Assembly (NCBI RefSeq): GCF_003056345.1
Contig: NZ_PYWB01000012.1
Coordinates: 1-64,000, forward strand
Direction: 5' to 3'
DNA length: 64,000 nucleotides
Origin: Devosia submarina
GTDB lineage: Bacteria; Pseudomonadota; Alphaproteobacteria; Rhizobiales; Devosiaceae
Below the pieces are notes generated by a model that was not told the DNA's origin, did no database searches, and saw only the letters and a program-made list of their open reading frames with translations. The stretch's first letter is position 1. Each line of letters opens with the position of its first letter. This document shows positions 1-64,000 of the stretch, piece after piece. The position numbers were made by a program, and so were the translations under genes.

Positions 1-377
1 AGGCCGAGCAGCAAAGGCTGACCCTCAACGCATGCCGCTCGTTGGCGTCTTCGCAAGTCCGGCATGCCGCCTCTCGGCGGCAGATGACGCCGTACGGCCC
101 TTGACACAAACCGCGATAGAGAAGCTGTCTGTCCGCTTTCCACGCCATCATTGCCATTACCATCAGGTGCGTTAACTCGGCCTATGCTCACCTGCGAGGC
201 ACAATCGTTGCCTTGGCAGTAGACGCTGCAGGTGGTACACAGCAAAAAATGCCTGTCTGCTAAGTAGCTGAAGTCGTTGCACTGGATCTGGGGATCGGCC
301 TGTCCCTCTCTCTCTCCGCCAGTTTTCATTGATAACAAGCGTCTGGACCCGCAGGCCGGTGAGGTTGCCGGTGGGCC
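1..377. other. no recognisable gene at the left edge
   Basis: No convincing coding region is visible. One frame on the plus strand is open from the edge to about 174 (some 57 codons) but resembles no family I recognise. A short CT-rich run lies at about 303-318. The stretch could hold the end of a gene cut by the window, but I cannot show it. Confidence 0.4.
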
Positions 378-1347
378 TTAGCTTGTTGCGTCCATGGTCA
401 GTTCAAGGCTGCGCAGGCGCTCTTGCGGGTCATACATGTCCGAGACGATCATCAGTTCATCGGCTTGGGTGCGCTCGATGATCTGCTGCAGGCGGCGGCG
501 GACGGTTTGCTTGCTGCCGATGACGCTGAAATCGAGCATCTGCCCGGCCTGGGCCTTTTCCATCGGTGTCCAATAGGTGTCGATATCCTCGATCGGAGGC
601 TGCATTAGGCGGCGCTGTCCGCGGAAGATATCTGCAAAGGACATCTGCTGTGACGTGGCAAGGAAACGCGCCTCCTCGTCCGTTTCTGCCGCGATCACAT
701 TGACGCCGACCAGCGCGTAGGGTCGTGCAGCCTGTTCGGACGGCTTGAAGCGATCGCGATAGACCGCCAAGGCTTGATCAAGCGCCTGGGGCGCGAAATG
801 GGAAGCAAAACCATAGGGCAGGCCCAGTTCGGCCGCCAGATGCGCACCGAAAAGGCTTGATCCCAAGATCCACAGCGGCACGTTGCTGCCCGAGCCCGGA
901 ACGGCTTCGATCCGCTGGTTGGGGGCGGCGGGCGCGAGAAACGCCTGCAGCTCCAGGACGTCCTGCGGGAAATTTTCGGCATTGGCCGGATCGCGCCGCA
1001 AAGCGCGCAATGTCAGCTGATCGGTGCCCGGAGCGCGTCCCAGGCCCAGATCGATGCGCCCGGGAAACAGCGTTTCCAGGGTTCCGAACTGTTCAGCGAT
1101 GACATAGGGCGCGTGATTGGGCAGCATGATACCGCCGGCGCCCACGCGGATCGTGCTGGTTCCTGCGGCGATATGGGCGATCACCAGCGAGGTGGCCGCC
1201 GGCCATGTTGTGGTGCTCGGCAACCCAGATCCGGCGATATCCCAGCTTTTCGGCATGTTGGCCCAGGGCCCGCGCCTCATCAAGTGCCGTGCGCCGGTCT
1301 GCGCCTTCGCGCACACGACCCAGTTCGAGAATGGAAAGTGGGATCAC
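378..1347 (-). pseudogene. LLM-class flavin-dependent oxidoreductase, frameshifted
   Basis: This is a bacterial-luciferase-like flavin monooxygenase (MsnO8-like branch) split over two frames. The N-terminal part starts at a GTG at 1347 and reads through [14 protein letters not shown], the family's conserved early strand. The rest continues in another frame from [13 protein letters not shown] through [13 protein letters not shown] and [13 protein letters not shown] to the stop at 378. The switch lies at about 1192-1206, in a GC-rich self-complementary stretch. From my knowledge of the family, this spot normally reads HHNMxGIASAATS, so roughly 11 nt appear to be missing. Both halves are otherwise well preserved, which means a recent lesion or a sequence error. 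If translated as is, the C-terminal half would lack the first barrel strand. Substrate is unknown. Confidence 0.8.
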
Positions 1348-1592
1348 CCTGAAATGCCTTGGCTAAAGGAAAACATGTCTGGGCCTCTCCGAGCTGAAGG
1401 AGACCGTCCTAGCCGCCCCAGATAGGTGTGCCATGGCACCAGTTCAATTGCGCAAGCGTTTGTGGCTGGCGAGTGCAGCGTAGTAAGCGGCTGCTGGTCG
1501 GGTCCTGCGAAGCTGATTGTGCGGAGGGCGCTTAGCGATCTGTGTAGGACATTGGCCCCTGAGCTTTTCCAATAAGCTGATGGTCATGGCGG

Positions 1593-2069
1593 CTACTCGT
1601 CAGCCAGCCCGGTGATACCCGAGGCATCCAAATCGATGGCGGCGTCTCCCAACAGGATCGAGAGATTGCGCTGCAGGCGATCCAGCTCTGCCGGGCCAAT
1701 CTTGTGGGCCCAGTCGGCGCGCAGCTCGTCGAAAATGGCTTCGCCCTGAGCCATGGCCTCATGGCCGAGCGGGGTAACCGAGAGGAGCTTGCGCCGGGAG
1801 TCGCTCACATCGTTGAGGCGGGCCACATAGCCGCGCTCCTCAAGCACGCTGATGACCTTGGCGGCCGCTTGTTTGGAGACTGATAAGCGGCGGCCGAGTT
1901 CGGATGCGCTATCGGCGCCACCTGCAATGGCTCGCAAGGCAAATTCCTGGGCTGGGCGAAGCTCCGGATAACCCCGCCGCAGCAGCTCGCTCCCGGCGCG
2001 GTCTGCCAACTGCCGGAACCCGCCCAGAAGAAGCAATGCAAGATCGGCGCCGTTTCTGCTCATGTTCAT
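1593..2069 (-). CDS. MarR family transcriptional regulator
   Basis: A 158-residue protein of normal MarR length. A winged helix-turn-helix occupies about residues 45-110, including ASELGRRLSVSKQAAAKVISVLEERGY and a basic wing with DSRRKLLSVT. Flanking helices would form the dimer interface. It is divergent from the alpha/beta hydrolase at 2182, and the shared 112-bp interval carries three symmetric elements, so it most likely represses itself and the hydrolase until a small ligand binds. An ATG two codons downstream of the chosen ATG is an equally possible start. The ligand cannot be read from the sequence. Confidence 0.88.
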   Translation of the reverse strand: MNMSRNGADLALLLLGGFRQLADRAGSELLRRGYPELRPAQEFALRAIAGGADSASELGRRLSVSKQAAAKVISVLEERGYVARLNDVSDSRRKLLSVTPLGHEAMAQGEAIFDELRADWAHKIGPAELDRLQRNLSILLGDAAIDLDASGITGLADE

Positions 2070-2093
2070 TTGCTAGAACAAACGGCGAAAAAA

Positions 2094-2164
2094 GACAACC
2101 AGAGTGTCCATTGTCGTTGACATAGACAACCTGGATGTCTACTTGGTTATTAAGTCAACCAAGT
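2094..2164. promoter_or_regulatory. divergent promoter/operator region, MarR type
   Basis: Two near-identical imperfect palindromes, GACAACCAGAGTGTC (2094-2108) and GACAACCTGGATGTC (2125-2139), lie 31 bp apart, about three helical turns. Between them is TGTC-GTT-GACA (2112-2122), and downstream is an inverted repeat with 8-bp arms, ACTTGGTT and AACCAAGT (2141-2148, 2157-2164). A TTGACA (2117-2122) with a weak TACTTG 17 bp later could drive the hydrolase. Assignment to the MarR protein is inferred from position. Confidence 0.6.
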
Positions 2165-2181
2165 TGCCTATTGAGGGAAAC

Positions 2182-3087
2182 ATGACGTCAGCAACGATTC
2201 CGGAAGTCACCCACCATCGCGCCGCGGTGAACGGCACCACCTTGCACTATGTTGCTGCCGGTGCAGAGGGCAGTCCAATTCTATTGTTACATGGCTGGCC
2301 CGAGACTTGGTGGGCCTTCCACAAGGTGATCCCTCGCCTGGCAAGATCCCACAAGGTGTTTGCTGTTGATCTTCGCGGCTTCGGCGCCTCGGACATCGCT
2401 CAGCCCAGGGACAGCAGCGCCACCATGGCCGAAGATTTTCGCGCGCTGATCGGCCATATAGGGCTCGGTCCAGTGCACTTGGTGGCGCAGGACTTTTCAG
2501 GCCCATTGGCTTTTCGGCTTGCCAGCACCTATCCGCAAGACGTTCAAAGCTTCATCGCCATTGAAACCGGGCTTCCTGGCTTTGGTCTTGAGATCCTCGC
2601 TAACCCAGCAATAGCCTGGTATTGGGGAACGCTTGCAAAGCTGGGGGCAGCGGAGTGCTTCTTCAAGGAACGTGAAACGGCGCTGCTGAGCGCGTTTATC
2701 TTCGCAAGCTTGACTGCCATTGAAGCAGGTGACATCGCCGAATTCGGCCGCGGGTATGCGCGTGCCGGCGGATGGAATGGTGCACAGGTAATCTATGCCA
2801 GCAATCTGGATGAGGTGGAGGACTACAAGGCCATGGTTGCGGCCAAGCCACTGGCCATGCCCGTGCTAGCCATTGACCAGGCCGGTTCAGATTTCACCGC
2901 CCGATCCTTCGGGGCGGCGATTGCCGGCGAGCTGAAGACGCACAGCATTCCAGGCACTGGCCACTACATCGCCATGGAAGCTCCAATAGCGCTTGCCGCC
3001 GCAATCATGGACTTCATCGGCGAGGTCGATCGTGGCAATGCAGAAGACGTGGATCGGCCCCCTGAGTTCAACAGGCCGAGTGGTTGA
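2182..3087 (+). CDS. alpha/beta hydrolase, epoxide hydrolase-like
   Basis: A 301-residue alpha/beta-fold hydrolase. It has the HGWPETW oxyanion motif (about residues 37-43) and the nucleophile elbow VAQDFSG with Asp104 in the nucleophile position. This is the arrangement of epoxide hydrolases and haloalkane dehalogenases, which use Asp instead of Ser. The likely catalytic His lies in GTGHYIAMEAP near the C-terminus. I chose the ATG at 2182 because it follows GAGGGA and matches the usual N-terminus; the frame is open further upstream but runs through the operator region. No signal peptide is visible. It is divergent from a MarR regulator, a common layout for detoxification enzymes induced by their substrate. 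Confidence 0.82.
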   Translation: MTSATIPEVTHHRAAVNGTTLHYVAAGAEGSPILLLHGWPETWWAFHKVIPRLARSHKVFAVDLRGFGASDIAQPRDSSATMAEDFRALIGHIGLGPVHLVAQDFSGPLAFRLASTYPQDVQSFIAIETGLPGFGLEILANPAIAWYWGTLAKLGAAECFFKERETALLSAFIFASLTAIEAGDIAEFGRGYARAGGWNGAQVIYASNLDEVEDYKAMVAAKPLAMPVLAIDQAGSDFTARSFGAAIAGELKTHSIPGTGHYIAMEAPIALAAAIMDFIGEVDRGNAEDVDRPPEFNRPSG

Positions 3088-3124
3088 CCGCTAGGGTCCC
3101 AGTGCGCTCCGAGTGGCCTCGCCA

Positions 3125-3406
3125 CTACGAAATCAGCACTGCGGTAAGCCAGATCAGGAACAGTACTGCAGTAACCACAACCAAAATGGCGCCCAGTCTC
3201 GAGCGGGCGAAAAGAAACGATGCCACATTACCGATCATGGCTAAAAAGATAGCTGGTCCAGCGAAAAGAAGTACCACTGCTCGCGCCAAAGATGGCTCCA
3301 GCGATGGCTGCAGATAAAACCAGAGCGGCACCGCCAGGCACAGCGCGTTCCAGCCAAGCAGCGGCAAAAGCGATTTCCGCCACCTCCTTGAGTGAGCGCT
3401 CGACAC
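3125..3406 (-). CDS. small integral membrane protein of unknown function
   Basis: A 93-residue protein with a basic N-terminus (SRRWRKS) and about three hydrophobic segments, at roughly residues 12-32, 40-63 and 70-92. A loop with SFLFARSRLG separates the last two. I recognise no family. It starts close to the end of the broken hydratase gene, which is on the same strand, and converges on the hydrolase. It could be a small inner-membrane protein, but its role is unknown. Confidence 0.5.
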   Translation of the reverse strand: MSSAHSRRWRKSLLPLLGWNALCLAVPLWFYLQPSLEPSLARAVVLLFAGPAIFLAMIGNVASFLFARSRLGAILVVVTAVLFLIWLTAVLIS

Positions 3407-3439
3407 TCCCGAATTATTGGCGATTTTTCGCAGGGCTGG

Positions 3440-4182
3440 TTACTCGAAGCGGGCTGATACCGGCTCGAAACCCTCGGCTTCGACCAGGACGGTCTTGCCG
3501 TTCAGCGGCAGGGCGCCGATGCGGGCGCCTGTGATGATTACGTCGCCCTGCTTGAGGGGCAGGCTTCGTGCGGAAGCGTGGTTGGCGAGCCAGGCGAGGG
3601 AGCGCAGGACGGCTTGTGTTGCTGCGCCTGCCGCAGCGCGGCCAATCTCGGCTCCGTCCACGGACATGGTCATTGCCTGGTGGGAAAGATCGGGCAAGTC
3701 GCGCGATGGGTGGGCCGGCCCGAGGATCACCGCTGCATTGCTTTGCAGGTCGGCGATGCCCGCCAGGGGCGGAGCTTTGATGGGTCGGTGAAGCGGGAGG
3801 ACAAAACCTAGATGGCAAGATGGGTGCTGCCGATCGCTTCGGCCAAATCCTGCGTGGTGTAAGCCTCCCTACGCTGAGGAAAGCCGCGATCGAGCTTGAC
3901 CGCCACTTCAGCCTCGATGGCGGTTCTGGGAAATCGCGATGCTTCGAGCACGGCTTTGCCGGGGAAGATGGTGCCCTCGAGGATGGGTGCCGCGAAGGGT
4001 TCGCCGTTCTCGGGATAGGGTTGGACCTTCCAGGCACCCACGCGGCCAAGCGCGCGCACTGTTTCGGTCTGCACCTGGTAGGCGGTCCCGGCATTGGCGG
4101 GCACGAGTTCGGGGGGCAGCGTGTCGATCTGTATGCGGTGAGCCCGCTGGGCCACCAGCATGTCGGTCAATGGGAGTGTCAC
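3440..4182 (-). pseudogene. fumarylacetoacetate hydrolase-family protein (2-keto-4-pentenoate hydratase-like), two lesions
   Basis: The sequence matches, segment by segment, the intact 247-residue paralog at 59984-60727. The N-terminal half runs from the ATG at 4182 (MTLPLTDMLVAQR, then GRVGAWKVQPYPENGEPFAAPIL) to an in-frame TAG at 3808-3810, where the reading is HLAI-stop-VLSSRFTDP and the paralog has HVGLEILASRFPD. A second lesion, consistent with a 1-nt deletion at about 3774-3777, shifts the frame before PLAGIADLQSNAAVILGPA. The C-terminal half then reads normally to the stop at 3440. Two independent lesions make a real pseudogene likely. It lies directly downstream of the FadR-type regulator at 4202 and was probably co-transcribed with it. 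Confidence 0.85.
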
Positions 4183-4201
4183 GAGGGGTCCTTTATAGAA
4201 T

Positions 4202-4957
4202 TTACGGGCGGGACTTCACGCGCAGCATGCGCAGCAAAGGCTCGTAGTGGTCGACAACGGCACGCCGGTATGCTTCGGCGTCGCCCTGCTGGGCGGAACG
4301 ATAAAGATCGCCATGCGCCTTGGCGGTCTGGCGCAAATCCGAGGGCAGGGCCAGGTCGAGCTTGGGCAGGACGGCGGTGTGGATATCCCAGAAGGCGGTG
4401 ACCAGCTGCACCGCGAGCTGGTTGCCCACGGGAAGCAGCAGCTCGTTGTGAAACTGCCGGTCTTCGATCAGGAAAGGCCGTTCCGCCTCAGCATGAGCAA
4501 GCATGCGGTCAACCAGGTCGAGCAGCGTTGGATTGTTCTTGCCCTTGTGAACGCTTACCACGCGATCGCTTAGGGCCATGTCGAGCGCGCAGCGCATATC
4601 CACCACTTCGCGCAGGGCCGCAAGGTCGTCCCCTGGCGACAGGACGCCGCGAAAAACCAGGGTTTCCACCAGGGGCGCAAGGCTCATCTGGCCAACCACC
4701 GTGCCATGGCCGTGGCGTACCTCGACAATATCGAGAGTGGCCAGCCGGCGGATCGCCTCACGCACCGAGGAGCGGGAAACCCCCAGCTCCTGGCAAAGCT
4801 CGGTTTCGGTCGGAATCGGATCGCCGGCACGCAAGCCGGAGGTGAGGATCAAGCGCTTGATCTGCTCGGCCGTGGTGCTTCGGCGCATCCTCAACTCGCT
4901 GTTTGGCACCTCTACCAGATCGTTCATTCGTCCACTCAGTTCTTGTGCGCCGATCAC
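4202..4957 (-). CDS. GntR family regulator, FadR/FCD subfamily (NanR-like position)
   Basis: A 251-residue regulator with an N-terminal winged helix (about residues 30-95, including IPTETELCQELGVSRSSVREAIRRLATLDIVEVRHGHGTVV) and a C-terminal all-helical FCD ligand domain. The FCD His and Asp metal-binding region is suggested by DRQFHNELL. It is divergent from the sialic-acid operon starting at 5083, and a long palindrome lies just upstream of that operon's ribosome-binding site. E. coli NanR belongs to the same subfamily, so control of the nan operon by sialic acid is a reasonable inference. An ATG at 4927 is an alternative start, giving MNDLVEV. Confidence 0.85.
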   Translation of the reverse strand: MIGAQELSGRMNDLVEVPNSELRMRRSTTAEQIKRLILTSGLRAGDPIPTETELCQELGVSRSSVREAIRRLATLDIVEVRHGHGTVVGQMSLAPLVETLVFRGVLSPGDDLAALREVVDMRCALDMALSDRVVSVHKGKNNPTLLDLVDRMLAHAEAERPFLIEDRQFHNELLLPVGNQLAVQLVTAFWDIHTAVLPKLDLALPSDLRQTAKAHGDLYRSAQQGDAEAYRRAVVDHYEPLLRMLRVKSRP

Positions 4958-5046
4958 CGGGAGCTGCGGGTTATGGAGATCGCCAGATACGATTCAATCG
5001 AGATTACTCGATACATGGCTTGCGGGCTCGCGCACAATTGTCTAGA

Positions 5047-5068
5047 TGACATCTGACGTCTGATGTCA
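5047..5068. promoter_or_regulatory. 22-bp palindromic operator upstream of the sialic-acid operon
   Basis: Half-sites TGACATC (5047-5053) and GATGTCA (5062-5068) surround a central GACGTC. The whole 22 bp is self-complementary except at one symmetric pair. It sits 14 bp before the start codon at 5083 and directly before the GGAGGAG ribosome-binding site, where bound repressor would block transcription. The FadR-type regulator at 4202-4957 is the obvious candidate to bind it. Confidence 0.65.
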
Positions 5069-5082
5069 ATGGAGGAGTTTTC

Positions 5083-6654
5083 ATGCGTTACCATCCCAAG
5101 GGGATATCCCGCCGTGCGCTGGTGCTGGCTGCCGGCGTTTTCGCCTCGCTCTCGATGCTGGGTTCTGCCGCCATGGCGCAGCCTGTGCTGGACAATATCG
5201 ATCTCGATGCGACCATCCAGGCGGGCATCGCCTATGGCCTGTCCGGCACGTTTGATCCCATGAGCGCCTCGGGCGCCGTCACGGTAGCCGCCAATTGGCA
5301 CACGATGGAAGGCCTGGTTGACCTTGATCCCGTCACCCGCGAGCCCTATGCCGCGCTGGCCGCCGAAATGCCGACCAGTGCAGACGGCCTTGAATACATC
5401 ATCAAGCTGCGTGAGGGCGCAGTGTTTCACGACGGCACGCCGGTGACGGCGGACGATGTGGTATTTTCGGCCGAGCGCGTGCTGGATCCTGCATCCAATT
5501 CGCTGTTCCGCTCCTTTGTGTCGTTTATCGACAAGGTGGAAGCCGTTGACGAAACAACGGTGAAGTTCACCAACAAATATCCGTTCTCGCTGTTCAACGA
5601 GCGGATCGGCTCGATCAAGATCGTGCCGCGCGCCGCGGTGGAAGCCGATCCCGCAGCCTTCGGCAATCTGCCGATCGGCACGGGGCCCTATCGCCTTGTT
5701 TCCGCTGTTCCCGAAGCGCAGATCGTTTTCGAGCGCAATGACGATTATACTGGCCCGCGCCCGGCGCTGGCCAAGGAGATCGTCTGGGATTTGATTGCCG
5801 ACCCGACCGCTCGCGTCAACGCGCTCAGCTCTGGCACAGTGATGGCGATCGAAGACGTTCCCTATATCGACATCGACCAGGTCTCGGCCGTGGCTACGGT
5901 GGAAAAGGCGCAGTCCTTCGGCCTGCTGTTTGCCATGTTCAACACCTCAGCGCCGCCGTTCGATGACGTCCGTGTCCGCCAAGCCTTCCTTTATGCTCTG
6001 GACATGGACAAAATCATCGGCACCGGCATGCTCGACAATGCCAGCGCCGCCAAGTCCTTCCTGCCCGAAACGCATCCGAACTTCCACGAAGCATCGACCG
6101 TTTATTCCCATGATCCGGACAAGGCCCGTGCCCTGCTCGAAGAGGCCGGCGTTCCCCAGCTCGATATCACGCTGCTCAGCACCGACCATGGCTGGGTCAA
6201 GGACGTTGCGCCGATCGTCAAGGAATCGCTTGATGCCGTTGGCTTCAACGTCACTTTGGATATCGGCCAGTCCGGCGGGCAATATGTCAAGGTCGACGCC
6301 AACGAAATGCAGGCCATGATCGCCCCCGGCGACCCTTCCGTGTTTGGCAATGATGCTGACCTGCTCATGCAGTGGTGGTTCGGCGACAATATCTGGCCAA
6401 CCGACCGCTATCGTTGGGCCGAGAGCGCCGAATACGCCGAGTTGACCCAGATCCTCGACGAGGCCGTGCGTCTTTCCGGAGACGAGCAGCAGGCCAAGTG
6501 GAATGAGGCGTTTGACCTGATCTCCGAACAGGTTCCGCTTTATCCGTTGCTGCATCGGCAGTTGCCGACCGCCTGGAGCGAGGAGGAGCTCGAGAACTTC
6601 CGCCCCGTTCCCACCACCGGCCTCTCCTTCCTCGACGTCGGCGTCAAGAAGTAG
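5083..6654 (+). CDS. ABC transporter substrate-binding protein, family 5 (peptide/nickel type), probably sialic acid
   Basis: A 523-residue periplasmic binding protein of the DppA/OppA fold. A twin-arginine-like or Sec signal peptide ends at AMAQ (about residue 30). Family hallmarks are LREGAVFHDGTPVTADDVVFSAERV, GTGPYRL and VRQAFLYALDMDKII. A strong GGAGGAG sits 6 nt before the ATG. It is first in an operon with DppBC/DF-like subunits, a lyase-family aldolase, nanE, nanK and nagB. The H. ducreyi SatABCD system shows that peptide-type importers can carry sialic acid, so that substrate is inferred from context. The ligand could also be a sialylated or amino-sugar conjugate. Confidence 0.85.
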   Translation: MRYHPKGISRRALVLAAGVFASLSMLGSAAMAQPVLDNIDLDATIQAGIAYGLSGTFDPMSASGAVTVAANWHTMEGLVDLDPVTREPYAALAAEMPTSADGLEYIIKLREGAVFHDGTPVTADDVVFSAERVLDPASNSLFRSFVSFIDKVEAVDETTVKFTNKYPFSLFNERIGSIKIVPRAAVEADPAAFGNLPIGTGPYRLVSAVPEAQIVFERNDDYTGPRPALAKEIVWDLIADPTARVNALSSGTVMAIEDVPYIDIDQVSAVATVEKAQSFGLLFAMFNTSAPPFDDVRVRQAFLYALDMDKIIGTGMLDNASAAKSFLPETHPNFHEASTVYSHDPDKARALLEEAGVPQLDITLLSTDHGWVKDVAPIVKESLDAVGFNVTLDIGQSGGQYVKVDANEMQAMIAPGDPSVFGNDADLLMQWWFGDNIWPTDRYRWAESAEYAELTQILDEAVRLSGDEQQAKWNEAFDLISEQVPLYPLLHRQLPTAWSEEELENFRPVPTTGLSFLDVGVKK

Positions 6655-6744
6655 GCCGCGGCCTTTCTGCAGGCCTAACATTGTGGGTCCCGGCTTTCCG
6701 GGGCCCCTTCACAACCCCGTCCATGCAAAGCGAGCCGACTGGCC

Positions 6745-7710
6745 ATGCTGAACGTGCTCAACCTGATCTGGCGCCGCCTGCTGCAACTGCCGATCATGAT
6801 CCTCGGGATTACATTTCTCGTCTTTTTCATCATGTCCTTTTCCAAGGTCGATCCGGCGCTGACCGCCCTGGGCGAAGGCGCATCGATCGAGGCGCGGCAG
6901 CAATATCGGGCCGAGCATGGGCTCGATGAGCCATTGCTCACCCGCTATTTCCACTTCCTGGGCGGGCTGATCCGGCTAGATTTGGGCACCTATTCGGCGC
7001 GCGAACTGCCGGTGATCGACGAAGTGGCGAAAGCCTTTCCGATCACGCTGCAACTGACCTTTCTGGGTCTGGTGATCGCCATCACCTTCTCGCTGCTGCT
7101 GGGCGTGCTCGCCGCCATCTATCGCGATCGGTGGCCGGACCAGGTGATCCGCCTCGTCTCCATCGCCTCGCTCTCCACACCTTCGTTTTGGCTGGCGGTG
7201 CTCCTGATCCAGCTGCTGGGGCAGAAGGTGGGCATATTTTCATTGCTCCCAACGGCTGGGCGGCTGCCGTCCATGACGGACAATTTCGGTGGCTGGTTCC
7301 TGCGCATGCTGTTGCCGGCCGTGGCTCTGGCCATTCCCGTGATCGGGCAATTGTCCCGCGTGGTGCGGACCGCCGTGGTCGAGGAGCTGGACAAGGATTA
7401 TGTCCGCACGGCGCTTGGCGCCGGCATTCCCCGCCATGTGGTTGTGGGCCGCAATGTGCTGCGCAATGCGCTGATCACCCCCATCACCGTGCTGGGGCTG
7501 CGCGTGGGTTACCTTCTGGGCGGCGCCGTTATTATCGAGATCATCTTCAACATCAATGGGATGGGCATGCTGATCATGAACGGCGTCAGCAACAATGAAC
7601 CCAATCTCATCCAGGGCGTGACGCTGACCGTGGCGCTGGCCTTCATGGTGATCAATGTCATCGTCGACCTGCTCTACGTGCTGGTCAATCCACGCATCAG
7701 GACGGTGTGA
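6745..7710 (+). CDS. ABC transporter permease, DppB-like
   Basis: A 321-residue inner-membrane permease with the first membrane helix at about residues 10-32 and the remaining five from about 95 to the end. The coupling segment ELDKDYVRTALGAGIPRHVVVGRNVLRNALIT carries the EAA-loop pattern of this family. The C-terminal VDLLYVLVNPRIR is typical of DppB/OppB. It follows the binding protein after 90 bp and ends 1 bp before the next gene, consistent with one transcript. It forms the translocation pore with the permease half of the 7712-9706 fusion. Confidence 0.9.
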   Translation: MLNVLNLIWRRLLQLPIMILGITFLVFFIMSFSKVDPALTALGEGASIEARQQYRAEHGLDEPLLTRYFHFLGGLIRLDLGTYSARELPVIDEVAKAFPITLQLTFLGLVIAITFSLLLGVLAAIYRDRWPDQVIRLVSIASLSTPSFWLAVLLIQLLGQKVGIFSLLPTAGRLPSMTDNFGGWFLRMLLPAVALAIPVIGQLSRVVRTAVVEELDKDYVRTALGAGIPRHVVVGRNVLRNALITPITVLGLRVGYLLGGAVIIEIIFNINGMGMLIMNGVSNNEPNLIQGVTLTVALAFMVINVIVDLLYVLVNPRIRTV

Positions 7711-7711
7711 C

Positions 7712-9706
7712 GTGATCAGAAACGAACTTACCCAAAAGCTCTCCATTCCCGGGCTGCGCCTGTCGGGGCTGCGTCATTTGTCGGCGCCCTCCAAAGTCGC
7801 GCTGTGTGTTCTGGCCTTGGTGTGCCTCCTGGCGCTGCTGGCGCCCTTGATTGCGCCCTATGATCCGCTTGCGACCGGTTTGACGCGTGGACCTGTTGCC
7901 CCTGATGCGGCGCACTGGTTTGGCACCGACCGGCAGGGCCGGGACATTTTCTCGCGCCTTGTGCATGGCGCTGGTTCCTCGCTGATTATCGGTCTGGCTG
8001 CCACGGGCGTCGCGCTGATTGCCGCTTCCATCCTGGGGGCGATCGCAGCGACTTCAGGTCGCTGGGTGTCCGAAATTTTGATGCGTGTGTTGGACATGGT
8101 GATGTCCTTTCCCGGCATTGCGCTGGCAGTTGTTTTCGTCACCGTGTTCGGCCAGTCCCTGCCGGCATTGGTGCTGACCATTGCCTTTCTCTACACACCG
8201 CAGCTGACCCGCGTCATTCGCGCCAACATCATTGGGCAGTATGGGGAAGACTATGTCGCCGCTGTGCGGGTTATGGGTGCCTCGACGCCCCATATCCTGC
8301 TGCGCCATGTTGCGCGCAATTGCCTTGCGCCGGTTCTGGTGTTTGGCACCATTCTTGTTGCCGACGCCATCGTGTTCGAGGCTTCGCTGTCCTTTATCCA
8401 GGCCGGCGTTCCCGATCCCGCGCCCTCATGGGGCAATGTCATGGCCGCGGGGCGGCAATTGGTGATGTCGGGCGCATGGTGGCCAACGCTGTTTGCGGGC
8501 ATTTTGATCACGGTCACGGTTCTGGCGCTTAATGTGCTGGCCGAGGGCATGACCGACGCCATGGCCGCGCCGCGGGCCTGGGCCCATGTGGATGCCAGCG
8601 CCGTTGAGGCTGCGATCGATCAGCTCTCGACGCCGCAAACCCAAGCTAAGTCTGCCGAGCCGGTTGTGTCGCTCGATGAGCGCCTAGCCGAGCTTCGCCG
8701 GGTGGAGTTGGCGCGGACTGATCGGCTGGTTGCCGACACGAGCAAGCCGCCCCTACTTGAAGTGCGCAATCTCAGCATTGGGTTCCCGCGCCATGGGGAC
8801 GTTAATGTCGTCGATGATATCTCCTTCAGCGTGCGGCCGGGTGAAACCGTGGCGCTGGTGGGGGAATCGGGATGCGGCAAGTCGATCACCTCGCTTGCAA
8901 TTATGGGTCTGCTTGACCCACGTGCAAAGATTGGCGGGGAAATCCTGTTCGAGGGCAATAACCTGCTCACCATGAGCGAGCGGGAGCGCAGCTCGCTGCG
9001 CGGCAAGGGCATTGCCATGATCTACCAGGATGCGCTTTCCTCGCTTAATCCGGCCATGCTGATCCGCTCGCAAATGGCGCAGCTGACCTCGCGCGGTGGT
9101 ACGCGAACGGCTGAGGATCTGCTGGAAATGGTGGGGCTCGATCCTGCTCGCACGCTCAACGCCTATCCCCATGAACTTTCGGGCGGCCAGCGCCAGCGCG
9201 TGCTGATTGCCATGGCGCTCACCCGAAATCCGCGCCTCGTTATCGCCGACGAGCCGACTACAGCGCTGGACGTAACGGTGCAAAAGCAGGTGGTGGAATT
9301 GCTCAATAGTCTGCGCGAGGAGTTGGGCTTTGCTATGCTGTTCGTGTCGCACGATCTGGCGCTCGTGGCCGAAATCTCTCACCGGATTGCCGTCATGTAT
9401 GCCGGGCAGATGGTGGAGCAGGGGCGCACTTCGGAAATCCTCACCCAGCCTGTGCATGAATATACGCGCGGGCTGCTGGGTGCGGTGCTTAGCATCGAGG
9501 CGAGTGCTGCACGCCTCCATCAGGTCCGCGGCACCGTGCCTTCGCCGCGTGAATTCCCAAGGGGTGACCGCTTTGCGCCCCGCTCGTCGGATCCGTCACG
9601 CAATGGCGGGGTCACTCCGGTGTTCCGGCAAATTCCGGGGACCGAGCATTTCTATGCCGCCCATCCCGATGATCCGGTGGTCCAACCCATCAAGGAGCAC
9701 TCATGA
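7712..9706 (+). CDS. ABC transporter permease/ATP-binding fusion protein (DppC-DppD fusion)
   Basis: A 664-residue protein joining a DppC-like permease (about residues 1-290) to an ABC ATPase (about 345-664). The permease part shows LIAPYDP, FGTDRQGRDIFSRLVHGA and the coupling loop GEDYVAAVRVMGASTPHILLRHV. The ATPase has Walker A GESGCGKS (384-391), signature LSGGQ (489-493), Walker B VIADEP and the C-terminal oligopeptide-type extension. I chose the GTG at 7712, one base after the DppB stop. An upstream ATG in frame lies inside dppB and gives an unlikely N-terminus. Such fusions occur in some peptide-type systems. It overlaps the next gene by ATGA. Confidence 0.88.
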   Translation: MIRNELTQKLSIPGLRLSGLRHLSAPSKVALCVLALVCLLALLAPLIAPYDPLATGLTRGPVAPDAAHWFGTDRQGRDIFSRLVHGAGSSLIIGLAATGVALIAASILGAIAATSGRWVSEILMRVLDMVMSFPGIALAVVFVTVFGQSLPALVLTIAFLYTPQLTRVIRANIIGQYGEDYVAAVRVMGASTPHILLRHVARNCLAPVLVFGTILVADAIVFEASLSFIQAGVPDPAPSWGNVMAAGRQLVMSGAWWPTLFAGILITVTVLALNVLAEGMTDAMAAPRAWAHVDASAVEAAIDQLSTPQTQAKSAEPVVSLDERLAELRRVELARTDRLVADTSKPPLLEVRNLSIGFPRHGDVNVVDDISFSVRPGETVALVGESGCGKSITSLAIMGLLDPRAKIGGEILFEGNNLLTMSERERSSLRGKGIAMIYQDALSSLNPAMLIRSQMAQLTSRGGTRTAEDLLEMVGLDPARTLNAYPHELSGGQRQRVLIAMALTRNPRLVIADEPTTALDVTVQKQVVELLNSLREELGFAMLFVSHDLALVAEISHRIAVMYAGQMVEQGRTSEILTQPVHEYTRGLLGAVLSIEASAARLHQVRGTVPSPREFPRGDRFAPRSSDPSRNGGVTPVFRQIPGTEHFYAAHPDDPVVQPIKEHS

Positions 9707-10548
9707 ACATGATGTCCAATCTTGCCCAGGCTGCGGCTCCCGTTATCGAATTGCGCAAGGTTTCGGTCGATTTCCGCATCCGTGCGGCGGGTATCAAACC
9801 GATCCTGCTGCATGCCCTGCAGGACGTTTCACTTGCCGTTTATGCCGGGCGGACGCTTGGTGTTGTGGGCGAATCCGGCTCGGGCAAGTCCACCGCCGCC
9901 AAGGTGCTGATTGGCCTGCAGGAGCCGACCGCAGGTCAAATCTGGTTTGGCGGGGAAGAGGTCCGTCGGTTCGACCCGGCAACGCGTCGCCGTATCGGAC
10001 GGGTCGTATCGGTTGTTTTCCAGGACCCCGCCACAGCACTCAATGCCCGCATGATGGTGCGAGAGGCGCTCCTTGATCCGCTGCGCGTGCACAAGATCGG
10101 CGATGAAACGAGCCGCCGCAAAAGGGTCGCCGAGTTAGTCAGCCTCGTAGGGCTGCCCCGCTCGGTGCTCGACGCCATTCCGGCCCAGCTTTCGGGTGGT
10201 CAGCGCCAGCGTGTCGCCATTGCACGTGCCCTGGCGCTCGATCCCAAGGTTATCGTGGCCGATGAGCCCACTTCGGCGCTCGATGTGTCGGTGCGCGCGC
10301 AGATCCTCAATCTACTGCAGGACCTCAAGAGCGAGCTCAATCTGGGCATGGTCTTTATCTCCCATGACATCCAGACCGTGCGCCATATCTCGGACGATAT
10401 TGCGGTGATGCACCGCGGCAAGGTCATTGAATTCGGCCCCGGCGCAAAGGTCCTCGACAGCCCCAGCCAGGATTATACCCGCACCCTTCTTGCAGCCGCG
10501 CCCAGTCTCCTGCGGGCCGGGGCCGCCCCATCCCTTCCCATCCCCTGA
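9703..10548 (+). CDS. ABC transporter ATP-binding protein, DppF-like
   Basis: A 281-residue ATPase with Walker A GESGSGKS (56-63), a Q-loop in VVFQDP, signature LSGGQ (163-167), Walker B VIVADEP (183-189) and switch His in FISHD. It would pair with the ATPase half of the preceding fusion to form the heterodimeric motor of the importer. Its ATG overlaps the upstream stop (ATGA), indicating translational coupling. The C-terminal oligopeptide-type extension is short, ending in an Ala/Pro tail. Confidence 0.9.
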   Translation: MNMMSNLAQAAAPVIELRKVSVDFRIRAAGIKPILLHALQDVSLAVYAGRTLGVVGESGSGKSTAAKVLIGLQEPTAGQIWFGGEEVRRFDPATRRRIGRVVSVVFQDPATALNARMMVREALLDPLRVHKIGDETSRRKRVAELVSLVGLPRSVLDAIPAQLSGGQRQRVAIARALALDPKVIVADEPTSALDVSVRAQILNLLQDLKSELNLGMVFISHDIQTVRHISDDIAVMHRGKVIEFGPGAKVLDSPSQDYTRTLLAAAPSLLRAGAAPSLPIP

Positions 10549-10566
10549 GTTCGGAACCAAGAACAC

Positions 10567-11484
10567 ATGTCTTTTCACGGAATCATTCCGCCCGTCATTA
10601 CGCCGATCAACGAGGACGGCAGCGTCAACTTCGACGATCTCGCCAGCGTTGTTGAATATCTGATCACCTCGGGCGTTCATGGCATCTTTGCCCTGGGCTC
10701 CACAGGCCAGGTTGCCTATCTTTCGGAAGAAACCCGCATTGCCGTGGTCAAGGCCATCAGCACCACGGCCGCTGGCCGCGTGCCGGTGATCGCAGGCGCC
10801 ATGGAAGTCAGTGCCCCCGGTGTTGTGCGCACTGCTCGGGCCATGATCGAAGCGGGTGCCGACGCCATTGTCACGACGGCGCCGCTCTACACCATCAATG
10901 ATGAAGCCGAGATCGCTGAGCATTTCCGCATGATCCGCGCCGGCATCGATGCGCCGCTGTTTGCCTATGACATTCCGGTGCGCGCGCACAAAAAGCTCTC
11001 GCCAAAGCTGCTGGTGCAGCTGGGCCGGGAGGGCGTCATTGTTGGTGTCAAGGATTCCTCGGGCGACGATGTCGGCTTCCGCCGCCTGATCGCGATGAAC
11101 CGCGAGGCCTGCTATCCGCTGGCGCTGTTCACCGGGCATGAAGTGGTGGTCGATGCCATGGCCATGATCGGGGCCGATGGCGCTGTGCCGGGCCTGGCCA
11201 ATGTGGATGCCGCCGCCTATGTGCGCCTTTGGAACGCCGCCAAAGCCGGTGACATGAAAACAGCGATGGAGGAGCAGGAATATCTCAACCGGCTGTTCGA
11301 GATCGTTTTTGTTGCCACGGGCCGATCGGGCGATGCCGCGGGCGTGGGCGCATTCAAGGCGGCCATGGGGGTCAAGGGGCTTTTAAGCTCGGCTTCGCTC
11401 ACTGCGCCGCTCAAGCCGCTGGACGCAGCCACTTTGGAAGCCATTGGCAAGATTGTGCGGGAAGCAGCGCCCAAGGCGGCTTGA
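10567..11484 (+). CDS. nanA: DapA/NanA-family lyase, probable N-acetylneuraminate lyase
   Basis: A 305-residue TIM-barrel aldolase of the dihydrodipicolinate synthase superfamily. It has the GSTGQ phosphate/carboxylate-binding motif (44-48), catalytic Tyr134 in AYDIPVR and Schiff-base Lys162 in GVKDSSGD. N-acetylneuraminate lyases split sialic acid into pyruvate and ManNAc. The motifs alone do not fix the substrate, since KDG aldolases and others share them. Its place between a sialic-acid-type importer and nanE/nanK makes NanA the best call. It begins 18 bp after the ATPase gene and continues the operon. Confidence 0.72.
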   Translation: MSFHGIIPPVITPINEDGSVNFDDLASVVEYLITSGVHGIFALGSTGQVAYLSEETRIAVVKAISTTAAGRVPVIAGAMEVSAPGVVRTARAMIEAGADAIVTTAPLYTINDEAEIAEHFRMIRAGIDAPLFAYDIPVRAHKKLSPKLLVQLGREGVIVGVKDSSGDDVGFRRLIAMNREACYPLALFTGHEVVVDAMAMIGADGAVPGLANVDAAAYVRLWNAAKAGDMKTAMEEQEYLNRLFEIVFVATGRSGDAAGVGAFKAAMGVKGLLSSASLTAPLKPLDAATLEAIGKIVREAAPKAA

Positions 11485-11541
11485 TCTCCCAAACTGGCGG
11501 CGGGTACGCCCGTCGCCAAATTTTTCCCGAAAGGACCGGAA

Positions 11542-12222
11542 ATGGTTGCTGTTCTTGATCGCCTCAGAGGCGGGCTTGTTGCTTCGTGCCAGCCGGTCGA
11601 CAATGGGCCGATGGACGATCCGGCGATTGTCGCTGCCATGGCGCGGGCTGCGGTAGCGGGCGGTGCCATGGGCGTGCGCATCGAGGGCGTGCAAAACTTG
11701 CGGGCTGTTCGCCCGGTGGTGGACGTGCCCATTATCGGCATTGTCAAATCAGACCTTCCTGACAGCCCCGTGCGCATCACGGTTTCTGTTGCGGATGCCC
11801 TGGCCCTGGCAGATGCCGGCGCCGACATCATCGCCTATGACGCTACCAGCCGGCCGCGCACGGATCGGCGAGAGGATGTGCTTCGCGCCATTCTGAATGC
11901 TGGGTGCCTTGCCATGGCGGATAGCTCGACCCTCGAAGATGGTCGCACGGCCCTGGGAGAGGGCGCGGCTATCTTGGGCACGACTTTGTCTGGCTATACG
12001 GATGAGACAGAGGGGCTGAACGATGGTCCCGATCTTGAGCTGATCGCGGCGTTCAAGCGCCTGGGGGCGGGCTTTGTGATGGCCGAGGGCCGGATCAACA
12101 CGCCCGAGCTTGCCGCGCGTGCCATGGCCTCCGGTGCCGATGCCGTGACGGTTGGCAGCGCCCTGACGCGGCTCGAGCACGTGACGGGCTGGTTCGCCGA
12201 AGCCGTACGGAGCGCCCGATGA
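11542..12222 (+). CDS. nanE: N-acetylmannosamine-6-phosphate 2-epimerase
   Basis: A 226-residue TIM-barrel epimerase that converts ManNAc-6-P to GlcNAc-6-P. Visible family motifs are GLVASCQ (11-17), GIVKSDLPDS with the catalytic Lys69, GTTLSGYT (146-153) and MAEGRINTPE with Glu182. The start follows GAAAGGACCGGAA. Its stop overlaps the nanK start by 4 nt (ATGA). A second, more canonical nanE lies at 33276-33941. Confidence 0.9.
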   Translation: MVAVLDRLRGGLVASCQPVDNGPMDDPAIVAAMARAAVAGGAMGVRIEGVQNLRAVRPVVDVPIIGIVKSDLPDSPVRITVSVADALALADAGADIIAYDATSRPRTDRREDVLRAILNAGCLAMADSSTLEDGRTALGEGAAILGTTLSGYTDETEGLNDGPDLELIAAFKRLGAGFVMAEGRINTPELAARAMASGADAVTVGSALTRLEHVTGWFAEAVRSAR

Positions 12223-13076
12223 GCGTTTCGGGCTATGCCGTTGATCTGGGGGGCACCAAGATCGCCGTTGCGCGCATCGCAGATGGAGCGGTGCAGGCTC
12301 GGGCGCAGGGCGCCACCAGCGGCGGTGCTGATCTGGGCGGGCAAATGCAGGCAATGGCCGCTCTCCTCCAGGAGGTCGGCTACCAAGCGGGTGAACCGCT
12401 CGGGGTGGCTGTGGCCGGGCGGATCGACCGGGAGGGCTGCTGGCATGCTGTCAACACTGCGACGCTGAGCGCGATCAAGGCCGCGCCGCTCGGCGCCATG
12501 TTGCGCGAGCGTTTTGGCGCCAGGGTGTCGGCGATCAACGATGCGGCCGCCGCTGGCCTGGCCGAGAGCCGTTTCGGCGCGGGGCAGGGCGCGTATAATT
12601 TCGCCTATCTCACCGTATCCACCGGTGTTGGTGGCGGGCTGGTGCTGGCGGGCAAGCTGGTTGACAGCAATAACGGCCTTGCCGGGCATGTCGGTTTTAG
12701 CTCTTCCCCGCTAAGCGGTGAGCCTTGTGGCTCGGGTCGTTTGGGAACAGTGGAGAGCGTCGCTGGCGGGCGCGCCATTGCTGCGGCAGCGGGGCTGGCC
12801 GATGCCAAGGCTGTGTTTGCTCGCGAGCCCTATGATCCGATCATCGGGCGTTCGGCTCAGGCCGTGGCCCGGCTCATTGCCGATTTGACGGTGATCCTTG
12901 GGCTGGATGCCGTGGCCATCGGCGGCAGCATCGGGCTAGCACCCGGCTATTTGCCGCAGGTGGTAACGCATTTGGAAGGGGAGCCGGCGCTGTTTCGCCC
13001 GCGCGTCACGCCGGCGCAATTGGGTAGTGACAGCGGCCTTATCGGCGCGCTGCTCCATTGCCAGGAAAACGCCTGA
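12219..13076 (+). CDS. nanK: ROK family N-acetylmannosamine kinase
   Basis: A 285-residue sugar kinase with the N-terminal ATP-binding DLGGTKIAVARI (9-20), the catalytic-Asp segment INDAAAAGLAE and the phosphate-binding VSTGVGGGLV. In ROK kinases a zinc site follows, with a His and a CxCGxxGCxE cluster. Here AGHVGF keeps the His but the cysteine cluster reads EPCGSGRLGTVE, with one Cys only, so zinc binding is doubtful. Such degenerate sites occur in some ROK kinases. Overlap with nanE supports the role of phosphorylating ManNAc from the lyase reaction. Confidence 0.85.
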   Translation: MSVSGYAVDLGGTKIAVARIADGAVQARAQGATSGGADLGGQMQAMAALLQEVGYQAGEPLGVAVAGRIDREGCWHAVNTATLSAIKAAPLGAMLRERFGARVSAINDAAAAGLAESRFGAGQGAYNFAYLTVSTGVGGGLVLAGKLVDSNNGLAGHVGFSSSPLSGEPCGSGRLGTVESVAGGRAIAAAAGLADAKAVFAREPYDPIIGRSAQAVARLIADLTVILGLDAVAIGGSIGLAPGYLPQVVTHLEGEPALFRPRVTPAQLGSDSGLIGALLHCQENA

Positions 13077-13103
13077 CGATCATTCTCGCACGGGACGCAA
13101 TGC

Positions 13104-13742
13104 ATGAAGACGATATTGGCTTTCGGCGACAGCCTGACCTGGGGAGCCGATGCACAAACAGGCGGCCGGCATGCCTTCGAGGATCGTTGGCCCAGTGTTC
13201 TGGAACAGCAATTGGGCGGAAAGGCGCGCGTGATTGCCGAGGGTCTGAGTGGTCGCACCACATCCTTTGATGATCACGCTAGCCTTGCCGATCTGAACGC
13301 CGTCCGGGCCCTGCCCATGCTCCTGGCCACCCATACGCCGCTTAACCTCGTGATCATCATGCTGGGCACCAATGATCTAAAGGCCCATATCTGTGGCACG
13401 GCGCTCGGTGCCGCCTTGGGCATGCGCCGGCTGGCCCAAATCATCCTGCACTATCCTTTTGGGCCGAACGAGCCGCAACCGAAGATCATGCTTGTTGCAC
13501 CCCCTTTTATCAGCCAGCCCGCGCAGTCCCTGGCTCTGGACCATTTCGCAGGTGCCGGACCAGAATCGCGCAAGCTGGCGTCACTATACCGCGAGATCGC
13601 GGCGATTGAGACTTGCCGATTTTGGGATGCAGGCAGCGTTGCAAGGACGAGCCCGGTGGACGGGGTTCACCTTGATGCGGCGAACACGCGCGCGATTGGC
13701 ATCGGCCTGGTTGATAAGGTCAGAACAATGCTGGAAATCTGA
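13104..13742 (+). CDS. SGNH/GDSL esterase
   Basis: A 212-residue SGNH hydrolase with no signal peptide. Block I is GDSLTWG with nucleophile Ser10, block III is GTNDL (about 91-95) and block V is DGVHLD with Asp186 and His189, completing the triad. Size and motifs resemble arylesterases and acetyl esterases of the GDSL group. It sits 27 bp after nanK and 67 bp before nagB, so a role in removing O-acetyl groups from imported sialic acids is plausible. The direct substrate is not shown by the sequence. Confidence 0.8.
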   Translation: MKTILAFGDSLTWGADAQTGGRHAFEDRWPSVLEQQLGGKARVIAEGLSGRTTSFDDHASLADLNAVRALPMLLATHTPLNLVIIMLGTNDLKAHICGTALGAALGMRRLAQIILHYPFGPNEPQPKIMLVAPPFISQPAQSLALDHFAGAGPESRKLASLYREIAAIETCRFWDAGSVARTSPVDGVHLDAANTRAIGIGLVDKVRTMLEI

Positions 13743-13809
13743 CGGTTTGGCGCCCATGAACGGGCTCTAGTCGATATCCCCTTTTCCCTTTTTTGAAGTA
13801 GCGAACCTA

Positions 13810-14556
13810 ATGGACGTTATCGTGAAAGCCTCGGCAGAGGCTGTCGCCGATTTTGTGCACGAACAGCTCTTGGAGCACATAAAGCTATCGCCTGCCTCGG
13901 TACTCGGACTTCCCACGGGTGGTACGCCCGAGCCAATCTATGCGCGGCTGGTCGAGAGCTACAGATCGGGCCTGGTGTCGTGGAAGGACATCACCACGTT
14001 CAATTTGGACGAGTATATCGGCCTGGGTGCCGACCACCCAGGCTCCTACGCCACCTATATGCGGGAGCGCTTGTTCGACCATGTCGATGGACCGGCTGAA
14101 CACCATCATATCCCCAATGGCCTTGCCGGAGATCCCGCCGGGGAGGCCGCCGAGTATGAGGGCAAGATCGCTGCGGCCGGCGGTATTGATTTGATGCTGC
14201 TTGGGCTTGGTCAGAATGGCCATATCGGCTTCAACGAGCCCGGCTCGAGCTTTCAGTCCAGAACCAGAGCCGTGGACCTCACGCCATCAACCATCGCCGC
14301 GAACCAGCGCTTTTTTGGAGCGGGGGAGTTGCCGCCGCGGAAGGCGATATCAATGGGTATTGGAACAATCCTTGAGGCGCGCCGGATCATTGTTGTTGCC
14401 ACGGGTGAGGTAAAGGCCGTGGCCGTCAGGCGCATGCTCGGGGAGCAGAAGACACCGGATTTGCCGGCATCGGCATTGCAGGACGGGCGTAATGTCATGG
14501 TTGTACTGGATGCGCTGGCGGCCAGTGAATATCGCGGAGCTCCCTTCGTTCCGTAG
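13810..14556 (+). CDS. nagB: glucosamine-6-phosphate deaminase
   Basis: A 248-residue deaminase/isomerase that turns GlcN-6-P into fructose-6-P and ammonia. Key segments are LPTGGTPEPIY (35-45), FNLDEYIGL with Asp67, and LGQNGHIGFNEPG with His138 and Glu143. The length and the QNGH form match the short monomeric (Bacillus-type) NagB without the allosteric extension. It closes the sialic-acid operon. NagA, which should feed it by deacetylating GlcNAc-6-P, is absent from the window. Confidence 0.9.
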   Translation: MDVIVKASAEAVADFVHEQLLEHIKLSPASVLGLPTGGTPEPIYARLVESYRSGLVSWKDITTFNLDEYIGLGADHPGSYATYMRERLFDHVDGPAEHHHIPNGLAGDPAGEAAEYEGKIAAAGGIDLMLLGLGQNGHIGFNEPGSSFQSRTRAVDLTPSTIAANQRFFGAGELPPRKAISMGIGTILEARRIIVVATGEVKAVAVRRMLGEQKTPDLPASALQDGRNVMVVLDALAASEYRGAPFVP

Positions 14557-14600
14557 CGTTCATGCGTTGCCCGGCACGCTGTGCAGGTGAGGCGGGAGAT

Positions 14601-14643
14601 CAATTGCCCGAGATGAATGTGGAGGATTTCGACGGGGCAATTG
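14601..14643. repeat. inverted repeat between nagB and tex
   Basis: Arms CAATTGCCC (14601-14609) and GGGCAATTG (14635-14643) are perfectly complementary and enclose 25 nt. There is no T-run, so it is not a standard terminator. It may be an operator or a processing site in the 138-bp interval. Confidence 0.4.
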
Positions 14644-14694
14644 CGTAGCGGACCGAGCCGTATATGGTCGCGCCAGCCGAACCAAGAGTAGATC

Positions 14695-16992
14695 ATGTCC
14701 CAGCTCGACACCCGCATTGCCGCTCAGATCGCCACTGAAATCACTGCCCGCCCCAAGCAGGTGCGCGCAGCCGTGGAACTGCTGGATGGCGGAGCGACGG
14801 TTCCGTTCGTAGCGCGCTACCGCAAGGAGGTGACTGGGGGGCTCGACGATACGCAATTGCGCTTGCTGGCCGAACGGCTGACCTATTTGCGGGAGCTGGA
14901 ATCGCGCCGCGCGGCGATCCTTAAATCCATTGAAGAGCAGGGCAAGCTCACCAGCGCGCTCTCTGCCTCCATCACGGGAGCCGCCACCAAGGCCGAGCTT
15001 GAAGACCTTTATCTGCCCTTTAAACCCAAGCGCCGCACCAAGGCGGAAATCGCTCGCGAACGCGGCCTGGGTCCGCTGGCCGAAGCAATCCTGGCCGATC
15101 GTAGTGCCGATCCCGTGACATTGGCGCAAGCCTATCTTTCCCCAGACGTCCTGGGCACCAAGGAAGCGCTTGAAGGTGCACGCGACATCGTGGTCGAGGG
15201 GCTTTCCGAGAATGCAGCCCTGCTTGGCCAGCTTCGCGATTACATGCGCGACAAGGCCATGCTCAGCGCCAAGGTGGTCAAGGGCAAGGAAGAGGCCGGG
15301 GCGAAGTTTTTGGACTATTTCGCCCATTCGGAACGCTTAAGCAAAGTGGCCGGCCATCGTGCCCTGGCCATGATGCGGGGGCGCGACGAGGGGTTCCTTT
15401 CCCTTGATATCGAAGTGGATGCAGATGTTACCGACCCCATCAAGCCGGTTGAGCGTCTCGTTGTCGGGGCGCTCAAGGCGCAGGGAAATGGCGCGGGCGA
15501 TCGTTGGCTGCGGGAGGTCGCAGGCTGGGCCTGGCGCACACGCCTGCGGGTGACCCTGGCCATCGACCTGATGGTGGAGCTGCTCGAGCGCGCGGAAAGC
15601 GAGGCAATCGGGGTTTTCGCCCGCAATCTGAAGGATCTCTTGCTGGCTGCCCCGGCTGGGGCGCGCAAGACGATGGGCATCGATCCGGGCATTCGCACCG
15701 GCTGCAAGATCGCGGTGATCGATACAACCGGGAAGGTGCTCGATACCGACACCATCTACCCGTTCCAGCCGCGCAACGATGTAAGCGGTGCGCAGGCGAC
15801 CATTCGTGGCTTGATCAAGAAGCATGGCGTGGAACTGATCGCCATCGGCAATGGCACCGGCAGTCGGGAGACCGAGAAACTGGTGGCCGATCTCATAGAG
15901 CTTGTGCCCGCGCCCAAGCCGACCAAGGTTATCGTGTCCGAAGCCGGGGCTTCGGTTTATTCCGCGTCGGCGCTAGCTGCTTCCGAATTTCCCGAACTCG
16001 ATGTGTCCCTCCGTGGCGCCGTGTCGATCGCCCGGCGCTTGCAGGATCCGCTCGCCGAACTGGTCAAGATCGAGCCAAAGGCGATCGGAGTGGGGCAATA
16101 TCAGCACGATGTGGATCAGTATCGTCTTAGCCGCTCGCTGGACGCTGTGGTGGAAGACGCCGTGAACGCAGTGGGGGTCGATCTCAACACCGCCTCCGCG
16201 CCGCTGCTGGCCCGGGTCTCGGGCCTGGGGCCCTCCGTTGCCGAAGCGATCATCGTGCACCGCAACGCCAATGGCCCATTCCGCTCGCGGAAAGACTTGC
16301 TTCAGGTGCCGCGGCTGGGCCAGCGCACCTTTGAGCAAAGCGCCGGATTCCTGCGCATCACCGATGGCATCGAGCCGCTCGATGCATCCTCGGTGCACCC
16401 CGAAGCCTATGGGGTGGCGCGCAAGATCGTTGCTGCCTGCGGGCGGGACCTCCGGACCATCATGGGCGACAAGTCGGCCCTGTCGGGACTTGACCCCAGG
16501 AGCTTCGTTGATGACCGTTTTGGCTTGCCCACGGTGCGCGACATTCTGGCCGAACTGGAAAAGCCCGGCCGCGACCCGCGCCCGGCCTTCAAGACAGCCA
16601 CGTTTGCCGAAGGGGTGGACGACATCAAGCACCTCAAGCCCGGGATGATGCTGGAAGGCACCGTGACCAATGTGGCTGCCTTTGGTGCTTTTGTTGATAT
16701 CGGCGTGCATCAGGATGGGTTGGTGCACGTGTCCCAATTGGCCGATAAATTCGTCAAGGACCCGCACGAAGTCGTAAAGGCCGGAGACGTGGTCAAGGTG
16801 CGGGTGGTGGAAGTGGACGTCCCGCGCATGCGCATCGGGCTCTCCATGCGCAAGGACATCGACGCCTCCGCCCCGCGTGAACGCCCTCGCGATCAGCCCT
16901 CCCACGCCAAGCAGCGGCCAGTTCAGCAAGCCCCTCGAAGCACCGGCTCCCTGGGTGACAGGCTGGCTGAGGCGATGCGCAGAACCAAATAG
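14695..16992 (+). CDS. tex: Tex family RNA-binding transcription accessory protein
   Basis: A 765-residue cytoplasmic protein with the full Tex layout. An N-terminal helical domain begins with FVARYRKEVTGGLDDTQLR (about 39-57). A YqgF/RNase-H-like domain begins at MGIDPGIRTGCKIAVID. HhH motifs (VGVDLNTASAPLLARVSGLG) follow, and the C-terminal S1 domain (LEGTVTNVAAFGAFVDIGVHQDGLVH, about 655-680) binds nucleic acid. The lysine/proline-rich tail is low in complexity. It is a widespread housekeeping gene unconnected to the transport clusters. Confidence 0.95.
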   Translation: MSQLDTRIAAQIATEITARPKQVRAAVELLDGGATVPFVARYRKEVTGGLDDTQLRLLAERLTYLRELESRRAAILKSIEEQGKLTSALSASITGAATKAELEDLYLPFKPKRRTKAEIARERGLGPLAEAILADRSADPVTLAQAYLSPDVLGTKEALEGARDIVVEGLSENAALLGQLRDYMRDKAMLSAKVVKGKEEAGAKFLDYFAHSERLSKVAGHRALAMMRGRDEGFLSLDIEVDADVTDPIKPVERLVVGALKAQGNGAGDRWLREVAGWAWRTRLRVTLAIDLMVELLERAESEAIGVFARNLKDLLLAAPAGARKTMGIDPGIRTGCKIAVIDTTGKVLDTDTIYPFQPRNDVSGAQATIRGLIKKHGVELIAIGNGTGSRETEKLVADLIELVPAPKPTKVIVSEAGASVYSASALAASEFPELDVSLRGAVSIARRLQDPLAELVKIEPKAIGVGQYQHDVDQYRLSRSLDAVVEDAVNAVGVDLNTASAPLLARVSGLGPSVAEAIIVHRNANGPFRSRKDLLQVPRLGQRTFEQSAGFLRITDGIEPLDASSVHPEAYGVARKIVAACGRDLRTIMGDKSALSGLDPRSFVDDRFGLPTVRDILAELEKPGRDPRPAFKTATFAEGVDDIKHLKPGMMLEGTVTNVAAFGAFVDIGVHQDGLVHVSQLADKFVKDPHEVVKAGDVVKVRVVEVDVPRMRIGLSMRKDIDASAPRERPRDQPSHAKQRPVQQAPRSTGSLGDRLAEAMRRTK

Positions 16993-17293
16993 CGTGCTGA
17001 GCGCCATTGCGATCCGATTAGGCTGAGACAGCAAACAGTGGGAAAGGGGACCTTGCGCCCCGATCGATGGCCTTGTCATGCCTCAAGTGTGGATGCGCAG
17101 GTATGATTGGCGAGGGGAGTCTGGTGCTCCCAAGGTTTATGTGAAGGTGCGGCAAACAAGGGCCATTTCTCGGCGCGCAGATGAAGTGCGCATGGTAATA
17201 AACACGCTCTGTTTATAGGTCTGAATTAGTCTTGACTTACGTGCCTCATGGAAGCAGGCTCCTGAAGTACAGGGCAAAGACCCTGGGAGGAGA
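16993..17293. other. intergenic region upstream of a sugar ABC operon
   Basis: No gene is visible. It contains the leader and probable promoter of the binding-protein gene at 17294, including the perfect inverted repeat at 17198-17216 listed separately and a GGGAGGAG ribosome-binding site just before 17294. Confidence 0.6.
17198..17216. promoter_or_regulatory. inverted-repeat operator candidate
   Basis: Perfect 7-bp arms ATAAACA (17198-17204) and TGTTTAT (17210-17216) flank a 5-bp centre. It is AT-rich in a GC-rich genome and lies about 80 bp upstream of the binding-protein start. The binding regulator is unknown, as no regulator gene adjoins this transporter. Confidence 0.5.
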
Positions 17294-18592
17294 ATGCTCA
17301 TGTTCGTTGAATTTGGCCGCCTTGCGCGGCAGCGGGGGCTTTTTGCCCTCAGCGCCCTGGCCTTGCTCGCCGCGAGTGTGCCGGCACACGCTCAAACCAC
17401 CATCAAATGGCTCCACCTTGAAGCCAATCCGGATCGCCTTGCCACCTGGGAGGAGGTTGCGGCTTCATATGAGGAGGCCAATCCGGGGGTCGATATCGAA
17501 TTTCAGTTTCTGGAAAACGAGGCCTTCAAGGCCAAGCTTCCCACCTTGCTGCAGTCCAATGAAGCGCCGTCCATGTTTTATACCTGGGGCGGTGGCGTGC
17601 TGAAGGCGCAGTCCCAGACGGGTGCCATTCGCGACATCACGGCTGCGCTGGATGCCGATGGCGGCGCCTGGCGCAATGCCGTCAGCCCTGCGGCTGTTGA
17701 TGGCTTGAGCTTCGATGGGAAGGTTTGGGCGGCGCCCGTACAATCGGGCCTTGTGTCCTTTTTCTACAACAAGGCGCTGTTTGAGCAGGCCGGCGTGGAC
17801 GCTGCGTCCATCCAGACCTGGGACGATTTTCTTGCGGCCGTGCAACAGCTCAAGGATGCCGGTGTAACCCCGATTGCCGGAGGCGGTGGCGATAAATGGC
17901 CGATCCACTTCTACTGGAGCTATCTTGCCATGCGCGAGGTGGGCAAGGAGGGCTTCGAAGCCGCAAAGGCGGGCGAGGGCTTCCAGGGCGAAGGCTTTGT
18001 AAGGGCCAGCCAGCACCTGGCTGATCTTGGCGCGCTTGAGCCGTTCCAGGAAGGCTATCTCGGCGCCACCTGGCCCGATACGCAGGCCGTATTCGCCGAT
18101 GGCCGGGCCGCTATGATCCTTGGCTTTGAAAACACGGCAACCGCTTCCAACCAGGCCAATTCTGCAACCGATGGCGAGGGATTGGCGCAGGATCAGATCG
18201 GGCGCTTTGCCTTTCCACTGGTGGAGGGTGGCGCGGGTGTCATCACCGATGATCTGGGTGGCCTCAATGGATGGGTTGTGACCACCAATGCACCTCCGGA
18301 AACCGAGGATTTCATCCATTATTTCTCGGTTGAAAACGCCGCCAAGCTGGCTGAACGCAACAACGTTCTGCCGACTGCCCTTGGATCGGACACCAGCGTG
18401 AAAGATCCAAGCCTTGCCGATAGTGCGGCGCAGATGGCCAAGGCCACCTGGCACCAGAACTACCTAGACCAGGATCTCGGGCCCAATGTTGGCCGCGTCG
18501 TCAACGACATGTCCGTGGAACTGGCTTCTGGTGGGGTTACACCAGAAGAAGCGCTGCAGCAGATCCAAGACGCTTTCTCCATGGAAATGTAA
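17294..18592 (+). CDS. sugar ABC transporter substrate-binding protein, family 1
   Basis: A 432-residue periplasmic protein with a long basic leader and hydrophobic core ending at AHAQ (about residue 34). Mature features are those of CUT1 binding proteins: IKWLHLEANPDRLATWEEVAASYEEANPGVDIEF at the N-terminus, WAAPVQSGLVSFFYNKALFEQAGV, and the lobe-2 AMILGFENTA segment. A second ATG two codons later is a possible start. No catabolic gene accompanies the system, so the sugar is unknown. Confidence 0.88.
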   Translation: MLMFVEFGRLARQRGLFALSALALLAASVPAHAQTTIKWLHLEANPDRLATWEEVAASYEEANPGVDIEFQFLENEAFKAKLPTLLQSNEAPSMFYTWGGGVLKAQSQTGAIRDITAALDADGGAWRNAVSPAAVDGLSFDGKVWAAPVQSGLVSFFYNKALFEQAGVDAASIQTWDDFLAAVQQLKDAGVTPIAGGGGDKWPIHFYWSYLAMREVGKEGFEAAKAGEGFQGEGFVRASQHLADLGALEPFQEGYLGATWPDTQAVFADGRAAMILGFENTATASNQANSATDGEGLAQDQIGRFAFPLVEGGAGVITDDLGGLNGWVVTTNAPPETEDFIHYFSVENAAKLAERNNVLPTALGSDTSVKDPSLADSAAQMAKATWHQNYLDQDLGPNVGRVVNDMSVELASGGVTPEEALQQIQDAFSMEM

Positions 18593-18597
18593 GCTTT

Positions 18598-18634
18598 GGA
18601 GGCGGCCTTCTCCCTGGGCCGCCTCCATTTTTCT
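18598..18634 (+). terminator. stem-loop with T-run between binding protein and permease genes
   Basis: Perfect 10-bp arms GGAGGCGGCC (18598-18607) and GGCCGCCTCC (18617-18626) are followed by ATTTTTCTT. It is 5 nt after the stop and looks like an intrinsic terminator inside an operon. Partial read-through and 3'-end protection would give excess binding protein over permeases. Confidence 0.75.
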
Positions 18635-18656
18635 TCGGCCCGAAGGAAAGTTTCCC

Positions 18657-19592
18657 ATGAGCCAGATTGCGCCTGCGCCTAGCTTGAGCGTGCCTGCATC
18701 GCCCACGCGCACCCGTGCCCGCCGTTCCGGCGCACGCGGCAAGTGGCCGGTGATCATTCTTTTCCTGCCCCCGGCGCTTGTGCTGTTCACCCTGTTCGTC
18801 ATTCTGCCGATGGGGGAGGCTGCCTGGTACTCGTTCTTCAACTGGAACGGTTATGGCCTTCCCACCCAATGGGTCGGCTGGAAGAATTACGAGCTGATCT
18901 TCAGGCAGGGAGCGTTCCGCAACGCCCTGGTCAATAATGGCCTGATCATTGTTGCCTCGATCTGCATCCAGATCCCGCTGGCGCTGTGGCTGGCCACCAT
19001 GGTCACCAAGCACATCAAGGGCGCCTTGGTCTTCCGGCTGATCTTCTTTTTACCCTACGTGCTCGCCGACGTGGCTGCCGGCATGATCTGGCGCTTCGTT
19101 TATGACGGTGAGTTCGGCCTTGTTGCCAACATCGCCAAGTTCTTCGGGCAGGCGTCGCCCTTCTGGCTCGCTGACAAGGATGTGGCGTTCTATGCGGTCC
19201 TTGCGGTGATCGTCTGGAAGTATTTCGGCTTCCACATGATGCTGTTTATTGCGGGGCTGCAGGCGATCGACAAAAGCGTGCTGGAGGCGGCCGATATCGA
19301 TGGCGCCACGGGCTGGCAGAAGTTCATGAAGGTTACCCTGCCATTGCTGGGTTCCACCGTGCGCCTGTCGGTGTTTTTTGCCGTGGTCGGATCGCTCCAG
19401 CTGTTCGACATGATCATGCCGCTCACAGGCGGCGGGCCTTCGAACTCGACCCAGACATTGGTTACCTTCCTTTACAGCTTTGGCGTGATGCGCATGCAGG
19501 TAGGCTTCGGCTCGGCGGTTGGCGTCGTGCTGTTCGTGATCTGCGTCAGCCTTGCCTTCAGCTACAAGCGGATTTTCATGCGCAATGACTGA
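18657..19592 (+). CDS. sugar ABC transporter permease, MalF/UgpA type
   Basis: A 311-residue permease with six predicted membrane helices. The cytoplasmic EAA loop reads VLEAADIDGATGWQKFMKVTLPLLG, and the family segment LTGGGPSNSTQTLVTFLY follows. I chose the ATG at 18657 because it follows the terminator-like stem-loop and GAAGGAAAG; the frame is open upstream into the binding-protein gene. It overlaps the next permease by 8 nt. Confidence 0.9.
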   Translation: MSQIAPAPSLSVPASPTRTRARRSGARGKWPVIILFLPPALVLFTLFVILPMGEAAWYSFFNWNGYGLPTQWVGWKNYELIFRQGAFRNALVNNGLIIVASICIQIPLALWLATMVTKHIKGALVFRLIFFLPYVLADVAAGMIWRFVYDGEFGLVANIAKFFGQASPFWLADKDVAFYAVLAVIVWKYFGFHMMLFIAGLQAIDKSVLEAADIDGATGWQKFMKVTLPLLGSTVRLSVFFAVVGSLQLFDMIMPLTGGGPSNSTQTLVTFLYSFGVMRMQVGFGSAVGVVLFVICVSLAFSYKRIFMRND

Positions 19593-20460
19593 CACCGCAC
19601 CCCCCATCAACGCCGCCTCGGCGCCCACAAGCGGACGCAGCCTGGGTGTTCGCACCAAAACCTATCTTTATGCCGCGCTCCTGATCGTTGCTGCCGTAGT
19701 ACTGGTGCCGCTGATCACCACGGCCCTTGGCGGCTTCAAGACACTAGGCGATCTGCGCGGCAACGCCTTTGGCCTGCCGCAAACCTGGATGGTCTCCAAC
19801 TACACCGATATCCTGGTCAGCCAACGCTATTGGCTGCAGATGGGCAATTCGCTCCTGATCGCCGGGCTGACCGTGTTTTTGGTGCTCACCCTGGCGGCGA
19901 TGGCAGCCTTTGTTTTTGCCCATGTCCGGTTTTTCGGCTCCGAGCACCTGCTCAACTATTTCCTGATCGGGCTGATGTTCCCGGCAGCCACCGCCATCTT
20001 GCCGCTGTTTATCCGCATCCGCGATCTGGGCCTGCTCGATACCTATTGGGGCGTTGTGCTGCCGCAGACAGCGTTCGGGCTGGGCATGAGTATCCTGCTG
20101 TTTCGTAACTATTTCCGCGGCATGCCTTCAGAGCTGTTTGATGCAGCCTTTGTGGATGGCGCAGGCTATTTCCGCTTCTTCTGGCACATCACCTTGCCGC
20201 TCAGCCGTCCTATCATCGCAACGGTGGGGATCATCTCCTTTGTGGGCAGCTGGAATAGCTACATCCTGCCCCTGATCATGCTCAACTCGGAATCCAAATA
20301 TCCATGGCCGCTGGGCATCATGGTGTATCGGGGCGAGTTCAGCACCGACTGGCAATTGATCCTGGCCTTTATCACCCTGACCATCACGCCCACCATCGTG
20401 GTGTTCTTTGCCGCACAGAAACACATTATTGCCGGCCTGACCGCCGGTGCCGTCAAATAG
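19585..20460 (+). CDS. sugar ABC transporter permease, MalG/UgpE type
   Basis: A 291-residue permease with six membrane helices and EAA loop ELFDAAFVDGAGYFRFFWHITLPLSRP. The C-terminus HIIAGLTAGAVK is the typical MalG-group ending. The ATG at 19585 overlaps the previous stop by 8 nt. It partners the 18657 permease in the CUT1 pore. Confidence 0.9.
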   Translation: MTDTAPPINAASAPTSGRSLGVRTKTYLYAALLIVAAVVLVPLITTALGGFKTLGDLRGNAFGLPQTWMVSNYTDILVSQRYWLQMGNSLLIAGLTVFLVLTLAAMAAFVFAHVRFFGSEHLLNYFLIGLMFPAATAILPLFIRIRDLGLLDTYWGVVLPQTAFGLGMSILLFRNYFRGMPSELFDAAFVDGAGYFRFFWHITLPLSRPIIATVGIISFVGSWNSYILPLIMLNSESKYPWPLGIMVYRGEFSTDWQLILAFITLTITPTIVVFFAAQKHIIAGLTAGAVK

Positions 20461-20472
20461 TCGGAGTTGGCC

Positions 20473-21540
20473 ATGGCCGGTCTTGAGCTACGCAACATCT
20501 CCAAAAGCTATGGGTCCGTGTCCGTGATCGAGGGGATCAACCTCGAGGTCACCGATGGTGAGTTCGTGGCGCTGGTGGGCCCCTCTGGATGTGGGAAATC
20601 CACCATTCTGCGCATGATCGCCGGGCTGGAGGATATCACGGACGGAGATATCTCCATTGGGGGCGAGATCGTCAACGATCTCACGCCCAAGGAGCGCAAC
20701 ATCGCCATGGTGTTCCAGAGCTATGCGCTCTACCCGCACATGAATGTTTATCGCAACATGGCTTTCAACCTGGAACTGGCCGGCAAGCCCAAGGCGGAAA
20801 TCGACCAGCGTGTTCGCGCGGCTGCGACCATGCTGGAGCTGGAGCCCTTGCTCGACCGCAAGCCCAGTCAGCTCTCGGGGGGACAACGCCAGCGCGTTGC
20901 CATGGGTCGTGCTGTTGTGCGCGATCCATCCGTGTTTTTGTTCGACGAGCCATTGTCGAACCTTGATGCAAAGCTGCGCGTGCAGATGCGCTCCGAGATC
21001 AAGCAATTGCACAAAAAGGTCGGGGTGACCTCCGTCTACGTGACCCATGACCAGGTCGAGGCCATGACATTGGCGGACCGGGTTGTGGTCCTCAACAAGG
21101 GCATCATCCAGCAAGCCGGCTCGCCAATGGAGCTTTATCGCCAGCCGGCCAATACCTTCGTGGCTGGCTTTATCGGCTCGCCAGCGATGAACTTCTTTGA
21201 AGCAACCATTGCGGGCAATTCTGCACGAACGGCCTCGGGCGCAACGTTCGAGTTCCGGCCTGCTGCGCAGGTGCAAGAGGGGCGCCCCGTAATCGTGGGC
21301 GTCCGTCCCGAGCATTTCCAGCGCAGCGGGGAAGGTCCGGGGCTGACGGGAGCGGTTAGCATCGTCGAGCCGACGGGCGGGCAAACCTTTATCACTGTGG
21401 ACCTTGCGGGCCAGCCAACAATTGTGACGGTCAGTGGGGACGATCTGGTGGAGGTGGAATCCAGCCTCACGCTCTATACATCTCCCCAGCAGGTCTATGT
21501 CTTTGACGCGGAAACGGGCGTACGGCTGAGCGACAATTAA
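20473..21540 (+). CDS. sugar ABC transporter ATP-binding protein, UgpC/MalK type
   Basis: A 355-residue ATPase with Walker A GPSGCGKS (36-43), signature LSGGQ (134-138), Walker B VFLFDEP (154-160) and [17 protein letters not shown]-terminal TOBE/regulatory domain contains VGVRPEHF. I chose the ATG at 20473, spaced 6 nt after GGAG, over a TTG two codons upstream. It completes a four-gene CUT1 importer. It is convergent with the alcohol dehydrogenase gene, with 27 bp between them. Confidence 0.9.
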
Positions 21541-21567
21541 GGGCAATTGCTGCCCAGCTGGCTGCTT

Positions 21568-22698
21568 CTAGAGGCTTTCGTTCAAGAGCCGAACGAAGTC
21601 CTGTGCTGTGACGGGACGAGGGTTGGACGCGGTCGAGTGATCCTTGACCGCATATTCAGCGATCTGTTGAAAGTGCTCGGCGGATACACCCATTTGGCTC
21701 AGCGTTGCCGGCAGACCGAGCCGCCGGGACAGCGCTGCGATATGTTCGGCAAGATCGGCGTGCTCCGAAAGGCCTAGAACAGCTTTGATGCGTGCATATT
21801 TTTCCCCGTTGCCCTCTGCGTTGTAGCGCAGCACCGCCGGCAACAGCACGGCATTAAGCGTGCCATGGTGGAGCCTGAGCGATTTCAGCCCGCCCAGCGG
21901 GTGGGAGAGCGAATGGACCGCACCCAACCCTTTCTGGAAGGTCAGGCCGCCCTGCAGGGCCGCCATCATCATTTCATGTCGCGCAACTGGGTCGGAGCCA
22001 TTGCCCGTAGCCGTCTCGATCCATCTTGCCGCGCGCGCCAGCCCGTCGAGGGCAATTGCATCGGCCACCGGATTGAACCGGGGGCTGAGAAAGGTCTCGA
22101 TGCAATGGGTAATGGCATCCATGCCGGTTGCCGCCGTGAGGTAGGGCGGCAAGCCAAGGGTGAGCTCGGGATCACACAAGGCAAGGTTCGGGATCATGTA
22201 GGAAGAAATAAAGCCCAGCTTGCGGCCATCCTCAAGCGTCACCAAGGCCGCCCGCCCCACCTCGCTGCCGGTGCCGGCCGTGGTTGGTATGGCAACAACG
22301 GGGGGCTTGTTGCCGGTGATCCGGTCCATGCCACCCAGAATGGCCGCATATTGATCCAGCGGCCCAGGGTGGGTCGCCAGCAGCGACACGGCCTTGCCCA
22401 GATCAATAGGCGAGCCGCCGCCGAGAGCCACGATGCTGTCGCAATTGGCGCTTTTGAAAAGCGCGACTGCTTCATCGGCGGCAGCTTCCGTGGGATTTTC
22501 GGGCGTGTTGTCGAAAATGGTGGTGTCTTGCGGAAGGCCGGACTTGGCCAGAACATTGGCGAGCAGACCGGCGGCAACGATCCCCTTGTCGGTTACGATC
22601 AGGGGCCGCGACACACCAAGAAGCTTAAGTTCATCGGCGAGCAGGGAGATGGCGCCCGCGTCGAATTGAATGCGGGTAAGATAATTCATCAGCGCCAT
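21568..22698 (-). CDS. iron-containing alcohol dehydrogenase
   Basis: A 376-residue group III dehydrogenase. It has the NAD-binding GGGSPID motif (about 95-101), AIPTTAGTGSEV, and metal-binding residues in TGMDAITHCIE and GAVHSLSHPLGG plus HHGTLNA. Such enzymes interconvert short aldehydes and alcohols. It lies 54 bp downstream of the molybdopterin oxidoreductase on the same strand and was probably co-transcribed. A decayed aldehyde dehydrogenase lies further upstream. Together they suggest a former aldehyde or C1/C4 oxidation unit. The substrate cannot be fixed. Confidence 0.88.
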   Translation of the reverse strand: MALMNYLTRIQFDAGAISLLADELKLLGVSRPLIVTDKGIVAAGLLANVLAKSGLPQDTTIFDNTPENPTEAAADEAVALFKSANCDSIVALGGGSPIDLGKAVSLLATHPGPLDQYAAILGGMDRITGNKPPVVAIPTTAGTGSEVGRAALVTLEDGRKLGFISSYMIPNLALCDPELTLGLPPYLTAATGMDAITHCIETFLSPRFNPVADAIALDGLARAARWIETATGNGSDPVARHEMMMAALQGGLTFQKGLGAVHSLSHPLGGLKSLRLHHGTLNAVLLPAVLRYNAEGNGEKYARIKAVLGLSEHADLAEHIAALSRRLGLPATLSQMGVSAEHFQQIAEYAVKDHSTASNPRPVTAQDFVRLLNESL

Positions 22699-22752
22699 TT
22701 GGTTGCTCCTGCGTCTTGCCCGATGAATAGGGCCGATCTGCCTGCTTTGTGA

Positions 22753-24933
22753 TCAGGCACTTGGTTGTTCAACCCAGATGGGCACGGATTTAAAGGCTGG
22801 GGTCTTGCTGCGCGGATCGACGGCCGTGCCCACGAGCACATTTGCTTCGGGGTAATAGGCCATTGCACTGCCGCGAGGCAGATCGAACGGCGTGGCGACC
22901 GCCTGCATGCGGCCAGCATCGGAGGCCAGCGTCACCGATTGACCTTCGCTGATGCCCAGGGCAGCCATGTCTTGCTGGTTCAGGAACACTGCGTTGCGCC
23001 CAGCGCCGCCGCGATAGCTGTCCTTCTCCTCATAGATGATGGTGTTGAACTGCCCTTCGGAGCGCACAGTGGCAAGGCTGAGTTGCTGCCTTTTCGGCTC
23101 GGGCAGGGGTGTCACAACAAAATGCGCGCGCCCGTCCGGCGTGCCAAACTGGGGCGTATGCATCACCCGGTGCTTGATATGGAATTCCTGCTTGGCCACG
23201 CCGATGTCAGCCAATTGCTCCATTCCAGGTACAATGGCAGCAATAGCGTCCCGCACTTTTGCGTGGGCGCTGAAGCTCTTGAACTGGATAGGCGACGATG
23301 GCAGCAGGCCCTGGCCGATTTCTCCCAGGATCCAGCTTTCAGGGCGCACATTGTCCAGCCGCTTGATCCCTCCATCGCTGAGCCGGACATAGTTGAACAT
23401 CGATTCTTGGGTGGTGGGCTCCCATTCCTCGTCACGCGCAGTTACAGGCAGGATCAGCACTTCGCCATCGCCCAGACCATGCACATGGCCCATGTTGAGC
23501 GTGGTGGTCAAAAACAGCTTAAACCCGATCGCTTCCATGGCGCGGGTGGCAAAGGCTGTATCGGGCGTTGCGCCCCAGAGATTGCCGCCCATGATAACGG
23601 CGCTGTCGATCTTTCCAGCTTCAGCTGCCTCAAGGCAAGCCATGGTGTCGAAGCCCCGCTCGCGGGGGAACGATATGCCAAACGCCCTTTCCATCTTGTC
23701 GAGCACATCCTTGGCAAGCACCGGCTTGACGCCGATCGTGCCTATGCCCTGGACATTGGAATGGCCGCGCAAGGGCAGTAGGCCGGCAAATCGCTTCCCT
23801 ACCATTCCGCGCAGTATAGCGAGATTGGCGATCGCTTCGACATTGGCCACACCATGAATGTGGTGCGTCATGCCCATGCCCCAGGCGAACACGGCGTTGT
23901 TTGATCGTCCGTACTGGCGGGCAATATGTTCGATGTCCGGGCGAGAAACGCCGCAAGCTTCCACAATATCATCCCAGCCGAGCTGTCCGAGATCGGAAGC
24001 AAAGCTCTCGTATCCCCAAGCATGCGATGCGATGAAGGCGCGATCTTCCAGCCCCAGTTCAAGCACGGCCTTGGCAATGCCCTTCAACAGCGCGATGTCC
24101 GAGCCGATGCGTGGCTGCACGTAATCGGATGCGATCTCGCTGCCGCCCTTGAGCATGGAACTGGGGGATTTCGGCACGGCGAACTTCACCAGCCCCGGCT
24201 CCTTGGCGGGGTTGATGACGATCACCTGTCCGCCCCGTCCGCGGCAGTTCTTCAGCATGTGGATGAAGCGCGGGTGGTTGGACGAGGGATTGGCGCCAAT
24301 CACGAAGATGAGGTCGGCGCCTGTCAGATCTTCCAGTTCGACCGTGGCCGTACCCTTGCCGATTGTTGTTGCAAGACCTTCGCTGGTGGCCTGGTGGCAA
24401 TAATAGGAGCAATTGTTGACGTTGTTGGTGCCGTAGGCACGCGCGAGCAGCTGGAAGATGAAGCCCGCCTCGTTGGACGAGCGTCCAGAGGAATAAAAAA
24501 AGCTTCGCTGGGGATCGTTTTCACCGAGCCGCTTCACCGCCTGGGCGATGGCGAAGGTCCAATTAACCGGGCGGAAGCGATGGTCGCCGGCGGCCTTGAA
24601 AATGGGCGTGCCGAGCCGCCCAAGATGCTCCATTTCCCGGCCGGTCAGTTCCGCGAGTTCCTCTATTGGGTGATCGAAAATGGCATGGGGTATGGCGGGT
24701 TGGATGTCGGTGGATTGAGCTTGCACGCTCTTGTTGCAGACCGAAGGGAATTCATCGAGCTCGTTGGTCATTCCGCCGCGCTGGCCGCCCATGCCATAGG
24801 CACAGGCCTTGCAGGCATTCCTGGCCGTGAGCGCCTTGCCGGCCTTGGCAGGCCCCATGCGGGCGATTGTTGCCAAGGTGTAGAGCACCTTTTTGGGGCC
24901 GCCACCAACGATGTTTGCCTTGGTGTTTGTCAC
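22753..24933 (-). CDS. FdhF/YdeP family molybdopterin oxidoreductase
   Basis: A 726-residue protein of the formate-dehydrogenase-like YdeP branch. N-terminal cysteines in RNACKACAYGMGG and PSVCNKS could hold an iron-sulfur cluster. The pterin domains show FFYSSGRSSNEAGF, NNVNNCSYYCHQATS with the likely Mo-ligand Cys, and VIGANPSSNHPRF. The C-terminal domain has NTIIYEEKDSYRGGAGRNAVFLN. No FdhD, electron-transfer subunit or Tat leader is present, so it would be cytoplasmic. E. coli YdeP is linked to acid resistance and its reaction is not established, so no substrate is assigned. Confidence 0.85.
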   Translation of the reverse strand: MTNTKANIVGGGPKKVLYTLATIARMGPAKAGKALTARNACKACAYGMGGQRGGMTNELDEFPSVCNKSVQAQSTDIQPAIPHAIFDHPIEELAELTGREMEHLGRLGTPIFKAAGDHRFRPVNWTFAIAQAVKRLGENDPQRSFFYSSGRSSNEAGFIFQLLARAYGTNNVNNCSYYCHQATSEGLATTIGKGTATVELEDLTGADLIFVIGANPSSNHPRFIHMLKNCRGRGGQVIVINPAKEPGLVKFAVPKSPSSMLKGGSEIASDYVQPRIGSDIALLKGIAKAVLELGLEDRAFIASHAWGYESFASDLGQLGWDDIVEACGVSRPDIEHIARQYGRSNNAVFAWGMGMTHHIHGVANVEAIANLAILRGMVGKRFAGLLPLRGHSNVQGIGTIGVKPVLAKDVLDKMERAFGISFPRERGFDTMACLEAAEAGKIDSAVIMGGNLWGATPDTAFATRAMEAIGFKLFLTTTLNMGHVHGLGDGEVLILPVTARDEEWEPTTQESMFNYVRLSDGGIKRLDNVRPESWILGEIGQGLLPSSPIQFKSFSAHAKVRDAIAAIVPGMEQLADIGVAKQEFHIKHRVMHTPQFGTPDGRAHFVVTPLPEPKRQQLSLATVRSEGQFNTIIYEEKDSYRGGAGRNAVFLNQQDMAALGISEGQSVTLASDAGRMQAVATPFDLPRGSAMAYYPEANVLVGTAVDPRSKTPAFKSVPIWVEQPSA

Positions 24934-25249
24934 GCGTCACCCGTAGTCATGTTTGTTTCTTCCGAGCACCTGGCTGAGCCAGAGCAGTTCCGGCCAAGCA
25001 TTAGCACGGCGTGGTTGAAGCTCATCGCCTTTAGGACACAATAGCAAAAGCTGGCGTCAGGAACAGATGGTGAGGAGTGCCTTTCCGGCCTGCGTGCCTG
25101 GGTCGCCCAAATCAAGCGCGACGCTCATGTGATTGCCGCCACTGACTGAGGTGAGCTGCGTTTTGGTCATTTGGGCAAGCTGCTGCGCCTGGGTCTGAAA
25201 CGGCTCTGTGGTGGCTGCACTGCGCTCTGCACGTGTCTGCGTGTGCGGA
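24934..25249. other. degenerate intergenic sequence
   Basis: No intact gene. On the minus strand one frame reads TTEPFQTQAQQLAQMTKTQ, then GGNHMSVALDLGDPGTQAG, to a stop near 25060. It looks protein-like but is too short to name. It may be the tail of the decayed gene upstream of it. Confidence 0.35.
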
Positions 25250-25744
25250 ACAGATCATCCATCAGAACGCGGTCGCAATATATTTGGGCTCCATATCGAC
25301 GAGGATGCGATTGCTGCCTGAGGGCGCAACGCGATATTACCCACTGATGCGCACGGCTTCCTCAGCATACCAGCGGAAGAATTCGGCGGCATATGTAACC
25401 TCGCCGCGTGCATCGCTCAGTGCCTTGCCGTTCTCGAGCGAGATCAAAATTGCCAGCTCCTCGATGCGCTCGAGCATGAGCTTGTGGCAGCGAAGAAGGA
25501 TCTCGGCCCGTTGCCGGGGCGGGGTTTTGCGCCAACCCGGCGCTGCGGCCGCAGCGGCGTCGACTGCCAGCCTCGCCTGGGCTTCGCCTGCGTCAGGAAC
25601 TTCGGCAAGGACCTCTTAGGTGGAGGGATCAATCACCGGAATGCCTGAGCCACCCACCCATTGCCCGCCAATATAAAGGCCCTGGGCGTGGCGGGAGCAG
25701 TCGAGGAATTTGGCGGTCGGCGGCAAGACGGAAGCGAGGGTCAT
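25250..25744 (-). pseudogene. aldehyde dehydrogenase, N-terminal remnant with stop codons
   Basis: From an ATG at 25744 the minus strand reads the start of an NAD(P)-dependent aldehyde dehydrogenase: GLYIGGQWVGGSGIPVIDPST, a TAA, then EVLAEVPDAGEAQARLAVDAA. It continues through the family's WRKTPPRQRAEILLRCHKL and ENGKALSDARGEVTYAAEFFRWYAEEAVRISG. After a second in-frame TAA it reads YRVAPSGSNRILVDMEP. Homology then stops, before the nucleotide-binding core and the catalytic Cys. About a quarter of a normal 480-residue enzyme remains. Two stops plus truncation make it a clear pseudogene. Confidence 0.8.
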
Positions 25745-26050
25745 GGCCGTTTCTTTCGAGATCAGGATGCGAGCTGGAGGTCGGCGGTCAGCGCCTGTTC
25801 GCCCGTCCAGCCCAGCTTGGCTTCTTCCAGGCGGAACAGCTTGAGCGTGACTGGAATGCCGATTCGTTCAAACAACGACCTGACCGGCTCAATTGCTGTA
25901 TCGGCCTAAGGGCCATCAGCATGGCCGGCTTAAGGGTCGGCCATACCTCCAAAAAGACATTGCCATTGAACAGCTTGGTTGCGGCAGCACGGGCAGTCGT
26001 TTTCAATGCTGCTGCCGAGGCACTGACCCGGGGCAGCTAAAGGATTTTCC
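25745..26050. other. no intact gene; possible minus-strand protein remnant
   Basis: On the minus strand, one frame reads FNGNVFLEVWPTLKPAMLMA and a neighbouring frame reads DTAIEPVRSLFERIGIPVTL then KLFRLEEAKLGWTGEQALTA, ending just upstream of the aldehyde dehydrogenase remnant. This looks like a frameshifted C-terminal fragment of a gene I cannot name. The last 10 bases before 26051 carry AAAGGA, the ribosome-binding site of the serine hydrolase. Confidence 0.35.
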
Positions 26051-27043
26051 ATGCGAGAGCTTTTGAATCGTGCGTCTCGTCCACTGGCGGACGCGGTGGC
26101 TGAAAGGCGGGTGCCGGGTGGGGTATTGGGGGTGGCTGATGCATCCGGGGAGCAGGCGATGCGGGCGTTTGGGCGGGCGCAGGTGCTGCCGGTTGAGCGA
26201 GGGATGGAGGAAGGGTCCTGGTTCGATCTTGCGTCGCTGACCAAGGTGATCTTTACGACGACGCGGATATTGCAGCTGGCGGGGGAGGGCGTTCTTGATC
26301 TCGATGCGCCGTTGCGGAGCGTGGTTCCGGACTTTGCGCAGCACTATCCGGAGAGCTGGTTGCAGCGCGTGACGTTCCGGCAATGCCTGGGGCACCAGAC
26401 CGGTTTTCCCGGCGTTTTCCCGCTTTATACCTATGGGCAAGATCCTGATTTATTGCGGCAATTCGTGCTGCATCGCCACTGGCGGGAAGGTCCTCCGGTT
26501 TATTCCGACATCAACTTCATTCTTCTTGGGATCGTGCTGGAGCGGCTGGAGGGGAAGGCCATTCGCGAGATGGATCCGGGCCCGGGCTTTGCCTGGGGGG
26601 CGAAGCCGGAGGAGGCGGCGGCGACGGAACGCTGCCCGTGGCGGGGGCGGGTGCTGGTTGGGGAGGTGCATGACGAGAATTGCGCGGCGCTGCAGGGTGC
26701 GGGGCATGCAGGGCTCTTTGGCACCGCATCGGCCGTGTTGAACTATGCCTTTGACGTCCTAAACGTTAGCACATTGTTACCCGCGACAGTGTCGCTTATG
26801 CGCGAAAAGCTAAGCGAGCGGCGCACCCATGGGTGGGAACGTCGCCATTCCGGATGGTCGGGCGGGGATGGGTGCTCGGAGGAGACGATCGGGCATACCG
26901 GTTTCACCGGAACCGGCTTGTGGATCGACTTTGCCCGGGGCCGGGCCTGGACGCTTTTAACCAATCGCGTTCATCCCACCAGGCATTTCGACAGCGGCAT
27001 TCTACCATTGCGGCGCGCGGTGGGGGATTTGGTGAGCCAATAG
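26051..27043 (+). CDS. serine hydrolase, beta-lactamase class C family
   Basis: A 330-residue penicillin-recognising hydrolase fold. Motif 1 is SLTK with Ser62 and Lys65, motif 2 is YSDIN (about 151), and the KTG-type motif 3 reads HTGFTG (about 289). No signal peptide is visible, so it would be cytoplasmic. It converges on murQ with 8 bp between stop codons. B. subtilis carries a beta-lactamase-like gene (ybbE) in its murQ-murR-murP operon, so a link to muropeptide turnover is likely. It is not expected to confer drug resistance on this evidence. Confidence 0.85.
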   Translation: MRELLNRASRPLADAVAERRVPGGVLGVADASGEQAMRAFGRAQVLPVERGMEEGSWFDLASLTKVIFTTTRILQLAGEGVLDLDAPLRSVVPDFAQHYPESWLQRVTFRQCLGHQTGFPGVFPLYTYGQDPDLLRQFVLHRHWREGPPVYSDINFILLGIVLERLEGKAIREMDPGPGFAWGAKPEEAAATERCPWRGRVLVGEVHDENCAALQGAGHAGLFGTASAVLNYAFDVLNVSTLLPATVSLMREKLSERRTHGWERRHSGWSGGDGCSEETIGHTGFTGTGLWIDFARGRAWTLLTNRVHPTRHFDSGILPLRRAVGDLVSQ

Positions 27044-27051
27044 GTTAATGG

Positions 27052-27981
27052 TCAGCCGGCCGCACCGGATTGCCCGGCGGCGCGGCGCAGGAAGCCATCG
27101 GCGTGCTGGAGGGCAGACTGGGCGTCGGCGGCGTCAAGACCGGTCAGCGCCATGAGGATCGCAAGCTTTACATTGTTGCGGGCGGCCGCGAGGTGGCGCT
27201 CAGCTTCGTCGGCCGAGCAGCCGGTCGCTTCAACAAGGATGCGGATGGCGCGGGCGGCGAGCTTTTCGTTGCTGACGGAAAGGTCGACCATGAGGTTTTC
27301 GTAGGTCTTGCCCATGCGGATCATGCTGGCGGTGGTCAGCATGTTGAGGACCAGTTTTTGGGCGGTGCCGGATTTAAGGCGCGTGGAGCCGGTGAGGGCT
27401 TCGGGGCCGACCAGGGGCGAGATGGCGATGCCCGCCAGCCGGGCAATGGTTGAGTCGGGGTTGCAGGACAGGGCGATCGTGGTGGCGCCGATGCCCTTGG
27501 CATAGTCGAGGGCGCCGATCACATAGGGGGTGCGGCCGCTGACTGCGATGCCGACGATGACATCCTTGGCTGATGCCTCGATGCGTTCCAGATCACGCCG
27601 GCCTTGGTCGGGATCGTCTTCGGCTCCTTCGATGGGATTGCGCAGGGCCGAGTCGCCGCCTGCGATGATGCCGACGACCATGGTGTTGGGCACGCCAAAG
27701 GTGGGCGGGCATTCCGAGGCGTCGAGGACGCCCAGGCGACCGCTGGTGCCGGCGCCCATATAGATCAGGCGCCCGCCCTCGCGAAAGGCTTGGACAATGC
27801 GGTCAACGGCCCTTGCGATGGCCGGCAGTTCGGCCTTGACGGCGTCGGCTACGCGGGCATCCTCGGCATTCATGGCGGCCAGGATTTCCGGCGTTGTCAT
27901 CAGGTCGATCTGCATAGTCCGCGGGTTTCGGGCTTCCGATACCAGATTACCCAGTTCCGCGATCAGGGTCGTTTTTGCCAT
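27052..27981 (-). CDS. murQ: N-acetylmuramic acid 6-phosphate etherase
   Basis: A 309-residue SIS-domain etherase that splits MurNAc-6-P into GlcNAc-6-P and D-lactate. The hallmark [21 protein letters not shown] region spans about 77-96, with catalytic Glu90, and NPIEGAEDD carries Glu118, matching the two E. coli acid/base glutamates. A C-terminal UBA-like helical part contains [13 protein letters not shown]. It is divergent from the RpiR/MurR regulator at 28088. The 106-bp gap holds repeated ATTCC half-sites. Confidence 0.95.
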
Positions 27982-28022
27982 CGTGCCTTCACCTTTATTC
28001 CCGCTAAATGCTAGGAGCGATT

Positions 28023-28061
28023 ATTCCAGCTGTCAACGAAACCTGGAATTATGTATTCCTG
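28023..28061. promoter_or_regulatory. MurR/RpiR operator in the murQ-murR interval
   Basis: A palindrome GGAAT-N5-ATTCC lies at 28045-28059. A further half-site ATTCCAG (28023-28029) forms a second inverted pair with CTGGAAT (28043-28049). The same GGAAT-N5-ATTCC pattern recurs at 28993-29007 before the transporter operon. Binding by the adjacent RpiR-type protein is inferred. Confidence 0.7.
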
Positions 28062-28087
28062 TTGGGGAAGGTGTTCGGGGGGAAGCC

Positions 28088-28939
28088 ATGTCGGTTCTGA
28101 AGGTTCTAGCGGCGCAACTCGATAGCCTTACCCAGGCTGACCGGCAAATTGCTGAATTCATTATCGATCACCCTGAAAAAATGCTGGCGCTGTCTTCGGC
28201 GGGCCTCGCGGAGGCAACGGGGCGCAGCCAATCCAGTGTGGTCAAGTTCAGCCAGAAACTGGGTTATTCCGGCTATCAGCAGCTCAAGCTGGCGGTGAAC
28301 AAGGCCAAGGCCATCGAGTGGCAGACGCCCGGCGGGGTGATCCACGGCACGATCGAAGCCAATGATAGCTATATGACGATTTTGCAGAAGCTGATCGGCA
28401 GTAAGCTTCTCTCCATGCGGGAAACCTCGGCGGCCAACACGGAAGCGACGATCGATCTGGCGCTTGGGGCACTGAGTGACGCACGGCGTATCCAACTGGC
28501 GGGGGTGGGGGCTTCCTCGCTCGTCGCCAAGGATTTTTCGTTCAAGCTGCTCAAGCTCGGGCGTGTGGTGCTGCTGGACAGCGATACGCATATCCAGCTG
28601 TCCAATGCTTCGGCGCTGAATGGCTCGGATGTGCTAGTGGCGCTGTCCCATTCGGGGCGCAGCATGGAGACCTTGCGCATCGCCGAACTGGCCAAGAAGC
28701 GCGGTGCCACGATCATCTCCATTACCGGATTGCAGCCCAATCCGCTGCTCGAGCTGGCCGATATCAGCCTCTTTACGGTGGGGGATGAGGACCGGGTGCG
28801 CTCCTCGGCGATTACCGCACGGGACGCCCAGCTGATGCTGACCGACATGCTGTTCATTCTGCTGCTGCGCCGCCAATCGGATGCCCATGATTATATCCAT
28901 AACAGCGAAACGGCGGTGAAGGTGCTCAAGGTCGTTTAG
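28088..28939 (+). CDS. RpiR/MurR family transcriptional regulator
   Basis: A 283-residue regulator with an N-terminal HTH_6 domain (about 1-77, including SSAGLAEATGRSQSSVVKFSQKLGYSGYQQLKLAV) and a C-terminal SIS sugar-phosphate domain (about 120-260, with LAGVGASSLVAKDFSFKL and VALSHSGRSMETL). I chose the ATG at 28088, after GGGGGGAAG; the frame stays open upstream into murQ antisense sequence. MurR of E. coli senses MurNAc-6-P. Here MurNAc-6-P or ManNAc-6-P is the likely effector, given the murQ and nanE neighbours. Confidence 0.9.
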   Translation: MSVLKVLAAQLDSLTQADRQIAEFIIDHPEKMLALSSAGLAEATGRSQSSVVKFSQKLGYSGYQQLKLAVNKAKAIEWQTPGGVIHGTIEANDSYMTILQKLIGSKLLSMRETSAANTEATIDLALGALSDARRIQLAGVGASSLVAKDFSFKLLKLGRVVLLDSDTHIQLSNASALNGSDVLVALSHSGRSMETLRIAELAKKRGATIISITGLQPNPLLELADISLFTVGDEDRVRSSAITARDAQLMLTDMLFILLLRRQSDAHDYIHNSETAVKVLKVV

Positions 28940-28973
28940 CGTGCGGCCAAGCGATTGACGTAATTTTCTATTC

Positions 28974-29008
28974 TTGACACTCTGGGTGTTCAGGAATTTA
29001 CTATTCCT
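28974..29008 (+). promoter_or_regulatory. promoter with overlapping GGAAT-N5-ATTCC operator
   Basis: TTGACA (28974-28979) is followed 18-19 bp later by TTACTA/TACTAT (28998-29004). The palindrome AGGAAT-N5-ATTCCT (28992-29008) covers this -10 region, so a bound RpiR-type repressor would block polymerase. Spacing and core bases match the site between murQ and murR. Confidence 0.72.
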
Positions 29009-29079
29009 CAAGCTGGTGTGCTGGAGAGGCTACCGGTGAGAGGGACCGTCGTAGGCGACGGAACAGTCGGAGACGCCAT

Positions 29080-30144
29080 TTGGCTCAACTTTCGCTGCGC
29101 GGCATCAAGAAGAGCTTCCGCAATGTCGACGTGCTCCACGGCATCGACCTGGAAATAGGCGACCGCGAATTCGTGGTGTTTGTTGGCCCTTCGGGTTGCG
29201 GAAAATCGACCTTGCTGCGGCTGATTGCTGGACTCGACCCGATGAGCGGGGGCGAGTTCCTGCTCAATGGCAAGCGCATGAACGACGTGCCGCCCTCGCG
29301 CCGGGGCATCGCCATGGTGTTCCAGTCCTATGCACTTTACCCGCATATGGATGTCTATGAGAACATGGCGTTCGGTGCGCGGCTGATGGGGCTCGACAAG
29401 GGCGAAGTGGAAGCGCGGATCGCGGAAGCGGCGCGCATGTTGCGGCTCGAGCCCTTGTTGCAGCGCAAGCCGCGCGAGCTTTCTGGCGGGCAAAGGCAGC
29501 GCGTTGCGATTGGCCGCGCGCTGGTGCGCAAGCCGCAGGTGTTTTTGCTGGATGAACCGCTTTCCAATCTGGACGCCGCGTTGCGGTCCGAGGTGCGGCT
29601 GGAAATTGCGCGCCTCCACCGCCAGATCGGCGGCACCATGATCTATGTCACTCACGACCAAGTCGAGGCGATGACGCTGGCCGACAAGATCGTGGTGATG
29701 AATGCGGGGCGGATCGAGCAGGTCGGCTCGCCGCGCGATCTTTATGAGACACCGGCCAACACTTTTGTTGCGACCTTTATCGGCTCGCCGCGCATGACGC
29801 TGGTGGATGTCCGATGCGAAGGCGAGCGGCTGGTGCTGCCCAATGGCGGCTCGGTGCATGTCGGCGCCTTGCCTGATGTGGGCGAGCTCAAGCTGGGCCT
29901 GCGGTCCGATGCGGTCAGGCTCAGCCGGACAGCGGGGGGCGATGGATTTGCCGGCCAGGTCGTCTACACCGAATATCTGGGCGACAATGCCTATGTTTAT
30001 GTCCGGCTGGCTGACGGAACGCTGGTCGCGGCGCGCACAGGCCCTGATGACCTTTTCGAGCCCGATCACATGGTGACCATTTCGGTGGAGCCAGGGTCGG
30101 TGCATCTGTTTTCCGCAGGGGATGGCCGACGATTGGTGCCATAG
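29080..30144 (+). CDS. sugar ABC transporter ATP-binding protein, UgpC/MalK type
   Basis: A 354-residue ATPase with Walker A GPSGCGKS (36-43), signature LSGGQ (134-138), Walker B VFLLDEP and [15 protein letters not shown], plus a C-terminal TOBE domain. The start is a TTG at 29080, supported by GGAG 7 nt upstream and by exact N-terminal alignment with the two sister ATPases in this window. It is first in the operon, unlike the other two sugar importers here where the ATPase is last. Confidence 0.9.
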   Translation: MAQLSLRGIKKSFRNVDVLHGIDLEIGDREFVVFVGPSGCGKSTLLRLIAGLDPMSGGEFLLNGKRMNDVPPSRRGIAMVFQSYALYPHMDVYENMAFGARLMGLDKGEVEARIAEAARMLRLEPLLQRKPRELSGGQRQRVAIGRALVRKPQVFLLDEPLSNLDAALRSEVRLEIARLHRQIGGTMIYVTHDQVEAMTLADKIVVMNAGRIEQVGSPRDLYETPANTFVATFIGSPRMTLVDVRCEGERLVLPNGGSVHVGALPDVGELKLGLRSDAVRLSRTAGGDGFAGQVVYTEYLGDNAYVYVRLADGTLVAARTGPDDLFEPDHMVTISVEPGSVHLFSAGDGRRLVP

Positions 30145-30188
30145 GCGCGGAGGGAAGTGCCTTGATATTCAATGGAGAGAGGGAACAC

Positions 30189-31430
30189 ATGAAAACCAAT
30201 ATTTTGCGCATCGGATCTGCCCTGGCAGCGATGCTTGTTGCGGCGCCCGCACTGGCGCAGGATCTGACGTTCTGGAGCTGGCGCCAGGAAGACCGCGCGG
30301 CCTATGAGCAGTTCATCGAGACGTTCGAGGCCGCAAACCCTGGCATTACGGTGAACTTCGAGACCTTTGAAGCCACCAATTACAACACCATTCTCTCAAC
30401 GGCCCTGGCCGGTGGTACCGGTCCCGACGTGATGATGGTGCGCGCCTATGGCGGGCTCGAGAATGTTGCGAGCGCCGGCTATCTCGAGCCGCTGAGCACA
30501 GAGACGATCCCGGCGCTGGCCGACTTCAGCGAAGCCTCGCTTGCGGCTGAAAGCATGCGCTCGGATGGCACGATCTATGCCGTGCCGTTCGCAAGCCAGA
30601 CGCAGCTGGTGATCTACAACAAGGCCTTGTTCGACCAGCATGGCATTAGCGAGCCGGAAAGCTGGGAAGAACTGGAAGCCGCCAGCCAGAAGCTGCTTGA
30701 TGCGGGCGTCATCCCCTTTGCCAATGGTACCGCAACGGCCTGGCAGAATGAAACCGTGACCTTTGGCCTGGGCTCCTCGCTCATGGGCAAGGACTTCTAT
30801 GACGAGCTGATGGCCGGCACTGCCGATTTCACCGATGAGCGTTTCACCGGCGCGCTGGCCGAGATCGCCGATCTTGCGGCCAAGTACTTCCCCGATGGCT
30901 TTATCGGCCTCGACTACCCCTCTGCCCAGCAATTGTTCGGCTCGGGTATGGCGGGCATGTTTGTGGGCGGCTCCTATGAAATCGCCACCTTCAAGAACAT
31001 GAACCCCGATATCGAAGTGGGTGTTTTCGCCGCTCCGGGCCAGACGGCCGAGGACGAAAAGCTCGTTGGCCTCTACTTTGACGGTGGTTACGCCGCCAAT
31101 GCGGCGGGCGCCAACAAGGAAGCAGCCCTGACCTTCCTCAACTACCTCGCCAGCCAGGAATTCGGCCAGGCGTTCGCCGACACGCTGAGCAATATTTCGA
31201 CTGTGCCGGGCGTTACCTTCCAGGACCCGCTGCTGGCCGAGGTGAACGAGCTCAACCAGTCTTCCATCCCCTATCTCATGCTGGCCCATTTCCGTTATGG
31301 CGAGCCATCGGGTTCGGTGCTGATCCAGGGTGAAATGCAGAAGCTGTTTGCCGGGGAAACGACGCCCGAGGCGATCGGTGAAGCGCTGACCACCGGCCTT
31401 GCTGCCTGGTACGAGCCCTTCCAGAACTAA
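30189..31430 (+). CDS. sugar ABC transporter substrate-binding protein, family 1
   Basis: A 413-residue periplasmic protein with a classic signal peptide ending ALAQ at about residue 22. Mature sequence starts DLTFWSWRQEDRAAYEQFIE. Family features include GTGPDVMMVRAYGGLENVA, YAVPFASQTQLVIYNKALFD and GMAGMFVGGSYEIA. GAGAGGGA precedes the ATG at 30189. Context with murQ, nanE and a BadF-type kinase suggests MurNAc, ManNAc or a related amino sugar as ligand. Confidence 0.88.
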   Translation: MKTNILRIGSALAAMLVAAPALAQDLTFWSWRQEDRAAYEQFIETFEAANPGITVNFETFEATNYNTILSTALAGGTGPDVMMVRAYGGLENVASAGYLEPLSTETIPALADFSEASLAAESMRSDGTIYAVPFASQTQLVIYNKALFDQHGISEPESWEELEAASQKLLDAGVIPFANGTATAWQNETVTFGLGSSLMGKDFYDELMAGTADFTDERFTGALAEIADLAAKYFPDGFIGLDYPSAQQLFGSGMAGMFVGGSYEIATFKNMNPDIEVGVFAAPGQTAEDEKLVGLYFDGGYAANAAGANKEAALTFLNYLASQEFGQAFADTLSNISTVPGVTFQDPLLAEVNELNQSSIPYLMLAHFRYGEPSGSVLIQGEMQKLFAGETTPEAIGEALTTGLAAWYEPFQN

Positions 31431-31437
31431 GAACTCC

Positions 31438-31467
31438 GGCGGTCCCTCCCATGCGCGAGGGGCCGCC
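31438..31467 (+). repeat. intercistronic stem-loop after the binding-protein gene
   Basis: Arms GGCGGTCCCT (31438-31447) and AGGGGCCGCC (31458-31467) form a 10-bp stem with one G-T pair, 7 nt after the stop. There is no T-run, so it is more likely a 3'-end stabiliser than a terminator. The sugar importer at 17.3-21.5 kb has a similar stem-loop in the same place. Confidence 0.6.
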
Positions 31468-31498
31468 ATCTTCCAGCGCCAGAGCGAAGCGAATTTTC

Positions 31499-32419
31499 AT
31501 GCCCCAACTTCGGATGACCGGCCGCGGCCTCTGGATCACCGTGCTGATTGTGCCGCCGCTGGCCTTTGTGGCGCTGTTTATCGTTTATCCAATCATTTCC
31601 GCCTTCGCCTATGCCTTTTTCGATTGGCAGGGATTGCGGCGCGGCGCGTTTGTGGGCCTCGAGAATTTCCACACCGTGCTGTTTGTGGAACCCTATCGCA
31701 GCTGGACGCTGAACGCCTTCAAGAACAACGTCCTGGTGTTCTTTGCGCTGATGGTGCTGCAGAACGGGCTGGGATTTGTTCTGGCCTATGCGCTGTGGCG
31801 CGAACTGCCGGGCGCGCGTTTTCATCGCATTGCGGTGTTCCTGCCGGTGGTGCTTTCGACCATCATTGTTGCCTATCTCTTCAAGCTGTTTTTGCACCCC
31901 CTGTTCGGTGTCGTGAACATCAGCCTGCGCGGGCTTGGGCTGGGCGAGCTGGCGCAGCCCTGGCTGGGGCAGAGCAATACGGCGCTGTGGTCGCTGATCG
32001 TGGCGCAGGCCTGGCACATGGTGGGTTTTCCCACGCTGGTGTTTCTCGCGGGCATGCAGCGAATCCCCAGCGAAATGCTGGATGCCGTGCGCATGGAAAC
32101 CCAGAGCGAATGGGTCAAGATCACCAAGATCGTCTGGCCGCTTGTGGCGCCCAGCGCCACCATTGTTTTTACCCTGCTGTTCGTGGGCGCGTTCAACTGG
32201 TTCGAGCTGCCCTATATCATGGCCGGGCTTGATGGCTCGCCCTTCGGGTCGACCGACGTGCTGGGGCTTTATTTCTATCGCACGGCCTTTGGCAATGTGT
32301 CCGCGGGCCAACAGAATTTCGGGCTGGGCAGCGCGCTGGCCGTCCTAATCTTTATCTTCATCGCGCTGGTTGCCACGGTGATCACGGTGCGGCTGCGGGC
32401 GCGGGAGATCCAGCTATGA
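31499..32419 (+). CDS. sugar ABC transporter permease, MalF/UgpA type
   Basis: A 306-residue permease with six membrane helices and an EAA loop MLDAVRMETQSEWVKITKIVWPLVAPS. I prefer the ATG at 31499, giving MPQLRMTGRGLW just before the first helix, to an ATG at 31451 whose N-terminus would be encoded by the stem-loop. It overlaps the next permease by 4 nt. Confidence 0.88.
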   Translation: MPQLRMTGRGLWITVLIVPPLAFVALFIVYPIISAFAYAFFDWQGLRRGAFVGLENFHTVLFVEPYRSWTLNAFKNNVLVFFALMVLQNGLGFVLAYALWRELPGARFHRIAVFLPVVLSTIIVAYLFKLFLHPLFGVVNISLRGLGLGELAQPWLGQSNTALWSLIVAQAWHMVGFPTLVFLAGMQRIPSEMLDAVRMETQSEWVKITKIVWPLVAPSATIVFTLLFVGAFNWFELPYIMAGLDGSPFGSTDVLGLYFYRTAFGNVSAGQQNFGLGSALAVLIFIFIALVATVITVRLRAREIQL

Positions 32420-33279
32420 GTGCGGGGGCGAGCACCTATGGCGATCGCCGCGGCATCCTGGGCGCGCTGGGGCGCGACGGGCTGCTGCAGGTCATCCTGG
32501 TGGCCAATACGGTTATCATGCTGGCGCCCATCGTGATCATGGTTTTTTCGGCGTTCAAAACGACGCCGCAGATCTTCCAATCGCCCTTCGGTATTCCTGA
32601 TTTCACTCAGGTGGCGAACTTTGCCAAGATCTGGAGCGAGACCAATTTCCTGCGCTATCTGCTGAATTCCTTTTTCGTCACCGGCACCTCCATGGTGCTG
32701 ATCCTGACGCTGGGAACCATGGCGGCCTATGCGATCGGGCGGTATCAGTTTACCGGCGCAAGCTTCATCCTGATGTTTTTCTTGGCCGGGCTGACGCTGC
32801 CGCTCAAGCTCGCCATCATTCCGCTGTTCATGCTGATGCGGGACCTTTCGATCCTCAACAACCAGCTCTCGCTGATTTTTGTTTATACGGCGATGGGCCT
32901 GCCCACGACCGTCTTCATCATGACGGGCTTCATCAGGACACTGCCCAGCGAGCTGGAGGATGCGGCGCGCATGGATGGGGCCAGCGAAGCGCGGATCATG
33001 TGGTCGATCATGCTGCCGCTGGTGAGGCCCGCCATGGTGATTGCCGGGATCCAGAATGTCGTGCCGATCTGGAACGACTTCTTTTTTCCGCTGGTTTTCA
33101 TCCAGAACGATAGCCTCAAGACCCTGCCGCAGGGCTTGACGACGTTTATGGGCGAATACACCACCGATTGGGGCGTGCTGTTTGCCGGGCTGACGCTGTC
33201 GGCGGCGCCGATTATCGTGATCTATATCCTGCTTTCCAAGCAGTTCATTGCCGGCATGACTTCGGGGGCGGTGAAATGA
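32416..33279 (+). CDS. sugar ABC transporter permease, MalG/UgpE type
   Basis: A 287-residue permease with six membrane helices, EAA loop ELEDAARMDGASEARIMWSIMLPLVRP and the MalG-group C-terminus FIAGMTSGAVK. Its ATG overlaps the upstream stop (ATGA) and its own stop overlaps the nanE start, so the transporter and enzymes are translationally coupled. Confidence 0.9.
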   Translation: MSAGASTYGDRRGILGALGRDGLLQVILVANTVIMLAPIVIMVFSAFKTTPQIFQSPFGIPDFTQVANFAKIWSETNFLRYLLNSFFVTGTSMVLILTLGTMAAYAIGRYQFTGASFILMFFLAGLTLPLKLAIIPLFMLMRDLSILNNQLSLIFVYTAMGLPTTVFIMTGFIRTLPSELEDAARMDGASEARIMWSIMLPLVRPAMVIAGIQNVVPIWNDFFFPLVFIQNDSLKTLPQGLTTFMGEYTTDWGVLFAGLTLSAAPIIVIYILLSKQFIAGMTSGAVK

Positions 33280-33941
33280 GGCTTGCGCATGGGCTGATCG
33301 TTTCGTGCCAGGCCAGGGCCGACAATCCCCTCCATGGGCCGCAGTTCATGGGGGCGATGGCGCTGGCGGCGCGGGATGGCGGGGCCGTGGCGATCCGGGC
33401 CAATGGGGCGGCTGATATTGCGGCGGTGAAGGCGGCGGGCCTGCCGGTGATCGGCATCAACAAAGTGTTTGCGGCGGATCGGCCGGTTTACATTACGCCA
33501 AGCTTTGAGGCAGCAGCCGAAGTGGTGGCGGCAGGGGCCGATGTGGTGGCCCTTGATTGCACCGATCGGCCACGGCATGGCGAGGCGCCCGCCGTTCTGG
33601 TGCGGCGCATTCGCGAGGAATTGGGGGCGGAGGTTTTCGCCGATATTTCAACGCTGGATGAGGGGCTGAAGGCGGCCGATTGGGGCGCCCATTACATCGC
33701 GACAACGCTGTCGGGGTACACGGCAGAAACCGAACCGCGGCCGGAATTTCCGGATTTGGCACTGCTGGAAGGCTTGGCCAAGCGGGTGTCCGTGCCTGTT
33801 GTGGCCGAGGGGCGGTTCAATTCGCCCGAACTCGTGCGGCAGGGCTTTGAGGCGGGGGCATTCGCCGTGGTGGTGGGGACGATGATCACCAATCCGCGCG
33901 AGATTACCCGCATGTTCATCAGGCAGGGCGTGCCGGTGTGA
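33276..33941 (+). CDS. nanE: N-acetylmannosamine-6-phosphate 2-epimerase (second copy)
   Basis: A 221-residue NanE with canonical motifs: GLIVSCQARADNPLHGP (7-23), GAVAIRA, PVIGINK with catalytic Lys63, YITPSFEAA, ATTLSGYT (142-149) and VAEGRFNSPE with Glu179, ending VVVGTMITNPREIT. The Lys context is GINKVFAA, where NanE usually has GIVKRD. It is embedded between the transporter permease and the BadF-type kinase with overlaps on both sides. That places a ManNAc-6-P to GlcNAc-6-P step in the MurQ cluster. Confidence 0.9.
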   Translation: MRLAHGLIVSCQARADNPLHGPQFMGAMALAARDGGAVAIRANGAADIAAVKAAGLPVIGINKVFAADRPVYITPSFEAAAEVVAAGADVVALDCTDRPRHGEAPAVLVRRIREELGAEVFADISTLDEGLKAADWGAHYIATTLSGYTAETEPRPEFPDLALLEGLAKRVSVPVVAEGRFNSPELVRQGFEAGAFAVVVGTMITNPREITRMFIRQGVPV

Positions 33942-34882
33942 GCAGAATGGTTCACCTCGGCATCGACATTGGCGGCACGGCGACCCGCTGGGTGGCGTGT
34001 GATGACGAGGGGGTCGAGATCGCCCGGGGACGGGGACCGGGGGCGACCGGGCATTTGTTTAATCCGGCCGAGCGGGTGCGGCTTGAAACGGCTTTGCGGG
34101 CGGTTGTCGCGGGGCTGGCGGATGGAGGGCTGGCGGCGCAATCGGTGACGGCCGGAATTACCGGCTTTGGTGCCGCGGTGCTTGGGGAGTTGCAGGGACT
34201 CTTGGTGCCGCTGTTTTCCGTCGATTCGGGGCGCCTTGTGGTCACCGATGATATCGTCATGGCCTATGCGGCGAATTTTGCGCCGGGTGAGGGGCATCTG
34301 GTGTCGGCGGGAACAGGGTCGATTGGTGTTTTCATTGGTGCCGGGGGCGAATTGGTTCGCGTCGGGGGCAGGGGAATTCTGATCGATGATGCGGGATCGG
34401 GCGGCTGGATCGCGTTGCGGGCGCTTGATCGGGTGTTTCGCACGCTGGACCGGCAAGGCTCGTTTGCGGGCTGCGAAAGGCTGGCGGATCAGCTGTTTGC
34501 GGCCATAGGCGGGGTCAGCTGGCACGATGTGCGGCAGTTTGTGTATTCAGCCGATCGTGGCCGGATCGGGACCCTGGCCGTTGCGGTGGCAAGGGCTGCG
34601 GCAGAGGGCGACGCGGTTGCGCAGGGGGTATTGGAGCGGGCCGGGGAGGAGTTGGCAGAGCTTGCGCTGGCGCTTGTTGCCAGGGCAGGAAAGCGGCCGG
34701 TGGGGTTGATTGGAGGGGCCTTGGGGCTGCATCCCCTGATCCTTGAGACGGTTCGGCGGCAATTGGCTGTGATCGATGTTCGTGTGCTTGATGCCGATGG
34801 CGCTCTGGCGGCCGCGAGGCTACAGACCGATCGGGATGATCGCTGGCGCGTTGTGCTGTCGCGGCAATCCTCGATCGGGTGA
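33938..34882 (+). CDS. BadF/BadG/BcrA-type sugar kinase, N-acetylglucosamine/MurNAc kinase-like
   Basis: A 314-residue member of the acetate/sugar-kinase/Hsp70 fold. It has the ATP-binding LGIDIGGTATRWV at the N-terminus, DDIVMAYAANF (about 103-113), phosphate-binding VSAGTGSIGVF and the NAGK-type RGILIDDAGSGGWIALRAL. Clostridium MurK, a kinase for MurNAc and GlcNAc, is of this family. The GTG at 33938 overlaps the nanE stop; an ATG 9 nt later is an alternative. It would phosphorylate the sugar imported by the adjacent ABC system, as no PTS is present. Confidence 0.82.
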   Translation: MSRMVHLGIDIGGTATRWVACDDEGVEIARGRGPGATGHLFNPAERVRLETALRAVVAGLADGGLAAQSVTAGITGFGAAVLGELQGLLVPLFSVDSGRLVVTDDIVMAYAANFAPGEGHLVSAGTGSIGVFIGAGGELVRVGGRGILIDDAGSGGWIALRALDRVFRTLDRQGSFAGCERLADQLFAAIGGVSWHDVRQFVYSADRGRIGTLAVAVARAAAEGDAVAQGVLERAGEELAELALALVARAGKRPVGLIGGALGLHPLILETVRRQLAVIDVRVLDADGALAAARLQTDRDDRWRVVLSRQSSIG

Positions 34883-34904
34883 TCGAGCGGAAAAGGACGG
34901 GTAT

Positions 34905-35651
34905 TTGGACCGGGACGACAGTGTAAATGCCGAACTCGGCAAGAAGCGGCTCTATCAGGTGGTGGCGCTGCGCATCGCCCGCATGATCGAGGCCCATGCC
35001 AATGATCCGTCCTGGCGATTGCCGTCCGAGCGGGAGCTGGCCGAGGAACTTCAGGTCAGCCGGCCATCCATCCGCGAGGCTGTTATTGCGCTCGAGATGC
35101 GTGGGCTGGTTGAGGTGCGGGGGCGCGCCGGGATCGAGATCCTGCCGCAGCGTTCCAACCAGATCAGCTTCGATGCCATCAATACCGATATCGGGCCGGG
35201 GCCGTTTGAACTGCTGCAAGCGCGGCTTGCCGTGGAGTCCGGTGCTGCTGCGATCGCGGCGCAGCGGGCGAACAGCTATGATCTGATGCGACTCGAGGAC
35301 AGTATTTCGCGCATGCACGCGGAAGGCGCATCGCTCCTTCACAACGAAAAGAACGACCGGGAATTCCACATGACCATTGCCCATATGACGGGCAATGCGA
35401 TCATCGTTTCCATCATGGAGGCGCTTTGGGCGCAGCGGGATGCCTCCCGGATGTGGAAAAAGATCCAGGAGCATATTCACGCCGAAGCGGTTCGTCCGCT
35501 CTGGGTGGGCGATCACCATGCCATTCTGTCGGCCATGAAGCTGCGCAATGGGGACGCCGCCTTCAAGGCGATGGCCCGTCACATCAACAATGTATCAGAG
35601 GAATTGCTGCAGGCGGACGAGCGCAGCCGGCTTGCCGCGCAAAAAGATTAG
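34905..35651 (+). CDS. GntR family regulator, FadR/FCD subfamily
   Basis: A 248-residue regulator with a winged helix (about residues 12-85, LPSERELAEELQVSRPSIREAVIALEMRGLVEVRGRAGIEIL) and an FCD domain (REFHMTIAHMTGN, VGDHHAILSAMKLRN). I chose the TTG at 34905, preceded by AAGGACGG; an ATG far upstream would lie inside the kinase gene. It is very similar to the regulator at 36031-36822, which faces it across a VOC gene. It may control the 36.8-43.7 kb genes or the VOC gene 12 bp downstream. Confidence 0.85.
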   Translation: MDRDDSVNAELGKKRLYQVVALRIARMIEAHANDPSWRLPSERELAEELQVSRPSIREAVIALEMRGLVEVRGRAGIEILPQRSNQISFDAINTDIGPGPFELLQARLAVESGAAAIAAQRANSYDLMRLEDSISRMHAEGASLLHNEKNDREFHMTIAHMTGNAIIVSIMEALWAQRDASRMWKKIQEHIHAEAVRPLWVGDHHAILSAMKLRNGDAAFKAMARHINNVSEELLQADERSRLAAQKD

Positions 35652-35663
35652 GGAGGGGATGGC

Positions 35664-36056
35664 ATGCTGAAGGGGTTCGAGCATGTGGGTATTACGGTTA
35701 AGAACATCGACAAGAGCCTGGCGTTCTATGTGGATCTGCTGGGGCTGAAATTGCTGGTGCGCCGCCCGGGTCAAAACGGGGACGAGATGGCGTTTCTTGA
35801 TGCCAAGGGGCCGATGATCGAGATGATCTGCCCGGCGACGGGCGCGCTGACGGCCGAGGATGTTGCCGTGGGACGCGCCGGGGTGCGCCACCTCACTTTC
35901 AACTTCGAGAGCGTGGATGAAACCTACCGCAAATTGCTCGATGCAGGCGTCGACATGGTCGAGCCACCACGCGACGCCCACAACCGCGACATAGCGCGCC
36001 GGCTCGCCTTTTGCCGGGACCCCGATGGGATCATGATAGAGCTGATCGAGCGCTGA
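35664..36056 (+). CDS. VOC family (glyoxalase/bleomycin-resistance fold) protein
   Basis: A 130-residue single-domain VOC protein with two beta-alpha-beta-beta-beta modules. Likely metal ligands are His7 (FEHVGITVKN), Glu53 (IEMICP), His76 (RHLTFNF) and Glu127 (IMIELIER). The set is complete for a glyoxalase- or epimerase-type metal site. It follows the GntR gene by 12 bp and its last 26 bp overlap the end of the opposing GntR gene. The substrate is unknown; sugar-related lyases and epimerases of this fold are often found beside Gfo/Idh/MocA genes. Confidence 0.85.
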   Translation: MLKGFEHVGITVKNIDKSLAFYVDLLGLKLLVRRPGQNGDEMAFLDAKGPMIEMICPATGALTAEDVAVGRAGVRHLTFNFESVDETYRKLLDAGVDMVEPPRDAHNRDIARRLAFCRDPDGIMIELIER

Positions 36057-36822
36057 TCGACCCTGAACCGTTGAGGCGCGCCTTTTCGTCGGCTTCGAGC
36101 AGTTCGTCGATCACATTGCGAATGTGCCGGGCCATGGCCTTGTAGGCGGCATCTGGGTTGCGCAGGCGAATGGCCGAAAGGACCGCATGATGATCGCCAA
36201 TCCAGAGCGGGCGGACATCGGGAGCATGGATATGCTCGTGCAATTTCTTCCACATGACCGAGTGGTCCCGCTGGACCCATAGGGCTTCGGTCATGGACAG
36301 GATGATGGCGTTGCCGCTGATCCGGGCGATGTTGAGGTGGAAGTCGCGGTCGCCCTTTTCGTTCAGCAAGACCACTTCGCGTTCCAGCTGCATCTGCTCG
36401 ATGCAGGCTTCAAGGATGGCGTGGTCGGCGGTTGTCGCGCGTTCGGCAGCCATGGCGGCGGCACTGGCTTCAATGGCCAGGCGCGCTTCGAGCAACTCGA
36501 ATGGTCCGGGGCCGATATCGGCATTAAAGGTATCGAAGCTGATGGGCCTTGTGGGTTGCTCCAGCACGACAATGCCTGTGCGGCCGCGAACCTCCACCAG
36601 GCCCAGCATTTCAAGCGCTATGATCGCCTCGCGGATCACCGGGCGGCTGACGCCCAGCTGGTCAGCCAATTCCCGCTCGGATGGGATGCGCCAATCCGCC
36701 ATGTGCCCATTAGACTGGATCATGGCGGCGATCTTTTGGGCTACTGTTTGGTAAAGGCGCGGCGTGCTGCCGGGCCGCACCTCCAATGCGCGGTCTATTC
36801 TGTCCTTTTCCGCGCTGCTCAT
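36031..36822 (-). CDS. GntR family regulator, FadR/FCD subfamily (paralog of the 34905 gene)
   Basis: A 263-residue regulator with winged helix IPSERELADQLGVSRPVIREAIIALEMLGLVEVRGRTGIVVL and FCD segments DRDFHLNIARISGNA and IGDHHAVLSAIRLRN. Long stretches match the 34905-35651 protein almost word for word, including DIGPGPFELLEARLA and KAMARHIRNV. It lies 10 bp downstream of the Gfo/Idh/MocA pair on the same strand. The TGGTC-A-GACCA sites upstream of that pair are the natural operator for this or the sister protein. Confidence 0.88.
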   Translation of the reverse strand: MSSAEKDRIDRALEVRPGSTPRLYQTVAQKIAAMIQSNGHMADWRIPSERELADQLGVSRPVIREAIIALEMLGLVEVRGRTGIVVLEQPTRPISFDTFNADIGPGPFELLEARLAIEASAAAMAAERATTADHAILEACIEQMQLEREVVLLNEKGDRDFHLNIARISGNAIILSMTEALWVQRDHSVMWKKLHEHIHAPDVRPLWIGDHHAVLSAIRLRNPDAAYKAMARHIRNVIDELLEADEKARLNGSGSISARSALS

Positions 36823-36832
36823 CTCCGATGCC

Positions 36833-37915
36833 CTAAGCTGCAGCCTCGGTGTCGGGCAGCCAGGATTTGTAGAGAGGATGATCGGCCTCGATCGGCATTG
36901 GTGTTGGCTGGCCGGTTCGCTGGGAATGGTAGGCTGCCGTTACCAGCTCCAGGGAATTGCGGGCATCCTGGAGGGTCACCGGTGGCTCTGCATCGGCCAT
37001 GATCGCCTCGTGGAAAAGCTCGAACTGCCTGGTGTAGCCGTCTTCCTTGTTCTCGTAAGTGCTCAGGGCCTCGTCAACGCGCTTTTGGTGCTCGGGCGTG
37101 CCGGCGGTGAATTGCCAGGGGTCGCGCCCCATTGTGTAGGGCTCAAGAATGCTTTCGGCGACCAGATCATGGAAGCAAAAGCGCAGGCGCGAGATTTCCT
37201 TGCGGGATCCCAGGGTCATCGACAGGGTCGCAAGGGAGCCGTTCTGCATCTTGACGGCGAGCGCCATCGTATCCTCGACCTCGATCTTGTTTACCAGGGT
37301 CGCGCCATAGGCGAAGAGCTCTGCGCAAGGACCATGCACATAGTTCAGCATGTCATGGGCGTGGATGGCATGGCCAAGCAGGCCCCCGCCGAGTTCAGTG
37401 GCCCATTTGCCGCGCCATGGCACTTCATAATAGGCCGGGCCGCGCCACCAATGGGTCTCGATGGTGGTCATAAAGGGCTTGCCGGTGAGCCCTTCCTCGA
37501 TAAGCAGCTTGAGCTTTTGCAGCCCCGTGCCATAGCGATACTGGAAGATGGGCATGAGCTTGCGGTCCGATCTCTGCACGATCTCGCTCATGGCATCCAC
37601 ATCGGCAATGGAGCCGAACAGGGGCTTTTCGCAGATCACGTGCTTGCCCGCTTCGATGGCGCGACGCGACAGCTCGAAATGGTTGTGCGGGGGGGTGCAA
37701 ACGTCGATGACGTCGATGTCGTCCCGCCCGAAAAGCGTCTCCACATCCTGCGTATACTCAGGGATGCCGAATTTCTGGCAGAGGTTTCGCCCACGGTCTT
37801 CATCCAGGGAGCAGAGCACGGGCACGTCAAAAAGCGCCTTGTTCCACTGGTAGCCCATGAGGTGTCGTTCGGCGATACCCGCACCGATCACCGCGACCCG
37901 CAACTTCCTGCTCAT
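36833..37915 (-). CDS. Gfo/Idh/MocA family oxidoreductase
   Basis: A 360-residue NAD(P)-dependent sugar dehydrogenase. The Rossmann part starts KLRVAVIGAGIAERHL and contains the family's EKP motif (VICEKPLFG, 96-98). The C-terminal substrate domain includes WWRGPAYYEVPWRGKWATELGGGLLGHAIHAHDML, with the catalytic His region. I chose the ATG at 37915, overlapping the upstream dehydrogenase stop by 4 nt; the frame remains open upstream in antisense to that gene. It probably oxidises a ring hydroxyl of the sugar imported by the divergent ABC system. Confidence 0.9.
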   Translation of the reverse strand: MSRKLRVAVIGAGIAERHLMGYQWNKALFDVPVLCSLDEDRGRNLCQKFGIPEYTQDVETLFGRDDIDVIDVCTPPHNHFELSRRAIEAGKHVICEKPLFGSIADVDAMSEIVQRSDRKLMPIFQYRYGTGLQKLKLLIEEGLTGKPFMTTIETHWWRGPAYYEVPWRGKWATELGGGLLGHAIHAHDMLNYVHGPCAELFAYGATLVNKIEVEDTMALAVKMQNGSLATLSMTLGSRKEISRLRFCFHDLVAESILEPYTMGRDPWQFTAGTPEHQKRVDEALSTYENKEDGYTRQFELFHEAIMADAEPPVTLQDARNSLELVTAAYHSQRTGQPTPMPIEADHPLYKSWLPDTEAAA

Positions 37916-38931
37916 GACTGCTTTCCTCCAGAGATATGCGTCGCCTTTTGCTGTGCCTCGAGCGAGAGCCTGCACACTTCGAACACGTGTTCCTGGCTCA
38001 TTGCCGTGTCGGTGCGGTTCTGCACGTCGGCGACAAAGCTGGTGAAGTAGTCGAGTGGCTCGTTGCTGCAATCGATGTGCTGGACGCCGGATTTGTCGAC
38101 GATAAAGAGGTGATCCTTGCCTTCCCGTCCGGCGATATCGACATATTTGCGCAGCTCGATATAGCCTTCGGTCCCCAGGATCGTGAGGCGTCCATCGCCC
38201 CATGTGGGCAGGCCATCGGGGGTGAACCAGTCGACGCGAATATAGCCAGCTCCTTGCTCGCTACGCAGCAGCACTTCGCCGAAATCCTGGAAGTCGGCGC
38301 TTTGAGGGGTGTTGAAATTGCCGACCGAACTGGCGACGATTTCTGCCGTGCCCGAGCCGGTGTAGAACAGGAATTGATCGATCTGGTGGGAGGCAATGTC
38401 GACGATAATGCCGCCAAAGGCGTCCAGGTCGAAGAACCATGAGGGGCGGCTCGCCGGGGAAAGCCGGTGTGGTCCCATGCCGATGGTTTGAACGACGCTG
38501 CCTATGGCACCATCCCTAACGAGCTTGCCGGCCTTTACCGCGGAGGGAACGCAAAGGCGCTCCGAAAAGCACACGGAGAACATGCGGCCAGTTTCGGCCA
38601 CCGCGCGCCTGACTTCCTCCAATTGGTCGAATGTGGTGACGCCCGGCTTGTCGACGATCACGTCCTTTCCGGCGCGCATCGCCTGAATAGCAAGGCCCGA
38701 GCGATCCCGCGGAACTGCGGCAATGCAGACGACATCAATGCTGGGATCATCAAGCAGAGCCTGCCGGTTGGTTCGGGGGGCTTCGGGATATTTCTGCCCG
38801 ACCGTTTCGACCAGCGCGGGCACGGTTGTTTCAGGGCAATAACCGGCAAATTCTGCGCCGGCGTCCAGCAGCCCGTCGATATGGTTGAAGATGTGGCCGT
38901 GGTCGATGCCAATCGCGGCAAATCTCAGCAT
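37912..38931 (-). CDS. Gfo/Idh/MocA family oxidoreductase, divergent type
   Basis: A 339-residue dehydrogenase. Its N-terminus LRFAAIGIDHGHIFNH lacks the usual GxGxxG loop, and the EKP motif is DKP (VIVDKPGVTT, 94-96). The catalytic Lys95 is kept, and GGIIVDIASHQIDQFLFY provides the usual aspartate/histidine region. It is the first gene of a minus-strand operon with a second dehydrogenase and a GntR regulator. It is divergent from a sugar ABC importer across a 259-bp interval with FadR-type operators. Confidence 0.85.
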   Translation of the reverse strand: MLRFAAIGIDHGHIFNHIDGLLDAGAEFAGYCPETTVPALVETVGQKYPEAPRTNRQALLDDPSIDVVCIAAVPRDRSGLAIQAMRAGKDVIVDKPGVTTFDQLEEVRRAVAETGRMFSVCFSERLCVPSAVKAGKLVRDGAIGSVVQTIGMGPHRLSPASRPSWFFDLDAFGGIIVDIASHQIDQFLFYTGSGTAEIVASSVGNFNTPQSADFQDFGEVLLRSEQGAGYIRVDWFTPDGLPTWGDGRLTILGTEGYIELRKYVDIAGREGKDHLFIVDKSGVQHIDCSNEPLDYFTSFVADVQNRTDTAMSQEHVFEVCRLSLEAQQKATHISGGKQS

Positions 38932-38986
38932 TCATGAATTCCCTGGATCAAGGTAGGTCCTTGATCTGGCCGGCGCAGTCGCGATC

Positions 38987-39133
38987 TGGTCAGACCAAAT
39001 GGGGTCAGTGCATATCAAGGATCGCGCTCTGTCAAGCGGCCTTCAGCTGACATCGAGCCCAGCAATGCCGCTATTGACAAGAATGCGCGTTAACCGCAAC
39101 TTGCTGGTCAGGCCAGTGGACTTGGCCAGACCA
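38987..39133. promoter_or_regulatory. divergent control region with three FadR-type operators
   Basis: A perfect palindrome TGGTCAGACCA lies at 38987-38997. Two one-mismatch copies follow: TGGTCAGGCCA (39105-39115) and TGGCCAGACCA (39123-39133), 18 bp apart. The TGGTC-N-GACCA form matches operators known for FCD-type GntR proteins. A TTGACA lies at 39074-39079, so the two downstream copies would sit around or just after the transcription start of the importer operon, and the first near the dehydrogenase promoter. Confidence 0.75.
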
Positions 39134-39190
39134 GAGCGCTTCAGGGTCGGGAGGAGCCGTTACCTCGGGGCGGATGTGGAGGAGAAATGA

Positions 39191-40465
39191 ATGAAGCTTT
39201 CTAGTCTTCGTCTATCTTGCGCTTTCGGCGTCCTGATGTTCGCCAGTGCACCGGCGCTTGCTCAGGAAATCACTGTCGTCTGCGACGACCTGGGTTTTGG
39301 CTGCAACACCATCCAGCCGGTGGCCGACAAATTCATGGAAGAAAATCCCGGTAAGACCGTCAACCTCGAGATCGTGCCCTATCAGTCGATGGTGGAAAGC
39401 CTGCCGGTGCAGCTGGCATCGGGTGAAGGGCCGGACGCGGCGATTGTCACCGATCTTGGCGGGCTGAGCCGCTATTATCTGGACCTCACCCCTTACGTCG
39501 ATCCCGCTACGTTCAACGAGAATTTCGAGCAAACGCTGCAATGGCTGCGCGGTGGTGATGCTGAAAGCACCGCCATCAATGGCATGCCGACATCGCTGAC
39601 GGTGAACGGCGGCTATGTGAATTTGACGCTGTTTGAGCAGGCCGGTGTCGAGGTGCCCCCAGAAGGGGCGACGTGGCAGGAATGGGCTGCGGCCACGCGC
39701 GAGGTTGCGGAGGCCACCGGCACCGAATTTGCCATGGAGATGGACCGCTCCGGGCATCGCTTTGCAAGCCTTGCGATCAGCCATGGCGCAGAACTGGTCA
39801 GCGAGGACGGCAAGCCTGTGGTTGATGACGGCCTGCGCGCCGCGATCGAGCAGTTCGTTGAGTGGCACCAGGACGGCACCATGCCGATGGATCTTTGGGG
39901 CGCCGTGGGTGGTGCGACGCACCGGGAGCTGTTCTCTGACTTCCTCAACGCGAACACGGTGCTTTATTTCGGTGGCTCCTGGACGCTGAGCCAGATGGAC
40001 CAGGAAGTGGGCGATCTGTTTGACTGGAAGGTCATTCCCGCTCCGTGCGGTCCGTCCTCCTGTACCGTCATGCCGGGCGGTGGTGCGCTGGTGGCGTTCC
40101 AGCATACCGACCAGCCCGAACTGGTGGGTGCGTTCATCAACTACCTGGCCCAGCCCGAAAACCTCAGCCAGGTTCTGGCGGCGGCCGTGGAGATCCCGGC
40201 TGCCTCGACGCTGATCGAAAGCGGCATCGAATATCCCGGAGCATCGGAGCGCACCCAGGAGGCTCTCGCGACCTTTATTGCGCAGATCCCCAAGATGGCA
40301 CCGGCTGCCTATCGCTTCCAGGGCTGGCGTTACCAGCGCGCCATGATGAACGCGCTGACCACCCGCATCAGCCAGGTGCTCAACGGGGAACTGGACGTTG
40401 ATGGCGCCCTGGAGCGCATCGAGCAGGATGTGAACCTGGCCATCGAGGCGGCCGAGGCTCAGTAG
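39191..40465 (+). CDS. sugar ABC transporter substrate-binding protein, family 1
   Basis: A 424-residue periplasmic protein with a signal peptide ending ALAQ (about residue 25). The mature N-terminus EITVVCDDLGFGCNTIQP carries two cysteines, and CGPSSC later carries two more, so disulfides are possible. Family features are KFMEENPGKTVNLEIVPY and GEGPDAAIVTDLGG. GGAGGAG precedes the ATG. It is first in a four-gene CUT1 operon divergent from two sugar dehydrogenases. Confidence 0.88.
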   Translation: MKLSSLRLSCAFGVLMFASAPALAQEITVVCDDLGFGCNTIQPVADKFMEENPGKTVNLEIVPYQSMVESLPVQLASGEGPDAAIVTDLGGLSRYYLDLTPYVDPATFNENFEQTLQWLRGGDAESTAINGMPTSLTVNGGYVNLTLFEQAGVEVPPEGATWQEWAAATREVAEATGTEFAMEMDRSGHRFASLAISHGAELVSEDGKPVVDDGLRAAIEQFVEWHQDGTMPMDLWGAVGGATHRELFSDFLNANTVLYFGGSWTLSQMDQEVGDLFDWKVIPAPCGPSSCTVMPGGGALVAFQHTDQPELVGAFINYLAQPENLSQVLAAAVEIPAASTLIESGIEYPGASERTQEALATFIAQIPKMAPAAYRFQGWRYQRAMMNALTTRISQVLNGELDVDGALERIEQDVNLAIEAAEAQ

Positions 40466-40488
40466 CGCCCCAGACGCGGGAGAGCAGA

Positions 40489-41487
40489 ATGAGTGCTTCA
40501 CTTCGCATTGCCCGCGCGACAGGGGCGGTGGCATCCTTGCCCGCGCGGGCCATCGAGCCTCTCATGGCAGGGCTGCAAAAGGCGATCGGCATCAAGAAGA
40601 TGCCCTGGTTCTTTTTGCTGCCAAACCTGCTTGCAGTGATCCTGTTCTCCCTGCTGCCGGTGTTCGTCAACATCTTCTATTCGTTCACCGGCAGCGACCG
40701 CCTTTATCCATCCCAACGCCCGTTTATCGGCACCTATAATTACGAAACGCTGCTTGATTGCGGCAATTACCTTGATCCCTCAACCTGCTCGCGGGACCTG
40801 TTCTGGCGCGCGCTGGGCAACAGCCTTGTGTTTGTGCCGACGCAGGTGGCAGCCATGATCGGGATCGCGCTCCTGACGGCCATATGCCTCAATGGCAATA
40901 TCAGGGGCCGCGGCTTTTTCCGGGGTGTGTTCTTTTTCCCTGTCATGCTCTCGCCCGTGGTGGTGGCCCTCACCTGGCAATGGATATTGCAACGAACGGG
41001 GGTGCTGAACGGGATCCTCACCAATCTGGGCTTTGAACCCGTCAACTGGCTGGTTTATGCCAATTCGGCATTCTTCTGGTCGGTGTTCGTCACGGTCTGG
41101 GCCCATATGGGGTTCTACACCATTATCCTGCTGGCCGGCCTGCAAGCCATCCCGCGCGATGTCTATGAAGCGGCCAAGATGGATTCCGCCAGCCATTGGC
41201 GTGCCTTTACCCGCATTACCCTGCCGCTGCTCAAGCCGGTCCTTTTGGTGGTGTTTATCCTTGCGGTGATCCGCTCGGTGCAGACGTTTGATGAGCTTTA
41301 TGTGCTGACGGGCGGGGGGCCGGGGTCAGCGACCTTGCTGATGGTGCAGTATATCTACGAGATCGGGTTTGCCGTGCAGCCACGCAATTTCGGGCTGGCG
41401 GCGGCGGCCTCGCTGCTGCTTGGCATCGTGCTCCTCATCTTCACCCTGGTTCAACTGCGCATTTCGCGAGGTTCAAGCAATGGCTGA
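40489..41487 (+). CDS. sugar ABC transporter permease, MalF/UgpA type
   Basis: A 332-residue permease. A 40-residue cytoplasmic lead precedes the first helix (FFLLPNLLAVILFSLLPVFVNIFYSF). The first periplasmic loop contains two cysteines (LLDCGNYLDPSTCSRD). The EAA loop is VYEAAKMDSASHWRAFTRITLPLLKP, and LTGGGPGSATLLMVQYIYEIGF follows. The gene overlaps the next one by 8 nt. Confidence 0.9.
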   Translation: MSASLRIARATGAVASLPARAIEPLMAGLQKAIGIKKMPWFFLLPNLLAVILFSLLPVFVNIFYSFTGSDRLYPSQRPFIGTYNYETLLDCGNYLDPSTCSRDLFWRALGNSLVFVPTQVAAMIGIALLTAICLNGNIRGRGFFRGVFFFPVMLSPVVVALTWQWILQRTGVLNGILTNLGFEPVNWLVYANSAFFWSVFVTVWAHMGFYTIILLAGLQAIPRDVYEAAKMDSASHWRAFTRITLPLLKPVLLVVFILAVIRSVQTFDELYVLTGGGPGSATLLMVQYIYEIGFAVQPRNFGLAAAASLLLGIVLLIFTLVQLRISRGSSNG

Positions 41488-42568
41488 CCTAAGCTTGGCG
41501 AGTTCCACAGGCGGTGTGCGCAACATGCTCCTTGGCCGGCGGGGACGGGGGAGGCTCCACATCTCGGACGTGCTGACCTATGGCTATCTGCTGCTGGGCG
41601 TCCTTGTTATGTTCGCGCCGGTGATCTGGGTGGTGTTGTCCTCGTTCAAGACCTCCGCGGCGTTGCAGGAATTTCCACCGACGCTGCTGCCCTATTCCAC
41701 CGAGCAGGTTGTCGTGGAGGGCTATGAGGGGACGCTGCCGCTTTTCGATGTCATCACGGAAAGTGGTGACGTGGTGCAGCTGGCGCAGATCCGGCGGGTG
41801 GGGCTCAATGCGCAGATGGTTGATCCGACCGATCCTGAGGCGGGGCGGATCGTTGTGCCGGTGGCCAATGCGACGCCGGTGCGTGAGATCCATTTCGCGG
41901 TCGAGAACTATGTGCAGCTGCTGGCGAGTTCAGGCAGCGAGATCTGGCGCTTTGTGTTCAACAGCCTTTTCATCACGGTCGCTGCAACGATCATCACGTT
42001 GATCATGAACTCGATGGCCGCTTTTGCCCTCTCGAAATACAGGTTCAGGGGCGACAGCCTGGCTCTCGTTGCTATTTTGTCGACGCTGATGATCCCCGCG
42101 ACCGTTGTGCTTGTTCCGACCTATCTGATCGTGGCGCAGCTGGGGCTGGTGAACAATTTGTGGGGCGTGATCCTGCCCACGGTTGCAACACCCACCGGGG
42201 TGTTCCTGCTGCGGCAGTATATGCTGACCATCCCCGATGAGTTGATCGAAGCCGCCCGGATGGATCATGCGAGCGAATGGCGCATCTTCTGGCGCATCAT
42301 CCTGCCGCTATCCTCCCCTGCGCTGGCCGTGGTCGCGATTTTTTCCATCCTGTCGCGCTGGAACGACTTCCTTCTGCCGCTGGTCGTGCTGAACCGGCGC
42401 GAAGTGTTCACGCTGCAGCTCGCGCTTGCATCGTATCAGGACGAGAACGTGGTGCGCTACGAGCAGCTCCTGGCGATGACGACGCTGACGGCGCTGCCGC
42501 TGGCCTTCGCCTTTATTTTCCTGCAGCGCTATATCACGAGCGGCATCGCCTCAACCGGCATCAAGTGA
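41480..42568 (+). CDS. sugar ABC transporter permease, MalG type with long periplasmic loop
   Basis: A 362-residue permease, about 70 residues longer than the two sister MalG-type permeases in this window. The extra length lies between helix 1 (YGYLLLGVLVMFAPVIWVVLSSF) and helix 2. It is a polar segment of about 100 residues including VVVEGYEGTLPLFDVITESG and GRIVVPVANATPVREIHF, with beta-strand-like alternation. MalG proteins carry a smaller such loop that contacts the binding protein. EAA loop: ELIEAARMDHASEWRIFWRIILPLSSP. I chose the ATG at 41480, which overlaps the upstream stop. Confidence 0.88.
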   Translation: MADLSLASSTGGVRNMLLGRRGRGRLHISDVLTYGYLLLGVLVMFAPVIWVVLSSFKTSAALQEFPPTLLPYSTEQVVVEGYEGTLPLFDVITESGDVVQLAQIRRVGLNAQMVDPTDPEAGRIVVPVANATPVREIHFAVENYVQLLASSGSEIWRFVFNSLFITVAATIITLIMNSMAAFALSKYRFRGDSLALVAILSTLMIPATVVLVPTYLIVAQLGLVNNLWGVILPTVATPTGVFLLRQYMLTIPDELIEAARMDHASEWRIFWRIILPLSSPALAVVAIFSILSRWNDFLLPLVVLNRREVFTLQLALASYQDENVVRYEQLLAMTTLTALPLAFAFIFLQRYITSGIASTGIK

Positions 42569-42577
42569 GGTCCAGCC

Positions 42578-43663
42578 ATGGCCAATCTCGTTCTTGAAAA
42601 CATCACCAAATCCTTCGGGCTGGTCGAGGTCATTCCCAGCATCAATCTCGAAATCACGGACGGGGAGTTCGTGGTGTTTGTCGGCCCCTCGGGATGCGGG
42701 AAATCAACGCTCCTGCGGTTGATTGCAGGGCTGGAGGATGCCAGCTCGGGCGATATCCGGATCGATGGGGAGAGCGTGATCAACGTTCCGGCGGCCGATC
42801 GGGGCGTCGCGATGGTATTCCAATCCTATGCGCTTTATCCGCATATGACCGTGCGGGAAAACCTCAGCTTCGGGCTTGAAAACATCCGCATGCCGAAAGG
42901 GGAGATCGAGCAGCGCGTTAGCAAGGCTGCGGCGCTGCTGCAGATCGAGCAATTGCTGGAACGCCGGCCCAAGCAATTGTCGGGCGGGCAGCGCCAGCGC
43001 GTGGCGATCGGGCGGGCGATTACGCGCGATCCCAAGATTTTCCTGTTCGACGAACCGCTGTCCAATCTGGATGCCGAGCTGCGCGTGCTGATGCGCGTCG
43101 AGATCACCAGCCTGCACCAGAGGCTGGGCAATACCATGATCTATGTCACCCATGACCAGATCGAGGCGATGACCATGGCCGACAAGATCGTCGTCCTGCG
43201 CGGCGGCAGGATCGAACAGGTTGGCGCGCCGCTCGAGCTCTACAACAAGCCGCTCAACACTTTCGTGGCCGGCTTCATCGGCTCGCCGCGCATGAATTTC
43301 GTGCAAACAAAAGTGGTCGAGAATTCCGAAGCAGGCATTACCCTATCTGGGGAAGGCCTGCCGAACCTGACCTTGCCGGTGCAAGGCCTGCCCCTGCCAG
43401 CGGGGGCAGCCGCGACCCTGGGCATCAGGCCCGAGCATCTCGTTCCCTCCGCGGATGGCTGGCCGCTCAAGGTGACGCTTGCCGAGCAGCACGGGGCCAG
43501 CAGCTATCTCCATTGCATGACGCCGAATGGAACGCCGATCCTTGTGCATGAACCCGGGCAAAGCCGGTTGCGTAGCGGGGACATTCTCCATGTTTCACCC
43601 GCCGCAGGGGAATGGCACCTGTTTGACGAAGAGGGCTTGCGTGTCGAGCCTTCAGGTCCTTAG
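42578..43663 (+). CDS. sugar ABC transporter ATP-binding protein, UgpC/MalK type
   Basis: A 361-residue ATPase with Walker A GPSGCGKS (36-43), signature LSGGQ (134-138), Walker [23 protein letters not shown] and a C-terminal TOBE-type domain with LGIRPEHL. It starts 9 bp after the permease and ends the importer operon, converging on the flavoprotein gene at 43721. Confidence 0.92.
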
Positions 43664-43682
43664 GCGCTAGGTCCAATTTGCC

Positions 43683-43716
43683 GGGCAAGGCAGGGATTTG
43701 GGCTGTGCCTTGGCCC
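43683..43716. terminator. stem-loop between convergent genes
   Basis: GGGCAAGGCA (43683-43692) pairs with TGCCTTGGCCC (43706-43716) apart from one bulged base. There is no strong T-run. Its position between two convergent stop codons suggests it ends or protects transcripts from both sides. Confidence 0.45.
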
Positions 43717-43720
43717 AGGA

Positions 43721-45067
43721 TTATTCGCGATCGGCGAGAATACGCTTGGCGATGTCGGCGCATTGCTGGCGAATGTCGGGGACGGCTTCGATTTCAAAGA
43801 AGCGTCCGCGCGTCAGGGGGCCTACGGCGAGCAGGTGTTGGCAGGCTTGGCCTGCGTTATCGATGATGTGGCAATGCTCGTCCACATCGAGCCCGATATG
43901 CAGGGCATCGGGCCGGCCCTTGCCGGTGGCGATCAGATCGCGGATCACCGGGTTGGAACTGGTGGCCACATCGACGGTCACCCCACCGCAGTCATAAAGG
44001 CGGGCAACGTCCAGGGTTTGCCGCTCGGTTGTGCCCCGGGGGCGGATGGTGGCGCGCACGCCCTCGCCATGCCGCTCGACGCCCAGGAACTCGGCGGCAA
44101 TCAGCTCTACTTGCCCGTTCTGGACGGCTGCGCTCAAGCGCTCATGCAGATCGGGGGGCAGGCGGTGGCGGTGGATGTTCCACCAGGGGCGCAGATGGCG
44201 CAGGGCCTGGCGCTTGGTGCGCTCGCTCCAGCTTTGCCACAGCCGCTGGTTAAACGGCCGCAAGCCATCGATCACGGAGCGCCAGTCTCCGCCGCCGGCT
44301 TCCACCTGGGCAATACGAGCACGGAACCAGCGCAGGAACTGGGGCAGATCGGTGCCAAAGGGCACATCGGCGGCGTCGATGGGGAGGGCCGGTACGTCGC
44401 GGTGGCCCTTGGGCAGGAAGCCATTGCGCGAAACAACGATGATGCGGCCGCGATGATCGGCTTGCGCCAGGGACAGCCAGGCGTCCACCATGCTGAGACC
44501 TGATCCAAGGATTATAACAGGCGCGTCGAGGTCGAGCGGGGTGTCGTTCTCCGAGCCGACCCGGACAGCAATACCACGGCCGCGGGCGGGCTGGGTTTCG
44601 TGCCCCACCGCCAGAATGGCATGCTGGCTGGTGAGGCTCGTGCCGTTAGCCAGGGACGTCTCGATTTCCCCATCGGCCTCCCGCACGGCAAGCGCTTCCT
44701 CGGCAAGTACCGTCAGCCGGCCCGGACGCAGCCGGCCGGCTTCGCTCAGCACGTGTTCGAGATAAACGCCATAGAGCCGGCGTGGCACAAAGACCCAGGA
44801 ACTCTCTGCCGGATAATTCCGGGCCTGCAGCCAGCGCCAGAAATGCTCGGGATCATCGGCAAAGGCGCTCATGCCGCGCGCCGGCACATTGACCTTGTGA
44901 TCGCGCTGGCTGGCGGAATAGGCAAGGCCCTGCCCATATTGACCCCGGCGCTCCAGCAGGGTGACGTGAACATCGCTCTGGGGATTGCGCAGGAGATGCG
45001 CGGCGAGCAACACACCGCTCGCGCCACCGCCGATAATGGTCACCGAGGGCGGGTTGCGGTTCGTCAT
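43721..45067 (-). CDS. FAD/NAD(P)-binding protein (HpaG/COG4529-type flavoprotein)
   Basis: A 448-residue two-dinucleotide-binding protein. The FAD-binding motif is VTIIGGGASGVLLAAHLL (about 9-26), and a second site reads VIILGSGLSMVDAWLSL. Other features are GQGLAYSASQRDHKVNVPARGMSAF and the C-terminal LLAVGPLTRGRFFEIEAVPDIRQQ, both typical of the group annotated as FAD-NAD(P)-binding proteins. I chose the ATG at 45067, just before the FAD motif. The open frame upstream has an unrelated composition. Its substrate is not known, and no partner gene adjoins it. Confidence 0.85.
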   Translation of the reverse strand: MTNRNPPSVTIIGGGASGVLLAAHLLRNPQSDVHVTLLERRGQYGQGLAYSASQRDHKVNVPARGMSAFADDPEHFWRWLQARNYPAESSWVFVPRRLYGVYLEHVLSEAGRLRPGRLTVLAEEALAVREADGEIETSLANGTSLTSQHAILAVGHETQPARGRGIAVRVGSENDTPLDLDAPVIILGSGLSMVDAWLSLAQADHRGRIIVVSRNGFLPKGHRDVPALPIDAADVPFGTDLPQFLRWFRARIAQVEAGGGDWRSVIDGLRPFNQRLWQSWSERTKRQALRHLRPWWNIHRHRLPPDLHERLSAAVQNGQVELIAAEFLGVERHGEGVRATIRPRGTTERQTLDVARLYDCGGVTVDVATSSNPVIRDLIATGKGRPDALHIGLDVDEHCHIIDNAGQACQHLLAVGPLTRGRFFEIEAVPDIRQQCADIAKRILADRE

Positions 45068-45405
45068 CAGCGCGTCCTGCCTTTGGTGAGTGGATCTGGT
45101 GGTCGGCGGCAAAGGCGTTCTCCGCGCGGAACCGGCAAGGCTTGTTTGGCCAAATCGGGCTAAGCCAGTTCCATACCACAAAAACCATAGGCGGCCAGAA
45201 CTAGCGTGACAGCCCTTCCGCGAACGGCCTTGGGGTGACTTGTTCAGATTGGACCTCAGGCGAGGCGCACTAAAATCATCCGGCACATCCGTTATTCACA
45301 TCTTTGCCTCCTCCTCTAAACGGAGGATGCCGAGGGATTCACCGGGGCAGATGATCCCCCGCTCGCAAGCTGTCAGCAGATAGCTTGGGAGTGTCGGGGG
45401 GAGCC
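45068..45405. other. intergenic region between divergent genes
   Basis: No gene is seen. It must contain the promoters of the flavoprotein (minus) and the LysE-type exporter (plus). I see no clear promoter or strong inverted repeat. GGGGGGAG before 45406 is the exporter's ribosome-binding site. Confidence 0.5.
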
Positions 45406-46032
45406 ATGTCCGGTGATCTGTTGATCGGCCTCTTTCATTTCGTTGCCGCCTATAGCCTCGTGCTGGTGGTTCCGGGCACCATCATGGTGACGGCGGGGAG
45501 CATAGCAGCCTTCGAGGGGCTTGGACGGGCCGCGAACTTTATTGCCGGCGTTGCGGCGGGGGCAGGTGCAGTAACGGCTTGCGCGGGGCTGGCGGCAGAT
45601 GTCTTTCTTCGCATTGTGCCGGCTCTTGTCGTGCAGGCGGCTGGAGCTTCCGTTCTGTTGCTGGCGGCCGCGATGATGCTGCGCACGCCGGCTGCTGCCC
45701 AGCGGCCAATCAGCCCCGCAACATCATTGGCGCTGGCGGGTACCGGCATGGTTGCGGCACTAACCTCGCCCCTCACCGCCGTATTCACGACCACCATGTT
45801 TTCGGGCCCCCTGGCGAGTTCGCGGGCGCCCATCGCAATCCTGTTGGCGGCGCTCCTGGTTGCTGCGGCAAATCTGTGCTGGTACGGCGCATTGGCTGCT
45901 TTCGTGTCACGGCCGGCGGTTCGCTTTGTTTTGCTGAAGCGGCAGGGCGCCACCAGGGCCGGATCGGCTGTGATCCTGGTGATGCTGGCTGTCTTGACGC
46001 TTTTTGGAGCGACCGGGCATTTGCCTGGCTGA
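45406..46032 (+). CDS. LysE/RhtB-type amino acid exporter family protein
   Basis: A 208-residue hydrophobic protein with about six membrane segments. The N-terminus FHFVAAYSLVLVVPGTIMVTAG has the conserved VPGP-like pocket of LysE transporters as VPGT. The middle segment TSPLTAVFTTTMFSGP corresponds to the second conserved repeat. I chose the ATG at 45406, preceded by GGGGGGAG. It probably exports an amino acid or similar metabolite, but the substrate is unknown and the divergence from typical LysE motifs lowers certainty. Confidence 0.68.
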   Translation: MSGDLLIGLFHFVAAYSLVLVVPGTIMVTAGSIAAFEGLGRAANFIAGVAAGAGAVTACAGLAADVFLRIVPALVVQAAGASVLLLAAAMMLRTPAAAQRPISPATSLALAGTGMVAALTSPLTAVFTTTMFSGPLASSRAPIAILLAALLVAAANLCWYGALAAFVSRPAVRFVLLKRQGATRAGSAVILVMLAVLTLFGATGHLPG

Positions 46033-46043
46033 GCCCATCGGCA

Positions 46044-47249
46044 TCAAACAGGTGGGCGGAAGGAGCGCAGCAGCAGGGCGAGTTCGAGTTGCCTGCGGCT
46101 ATTGGTTTTCTCCAGCGCACTTTGAAGGTGGGTTCGAACCGTTGTTCGGGCAATGCCGATCTCGGCACTGATCTCGTTGGGCGTCAGGCCGCTTGCGATC
46201 AATTCGGCTATGCGGGCCTCGGCGGGGGTGAGGTCATGGAGCGCGGCAAAAGCATCGAGCGGGGTTTCAGTTTGATTGTGTGGGGACAGAAAAACGGCAG
46301 CTATAGCCGTCGGGACCAGGGCAGAGCGTACAGGGCCAGTCGCAAGCGGCAGCACCGTTGCGGCGGCGGCTTCGCCCTCCAGCCCATGGACTGGCACCGT
46401 TATGCCCTTGCGCCCAAGGGCCGTTTCCTGGTGTGCCGCTATGTCGAGGCAATGGAGCAGGCGGCGCTCGGCCTCGGGATCGGTCAGGCGCAGAATGCCG
46501 CGCACGCTGACCATCAGGCTGCCTGCTTGCAACAGCTGGCGCGCTGCAAGATTGGCGTGAACGAGAAAGGCGTTCTCGGCCAGCAGGAGAATTGGAACGG
46601 CAATGGTATCGAGCAGCGCCTCGAAGGTGATGACCTCAAGCACCCGGCGCTCCAGGAGTTCACCCAAGACGATGGAGCGCCTGAGGTGGGGCGCCAATGT
46701 GCGCACGACGTCCATCTCAATCGGACCGACCTCTCCGCGGTCCCGGTGAATGCCCATGCCCAAGGTCGCCACCATTTTGGTATCGCGGTGCAGGCCTAGC
46801 CCAAGGGCGTCCACCAATCCTTGCGGTGCGCTCCAGTCCGTTACATAGGGATTGCTGGCAAAGATTTGGGGATCGGCGATCTGGGTGGTGAGCATGGGCT
46901 CGTAGAGCGGCAGGGCTGCAATGCGGGCAGGGCCACCCCAAAGGTCAATCAAATCTTGCCCGTATAGCGGCATGCGTTCGAGCCAATGGGGCTCGATGCC
47001 CAGAACCACCTGGTTGTTCATGGCCCCGTTCGTAAGGCTGTTGATCGAAAGGGCAATGTTGGAAAAGCCAAGCGCCTTGTAGATCTGGCCCAGGGCTTCA
47101 GGCCAGACCGAGGGAGTGAGCGCGCTGTCATAGAGCAGGCCGATCAGGTCGGTGACCAGCTCGTGGGGGAAGCGATCAAGCATGGGGTTTGTTTCCGCCG
47201 CATCGGCCATCGATCCGGGCAGAGCTTGGTCGTGATCTTGCCCGAACAC
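46044..47249 (-). CDS. LuxR family transcriptional regulator
   Basis: A 401-residue regulator with a C-terminal LuxR HTH (about 335-400, LTPAEARIAELIASGLTPNEISAEIGIARTTVRTHLQSALEKTNSRRQ). The N-terminal two thirds look like a PAS/GAF-type sensor (ALGQIYKALGFSNIALSINS, LLAENAFLVHANLAARQLL). There is no autoinducer-domain signature. ATGs at 47210 and 47183 are alternative starts. It ends 11 bp after the exporter gene, convergent. Regulated genes are unknown. Confidence 0.82.
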   Translation of the reverse strand: MFGQDHDQALPGSMADAAETNPMLDRFPHELVTDLIGLLYDSALTPSVWPEALGQIYKALGFSNIALSINSLTNGAMNNQVVLGIEPHWLERMPLYGQDLIDLWGGPARIAALPLYEPMLTTQIADPQIFASNPYVTDWSAPQGLVDALGLGLHRDTKMVATLGMGIHRDRGEVGPIEMDVVRTLAPHLRRSIVLGELLERRVLEVITFEALLDTIAVPILLLAENAFLVHANLAARQLLQAGSLMVSVRGILRLTDPEAERRLLHCLDIAAHQETALGRKGITVPVHGLEGEAAAATVLPLATGPVRSALVPTAIAAVFLSPHNQTETPLDAFAALHDLTPAEARIAELIASGLTPNEISAEIGIARTTVRTHLQSALEKTNSRRQLELALLLRSFRPPV

Positions 47250-47540
47250 AAGAAAAGCGGGTTTGCTCTGGCAATCTGTTTTGGCCTCTGGATCGTCCAG
47301 AACGGTTGTGGAACCGGCTGGATCGGGGGCGCATCAGAACGCTTTGCCCCGAGCCGGGCAATAGCTCGGAAGAGGGCCCTACCTTCTGTGTTGTGCCCAG
47401 CAGCGCAGTTTGGCCCCTGTTCTAATGCAAATGGATGATGTGGCGGCCGCCATGGGCTCCTAGAATCCCATTGCGACGTGTTGGCCGGCGCTCATCGACC
47501 TCGTGAATGCCGGGCAAGCGTCACTCCTGACAGAACTTGT
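47250..47540. other. intergenic region upstream of the LuxR gene
   Basis: No supported gene. Short open frames here are antisense or unlikely by composition. The region should hold the LuxR gene promoter. It ends in the strong hairpin listed at 47541-47566. Confidence 0.45.
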
Positions 47541-47566
47541 CCCGGGGCATGGCCCCGGGCTTTTTG
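47541..47566 (+). terminator. intrinsic terminator-like hairpin
   Basis: CCCGGGGC (47541-47548) and GCCCCGGG (47552-47559) form an 8-bp GC stem followed by CTTTTTG on the plus strand. No plus-strand gene is seen upstream of it within 1.5 kb. It could therefore act as a leader attenuator for the gene at 47591 or end an unseen small transcript. Confidence 0.6.
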
Positions 47567-47590
47567 CCGGTTGAACGGCGGGGGGTGAGA

Positions 47591-48010
47591 TTGAAGAACA
47601 GCCCGGAGGATGTGGCACGCGGGTTTGTCGACGCGTGGAACCAGCATGACATGAAGGCTTTCGCCGCCCTGTTCTCGCCGGAGGCCCAGTTCGTGAACGT
47701 GGTTGGCGTCTGGTGGAAAAGCCGGGACGAGATCGAAGCGGCCCATGTGGCGACCCATGCGACGATCTTCCGGCACAGCACCCTGCAAGGGGAGGCGTCA
47801 TCCGTTCAGGCCATAGCGCCGGGCGTTGTGGCGGTCCATGTCACCTGGACCCTGACGGGTGCATTGGCGACGGACAATGTTGCGGCTGGGACGCGCGAGG
47901 GTATTTTGCTTTTGGTTCTATGCGCCGAACAGGAGGGGTGGCGAATCCGAGTGGCGCAGAACACCGATATTGTGCCCGGCATGATCGCTCCGCCGGCCAG
48001 GGCAGGCTAG
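47591..48010 (+). CDS. SnoaL/NTF2-like small protein (SgcJ/EcaC type)
   Basis: A protein of about 139 residues with the NTF2-like fold. The pattern MKNSPEDVARGFVDAWNQHDMKAFAALFSPEAQFVNVVGVWWKSRDEI is typical, followed by HVATHATIFRHSTLQ and VAVHVTWTLTGA. It has no cysteine-rich or catalytic signature, so its function is unassigned; these proteins are small-molecule binders or isomerases. The start is uncertain: TTG at 47591 or GTG at 47585 both follow a GGGG-rich site. A TTG further upstream falls in the terminator hairpin and is rejected. Confidence 0.75.
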   Translation: MKNSPEDVARGFVDAWNQHDMKAFAALFSPEAQFVNVVGVWWKSRDEIEAAHVATHATIFRHSTLQGEASSVQAIAPGVVAVHVTWTLTGALATDNVAAGTREGILLLVLCAEQEGWRIRVAQNTDIVPGMIAPPARAG

Positions 48011-48021
48011 ATCGCGGGTAG

Positions 48022-48050
48022 AAAAAAAAGGCGGCCCCGGAGGACCGCCT
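48022..48050 (-). terminator. rho-independent terminator of the BA14K-type gene
   Basis: AGGCGG and CCGCCT arms (48029-48034, 48045-48050) enclose a 10-nt loop. On the minus strand the hairpin is followed by an eight-base T-run (A-run at 48022-48029 on the plus strand). It lies 20 bp after the stop at 48070 and between convergent genes. Confidence 0.8.
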
Positions 48051-48069
48051 GATGGGGTGACTTGCCCCG

Positions 48070-48570
48070 TTACAGATAGGGCGATACGCACTGCTGGCGC
48101 GGGCCGTTATAGGGCTGGAACGTGTTGTCCGAAGCTCGGTAGGAGCGGTAGCGGTTTTCGCAATAGCGGATGTGTTCGCGGGTGATGCGGACCACGTTGG
48201 AATTGCTGTTGTTGTTCTGGCTGGAAATGGCGCCGCCGATAATGGCGCCCGCGATAAATGCGGCTGGCGGGAACCAATAGCCATTGTGCTGGCGCCAGCC
48301 GGCGCGACGATCGCGCGAACCGCGGTGGCCATTGTAGTAGCTGTAGCCTCCACGACGCTCAAAGCCGCGGCGATTGTCGCGGTTACCATCCCAGCGGCGC
48401 TCGCGATCCCAACGACGATCCCGGTCGCGATCGCGGCCGCGATCCTGAACAGTGATGAACTGTGCTTCGGAGGTCAGCTGCAGGGGAGCCGCGGCTGCTG
48501 GCACAGTGACGGCCCCAAAACTTGTGACGGCCATCATAACGGCGCAGGCGCCGGCCATAATCTTCTTCAT
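48070..48570 (-). CDS. BA14K family secreted protein
   Basis: A 166-residue protein. A signal peptide ends in PAAAA at about residue 28. It is followed by a charged low-complexity stretch of alternating Arg/Asp and Arg/Trp ([19 protein letters not shown]), then a Gly/Ala hydrophobic segment ([16 protein letters not shown]). The C-terminal BA14K-type module is [20 protein letters not shown] followed by PYNGPRQQC, with two cysteines. BA14K proteins are typical of Hyphomicrobiales and were named from the immunoreactive Brucella protein. I chose the ATG at 48570 at the signal peptide. The role is probably in the envelope. Confidence 0.85.
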
Positions 48571-48717
48571 GGTTGAATCCTCATGCTGGTTGCCCACGGC
48601 AAGTCGGGAGAATGTCGCATCGGGAAGATGGTTCTGGTCTGCGGTGAAAATAACATCACGATGCAGAGAGCATCTGAAACAAAGCTCGGCTGCGAGGAGG
48701 AGGCTGATCGCCTGGCT

Positions 48718-49422
48718 TCAGCGGCCGGGTTCGGTCGAGAACAGGCGGCTGCGCGAGCCGGTGAGGTGGGCGTGCATGAGTTGGCGGGCGCGGGCTGAGT
48801 CGCCGTCGCGGATGGCTTCATAGATGGCCGTGTGCTCGACGAAAACGTGGCGGAGGCCGTCCTGCGTGCTTTTGAGGGACAAGCCGTGCAGCCGCATGCC
48901 CACGGCGATATGTTCTTCAAGGGCCTGCATGGCGGTTACGAAGTAAGGATTGCCGGCAGCCTGGGCGATGCTGAGGTGGAACATGAAATCGGCGTCGGCG
49001 CGGTGGGCCTGGCGATTGGTGGCGTCGCGCAGGAGGGCGAGCTCGCGCTTGATTTTTTGCAGGGCTTCTTCGGAGCGCCGATTGGCGGCCATGGCGGCGG
49101 CTTCCGGCTCGATGGTGAGGCGGAAATCGTAGCAATGCTGGAGATCGGAGAGGTTCTCCATCTGCCCAAAGCCGAGTGGTTCGCGGATGCCCTGTTCGCG
49201 CACGAAGCTACCGGCGCCGCGACGGGAATAGATGAAGCCCTGGTCGCGCAGGCGCTGCAGCGCCTCGCGGATAATGGGGCGCGAAACGCCAAACTCGGCG
49301 GCAAGGGCGTGCTCGGTCGGCAGGCGCTCGTCCACGGCATAGGCGCCTGATTTGATGGATCGCTGGATGCGCTCGAAAACCGTATCTGCGAGGCTGCGGC
49401 GCCCGACAAGACTATCCGACAT
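48718..49422 (-). CDS. GntR family regulator, FadR/FCD subfamily
   Basis: A 234-residue regulator with winged helix (about 5-78, LPTEHALAAEFGVSRPIIREALQRLRDQGFIYSRRGAGSFV) and an FCD domain (DADFMFHLSIAQAAGNPYF, FVEHTAIYEAIRDGD). I chose the ATG at 49422 (MSDSLVGRR), which overlaps the kinase gene by 11 nt; the open frame extends upstream within that gene. It is last in the minus-strand operon of the acid-sugar unit. It most likely controls both arms of the divergent unit through the region at 55487-55790. Confidence 0.87.
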   Translation of the reverse strand: MSDSLVGRRSLADTVFERIQRSIKSGAYAVDERLPTEHALAAEFGVSRPIIREALQRLRDQGFIYSRRGAGSFVREQGIREPLGFGQMENLSDLQHCYDFRLTIEPEAAAMAANRRSEEALQKIKRELALLRDATNRQAHRADADFMFHLSIAQAAGNPYFVTAMQALEEHIAVGMRLHGLSLKSTQDGLRHVFVEHTAIYEAIRDGDSARARQLMHAHLTGSRSRLFSTEPGR

Positions 49423-50444
49423 GGGTGTGATCTTGGTTTCCGAGGGTTGAATAGGGGGCGAGAAGGCGAAGCAGGGTTTCCGGGTCGCCAAAACCGCCGG
49501 ATTTTGTGGCCACAGTCAAGCCACCTGCTCGGGCAAGAGGCAGCCCCGGCTGGATTTCGCCCAGGAGATCGAGCGTGCTGATGCCCAGATGCTGGAGAAT
49601 GACCTGCGCCGTGGCGCCACCCGAGAGCACAAGGAGCGATCCATCGGGCGGCTCCATCTGCACGAGTGATTGGGCGAGGGCCGTGGCGACGGCTTTGCCG
49701 TCAGCCGTGGTTGCACCGGGAACGGCCTGAAGGACGACCAGGTTTTTATCCAATGGCGCGGCCTTGGCGACACCATTGGGGGCTGGGATGTGGAAGGCCG
49801 ATGGGTCGGCTGCAAGGAGGCTCGTGACCTGCCCCGTGGTGATGGGGTCGGTGGAGCCGATGACGCAATAGGCGCGGGTGGGCGGCAGGGTGATGGTGAC
49901 CTCTGCAGGCGGGGCCATGCGTTTTGCAAGAGCTTCGGCAAGGCTGCGGGCGCCTATTGGAAGATCGATGTCGGCATTGAGGGCTTGTTCGATATCGGTG
50001 TCGGTTTCGACGTCGGGGATCATCGCCGTGCCCGCATGGCGCCCGAGACGTTCGGCGATGTCGATGGGTGTTGAAACACCAAAGCCGCCGAGGCACCCGT
50101 TGCGCATCCAGCGGCCAAACGGGGGAATGGCGGGGACGACGAGGCTCCGAGCATGCGGCAGGGCGTCGAGTTCGGCGGCGATATTGCCCTTGAGGCGCGA
50201 GTCGACCTTTTTAAAGAGCCTGATGCCGGGGGGGAGGGCGGCAAGGGCCTGGCGGACTGCCTCCCTTGCTGCGGCGGGGGAAATCTCACGGCTATCGGTG
50301 GAAACGCCGATGACGCGCGCGCCGCTGGCCAAAGCTTGGTGCAGGCCGGTGGCGCTGAGAGCCACGCATGTGCTGATGCCGCGCATGGCGAAGGGCGCGG
50401 CGGCGTCGAGCGCTCCGGTCAAATCATCCGCGATGATCGCGAGT

Positions 50445-50452
<8 letters not shown>
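49412..50452 (-). CDS. four-carbon acid sugar kinase family protein (DUF1537/OtnK-DtnK type)
   Basis: A 346-residue kinase. The N-terminal substrate domain begins LAIIADDLTGALDAA (Asp9-Asp10) and contains LFKKVDSRLKGNIAAELDAL. The C-terminal nucleotide domain has LVLSGGATAQVILQHLGI, PGLPLARAGGLTVATKSGGFGDPETL. Relatives phosphorylate threonate, erythronate or related acids at O-4, and the product goes to a PdxA2 or aldolase/decarboxylase. A PdxA2 gene stands in the divergent arm. It is shorter than many relatives (about 420 residues), mostly between the domains. I chose the ATG at 50452, overlapping the transporter gene by 8 nt. Confidence 0.85.
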
Positions 50453-52050
<1,598 letters not shown>

Positions 52051-52058
<8 letters not shown>

Positions 52059-52977
52059 TTTTGGTCTTTCTTGCTTCAAGGCGCCAGCGCTGGGCTGGAT
52101 CAAGGGCGACACGCATCCAATTGGAAAGAAGGTTCAGCGCAAGCGCAGTGATGACGATCATCAGGCCCGGCCAGAACGCCAGCCACCAGGCGGTGTTGAG
52201 ATAAGGACGGCCCTGGCTAACCATCAGGCCCCAGGTGATGTCAGGTGGTTGCACACCGATGCCCAGGAACGACAGGGAGGATTCGGCGAGCATCACAAAG
52301 GCAAAGTCCAGGGTTGCGATGGTGACCAGAGTAGGCGCAACCACCGGCAGGATATGCTTGAGGATGATGCGCCAATGGCCCGCGCCCATGACGATGGCAG
52401 CCTGGACGAACATGCGCTCGCGCACTTCGAGCACTTCGGCGCGGGTGGTACGCAGGTAGATAGGGATGCGGGTGATCGCCAGAACCAGGATCATGTTGGG
52501 GATGGAGGGGCCGAGTACGTAAAGGACGACCACGGCCAGAAGGAGCGAGGGGAAGGACATGATGACGTCGGCCAGGCGCATGATGGCCTGCGAAATGTTC
52601 TTGCCCATGTAGCCGGCAACAAGGCCCAGCCCGGCCCCGACAATCATTGCCGAAAGCACGGTGCCGGCAGCAATCAGGATGGTGCTGTTGGCGGCAACGA
52701 TCAGGCGCGCCAGCATGGGGCGGCCCAGCGAGTCACCGCCCAGAATAAACGCCCAGCCACGATCAAGGCTGAAGGGCGGGAAGTTGCGGCCGCGCAGATT
52801 TTGCCGCGTTGCAAGATCATCGAGCAGGGTTGGACCCAGCAGCGCACAAAGGATGATGAGCAACAAGACAAGGGCAGAGACGAAGGCAAGCTTGTCGCGC
52901 CAGAGCATGGAAAGAAGGGACGAGCCGCGACTGGCGGCGCTGGTCTGGGCAGGCTTGGCGAGCGAGAGGTCGGCCAT
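52051..52977 (-). CDS. ABC transporter permease, DppC-like
   Basis: A 308-residue permease with an N-terminal cytoplasmic tail, first helix at about residues 30-52, a periplasmic loop with FILGGDSLGRPMLARLIVAA and EAA loop MFVQAAIVMGAGHWRIILKHILPVVAP. The C-terminal segment MRVALDPAQRWRL is characteristic of DppC/OppC. It overlaps the ATPase gene by 8 nt and follows the DppB-like gene after 9 bp. Confidence 0.9.
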
Positions 52978-52986
52978 GGGCGGCTC

Positions 52987-53901
52987 CTAGTGCCGGATCC
53001 GCGGATCGAGCAGGCCGTAGGCCAGGTCGATCAGGATGTTCATGATAAAGATAGCAATGGCCGTGACCATGATGGCGGCGAGCACCACGTTGAAGTCGCG
53101 CTGCAAGATGGAGTCGATCATCAGCTTGCCAATGCCGGGAAAGCCAAAAATCGTCTCGACGATCACCGCGCCATTGAGCATGGCGGCGGCCTGGTCGCCA
53201 ATCACGGTGATGACGGGCAGCATGCCATTGCGCAGTGTGTGGACGAAGATCAGCGGCAGGTTCTTGACGCCCTTGGCGCGGGCGGTTTTGACATAGGGGG
53301 CCGAAAGCGCCGACAGCATGGAGCCGCGTACAATTTGCACCACAAGGCCGAAGGGGCGGATGAAGAGGACGGCGACGGGCAAGACCCAGTGGAGCGGCGT
53401 GCCAACGCCGGAGGTCGGGACCCAGCCCAGGCCAATGGCAAAGACCACGATGGCGACAATGGCGATCCAGAAATCGGGGGCGGAAGCGCCGACCAGGGAA
53501 ACAACCGAAATCAGGCGATCAAAGAAGCCGCCGACATTGAAGGCAGCTAGCGAGCCCAGGATGATGGCAAAGACCACTACAAGGCTCATGGTGATCAGCG
53601 CGAGCGGCAGGGTCCAGGCATAGGCTTCAAGCACCACGTCGATGGCGGGGCGAGCCTTGCGCAACGATTCACCGAAATCGAGCTGCAAAAGATCAAGGAG
53701 ATAGCGGCCGAACTGCTCGATCAGGGGCAGGTCAAGGCCGTGCAGGGCACGGAATTCCTGCTTCATCTGCTCGGTGGCGTCGATCGGCAGGAATAACACC
53801 GCAGGGTCGCCGGTGAGGCGGGACAGGAAGAACACCAGGACCATGAGCCCCAGGAGGGACAAAAGGCTCGCTATTGCGCGTTGTCCGATCATTTTGGTCA
53901 T
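52987..53901 (-). CDS. ABC transporter permease, DppB-like
   Basis: A 304-residue permease with the first helix at residues 10-30 (ASLLSLLGLMVLVFFLSRLTGDPAV), EAA loop YVKTARAKGVKNLPLIFVHTLRNGMLPV and C-terminal IDLAYGLLDPRIRH. I chose the ATG at 53901 as the start nearest the first helix. It pairs with the DppC-like permease to import the ligand held by the binding protein at 53981-55486. Confidence 0.9.
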   Translation of the reverse strand: MTKMIGQRAIASLLSLLGLMVLVFFLSRLTGDPAVLFLPIDATEQMKQEFRALHGLDLPLIEQFGRYLLDLLQLDFGESLRKARPAIDVVLEAYAWTLPLALITMSLVVVFAIILGSLAAFNVGGFFDRLISVVSLVGASAPDFWIAIVAIVVFAIGLGWVPTSGVGTPLHWVLPVAVLFIRPFGLVVQIVRGSMLSALSAPYVKTARAKGVKNLPLIFVHTLRNGMLPVITVIGDQAAAMLNGAVIVETIFGFPGIGKLMIDSILQRDFNVVLAAIMVTAIAIFIMNILIDLAYGLLDPRIRH

Positions 53902-53980
53902 GGATTCACTCGGGTCCGGTGGGAAGTGCGGAAGGTGCCGGGGTGGTCCCGGCACCTTCTGTTTTGCTTGAGTTAGCGGC

Positions 53981-55486
53981 TTATTTGAAGCTGATTTCGC
54001 TCAGCTGAAGCTGCTGGTTGGTGGCAATGGTGGGCGTGAAGTCGAGGCGTTCGCTGACGCGGCTGAGGCCAACCATGTGGAACAGCAGAACGTCGGCGAC
54101 AATCTCGTCGTGAACGTAGGCGAACACTTCCGACCAGAGGGCCGCACGTTCGTCACCAGTGGCAGCAGAGGCGCGGGCGATCAGATCGTCAACCTTTGGG
54201 TCGTTGACGCCGGACTGGGTGCCTTCGCTGGCATATTTGAAGAACATGGAGAAGGCCGGGTCGCCGCGGGAATTGTCGTGCTGGGCCAGGACGAGGCGGG
54301 TGCCTTCGCTTTCCGGATAAGGCTTGGAATAGTACTGCTCGTGCTCGGCCACTTCCACCATGCGCAGGGTGGCATTGAAGCCCACATCGGTCAGCATCTG
54401 CGTGATCGCTTCGGCCACTTCCGTCACATTGGGGAAGTTTTCGGTGCGGGCAATGATCTCGATCGGCAGGCTCGTGTCGACGCCATCAGCCTGGGCTTCG
54501 GCAAGGAGTTCACGAGCACGGTCGGGATCATAGGCGTGCGGGGTGAGGTCGGCGTTCCAGCCCAGCGTCGTCGGCGGGACCATGGCGACCGCCAGTTCGG
54601 TTCCTTCGGGCAGAACGGTGCCGATAAAGGCTTCGCGCTCGATGGCGGCATTCAGCGCCTGGCGAACGCGGATGTCGTCGGTCGGTGCGTCCTGGCTGTC
54701 GATCCGCAGATAAACCGTTTCCGAATTGAGATAGGAGAAATCGGTCGCCTTGTTGTCTGCAACTTCCTGGGTGATCTGCGGGGCAATGTCGGCTTCGCCT
54801 GCAGCAACCATGCCGGCGCGAACGGCGGGCTCGGAGCGGAACAAATAGGTGGCCTTGCTCACCTCGGGCTGCTCGCCCCAGTAATCATCGCGGCGGGTCA
54901 GGACGATCTGCTGGCCGGCGGTCCATTCGGTCATGGAATAGGGCCCTGTGCCGATCGGGTCACGCACAAATTCCATCGGTGTTTCGGATGGCACGATGGT
55001 GACGAGGCTCATCAGGAGCGGCAGGATGGGCTGGGCCGGCTCGGCCTTGACGTCGATGGTGAAGCCATCGACCACGTTGATGGTCAGCGCGGTGTCGGCG
55101 AAGTAGCGCTTGCTTTCGCAGGTGATCTGATCGGAGAAGACGCGGTCAAACGAGTGCTTGACGTCGTTGGCGTCGAAATCGCTGCCATCGGAGAACTTGA
55201 CGCCCTCGCGCAGCTTGAACTGCCAGGTGCCGTCGCCCTTGTCTTCCCAGCTGGTGGCCAGGCGTGGCTTGAGGCCTTCATCGCCGCGTACATCAAGCTC
55301 GGTCAGCGTTTCGCTGATGTTCTGCAAAACCACGCGGCCAATATTGGAGCGGGTGGCCATGCAGGGGTCGACCAGGTCGAGCTCTTCGCTCAACACCACG
55401 GTGATGTCAGTGTTTTCCTGCGCCAAGGCAGGGGCAATTGTTGTGGACGCCAACAAGGCGCCGACCAGAATCGGCTTTAGGATCAA
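53981..55486 (-). CDS. ABC transporter substrate-binding protein, family 5 (peptide type)
   Basis: A 501-residue periplasmic protein. The signal peptide ends ALAQ at about residue 24. Mature features are NIGRVVLQNISETLTELD, LREGVKFSDGSDFDANDVKHSFDRV, GTGPYSMTEW and VRQALNAAIEREAF. The start is a TTG at 55486 with GGGAGG 7 nt upstream, giving MILKPILVGALLAS; the frame is open further upstream but without a site. The ligand is presumably the acidic sugar handled by the kinase and the divergent enzymes, not a peptide; that is inference from context. Confidence 0.85.
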   Translation of the reverse strand: MILKPILVGALLASTTIAPALAQENTDITVVLSEELDLVDPCMATRSNIGRVVLQNISETLTELDVRGDEGLKPRLATSWEDKGDGTWQFKLREGVKFSDGSDFDANDVKHSFDRVFSDQITCESKRYFADTALTINVVDGFTIDVKAEPAQPILPLLMSLVTIVPSETPMEFVRDPIGTGPYSMTEWTAGQQIVLTRRDDYWGEQPEVSKATYLFRSEPAVRAGMVAAGEADIAPQITQEVADNKATDFSYLNSETVYLRIDSQDAPTDDIRVRQALNAAIEREAFIGTVLPEGTELAVAMVPPTTLGWNADLTPHAYDPDRARELLAEAQADGVDTSLPIEIIARTENFPNVTEVAEAITQMLTDVGFNATLRMVEVAEHEQYYSKPYPESEGTRLVLAQHDNSRGDPAFSMFFKYASEGTQSGVNDPKVDDLIARASAATGDERAALWSEVFAYVHDEIVADVLLFHMVGLSRVSERLDFTPTIATNQQLQLSEISFK

Positions 55487-55592
55487 GGGTAACCTCCCAT
55501 TGCAGCTGTGCGGCGGCAGGAGCGGCGCTGCGTTGCGCTCATGCAATTCTCCTCCGGGAGCGCGCGCCGAGGCGGCTTTCCCGTGCCAAGGC

Positions 55593-55621
55593 ACTATTCT
55601 TAAACGGCAGATTGTTGTCAA
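55593..55621 (-). promoter_or_regulatory. sigma-70-type promoter of the transporter/kinase arm
   Basis: On the minus strand TTGACA (55621-55616) is followed after exactly 17 bp by AATAGT (55598-55593). It lies about 107 bp upstream of the TTG start of the binding-protein gene. Confidence 0.6.
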
Positions 55622-55641
55622 ACAAAAAAGCGGATAACCGG

Positions 55642-55657
55642 ACAACTTGAAAGTTGT
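55642..55657. promoter_or_regulatory. palindromic operator between the two arms
   Basis: A perfect 16-bp palindrome with 7-bp arms ACAACTT and AAGTTGT around GA. It is just upstream of the minus-strand promoter and about 80 bp upstream of the plus-strand TTGACA. Another AAGTTG half lies at about 55710. The FadR-type regulator at 48718 is the likely binder. Confidence 0.6.
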
Positions 55658-55736
55658 ATCCTGCTAACTAACTGCTACTTTTGTGTTTTCAGTGGTTTAT
55701 TGCGATTGTAAGTTGGCAAAAATCGAATTCACTAGC

Positions 55737-55763
55737 TTGACAACAGCCGGTTCGATGTAAAGT
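55737..55763 (+). promoter_or_regulatory. possible promoter of the enzyme arm
   Basis: TTGACA (55737-55742) is followed after 15 bp by TAAAGT (55758-55763), 28 bp before the start codon at 55791. Spacing is shorter than the optimal 17 bp, so the call is tentative. The leader then carries GGAGGG 7-12 nt before the start. Confidence 0.4.
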
Positions 55764-55790
55764 TTGCAGCAGCGAATTGGAGGGTTGGGC

Positions 55791-56963
55791 ATGTCGCCAG
55801 ATGAAATCGCAGCTCGGATGAACGGTGTTCTTGCCGATGTGCAGGACGGGTGCCTGGAGGCTTTCCTGCCCTCTCCGATGGTGCAGAACCACGCCGCCTT
55901 TATCGAGCGGCTCGATGATGGCACGCTCGCATGCCTCTGGTTTGGCGGCACGCTTGAGGGCAAGTCCGATATCTCGATCTATGGCTCGACCCTTGCTCCC
56001 GGCGCGGAGCATTGGAGCGACGCCATCCAGCTCAGCAACGACCAGGATCGGTCCGAGCAGAACCCCGTGCTGTGGCGCAATGGGCAAGGGCAGTGGCAGC
56101 TGTTTCATACCGCGCAGCCGGCGGGCAATCAGGACGAGTGCCTGCTGCGCGCGCGGCCGGTGGAAATTGCCGGCGCCAAGCTTTTAGGCGGCGCACCGCG
56201 CGTCCTTGACCTGCCGCTTGGCAGCTTTATCCGCGGGCGCTTTGTGCGGCGCAAGGATGGCGCGTGGATGATGCCGGTGTTCCGCTGCATTTCACGCCCG
56301 GGCCAGCGCTGGAACGGCAGCCATGATACGGCCGCCGTGGCCATCAGCCACGACGAAGGGCAAAGCTGGTCCATGAACGAAGTGCCCGGCTCGATCGGGT
56401 CGGTGCACATGACCATTGTGCCGCTTGATGGCGAGCACATGGTGGCCTTTTACCGGCGGCGCCAGTCCGATTTCGTCCATCGCTCGGAAAGCCTTGACGG
56501 TGGCCTGACTTGGTCCGCGCCTGCGCCGACCGATGTGCCCAACAATAATTCGTCCATCAACGTTGTCCGGCTGCGTGACGGGCGCCTGGCCATGCTGTGC
56601 AATCCGGTTTCGGCTGCACTTTCGGCCGATCGCCGCGCATCGCTTTATGACGAGATCGAAGCGGGCGATGATCGTCCTGATGCGACCGGTGGATGCTCGC
56701 CCATCTGGGGCGTGCCGCGTGCGCCGCTGACGCTTTGCGTTTCGGAAGATGGCGGCAAGACCTGGCCATTGCGCCGCATTGTCGAGGAGAGCCCCGGAAC
56801 GTGCCTCTCGAACAACTCGGTGGACGGGCGTAACAAGGAGCTGTCCTACCCCTACCTGCTGGAAGGGGACGCGGGCGAGCTGCACCTTGCCTACACCTTC
56901 TATCGGCGCGCCATCAAATATGTCCGTCTCCCCGCGGGATGGATCGACGGAGAACATGCGTGA
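55791..56963 (+). CDS. sialidase-fold (BNR/Asp-box, BNR_2) glycoside hydrolase-like protein
   Basis: A 390-residue beta-propeller with three clear Asp boxes, SHDEGQSW (186-193), SLDGGLTW (234-241) and SEDGGKTW (318-325), spaced as in six-bladed sialidase-like propellers. The C-terminal [20 protein letters not shown] followed by [11 protein letters not shown] is typical of the BNR_2 group. There is no signal peptide, so it acts in the cytoplasm on something already imported. I do not see the FRIP motif of classical sialidases, so sialidase activity is not assumed. A glycosidase or lyase for an acidic sugar is possible. The ATG at 55791 follows GGAGGG. It overlaps pdxA2 by 4 nt. Confidence 0.8.
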
Positions 56964-57910
56964 GCGACATCATCGGAATAACCATGGGCGACCCGGCTGG
57001 CGTCGGCCCCGAGATCGCGGTCAAGGCCCTGGCGGAAATGGGGGCGGACGAGCGTGCCCGCACCCGCATCTATGGCAATCGCGAAACGCTGGAAAAAGCG
57101 CGTGAGGCGGTTGGCGCCACACTTGAGCTAGATGGCCTTGTGGTCGACCTCCATATTGAAGGGGGGCCGCTGCCCTGGGGCAGGCTTGATCCGCGTGGTG
57201 GCGATGCGGCTTTCCGCTTTATCGAGAAGGCTGTGCGAGACGCCGAGGCGGGACAGATCGGTTGCATTGTGACCGCGCCGATCAACAAGGAAGCACTCAA
57301 CCTTGCGGGGCACCATTATGATGGGCACACCGGGATGCTGGCCCATCTGACGGGGCAGAAATCGGCGTTCATGCTGCTTGGGTCCGAGCGGCTCAAGGTG
57401 ATCCATGTGTCGACCCATGTTTCGCTCAAGACAGCGATCGATCGCGCAACGCCCGAGCGCATCCTTGCCACTATTCGCGCCGGGAACGAGCACCTCAAGC
57501 GCATCGGCTATGACAAGCCGCGCATTGCTGTTGCGGGCATCAATCCCCATTGCGGGGAAAGCGGGCTTTTTGGCAGCGAGGACGACGAGCAGGTCGTGCC
57601 GGCCGTCGCCATGGCTAAGGCGGAAGGAATCGACGTGGTCGGGCCCATCTCGGCCGACACGGTTTATCACCGCGCTTATACCGGGGCTTTTGACCTGGTG
57701 GTCGCGCAATACCACGACCAGGGACATATCCCGATCAAGCTCGTTGCCTTTGACACCGCCGTCAACGTTTCGCTGGGGCTGCCCATCGACCGCACCTCGG
57801 TGGATCATGGCACCGCATTCGACATTGCCGGCACTGGCAAGGCCAACCACGTCAACATGAAGTCCGCGATCGCCTATGCGCGCCGGCTCGTTTCGGGGAA
57901 GAAGTCATGA
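56960..57910 (+). CDS. PdxA2-type 4-phospho-threonate/erythronate dehydrogenase family
   Basis: A 316-residue PdxA-fold enzyme. [10 protein letters not shown] (9-18) and [21 protein letters not shown] (106-126) are family hallmarks. Metal ligands are likely His153 in STHVSLK, the His in INPHCGESG and the His in [10 protein letters not shown]. Biosynthetic PdxA works in vitamin B6 synthesis, but the location beside a DUF1537 kinase system points to the catabolic PdxA2 group. That group oxidises and decarboxylates 4-phospho four-carbon acids to DHAP. The GTG at 56960 overlaps the upstream stop (GTGA) and its end overlaps the aldolase by 4 nt. Confidence 0.85.
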
Positions 57911-58836
57911 ATCCTGCAACTCAGCTCCCCATCCATGGTGTGTTCTGCGCCTCCGCGACACCCGTGACGGAAAATGGTGCGCCAGATCACGCCGCCTTTG
58001 CCACCCATTGCAAGGCGTTGATCGAAGAGGGCTGCGACGGTGTTGCCCTGCTGGGCACAACAGGCGAGGCCAATTCGTTCAGCCTCGGGCAGCGCCAGGA
58101 GTTGCTCGAGTCCGTGATCGCGGCAGGCCTTGATCCGAAGCGCCTCCTGCCCGGCACGTCGCAGACCAATGTGCAAGACAGCGTTACCCTGGTGAAGCAT
58201 GCCGTCCAAGCCGGTGTAAAAGCCTGCGTGGTGTTGCCGCCGTTCTACTACAAGGGCGTGAGCGACAAGGGGCTGTTCCGCTTTTATGCCGAACTCATCG
58301 AGGGTGTCGGCAGCAATGATCTGCGCATCATTCTCTACCATATCCCACCCATTGCCCAGATCGGGATCTCGATCGAACTGACGGCGCGGCTGCGCGAGGC
58401 GTTTCCGGGGGTGATCGTTGGGGTGAAGGATAGCTCGGGCAAGCTCGAGAGCATGCAGGCTTATGCCCAGGCGTTCGAGAATTTCTCGGTGCTCGCCGGT
58501 GCCGATCCACTCATGTTGCCCCTGCTGCGTTCGGGCGGTGCGGGCTGCATTACCTCGAGTTCGAATTTGATCGGCCAGCATTTGCGCGTCGTGTTCGACA
58601 ATTGGTTTGATCCCGCACAAAGCGAAAAGGTCGAAGCCGCCCAGGAGCGGGTCAATGCCTGGCGTGACCTCTCCAATGCCTATGTGCAGCTGCCGACCGT
58701 CAAGGCCATGCTGGCGCGGCGCCGCAATCATGCCGGATGGACGCGCGTGCGTCCGCCGCTGGTGGAACTCAATGCCGACGAGATCGCCACGGTCTGGGGC
58801 AAGATGGAAGCGCTGGAGGCCGCGGAGAATGCCTGA
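57907..58836 (+). CDS. DapA/NanA-family aldolase or dehydratase
   Basis: A 309-residue TIM-barrel enzyme with GTTGE (50-54), Tyr144 in LYHIPP and Schiff-base Lys174 in GVKDSSGK. The TSQTN stretch (84-88) and PPFYYKG (111-117) are typical of the catabolic members acting on 2-keto-3-deoxy sugar acids. Biosynthetic dihydrodipicolinate synthase is unlikely in this operon. It would cleave or dehydrate the substrate to pyruvate plus an aldehyde, or to a semialdehyde. The next gene, an alcohol dehydrogenase, could reduce that aldehyde. Confidence 0.85.
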
Positions 58837-59965
58837 CGCCATCCTTTCCATGGCGCGTGGCATTACCCTGCTGCAACCCGCACGTCTTGAAATCGGCGCA
58901 GGCGCCGCCGCAAAGCTGGGTGAATGGGCCGCCGCCTACGCCCGCGTCTTTGTTGTCGCCATGGGCCCGACAGTCGGCTTTGTCGATCGGCTTGGGCTTG
59001 GGGGCGATATCGAGACCTATGTCGACATTCCGCCAGAGCCTGACCTGCCGGCGGTCAATGCCGTCCTGGAGGCAGCGCGCCGCTTCAAGCCGGACCTCGT
59101 CGTAGGCCTGGGGGGCGGCTCGGTAATGGATGTTGCCAAGCTCGTTGCTGTTTTGTGGAATAGCGAGCAGTCGGTGCCGGACGTGGTTGGCGCAGGCAAA
59201 ATTGCCGGCCGCCGGACGGCCCTCGCGCAGGTGCCAACAACCTCCGGTACGGGTTCGGAAGCCGGTATCCGCTCGCTTGTGACCAATCCCGACACCCTGG
59301 CCAAGATGGCGATCGAGAGCGCCCATATGCTCGCCGATATCGCCGTGCTTGACCCCGAGCTCACCTATTCGGTGCCTTCAGCCGTGACAGCTGCCACGGG
59401 CATCGATGCGTTGGCCCATTGCGTGGAGGCCTTTACCAACATCAAGGCGCATCCCCTGATTGATGGCTATGCGCGCATGGGCATTGACCTGGTGGGGCGC
59501 TATTTGCAACGCGCGGTCGCCGACGGTGCGGATACCGAAGCCCGGGCTGGCATGATGCTCGCCTCCTATTATGGCGGCATTTGCCTGGGGCCAGTGAACA
59601 CTGCGGGTGGTCATGCGCTGGCTTATCCGCTCGGCACTCGCCTCAAGCTCCCCCATGGCCTGGCCAATGCAATCATTTTCCCCCATGTGCTGGCGTTCAA
59701 CGCGCCGGAGCGGCCGGAAAAAACTGCCATTGTTTCACAGGCTCTTGGTCTGGGAGAAGCCATGGACCAGCAGCAGGTGCTGGAGGGTGCCTGGGGATGG
59801 TGCCGCTCGCTTGGCGTGGATATGAGCCTTGCCAGCCATGGCGCCAAGGCAGATGATCTTCCCCTGTGGGCCGAGGAAGCATTTGCGATCAAACGGCTTA
59901 TCGACAACAATCCGCGCGCCCTTAGGCTTGCCGATATCCAGGCCATTTATAGCAAGGCGCTTTAG
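58829..59965 (+). CDS. iron-containing alcohol dehydrogenase
   Basis: A 378-residue group III dehydrogenase with the NAD-binding VGLGGGSVMDVAK motif (about 92-104), AQVPTTSGTGSEAG and metal-site segments GIDALAHCVEAF, NTAGGHALAYPLG and LPHGLANA. I chose the ATG at 58829, which overlaps the aldolase gene by 8 nt. In context it probably reduces the aldehyde, or oxidises the alcohol, produced around the aldolase step, as with maleylacetate reductase-like relatives that process pathway intermediates. The exact substrate is unknown. Confidence 0.87.
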   Translation: MPDAILSMARGITLLQPARLEIGAGAAAKLGEWAAAYARVFVVAMGPTVGFVDRLGLGGDIETYVDIPPEPDLPAVNAVLEAARRFKPDLVVGLGGGSVMDVAKLVAVLWNSEQSVPDVVGAGKIAGRRTALAQVPTTSGTGSEAGIRSLVTNPDTLAKMAIESAHMLADIAVLDPELTYSVPSAVTAATGIDALAHCVEAFTNIKAHPLIDGYARMGIDLVGRYLQRAVADGADTEARAGMMLASYYGGICLGPVNTAGGHALAYPLGTRLKLPHGLANAIIFPHVLAFNAPERPEKTAIVSQALGLGEAMDQQQVLEGAWGWCRSLGVDMSLASHGAKADDLPLWAEEAFAIKRLIDNNPRALRLADIQAIYSKAL

Positions 59966-59983
59966 TCGCGAACCGGAACAGCC

Positions 59984-60727
59984 ATGACCCATCCACTGAC
60001 CGACCTGCTGCTGACCCATCGTCAAAGCGGCACCCTGATCTCGAGCCTTCCCGACTATGTCGTGCCCCGTGATGCGGCGGAAGCCTATCGCGTGCAGACG
60101 GAATCGGTGAAGGCTTTGGGGCCGGTCGGCGCTTGGAAGGTGCAGCCAATTCCGCAATCGGGCGAGCCCTTTGCCTCGCCGATCCTGGCCAACACGGTTT
60201 TTCCCGATGGCGCGGCTTTGAAGTCAGCTGACTTTCCCGGTCTTGCAATCGAGGTGGAAGTTGCGGTCACCATCGGCCACGATCTTCCGGCGCGCGAGAG
60301 CGGCTATGCCGCCGGAGACATGCGGGAGGTTATCGCCTCGCTGCATGTGGGGCTCGAAATCCTTGCTTCGCGCTTCCCCGATCGTACCAAAAATCCGCAG
60401 CTTGTTGGCATAGCGGATTTGCAGAACAGCGGTGGCGTGGTGCTGGGACCTGCCATTGCAGCAGAAGAACTCCCCGAGTTTGCGCAGCAGCAGATGTCCC
60501 TGCAGTTCGATGGCGCGGAGGTTCAATCCACAACGAGCGGCGCTGCGACCGACAATATGCTGGCAGCGCTGGCATGGCTGGCCAATCATGCGGCGGCACG
60601 TGGATTGCCGCTGAAAAAGGGTGACGTGGTGATCACCGGCTCGCGGCTGGGGCCGATCTCGTTTGCCGGCGAGCAGGTTTTTGCAGCAGCCGAAGGGCTC
60701 GGGACTGTTTCCTGCACGTTTGGATGA
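59984..60727 (+). CDS. fumarylacetoacetate hydrolase-family protein, 2-keto-4-pentenoate hydratase-like
   Basis: A 247-residue protein similar to 2-oxopent-4-enoate hydratases and 4-oxalocrotonate decarboxylases. Segments are AYRVQTESVKALGPVGAWKV, IEVEVAVTIGHDLP with acidic metal ligands, GLEILASRFPD, LQNSGGVVLGPAI and PLKKGDVVITGSRLGPISF. It is the intact homolog of the pseudogene at 3440-4182. As last gene of the enzyme arm, 18 bp after the dehydrogenase, it would act on a 2-keto acid: hydration, dehydration or C-C cleavage. Confidence 0.85.
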   Translation: MTHPLTDLLLTHRQSGTLISSLPDYVVPRDAAEAYRVQTESVKALGPVGAWKVQPIPQSGEPFASPILANTVFPDGAALKSADFPGLAIEVEVAVTIGHDLPARESGYAAGDMREVIASLHVGLEILASRFPDRTKNPQLVGIADLQNSGGVVLGPAIAAEELPEFAQQQMSLQFDGAEVQSTTSGAATDNMLAALAWLANHAAARGLPLKKGDVVITGSRLGPISFAGEQVFAAAEGLGTVSCTFG

Positions 60728-61046
60728 TCTACCTGCGCGAGCAGCAATGCCGCGCGCATTGCTGACTGCTGCACGACACCAATAATTCGCTCTTACGCTT
60801 GTTGCACAAGCGCATCCGCTTGTCGGGTTCTTTTCCTCTCTTCCATATCCCTTTTCAGTTCTCCCCGACGACCGTTTTTTGGCGCCGATAAGCAATGTGC
60901 CCGAAAACACGGGCAAAGGCACAGTGGGGAGGCGCGGCCAGGTATAACTGTCTGGTTACTTAGTAGTTGACTTCTCCTGCCGTCAGGTCGCAGTCTAGCC
61001 GCGTCGGGCCACGGAAACATCCGGGTTGGCACATGAGGAGGAAGCA
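60728..61046. other. intergenic region between the acid-sugar unit and the TctCBA operon
   Basis: No gene is seen. A hairpin with 9-bp arms CAGCAATGC (60742-60750) and GCATTGCTG (60756-60764) lies 14 bp after the stop and may end the enzyme operon, although it lacks a T-run. The rest should hold the TctC promoter, which I cannot place, and GAGGAGGA before 61047. Confidence 0.5.
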
Positions 61047-62084
61047 ATGAAGAGTGCGCTTTTCTTTGTTCTGGCTGGCGGCGCATCGGCGCTCCTGCTG
61101 GGCAGTTCTTTGGCAGTTGCGCAGGAGTGGAAGCCTGACCGGCCGATCAATCTGATCGTGCCCTGGGGCGCAGGCGGCTCCACCGATCAGGTGACACGCG
61201 TTACCGCGCCAATCCTGGCAGAGGCGCTGGGCGTGGACGTAGTGGTGGTCAACCAGCCAGGGGCTTCCGGCGCGATCGGGACGCAGGAAGTGCTCAACGC
61301 ACCCCGTGATGGCTATACCTGGACGGCCAATGCCATTGCCAACAACGCGACCTATTCGGTGACGGGCTTGTTGGAAAATACCGACATAGACGATTGGCAC
61401 ATCTATCTTTCGGTGGCCAATGTGCCGGTGGTGAGCGTGCCGGCGGACAGTGAATTCACCGAGTTCGGCCAGCTTTTGGACGCCTTGAAGACGCGGGGGC
61501 AGGAAATTACCGTCGCGACGGCTGGGATTACCTCGTCCGGCGGAACGGCCATTGCGGCCCTGTCGGATGCGGCTGGCGGGTTCAACTACAACATGATCAC
61601 CTATGACGGGGGCGGGCCGGCCGCGATCGCCACGGCATCCGGGGAAGCCATGGTGACAACCCAGCTGGCGGTGGAACAGACCGAATTGATCCGCGGCGGA
61701 CGGCTACGCGCGCTTGCCGTTCTTTCCGACGAGCCGCTGGTGCTTGATGGGGTCGACCCCATTCCTGCTATCACGGACTGGATCCCCGACATGGAACTGG
61801 CGCCCGATTATTTCGGCATCTTTATCCCCGCCGATGCGCCACCCGAAGTGCTTGCGACGGTGGACAAGATATGGGCCGAAAAGGTTGCAACATCGCCTGA
61901 GCTGCGGACCTATGCCGAAACGTTCGGCGCGGTTTTTGCGCCCTCCTACGGCGCCGAGGCCCGTGCGCTGGCCATGCCGGTGGTGATCCTTGAGGCCTGC
62001 TCATCGGTTGAGCGCGGCGAAGCGGTCAATGATCCATCCACCATCGGGATCGACTGCGAGACGCGCACGGAAGTGCAGCAGTAG
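61047..62084 (+). CDS. tripartite tricarboxylate transporter substrate-binding protein (TctC family)
   Basis: A 345-residue periplasmic protein. The signal peptide ends AVAQ at about residue 26. Mature features are RPINLIVPWGAGGSTDQVTR, VVVNQPGASGAIGTQEV and FNYNMITYDGGGPAAIATASG, the TctC/Bug family hallmarks. I chose the ATG at 61047, just after GAGGAGGAAG; a start seven codons earlier would include the ribosome-binding site. It binds an organic acid for the TctAB membrane pair; the ligand is not known. Confidence 0.9.
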   Translation: MKSALFFVLAGGASALLLGSSLAVAQEWKPDRPINLIVPWGAGGSTDQVTRVTAPILAEALGVDVVVVNQPGASGAIGTQEVLNAPRDGYTWTANAIANNATYSVTGLLENTDIDDWHIYLSVANVPVVSVPADSEFTEFGQLLDALKTRGQEITVATAGITSSGGTAIAALSDAAGGFNYNMITYDGGGPAAIATASGEAMVTTQLAVEQTELIRGGRLRALAVLSDEPLVLDGVDPIPAITDWIPDMELAPDYFGIFIPADAPPEVLATVDKIWAEKVATSPELRTYAETFGAVFAPSYGAEARALAMPVVILEACSSVERGEAVNDPSTIGIDCETRTEVQQ

Positions 62085-62208
62085 TTTTGCTCAAGGCAAG
62101 CCGGGGCAGGGCTCTGCCCCGGTTCTTTCCACCTGCAATCAAGTCCACCTGGGCGCGCCTTCGTGGGCGTGTCGTGTGGTGGTGCGAGGCTCCATAAGGA
62201 GAGCGGCT

Positions 62209-62811
62209 ATTTCGACTTTTGATGGCGGACCGCAGGGATCGGGAGCGGTCAAGGCAACGATTTCACGCGATGATGAGCTGAGGCGCAGTTCGGCTGCGGA
62301 AAGCCTTGAAGCTGCTATTCGCGCGCGGGCCGATGTGCTGATGGCGCTGGTGCTTGTGGCGCTGGGCGTTACCATCTTTTACTTTTCCTGGACCATGCCG
62401 CGCCTTGAGAACCGGCACGTGCATCCGGCAACCATTCCCGGGCTTGTTCCCATCCTGCTGTCCGCGGCGCTAACCCTTTGCGGCCTGCTTTTGCTGTGGC
62501 GTTCAACGCGCATCGCCGCGCCTGGAGGCTGGAGCGGATTGGGGGCCTTGTTGGGGACACGGGCGGCCTTGCGGGTCGGGGTGATCCTGGCTCTGGCGTT
62601 TCTGCACACGCTGGTGCTGGTCGGCTGGCTGCCGTTCTGGGCGGCCGCCATGGCGTTCATCTTTGCGTTTATCGTCCTTTTCGAAACATGGCTGGCCGAG
62701 GAGCCGCCCAATTTCCTGTCGACGATTGCCTGGGCTTTAGGCATTGCGGTGGTTGGCGGGGGCGGAATTTCCTTTGTTTTTGAGCGCATCTTTTTGGTGC
62801 GTTTGCCATGA
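62209..62811 (+). CDS. tripartite tricarboxylate transporter small membrane subunit (TctB family)
   Basis: A TctB protein of about 200 residues with four membrane segments, starting with VLMALVLVALGVTIFYFSW and including FWAAAMAFIFAFIVLF. The start is unclear. No ATG in frame lies near a ribosome-binding site. AAGGAG (62196-62201) is followed 7 nt later by ATT at 62209, an unusual start codon. GTGs at 62176-62184 lack a site, and the ATG at 62341 would remove the first helix. A sequence error here is possible. It couples TctC and TctA. Confidence 0.75.
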   Translation: MSTFDGGPQGSGAVKATISRDDELRRSSAAESLEAAIRARADVLMALVLVALGVTIFYFSWTMPRLENRHVHPATIPGLVPILLSAALTLCGLLLLWRSTRIAAPGGWSGLGALLGTRAALRVGVILALAFLHTLVLVGWLPFWAAAMAFIFAFIVLFETWLAEEPPNFLSTIAWALGIAVVGGGGISFVFERIFLVRLP

Positions 62812-62838
62812 GACCGGTGAGGCGCAAGGAAATTGCCC

Positions 62839-64000
62839 ATGTTTGACGGCGTGTTCCTGCTGGGCCAGGGCATTGGCCATTTCATGACCCCGGCCTCGCT
62901 GTTCAATGTGGCCTGGGCCACGCTGCTGGGCATTGTTATCGGGATCCTGCCAGGACTGACGGCCACCATGGGCGTCGCGCTGCTGGTGACGCTGACCTAC
63001 AAAATGGCGCCAGACCAGGCAATTTTGACGCTGATGTGCGTTTATCTCGGCGCCATTTATGGCGGCAGCCGCACAGCCATTCTTCTTAATATCCCGGGGA
63101 CGCCGGCCAATGCCGCGGCAGCCCTTGATGGTCATCCGCTGGCCCGACAGGGCAGGGCCGGGCTGGCCATGGGACTGGCAACGACATCATCTTCGCTGGG
63201 TACGCTGGTGGGAGTGTTTTTCCTGGCGATCATTGCGCCCTTTCTTGCCGAAGCGGCGCTGAAATTTGGTTCATACGAGTTCTTCTGGCTGGCTTTATTT
63301 GGCGTCCTGATCTCGGGGCAAATGACCGGCAGCGATACGCCGCTCAAGGGATACATCGCCGGTATTTTGGGCCTCCTGGTCGCAATGGTCGGCATGGAAA
63401 CCTTGCATGCTCATCAACGCTTTACCTTCGGCATTCCGGCGCTCGGGGGTGGGATCGATCTGATCCCGGCCATGGTTGGCGCCTTTGGCTTGGCAGAAAT
63501 CCTGTCGGCCATGAAGCGCAATGGCGTGGCTCATGTTGCGGCGGTCAATGATCGCGTGGTGCCCAGCTTCGGTGAAATCTTCCGCTATTGGCGCACGATC
63601 CTGCGGTCGGGTTTGATTGGCACATTCGTCGGTATCATTCCGGGGGTAGGCGAGGATGTGGGTTCCTGGACCTCCTATGCTGCCGCCAAGCGAGCCAGCA
63701 AAAATCCCGAGGAATTCGGCAAGGGCAGCCAGGAAGGGCTGATCGCGGCAGAAACCGGTGACAATGCGGTGGTGTCAGCCGCCATGATTCCCACGCTAAC
63801 CCTGGCGCTACCCGGTTCGGCGGCAGCTGCAGTGCTGATCGCCGCCATGTATATCCATGGCATACGGCCAGGCCCGATGATCATGGTGGAGAACCCGACC
63901 TTTCTCTACCAGGTCGTGGCCATGCTCTTGCTGGCGACGATCGCCAATCTGGTGTTCGGCCTATCGCTCACCAAGCTTTTCATCCAGGTGCTGCAGGTGC
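62839..64000 (+). CDS. tripartite tricarboxylate transporter large permease (TctA family), cut by window end
   Basis: The N-terminal 387 codons of a TctA permease, open to the window edge; full-length relatives have about 500 residues. Conserved segments are GIVIGILPGLTATMGVALLV, YGGSRTAILLNIPGTPAN, GTFVGIIPGVGEDVGSW and GLIAAETGDNAVVSAAMIP. The ATG at 62839 follows AAGGAAAT. It is the main translocation subunit of a secondary, ion-coupled importer for carboxylates, fed by the binding protein at 61047. Confidence 0.93.
   Translation, partial: MFDGVFLLGQGIGHFMTPASLFNVAWATLLGIVIGILPGLTATMGVALLVTLTYKMAPDQAILTLMCVYLGAIYGGSRTAILLNIPGTPANAAAALDGHPLARQGRAGLAMGLATTSSSLGTLVGVFFLAIIAPFLAEAALKFGSYEFFWLALFGVLISGQMTGSDTPLKGYIAGILGLLVAMVGMETLHAHQRFTFGIPALGGGIDLIPAMVGAFGLAEILSAMKRNGVAHVAAVNDRVVPSFGEIFRYWRTILRSGLIGTFVGIIPGVGEDVGSWTSYAAAKRASKNPEEFGKGSQEGLIAAETGDNAVVSAAMIPTLTLALPGSAAAAVLIAAMYIHGIRPGPMIMVENPTFLYQVVAMLLLATIANLVFGLSLTKLFIQVLQV

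Follow-up and report, generated by a model that had tools for sequence, protein, structure and literature searches.

Gene organization of the locus

The window analyzed here, by which we mean the whole stretch of 64,000 nucleotides of Devosia submarina DNA, contains a divergent intergenic region of 259 bp (38932..39190) bounded by two divergent gene starts, 38931 (minus strand) and 39191 (plus strand). The minus-strand start is that of Gfo1 (37912..38931; PF22725, PF01408 and PF02894), a Gfo/Idh/MocA oxidoreductase. It is followed by a second oxidoreductase of the same type, Gfo2 (36833..37915, minus strand; PF01408, PF22725 and PF02894), the start of which overlaps the Gfo1 stop (ATGA). After Gfo2, on the same strand, comes the GntR/FCD regulator R2 (36031..36822; PF00392 and PF07729), tied to the dehydrogenases by genomic association. 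On the plus strand, the gene for R1, a GntR/FCD paralogue of R2, has an inferred TTG start (34905..35651, the profile match having been obtained with the longer ORF 34776-35651) and is followed by an ORF of the VOC/glyoxalase superfamily (35664..36056, plus strand; PF00903 at 72.5 bits, cut-off 20.6), relatives of which adjoin the regulator gene in many of the related loci. Preceding R1 is an importer operon (29080-34882) with a NanE-like (N-acetylmannosamine-6-phosphate-epimerase-like) gene and a BadF/NagK-like kinase.

The plus-strand start at 39191 opens an ABC importer composed of a solute-binding protein (39191..40465; PF01547), permease 1 (40489..41487; PF00528), permease 2 (41369..42568; PF00528) and an ATPase of the MalK/UgpC type (42578..43663; PF00005, PF17912 and PF08402; NF008653 at 462.4 bits, cut-off 432), all on the plus strand. 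The listed ORF of permease 2 overlaps permease 1, so its true start is probably further in. A third GntR/FCD gene, R3 (48718-49491), belongs to another gene cluster with its own regulator, where the end of a gene of the SBD_N/NBD_C type (four-carbon acid sugar kinase-like) overlaps it, the two together covering 48718-50485. In a scan of the NCBIfam collection, Gfo1 and Gfo2 had no model above cut-off and the binding protein had no model at all. Compared with PDB sequences, the binding protein matched sugar- and oligosaccharide-binding proteins (best E-value 2.1e-11), Gfo1 was close to the unannotated oxidoreductases 3u3x and 2p2s, and Gfo2 to 3q2k. A scan of about two dozen window proteins detected no uronate-pathway families, and a literature search returned no paper on this locus recognizable by its title.

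The local FCD regulators

The original prediction had envisaged two GntR paralogs. This stands for the genes at 36031-36822 and 34905-35651, whose products share 58% identity over their alignment, but three FCD genes occur nearby and the product of the one at 48718-49491 (R3) is only 29% identical to either. On the basis of this identity and of its location in the other cluster, R3 was rejected as a binder. Both R2 and R1 present an N-terminal GntR winged helix-turn-helix (PF00392 at 61.9 and 53.4 bits, respectively, cut-off 27) and a C-terminal all-helical FCD domain (PF07729 at 81.4 and 72.4 bits, cut-off 24.3). In the 13 aligned R proteins, residues E48, R59 and R63 (numbered without the first Met) are invariant, and were equated with the DNA-contact residues Glu34, Arg45 and Arg49 of Atu1419 by spacing and not by superposition. 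Likewise invariant in all 13 are D157, H161, H210 and H232. Many FCD domains harbor a metal site made up of an Asp and three His residues, to which these four positions may correspond.

The predicted model of R2 (mean pLDDT 79.6) has helices between residues 106 and 252, and a Foldseek search with it matched FCD regulators including DhdR-DNA, NanR, Atu1419 and FadR-DNA, with TM-scores by query length of 0.33-0.47 among the 50 matches listed. Two C-terminal-domain entries match the model at an rmsd of 3.2-3.5, and the full-chain rmsd values above 11 indicate that the model does not capture how the domains are placed relative to each other. The best NCBIfam models were those of ExuR/UxuR, although R2 and R1 reach only 144.6 and 148.1 bits against an ExuR cut-off of 396. 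With 118.5 (R2) and 91.5 bits (R1), both also fall so far below the NCBI equivalog cut-off of 311 for LldR that neither is filed as LldR. By their sequences, R1 and R2 look like LldR and ExuR, a resemblance that stops short of an established identity with either.

Probable operator sites in the intergenic region

Three short palindromes, here termed operators, were found in the gap, in agreement with the one perfect and two near-perfect elements originally predicted. Operator 1 (TGGTCAGACCA, 38987..38997), on the dehydrogenase side, is a perfect palindrome without mismatches to TGGTCNGACCA, and operators A (TGGTCAGGCCA, 39105..39115) and B (TGGCCAGACCA, 39123..39133), on the importer side, carry one mismatch each. 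The predicted start-to-start distance of 18 bp between A and B was likewise confirmed, and these two sites lie 118 and 136 bp from operator 1. All three fit the TKGT-N3-ACMA operator of the FadR subfamily, the site at 38987 being exact and those at 39105 and 39123 each departing by one mismatch from TGGT-N3-ACCA. Five sites with at most one mismatch to TGGTCNGACCA occur in the 64-kb window, three of them inside the 259-bp gap. When the gap was dinucleotide-shuffled 20,000 times, at least one site appeared in 194 of the shuffles and two sites in none.

A genome search for the motif had been proposed as a check of the original prediction. The only exact copy of TGGTCAGACCA in the whole genome of 3,980,379 bases (3.98 Mb) is the one at this locus. 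Across the genome the single motif shows no enrichment, CTGGTNNNACCAG with one mismatch allowed yielding 179 matches versus 262 for the reversed control. At up to two mismatches the window as a whole is also unremarkable (32 sites versus a shuffle mean of 26.0, with 14 of 100 shuffles reaching at least 32). With the single motif below its reversed control, a genome-wide regulon was dropped and no further targets are claimed among the matches listed. A relaxed pair (TGGYNNNRCCA-N4-18-TGGYNNNRCCA) was discarded as unspecific, since at least 60 of 75 genus genomes match it and control counts are similar; in genome G000 it gave one match and one control match among the matches listed. In the genome of the window, where operators A and B have a degenerate inner half (2/3 sites), the strict exact pair is absent. 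With sites 11-17 bp apart, that pair had six matches in 151 genomes, each in the counterpart of this gap in another genome, and its reversed control had four matches in three genomes. The support for the sites is thus their clustering and conservation, not their abundance.

Conservation in related gaps

Relatives of the locus came from two scans. The first covered named genomes (587 confirmed stretches, of which the best 80 were kept) and had its nearest matches in Devosia, Chelativorans, Pelagibacterium and Martelella; the second covered 151 genomes, among them the window's own. After duplicates had been merged, 14 loci besides the window presented Gfo1 and the binding-protein gene divergently across a gap. 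At least one exact TGGT-N3-ACCA was found in each of the 15 gaps first compared, amounting to 33 copies versus 0.04 expected from shuffles (43 versus 1.4 at up to one mismatch), in regions that are related to one another, so that the counts are not independent. In a ranking of 4,096 palindrome patterns (four-base halves, gaps of 0-15), this word comes first (15/15 regions), followed by CTGG-N5-CCAG (10/15), a word overlapping it. The conserved core is TGGT-N3-ACCA, and its three central bases vary (CAG, CAA, CTT, TTA, AAG, CAT and others). Of the half-site logic of FCD-type GntR proteins that had been invoked for these elements, the operator class is supported, but the element as first written is narrowed to this core.

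Two loci were added later from a 397-genome order sample, in which at least three genomes matched (the window's own included); six candidates were scored per genome, so that further matches may have escaped. These two present only one-mismatch versions, the one in L194 again lying 3 bp after a TTGACA. Conservation in relatives had been set beforehand as a test on which the prediction could fail; the prediction withstood it, the exact motif being present in 15 of the 17 related gaps. A counterpart of operator 1 was identified in 13 of the 14 other gaps, L143 being without a good dehydrogenase-side site, and on the importer side L031, L142 and L147 have a single site. The nearest relative (G063, locus L140) retains all three sites, with mismatches. 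Left out of the gap counts were L155 (G110), in which the homologues are not divergent (gap 0), L151 (G087), in which neither a regulator gene nor a motif upstream of Gfo1 was found, L152 and L153 (G112), where Gfo1 is split into two parts by contig ends, and also L154 (G118), with a Gfo1 at 57%. In L150 (G038) and L035, the homologues of permease 1, the ATPase and Gfo2 were each matched in two pieces, which suggests frameshifts or assembly errors in that genome.

The motif follows the regulator

Among the 80 named loci, all seven with an R1/R2-type gene (at least 285 bits) carry TGGT-N3-ACCA in the 350 bp preceding Gfo1, and the motif is found there in none of the 73 loci in which no such gene was found. 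The latter comprise 68 loci without a regulator match at E 1e-5 and five with a weak FCD-GntR match (27-30% identity). As a group they are the more distant relatives, so that the comparison is not free of phylogeny; in seven of them less than 3 kb of sequence follows the start of Gfo1, so that a regulator past the edge would be missed, and one (L088) offers only 13 bp of upstream sequence. Across the genus, R-type genes (E <= 1e-50) were detected in 12 of 75 genomes, and the same 12 have a Gfo1 match above 70% identity. At the level of sequence, the sites, their positions, their conservation and their association with the regulator are established.

One of the seven loci, L034 from Martelella radicis, falls outside the 15 gaps because no adjacent binding-protein gene was found. 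It presents the order Gfo1-Gfo2-R with no divergent importer found and, upstream, a TTGACA followed by a near-operator, TGGTCTGTCCA (read by eye), the exact site being further up. In L193 (G467), where a search of the stretch found neither Gfo1 nor Gfo2, an R-type gene is directly divergent from the importer genes across a gap that carries TGGCCATACCA and TGGCCTTACCA. In G063 (L140) and G016 (L141), R1 and the VOC-family ORF adjoin the dehydrogenase operon.

Promoter geometry

A promoter scan of the gap returned no consensus promoter, and the geometry is for this reason read from TTGACA only. The candidate -35 element of the dehydrogenase operon is a minus-strand TTGACA at 39030..39035, 32 bp from operator 1, with a -35-like TTGATA (39013-39018) as an alternative 15 bp from it; that of the importer operon is a plus-strand TTGACA at 39074..39079, 25 bp from operator A. 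The distance from a minus-strand TTGACA to the dehydrogenase-side operator is exactly 19 bp in 11 of 15 regions, and that from a plus-strand TTGACA to an importer-side operator is exactly 3 bp in 11 of 15. Together with the conservation of the sites, these distances support the proposal that they are placed so as to serve both divergent units.

The spacing of the importer-side sites varies among the relatives. Nine regions have a second site whose start precedes that of the first by 25-26 bp, the pair straddling the -35 TTGACA. In the window and its two nearest relatives (L140 and L030), the start-to-start distance between operators A and B is 18, 19 and 19 bp, the inner half of both sites is TGGC and not TGGT, operator A follows the importer-side TTGACA by 25 bp in each case, operator 1 is 32-34 bp away from the dehydrogenase-side TTGACA (which reads TTGACG in L030), and operator B is 57-59 bp from the binding-protein start. 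The reading of 18 bp as a paired-binding distance was accordingly abandoned, this value being a property of the species group. If a 17-bp spacer is assumed, operators A and B would here cover the transcription start and the early leader.

Comparison with known systems

The sites recall several described operators. The E. coli LldR box is given as AAnTGGTCnGACCAnTT in PMC10272880, and LldR resembles R2 as a GntR-type protein whose operon includes a dehydrogenase and, in its case, a permease; LldR senses lactate, however, and R2 and R1 score below the LldR model cut-off. A FadR consensus is quoted as AACTGGTCNGACCAGTT in PMC3626644. PMC4494728 describes the FadR subfamily by TKGT/ACMA, typically with 3 nt between GT and AC, and counts ExuR among the regulators with this spacing. 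E. coli ExuR/UxuR thus share it, but R1 and R2 score far below the corresponding cut-off. According to the same paper, many FadR-subfamily divergons have two independent sites, the distance between which rises with intergenic length, a growth that is read there as a mark of independence. The present gap is similar in its TKGT-N3-ACMA palindromes, each near its own gene, and differs in a third site on the importer side and in a regulator placed after two structural genes. Atu1419, the VanR-type regulator of Agrobacterium fabrum, is an FCD protein that matches the R2 model structurally, and its palindromes overlap the -10 or lie between the -35 and -10 elements; it differs, according to PMC7797058, by its motif (ATGTATACAT), by being a tetramer that loops DNA, and by its role in hydroxycinnamate degradation. 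The sequence TGGTNNNACCA, attributed to PMC7660256, was set aside from this comparison.

Alternative interpretations

That the near-palindromes arose by chance or composition and have no function is hardly credible: words with up to two mismatches are indeed common in the window, and the motif falls below its reversed control genome-wide, but not one of the shuffled gaps carried two sites and the fixed distances from TTGACA are conserved in 11 of 15 regions. Nor does it seem at all probable that the palindromes act as RNA hairpins, in an attenuator or a protein-binding leader, instead of as DNA operators. The importer-side pair (39104-39134) does fold into a 12-pair stem of -19.8 kcal/mol (z -1.81, equaled by 11 of 200 shuffles), which in this clade would lie at or past the inferred start. 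No terminator was called in the gap, however, operator 1 is a separate 11-bp palindrome, and in the 11 relatives with an importer-side operator 3 bp after TTGACA the site would be upstream of any transcript from that promoter.

A regulator tetramer could also bridge operator 1 and operators A/B in a repression loop, as in Atu1419, for which PMC7797058 reports looping between sites 190 bp apart, the distances here being 118 and 136 bp. The helical phase does not look random, given that the remainder on a 10.5-bp turn is 4.0-6.5 in 10 of 14 regions, but this common remainder is near half a turn and comes from related regions, and the Atu1419 motif is unlike the one reported here. Moreover, the distance separating operator 1 and the final importer-side operator varies between 121 and 185 bp (remainders 1.0 to 10.0) and is larger in longer gaps (Spearman 0.85, p 0.0001, n=14). 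This favors a separate operator set at each promoter rather than a fixed loop and leaves looping an unlikely arrangement.

Within the operator interpretation, the identity of the binder is a more balanced matter, and it is a serious, if slightly disfavored, possibility that R1 is the main binder or that the sites are common to R1 and R2. R1 and R2 agree at 42 of 64 HTH positions, with the PSERELA stretch and the DNA-contact residues invariant, and in G063 the sole regulator match at E <= 1e-50 is of the R1 type (34/41 candidates scored), in the presence of three retained sites, so that R1-type proteins probably read the sites too. Binding by R1 might tie the dehydrogenase/importer unit to the amino-sugar-like importer operon preceding R1. 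Against this, R2 shares the strand and gene run of Gfo1, whose start adjoins operator 1; TGGT-N3-ACCA at up to one mismatch is found neither in the gap before the ATPa gene (28940-29079) nor just before R1; and genes of the amino-sugar operon were not found beyond R1 in G063 and G016 (about 6.8 and 11 kb read), which argues against a conserved tie.

A model for the control region and its implications

The three words between the sugar-type dehydrogenase genes and the sugar-type importer are very probably docking sites for a neighboring GntR-family protein, with R2 as the prime candidate and R1 as the second. Taking the evidence together, we consider it highly likely that they are operators of a local FadR-subfamily (FCD) GntR regulator that would repress both promoters until a catabolite releases it. 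In such a switch, operator 1 would be occupied by a dimer of R2, and/or of R1, that blocks the dehydrogenase-regulator operon, and operators A and B by dimers that block the importer operon, each operator set serving its own promoter with no fixed loop. A compound derived from the imported substrate would then bind the FCD domain and free the protein from DNA. Import, oxidation and expression of the regulator gene itself would rise together, and expression of both operons would last until the imported compound is gone. Binding, repression, the promoters, the operon structure, the effector and the dominant paralogue are the components of this model that we infer from sequence.

The operator set is real, conserved, well placed and of an ordinary kind, and the unusual part is the clade-specific rearrangement. 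A second regulator copy, R1 facing R2, is found in the window and in L030, and only R1 in L140. It might be speculated, at long odds, that in this species group (the window, L030 and L140) the control region was rebuilt when the second copy appeared, the importer pair closing from 25-26 to 18-19 bp, its inner halves changing from TGGT to TGGC and the TTGACA moving from between the importer sites to 25 bp upstream of both, and that two paralogues, or a mixed dimer, may read the unlike half-sites, in which case the switch would answer two signals. Single TGGC-type halves also occur, however, in L144, L193 and L194, and the arrangement persists in L140, which has R1 only.

General knowledge of GntR regulation is unchanged by these operators. 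An alphaproteobacterial catabolic locus with two dehydrogenases, an ABC importer and a GntR regulator gains a testable control circuit and an operator sequence, and the related genomes provide a small series of natural variants, with a rearranged promoter and operators in those that have a second regulator copy.
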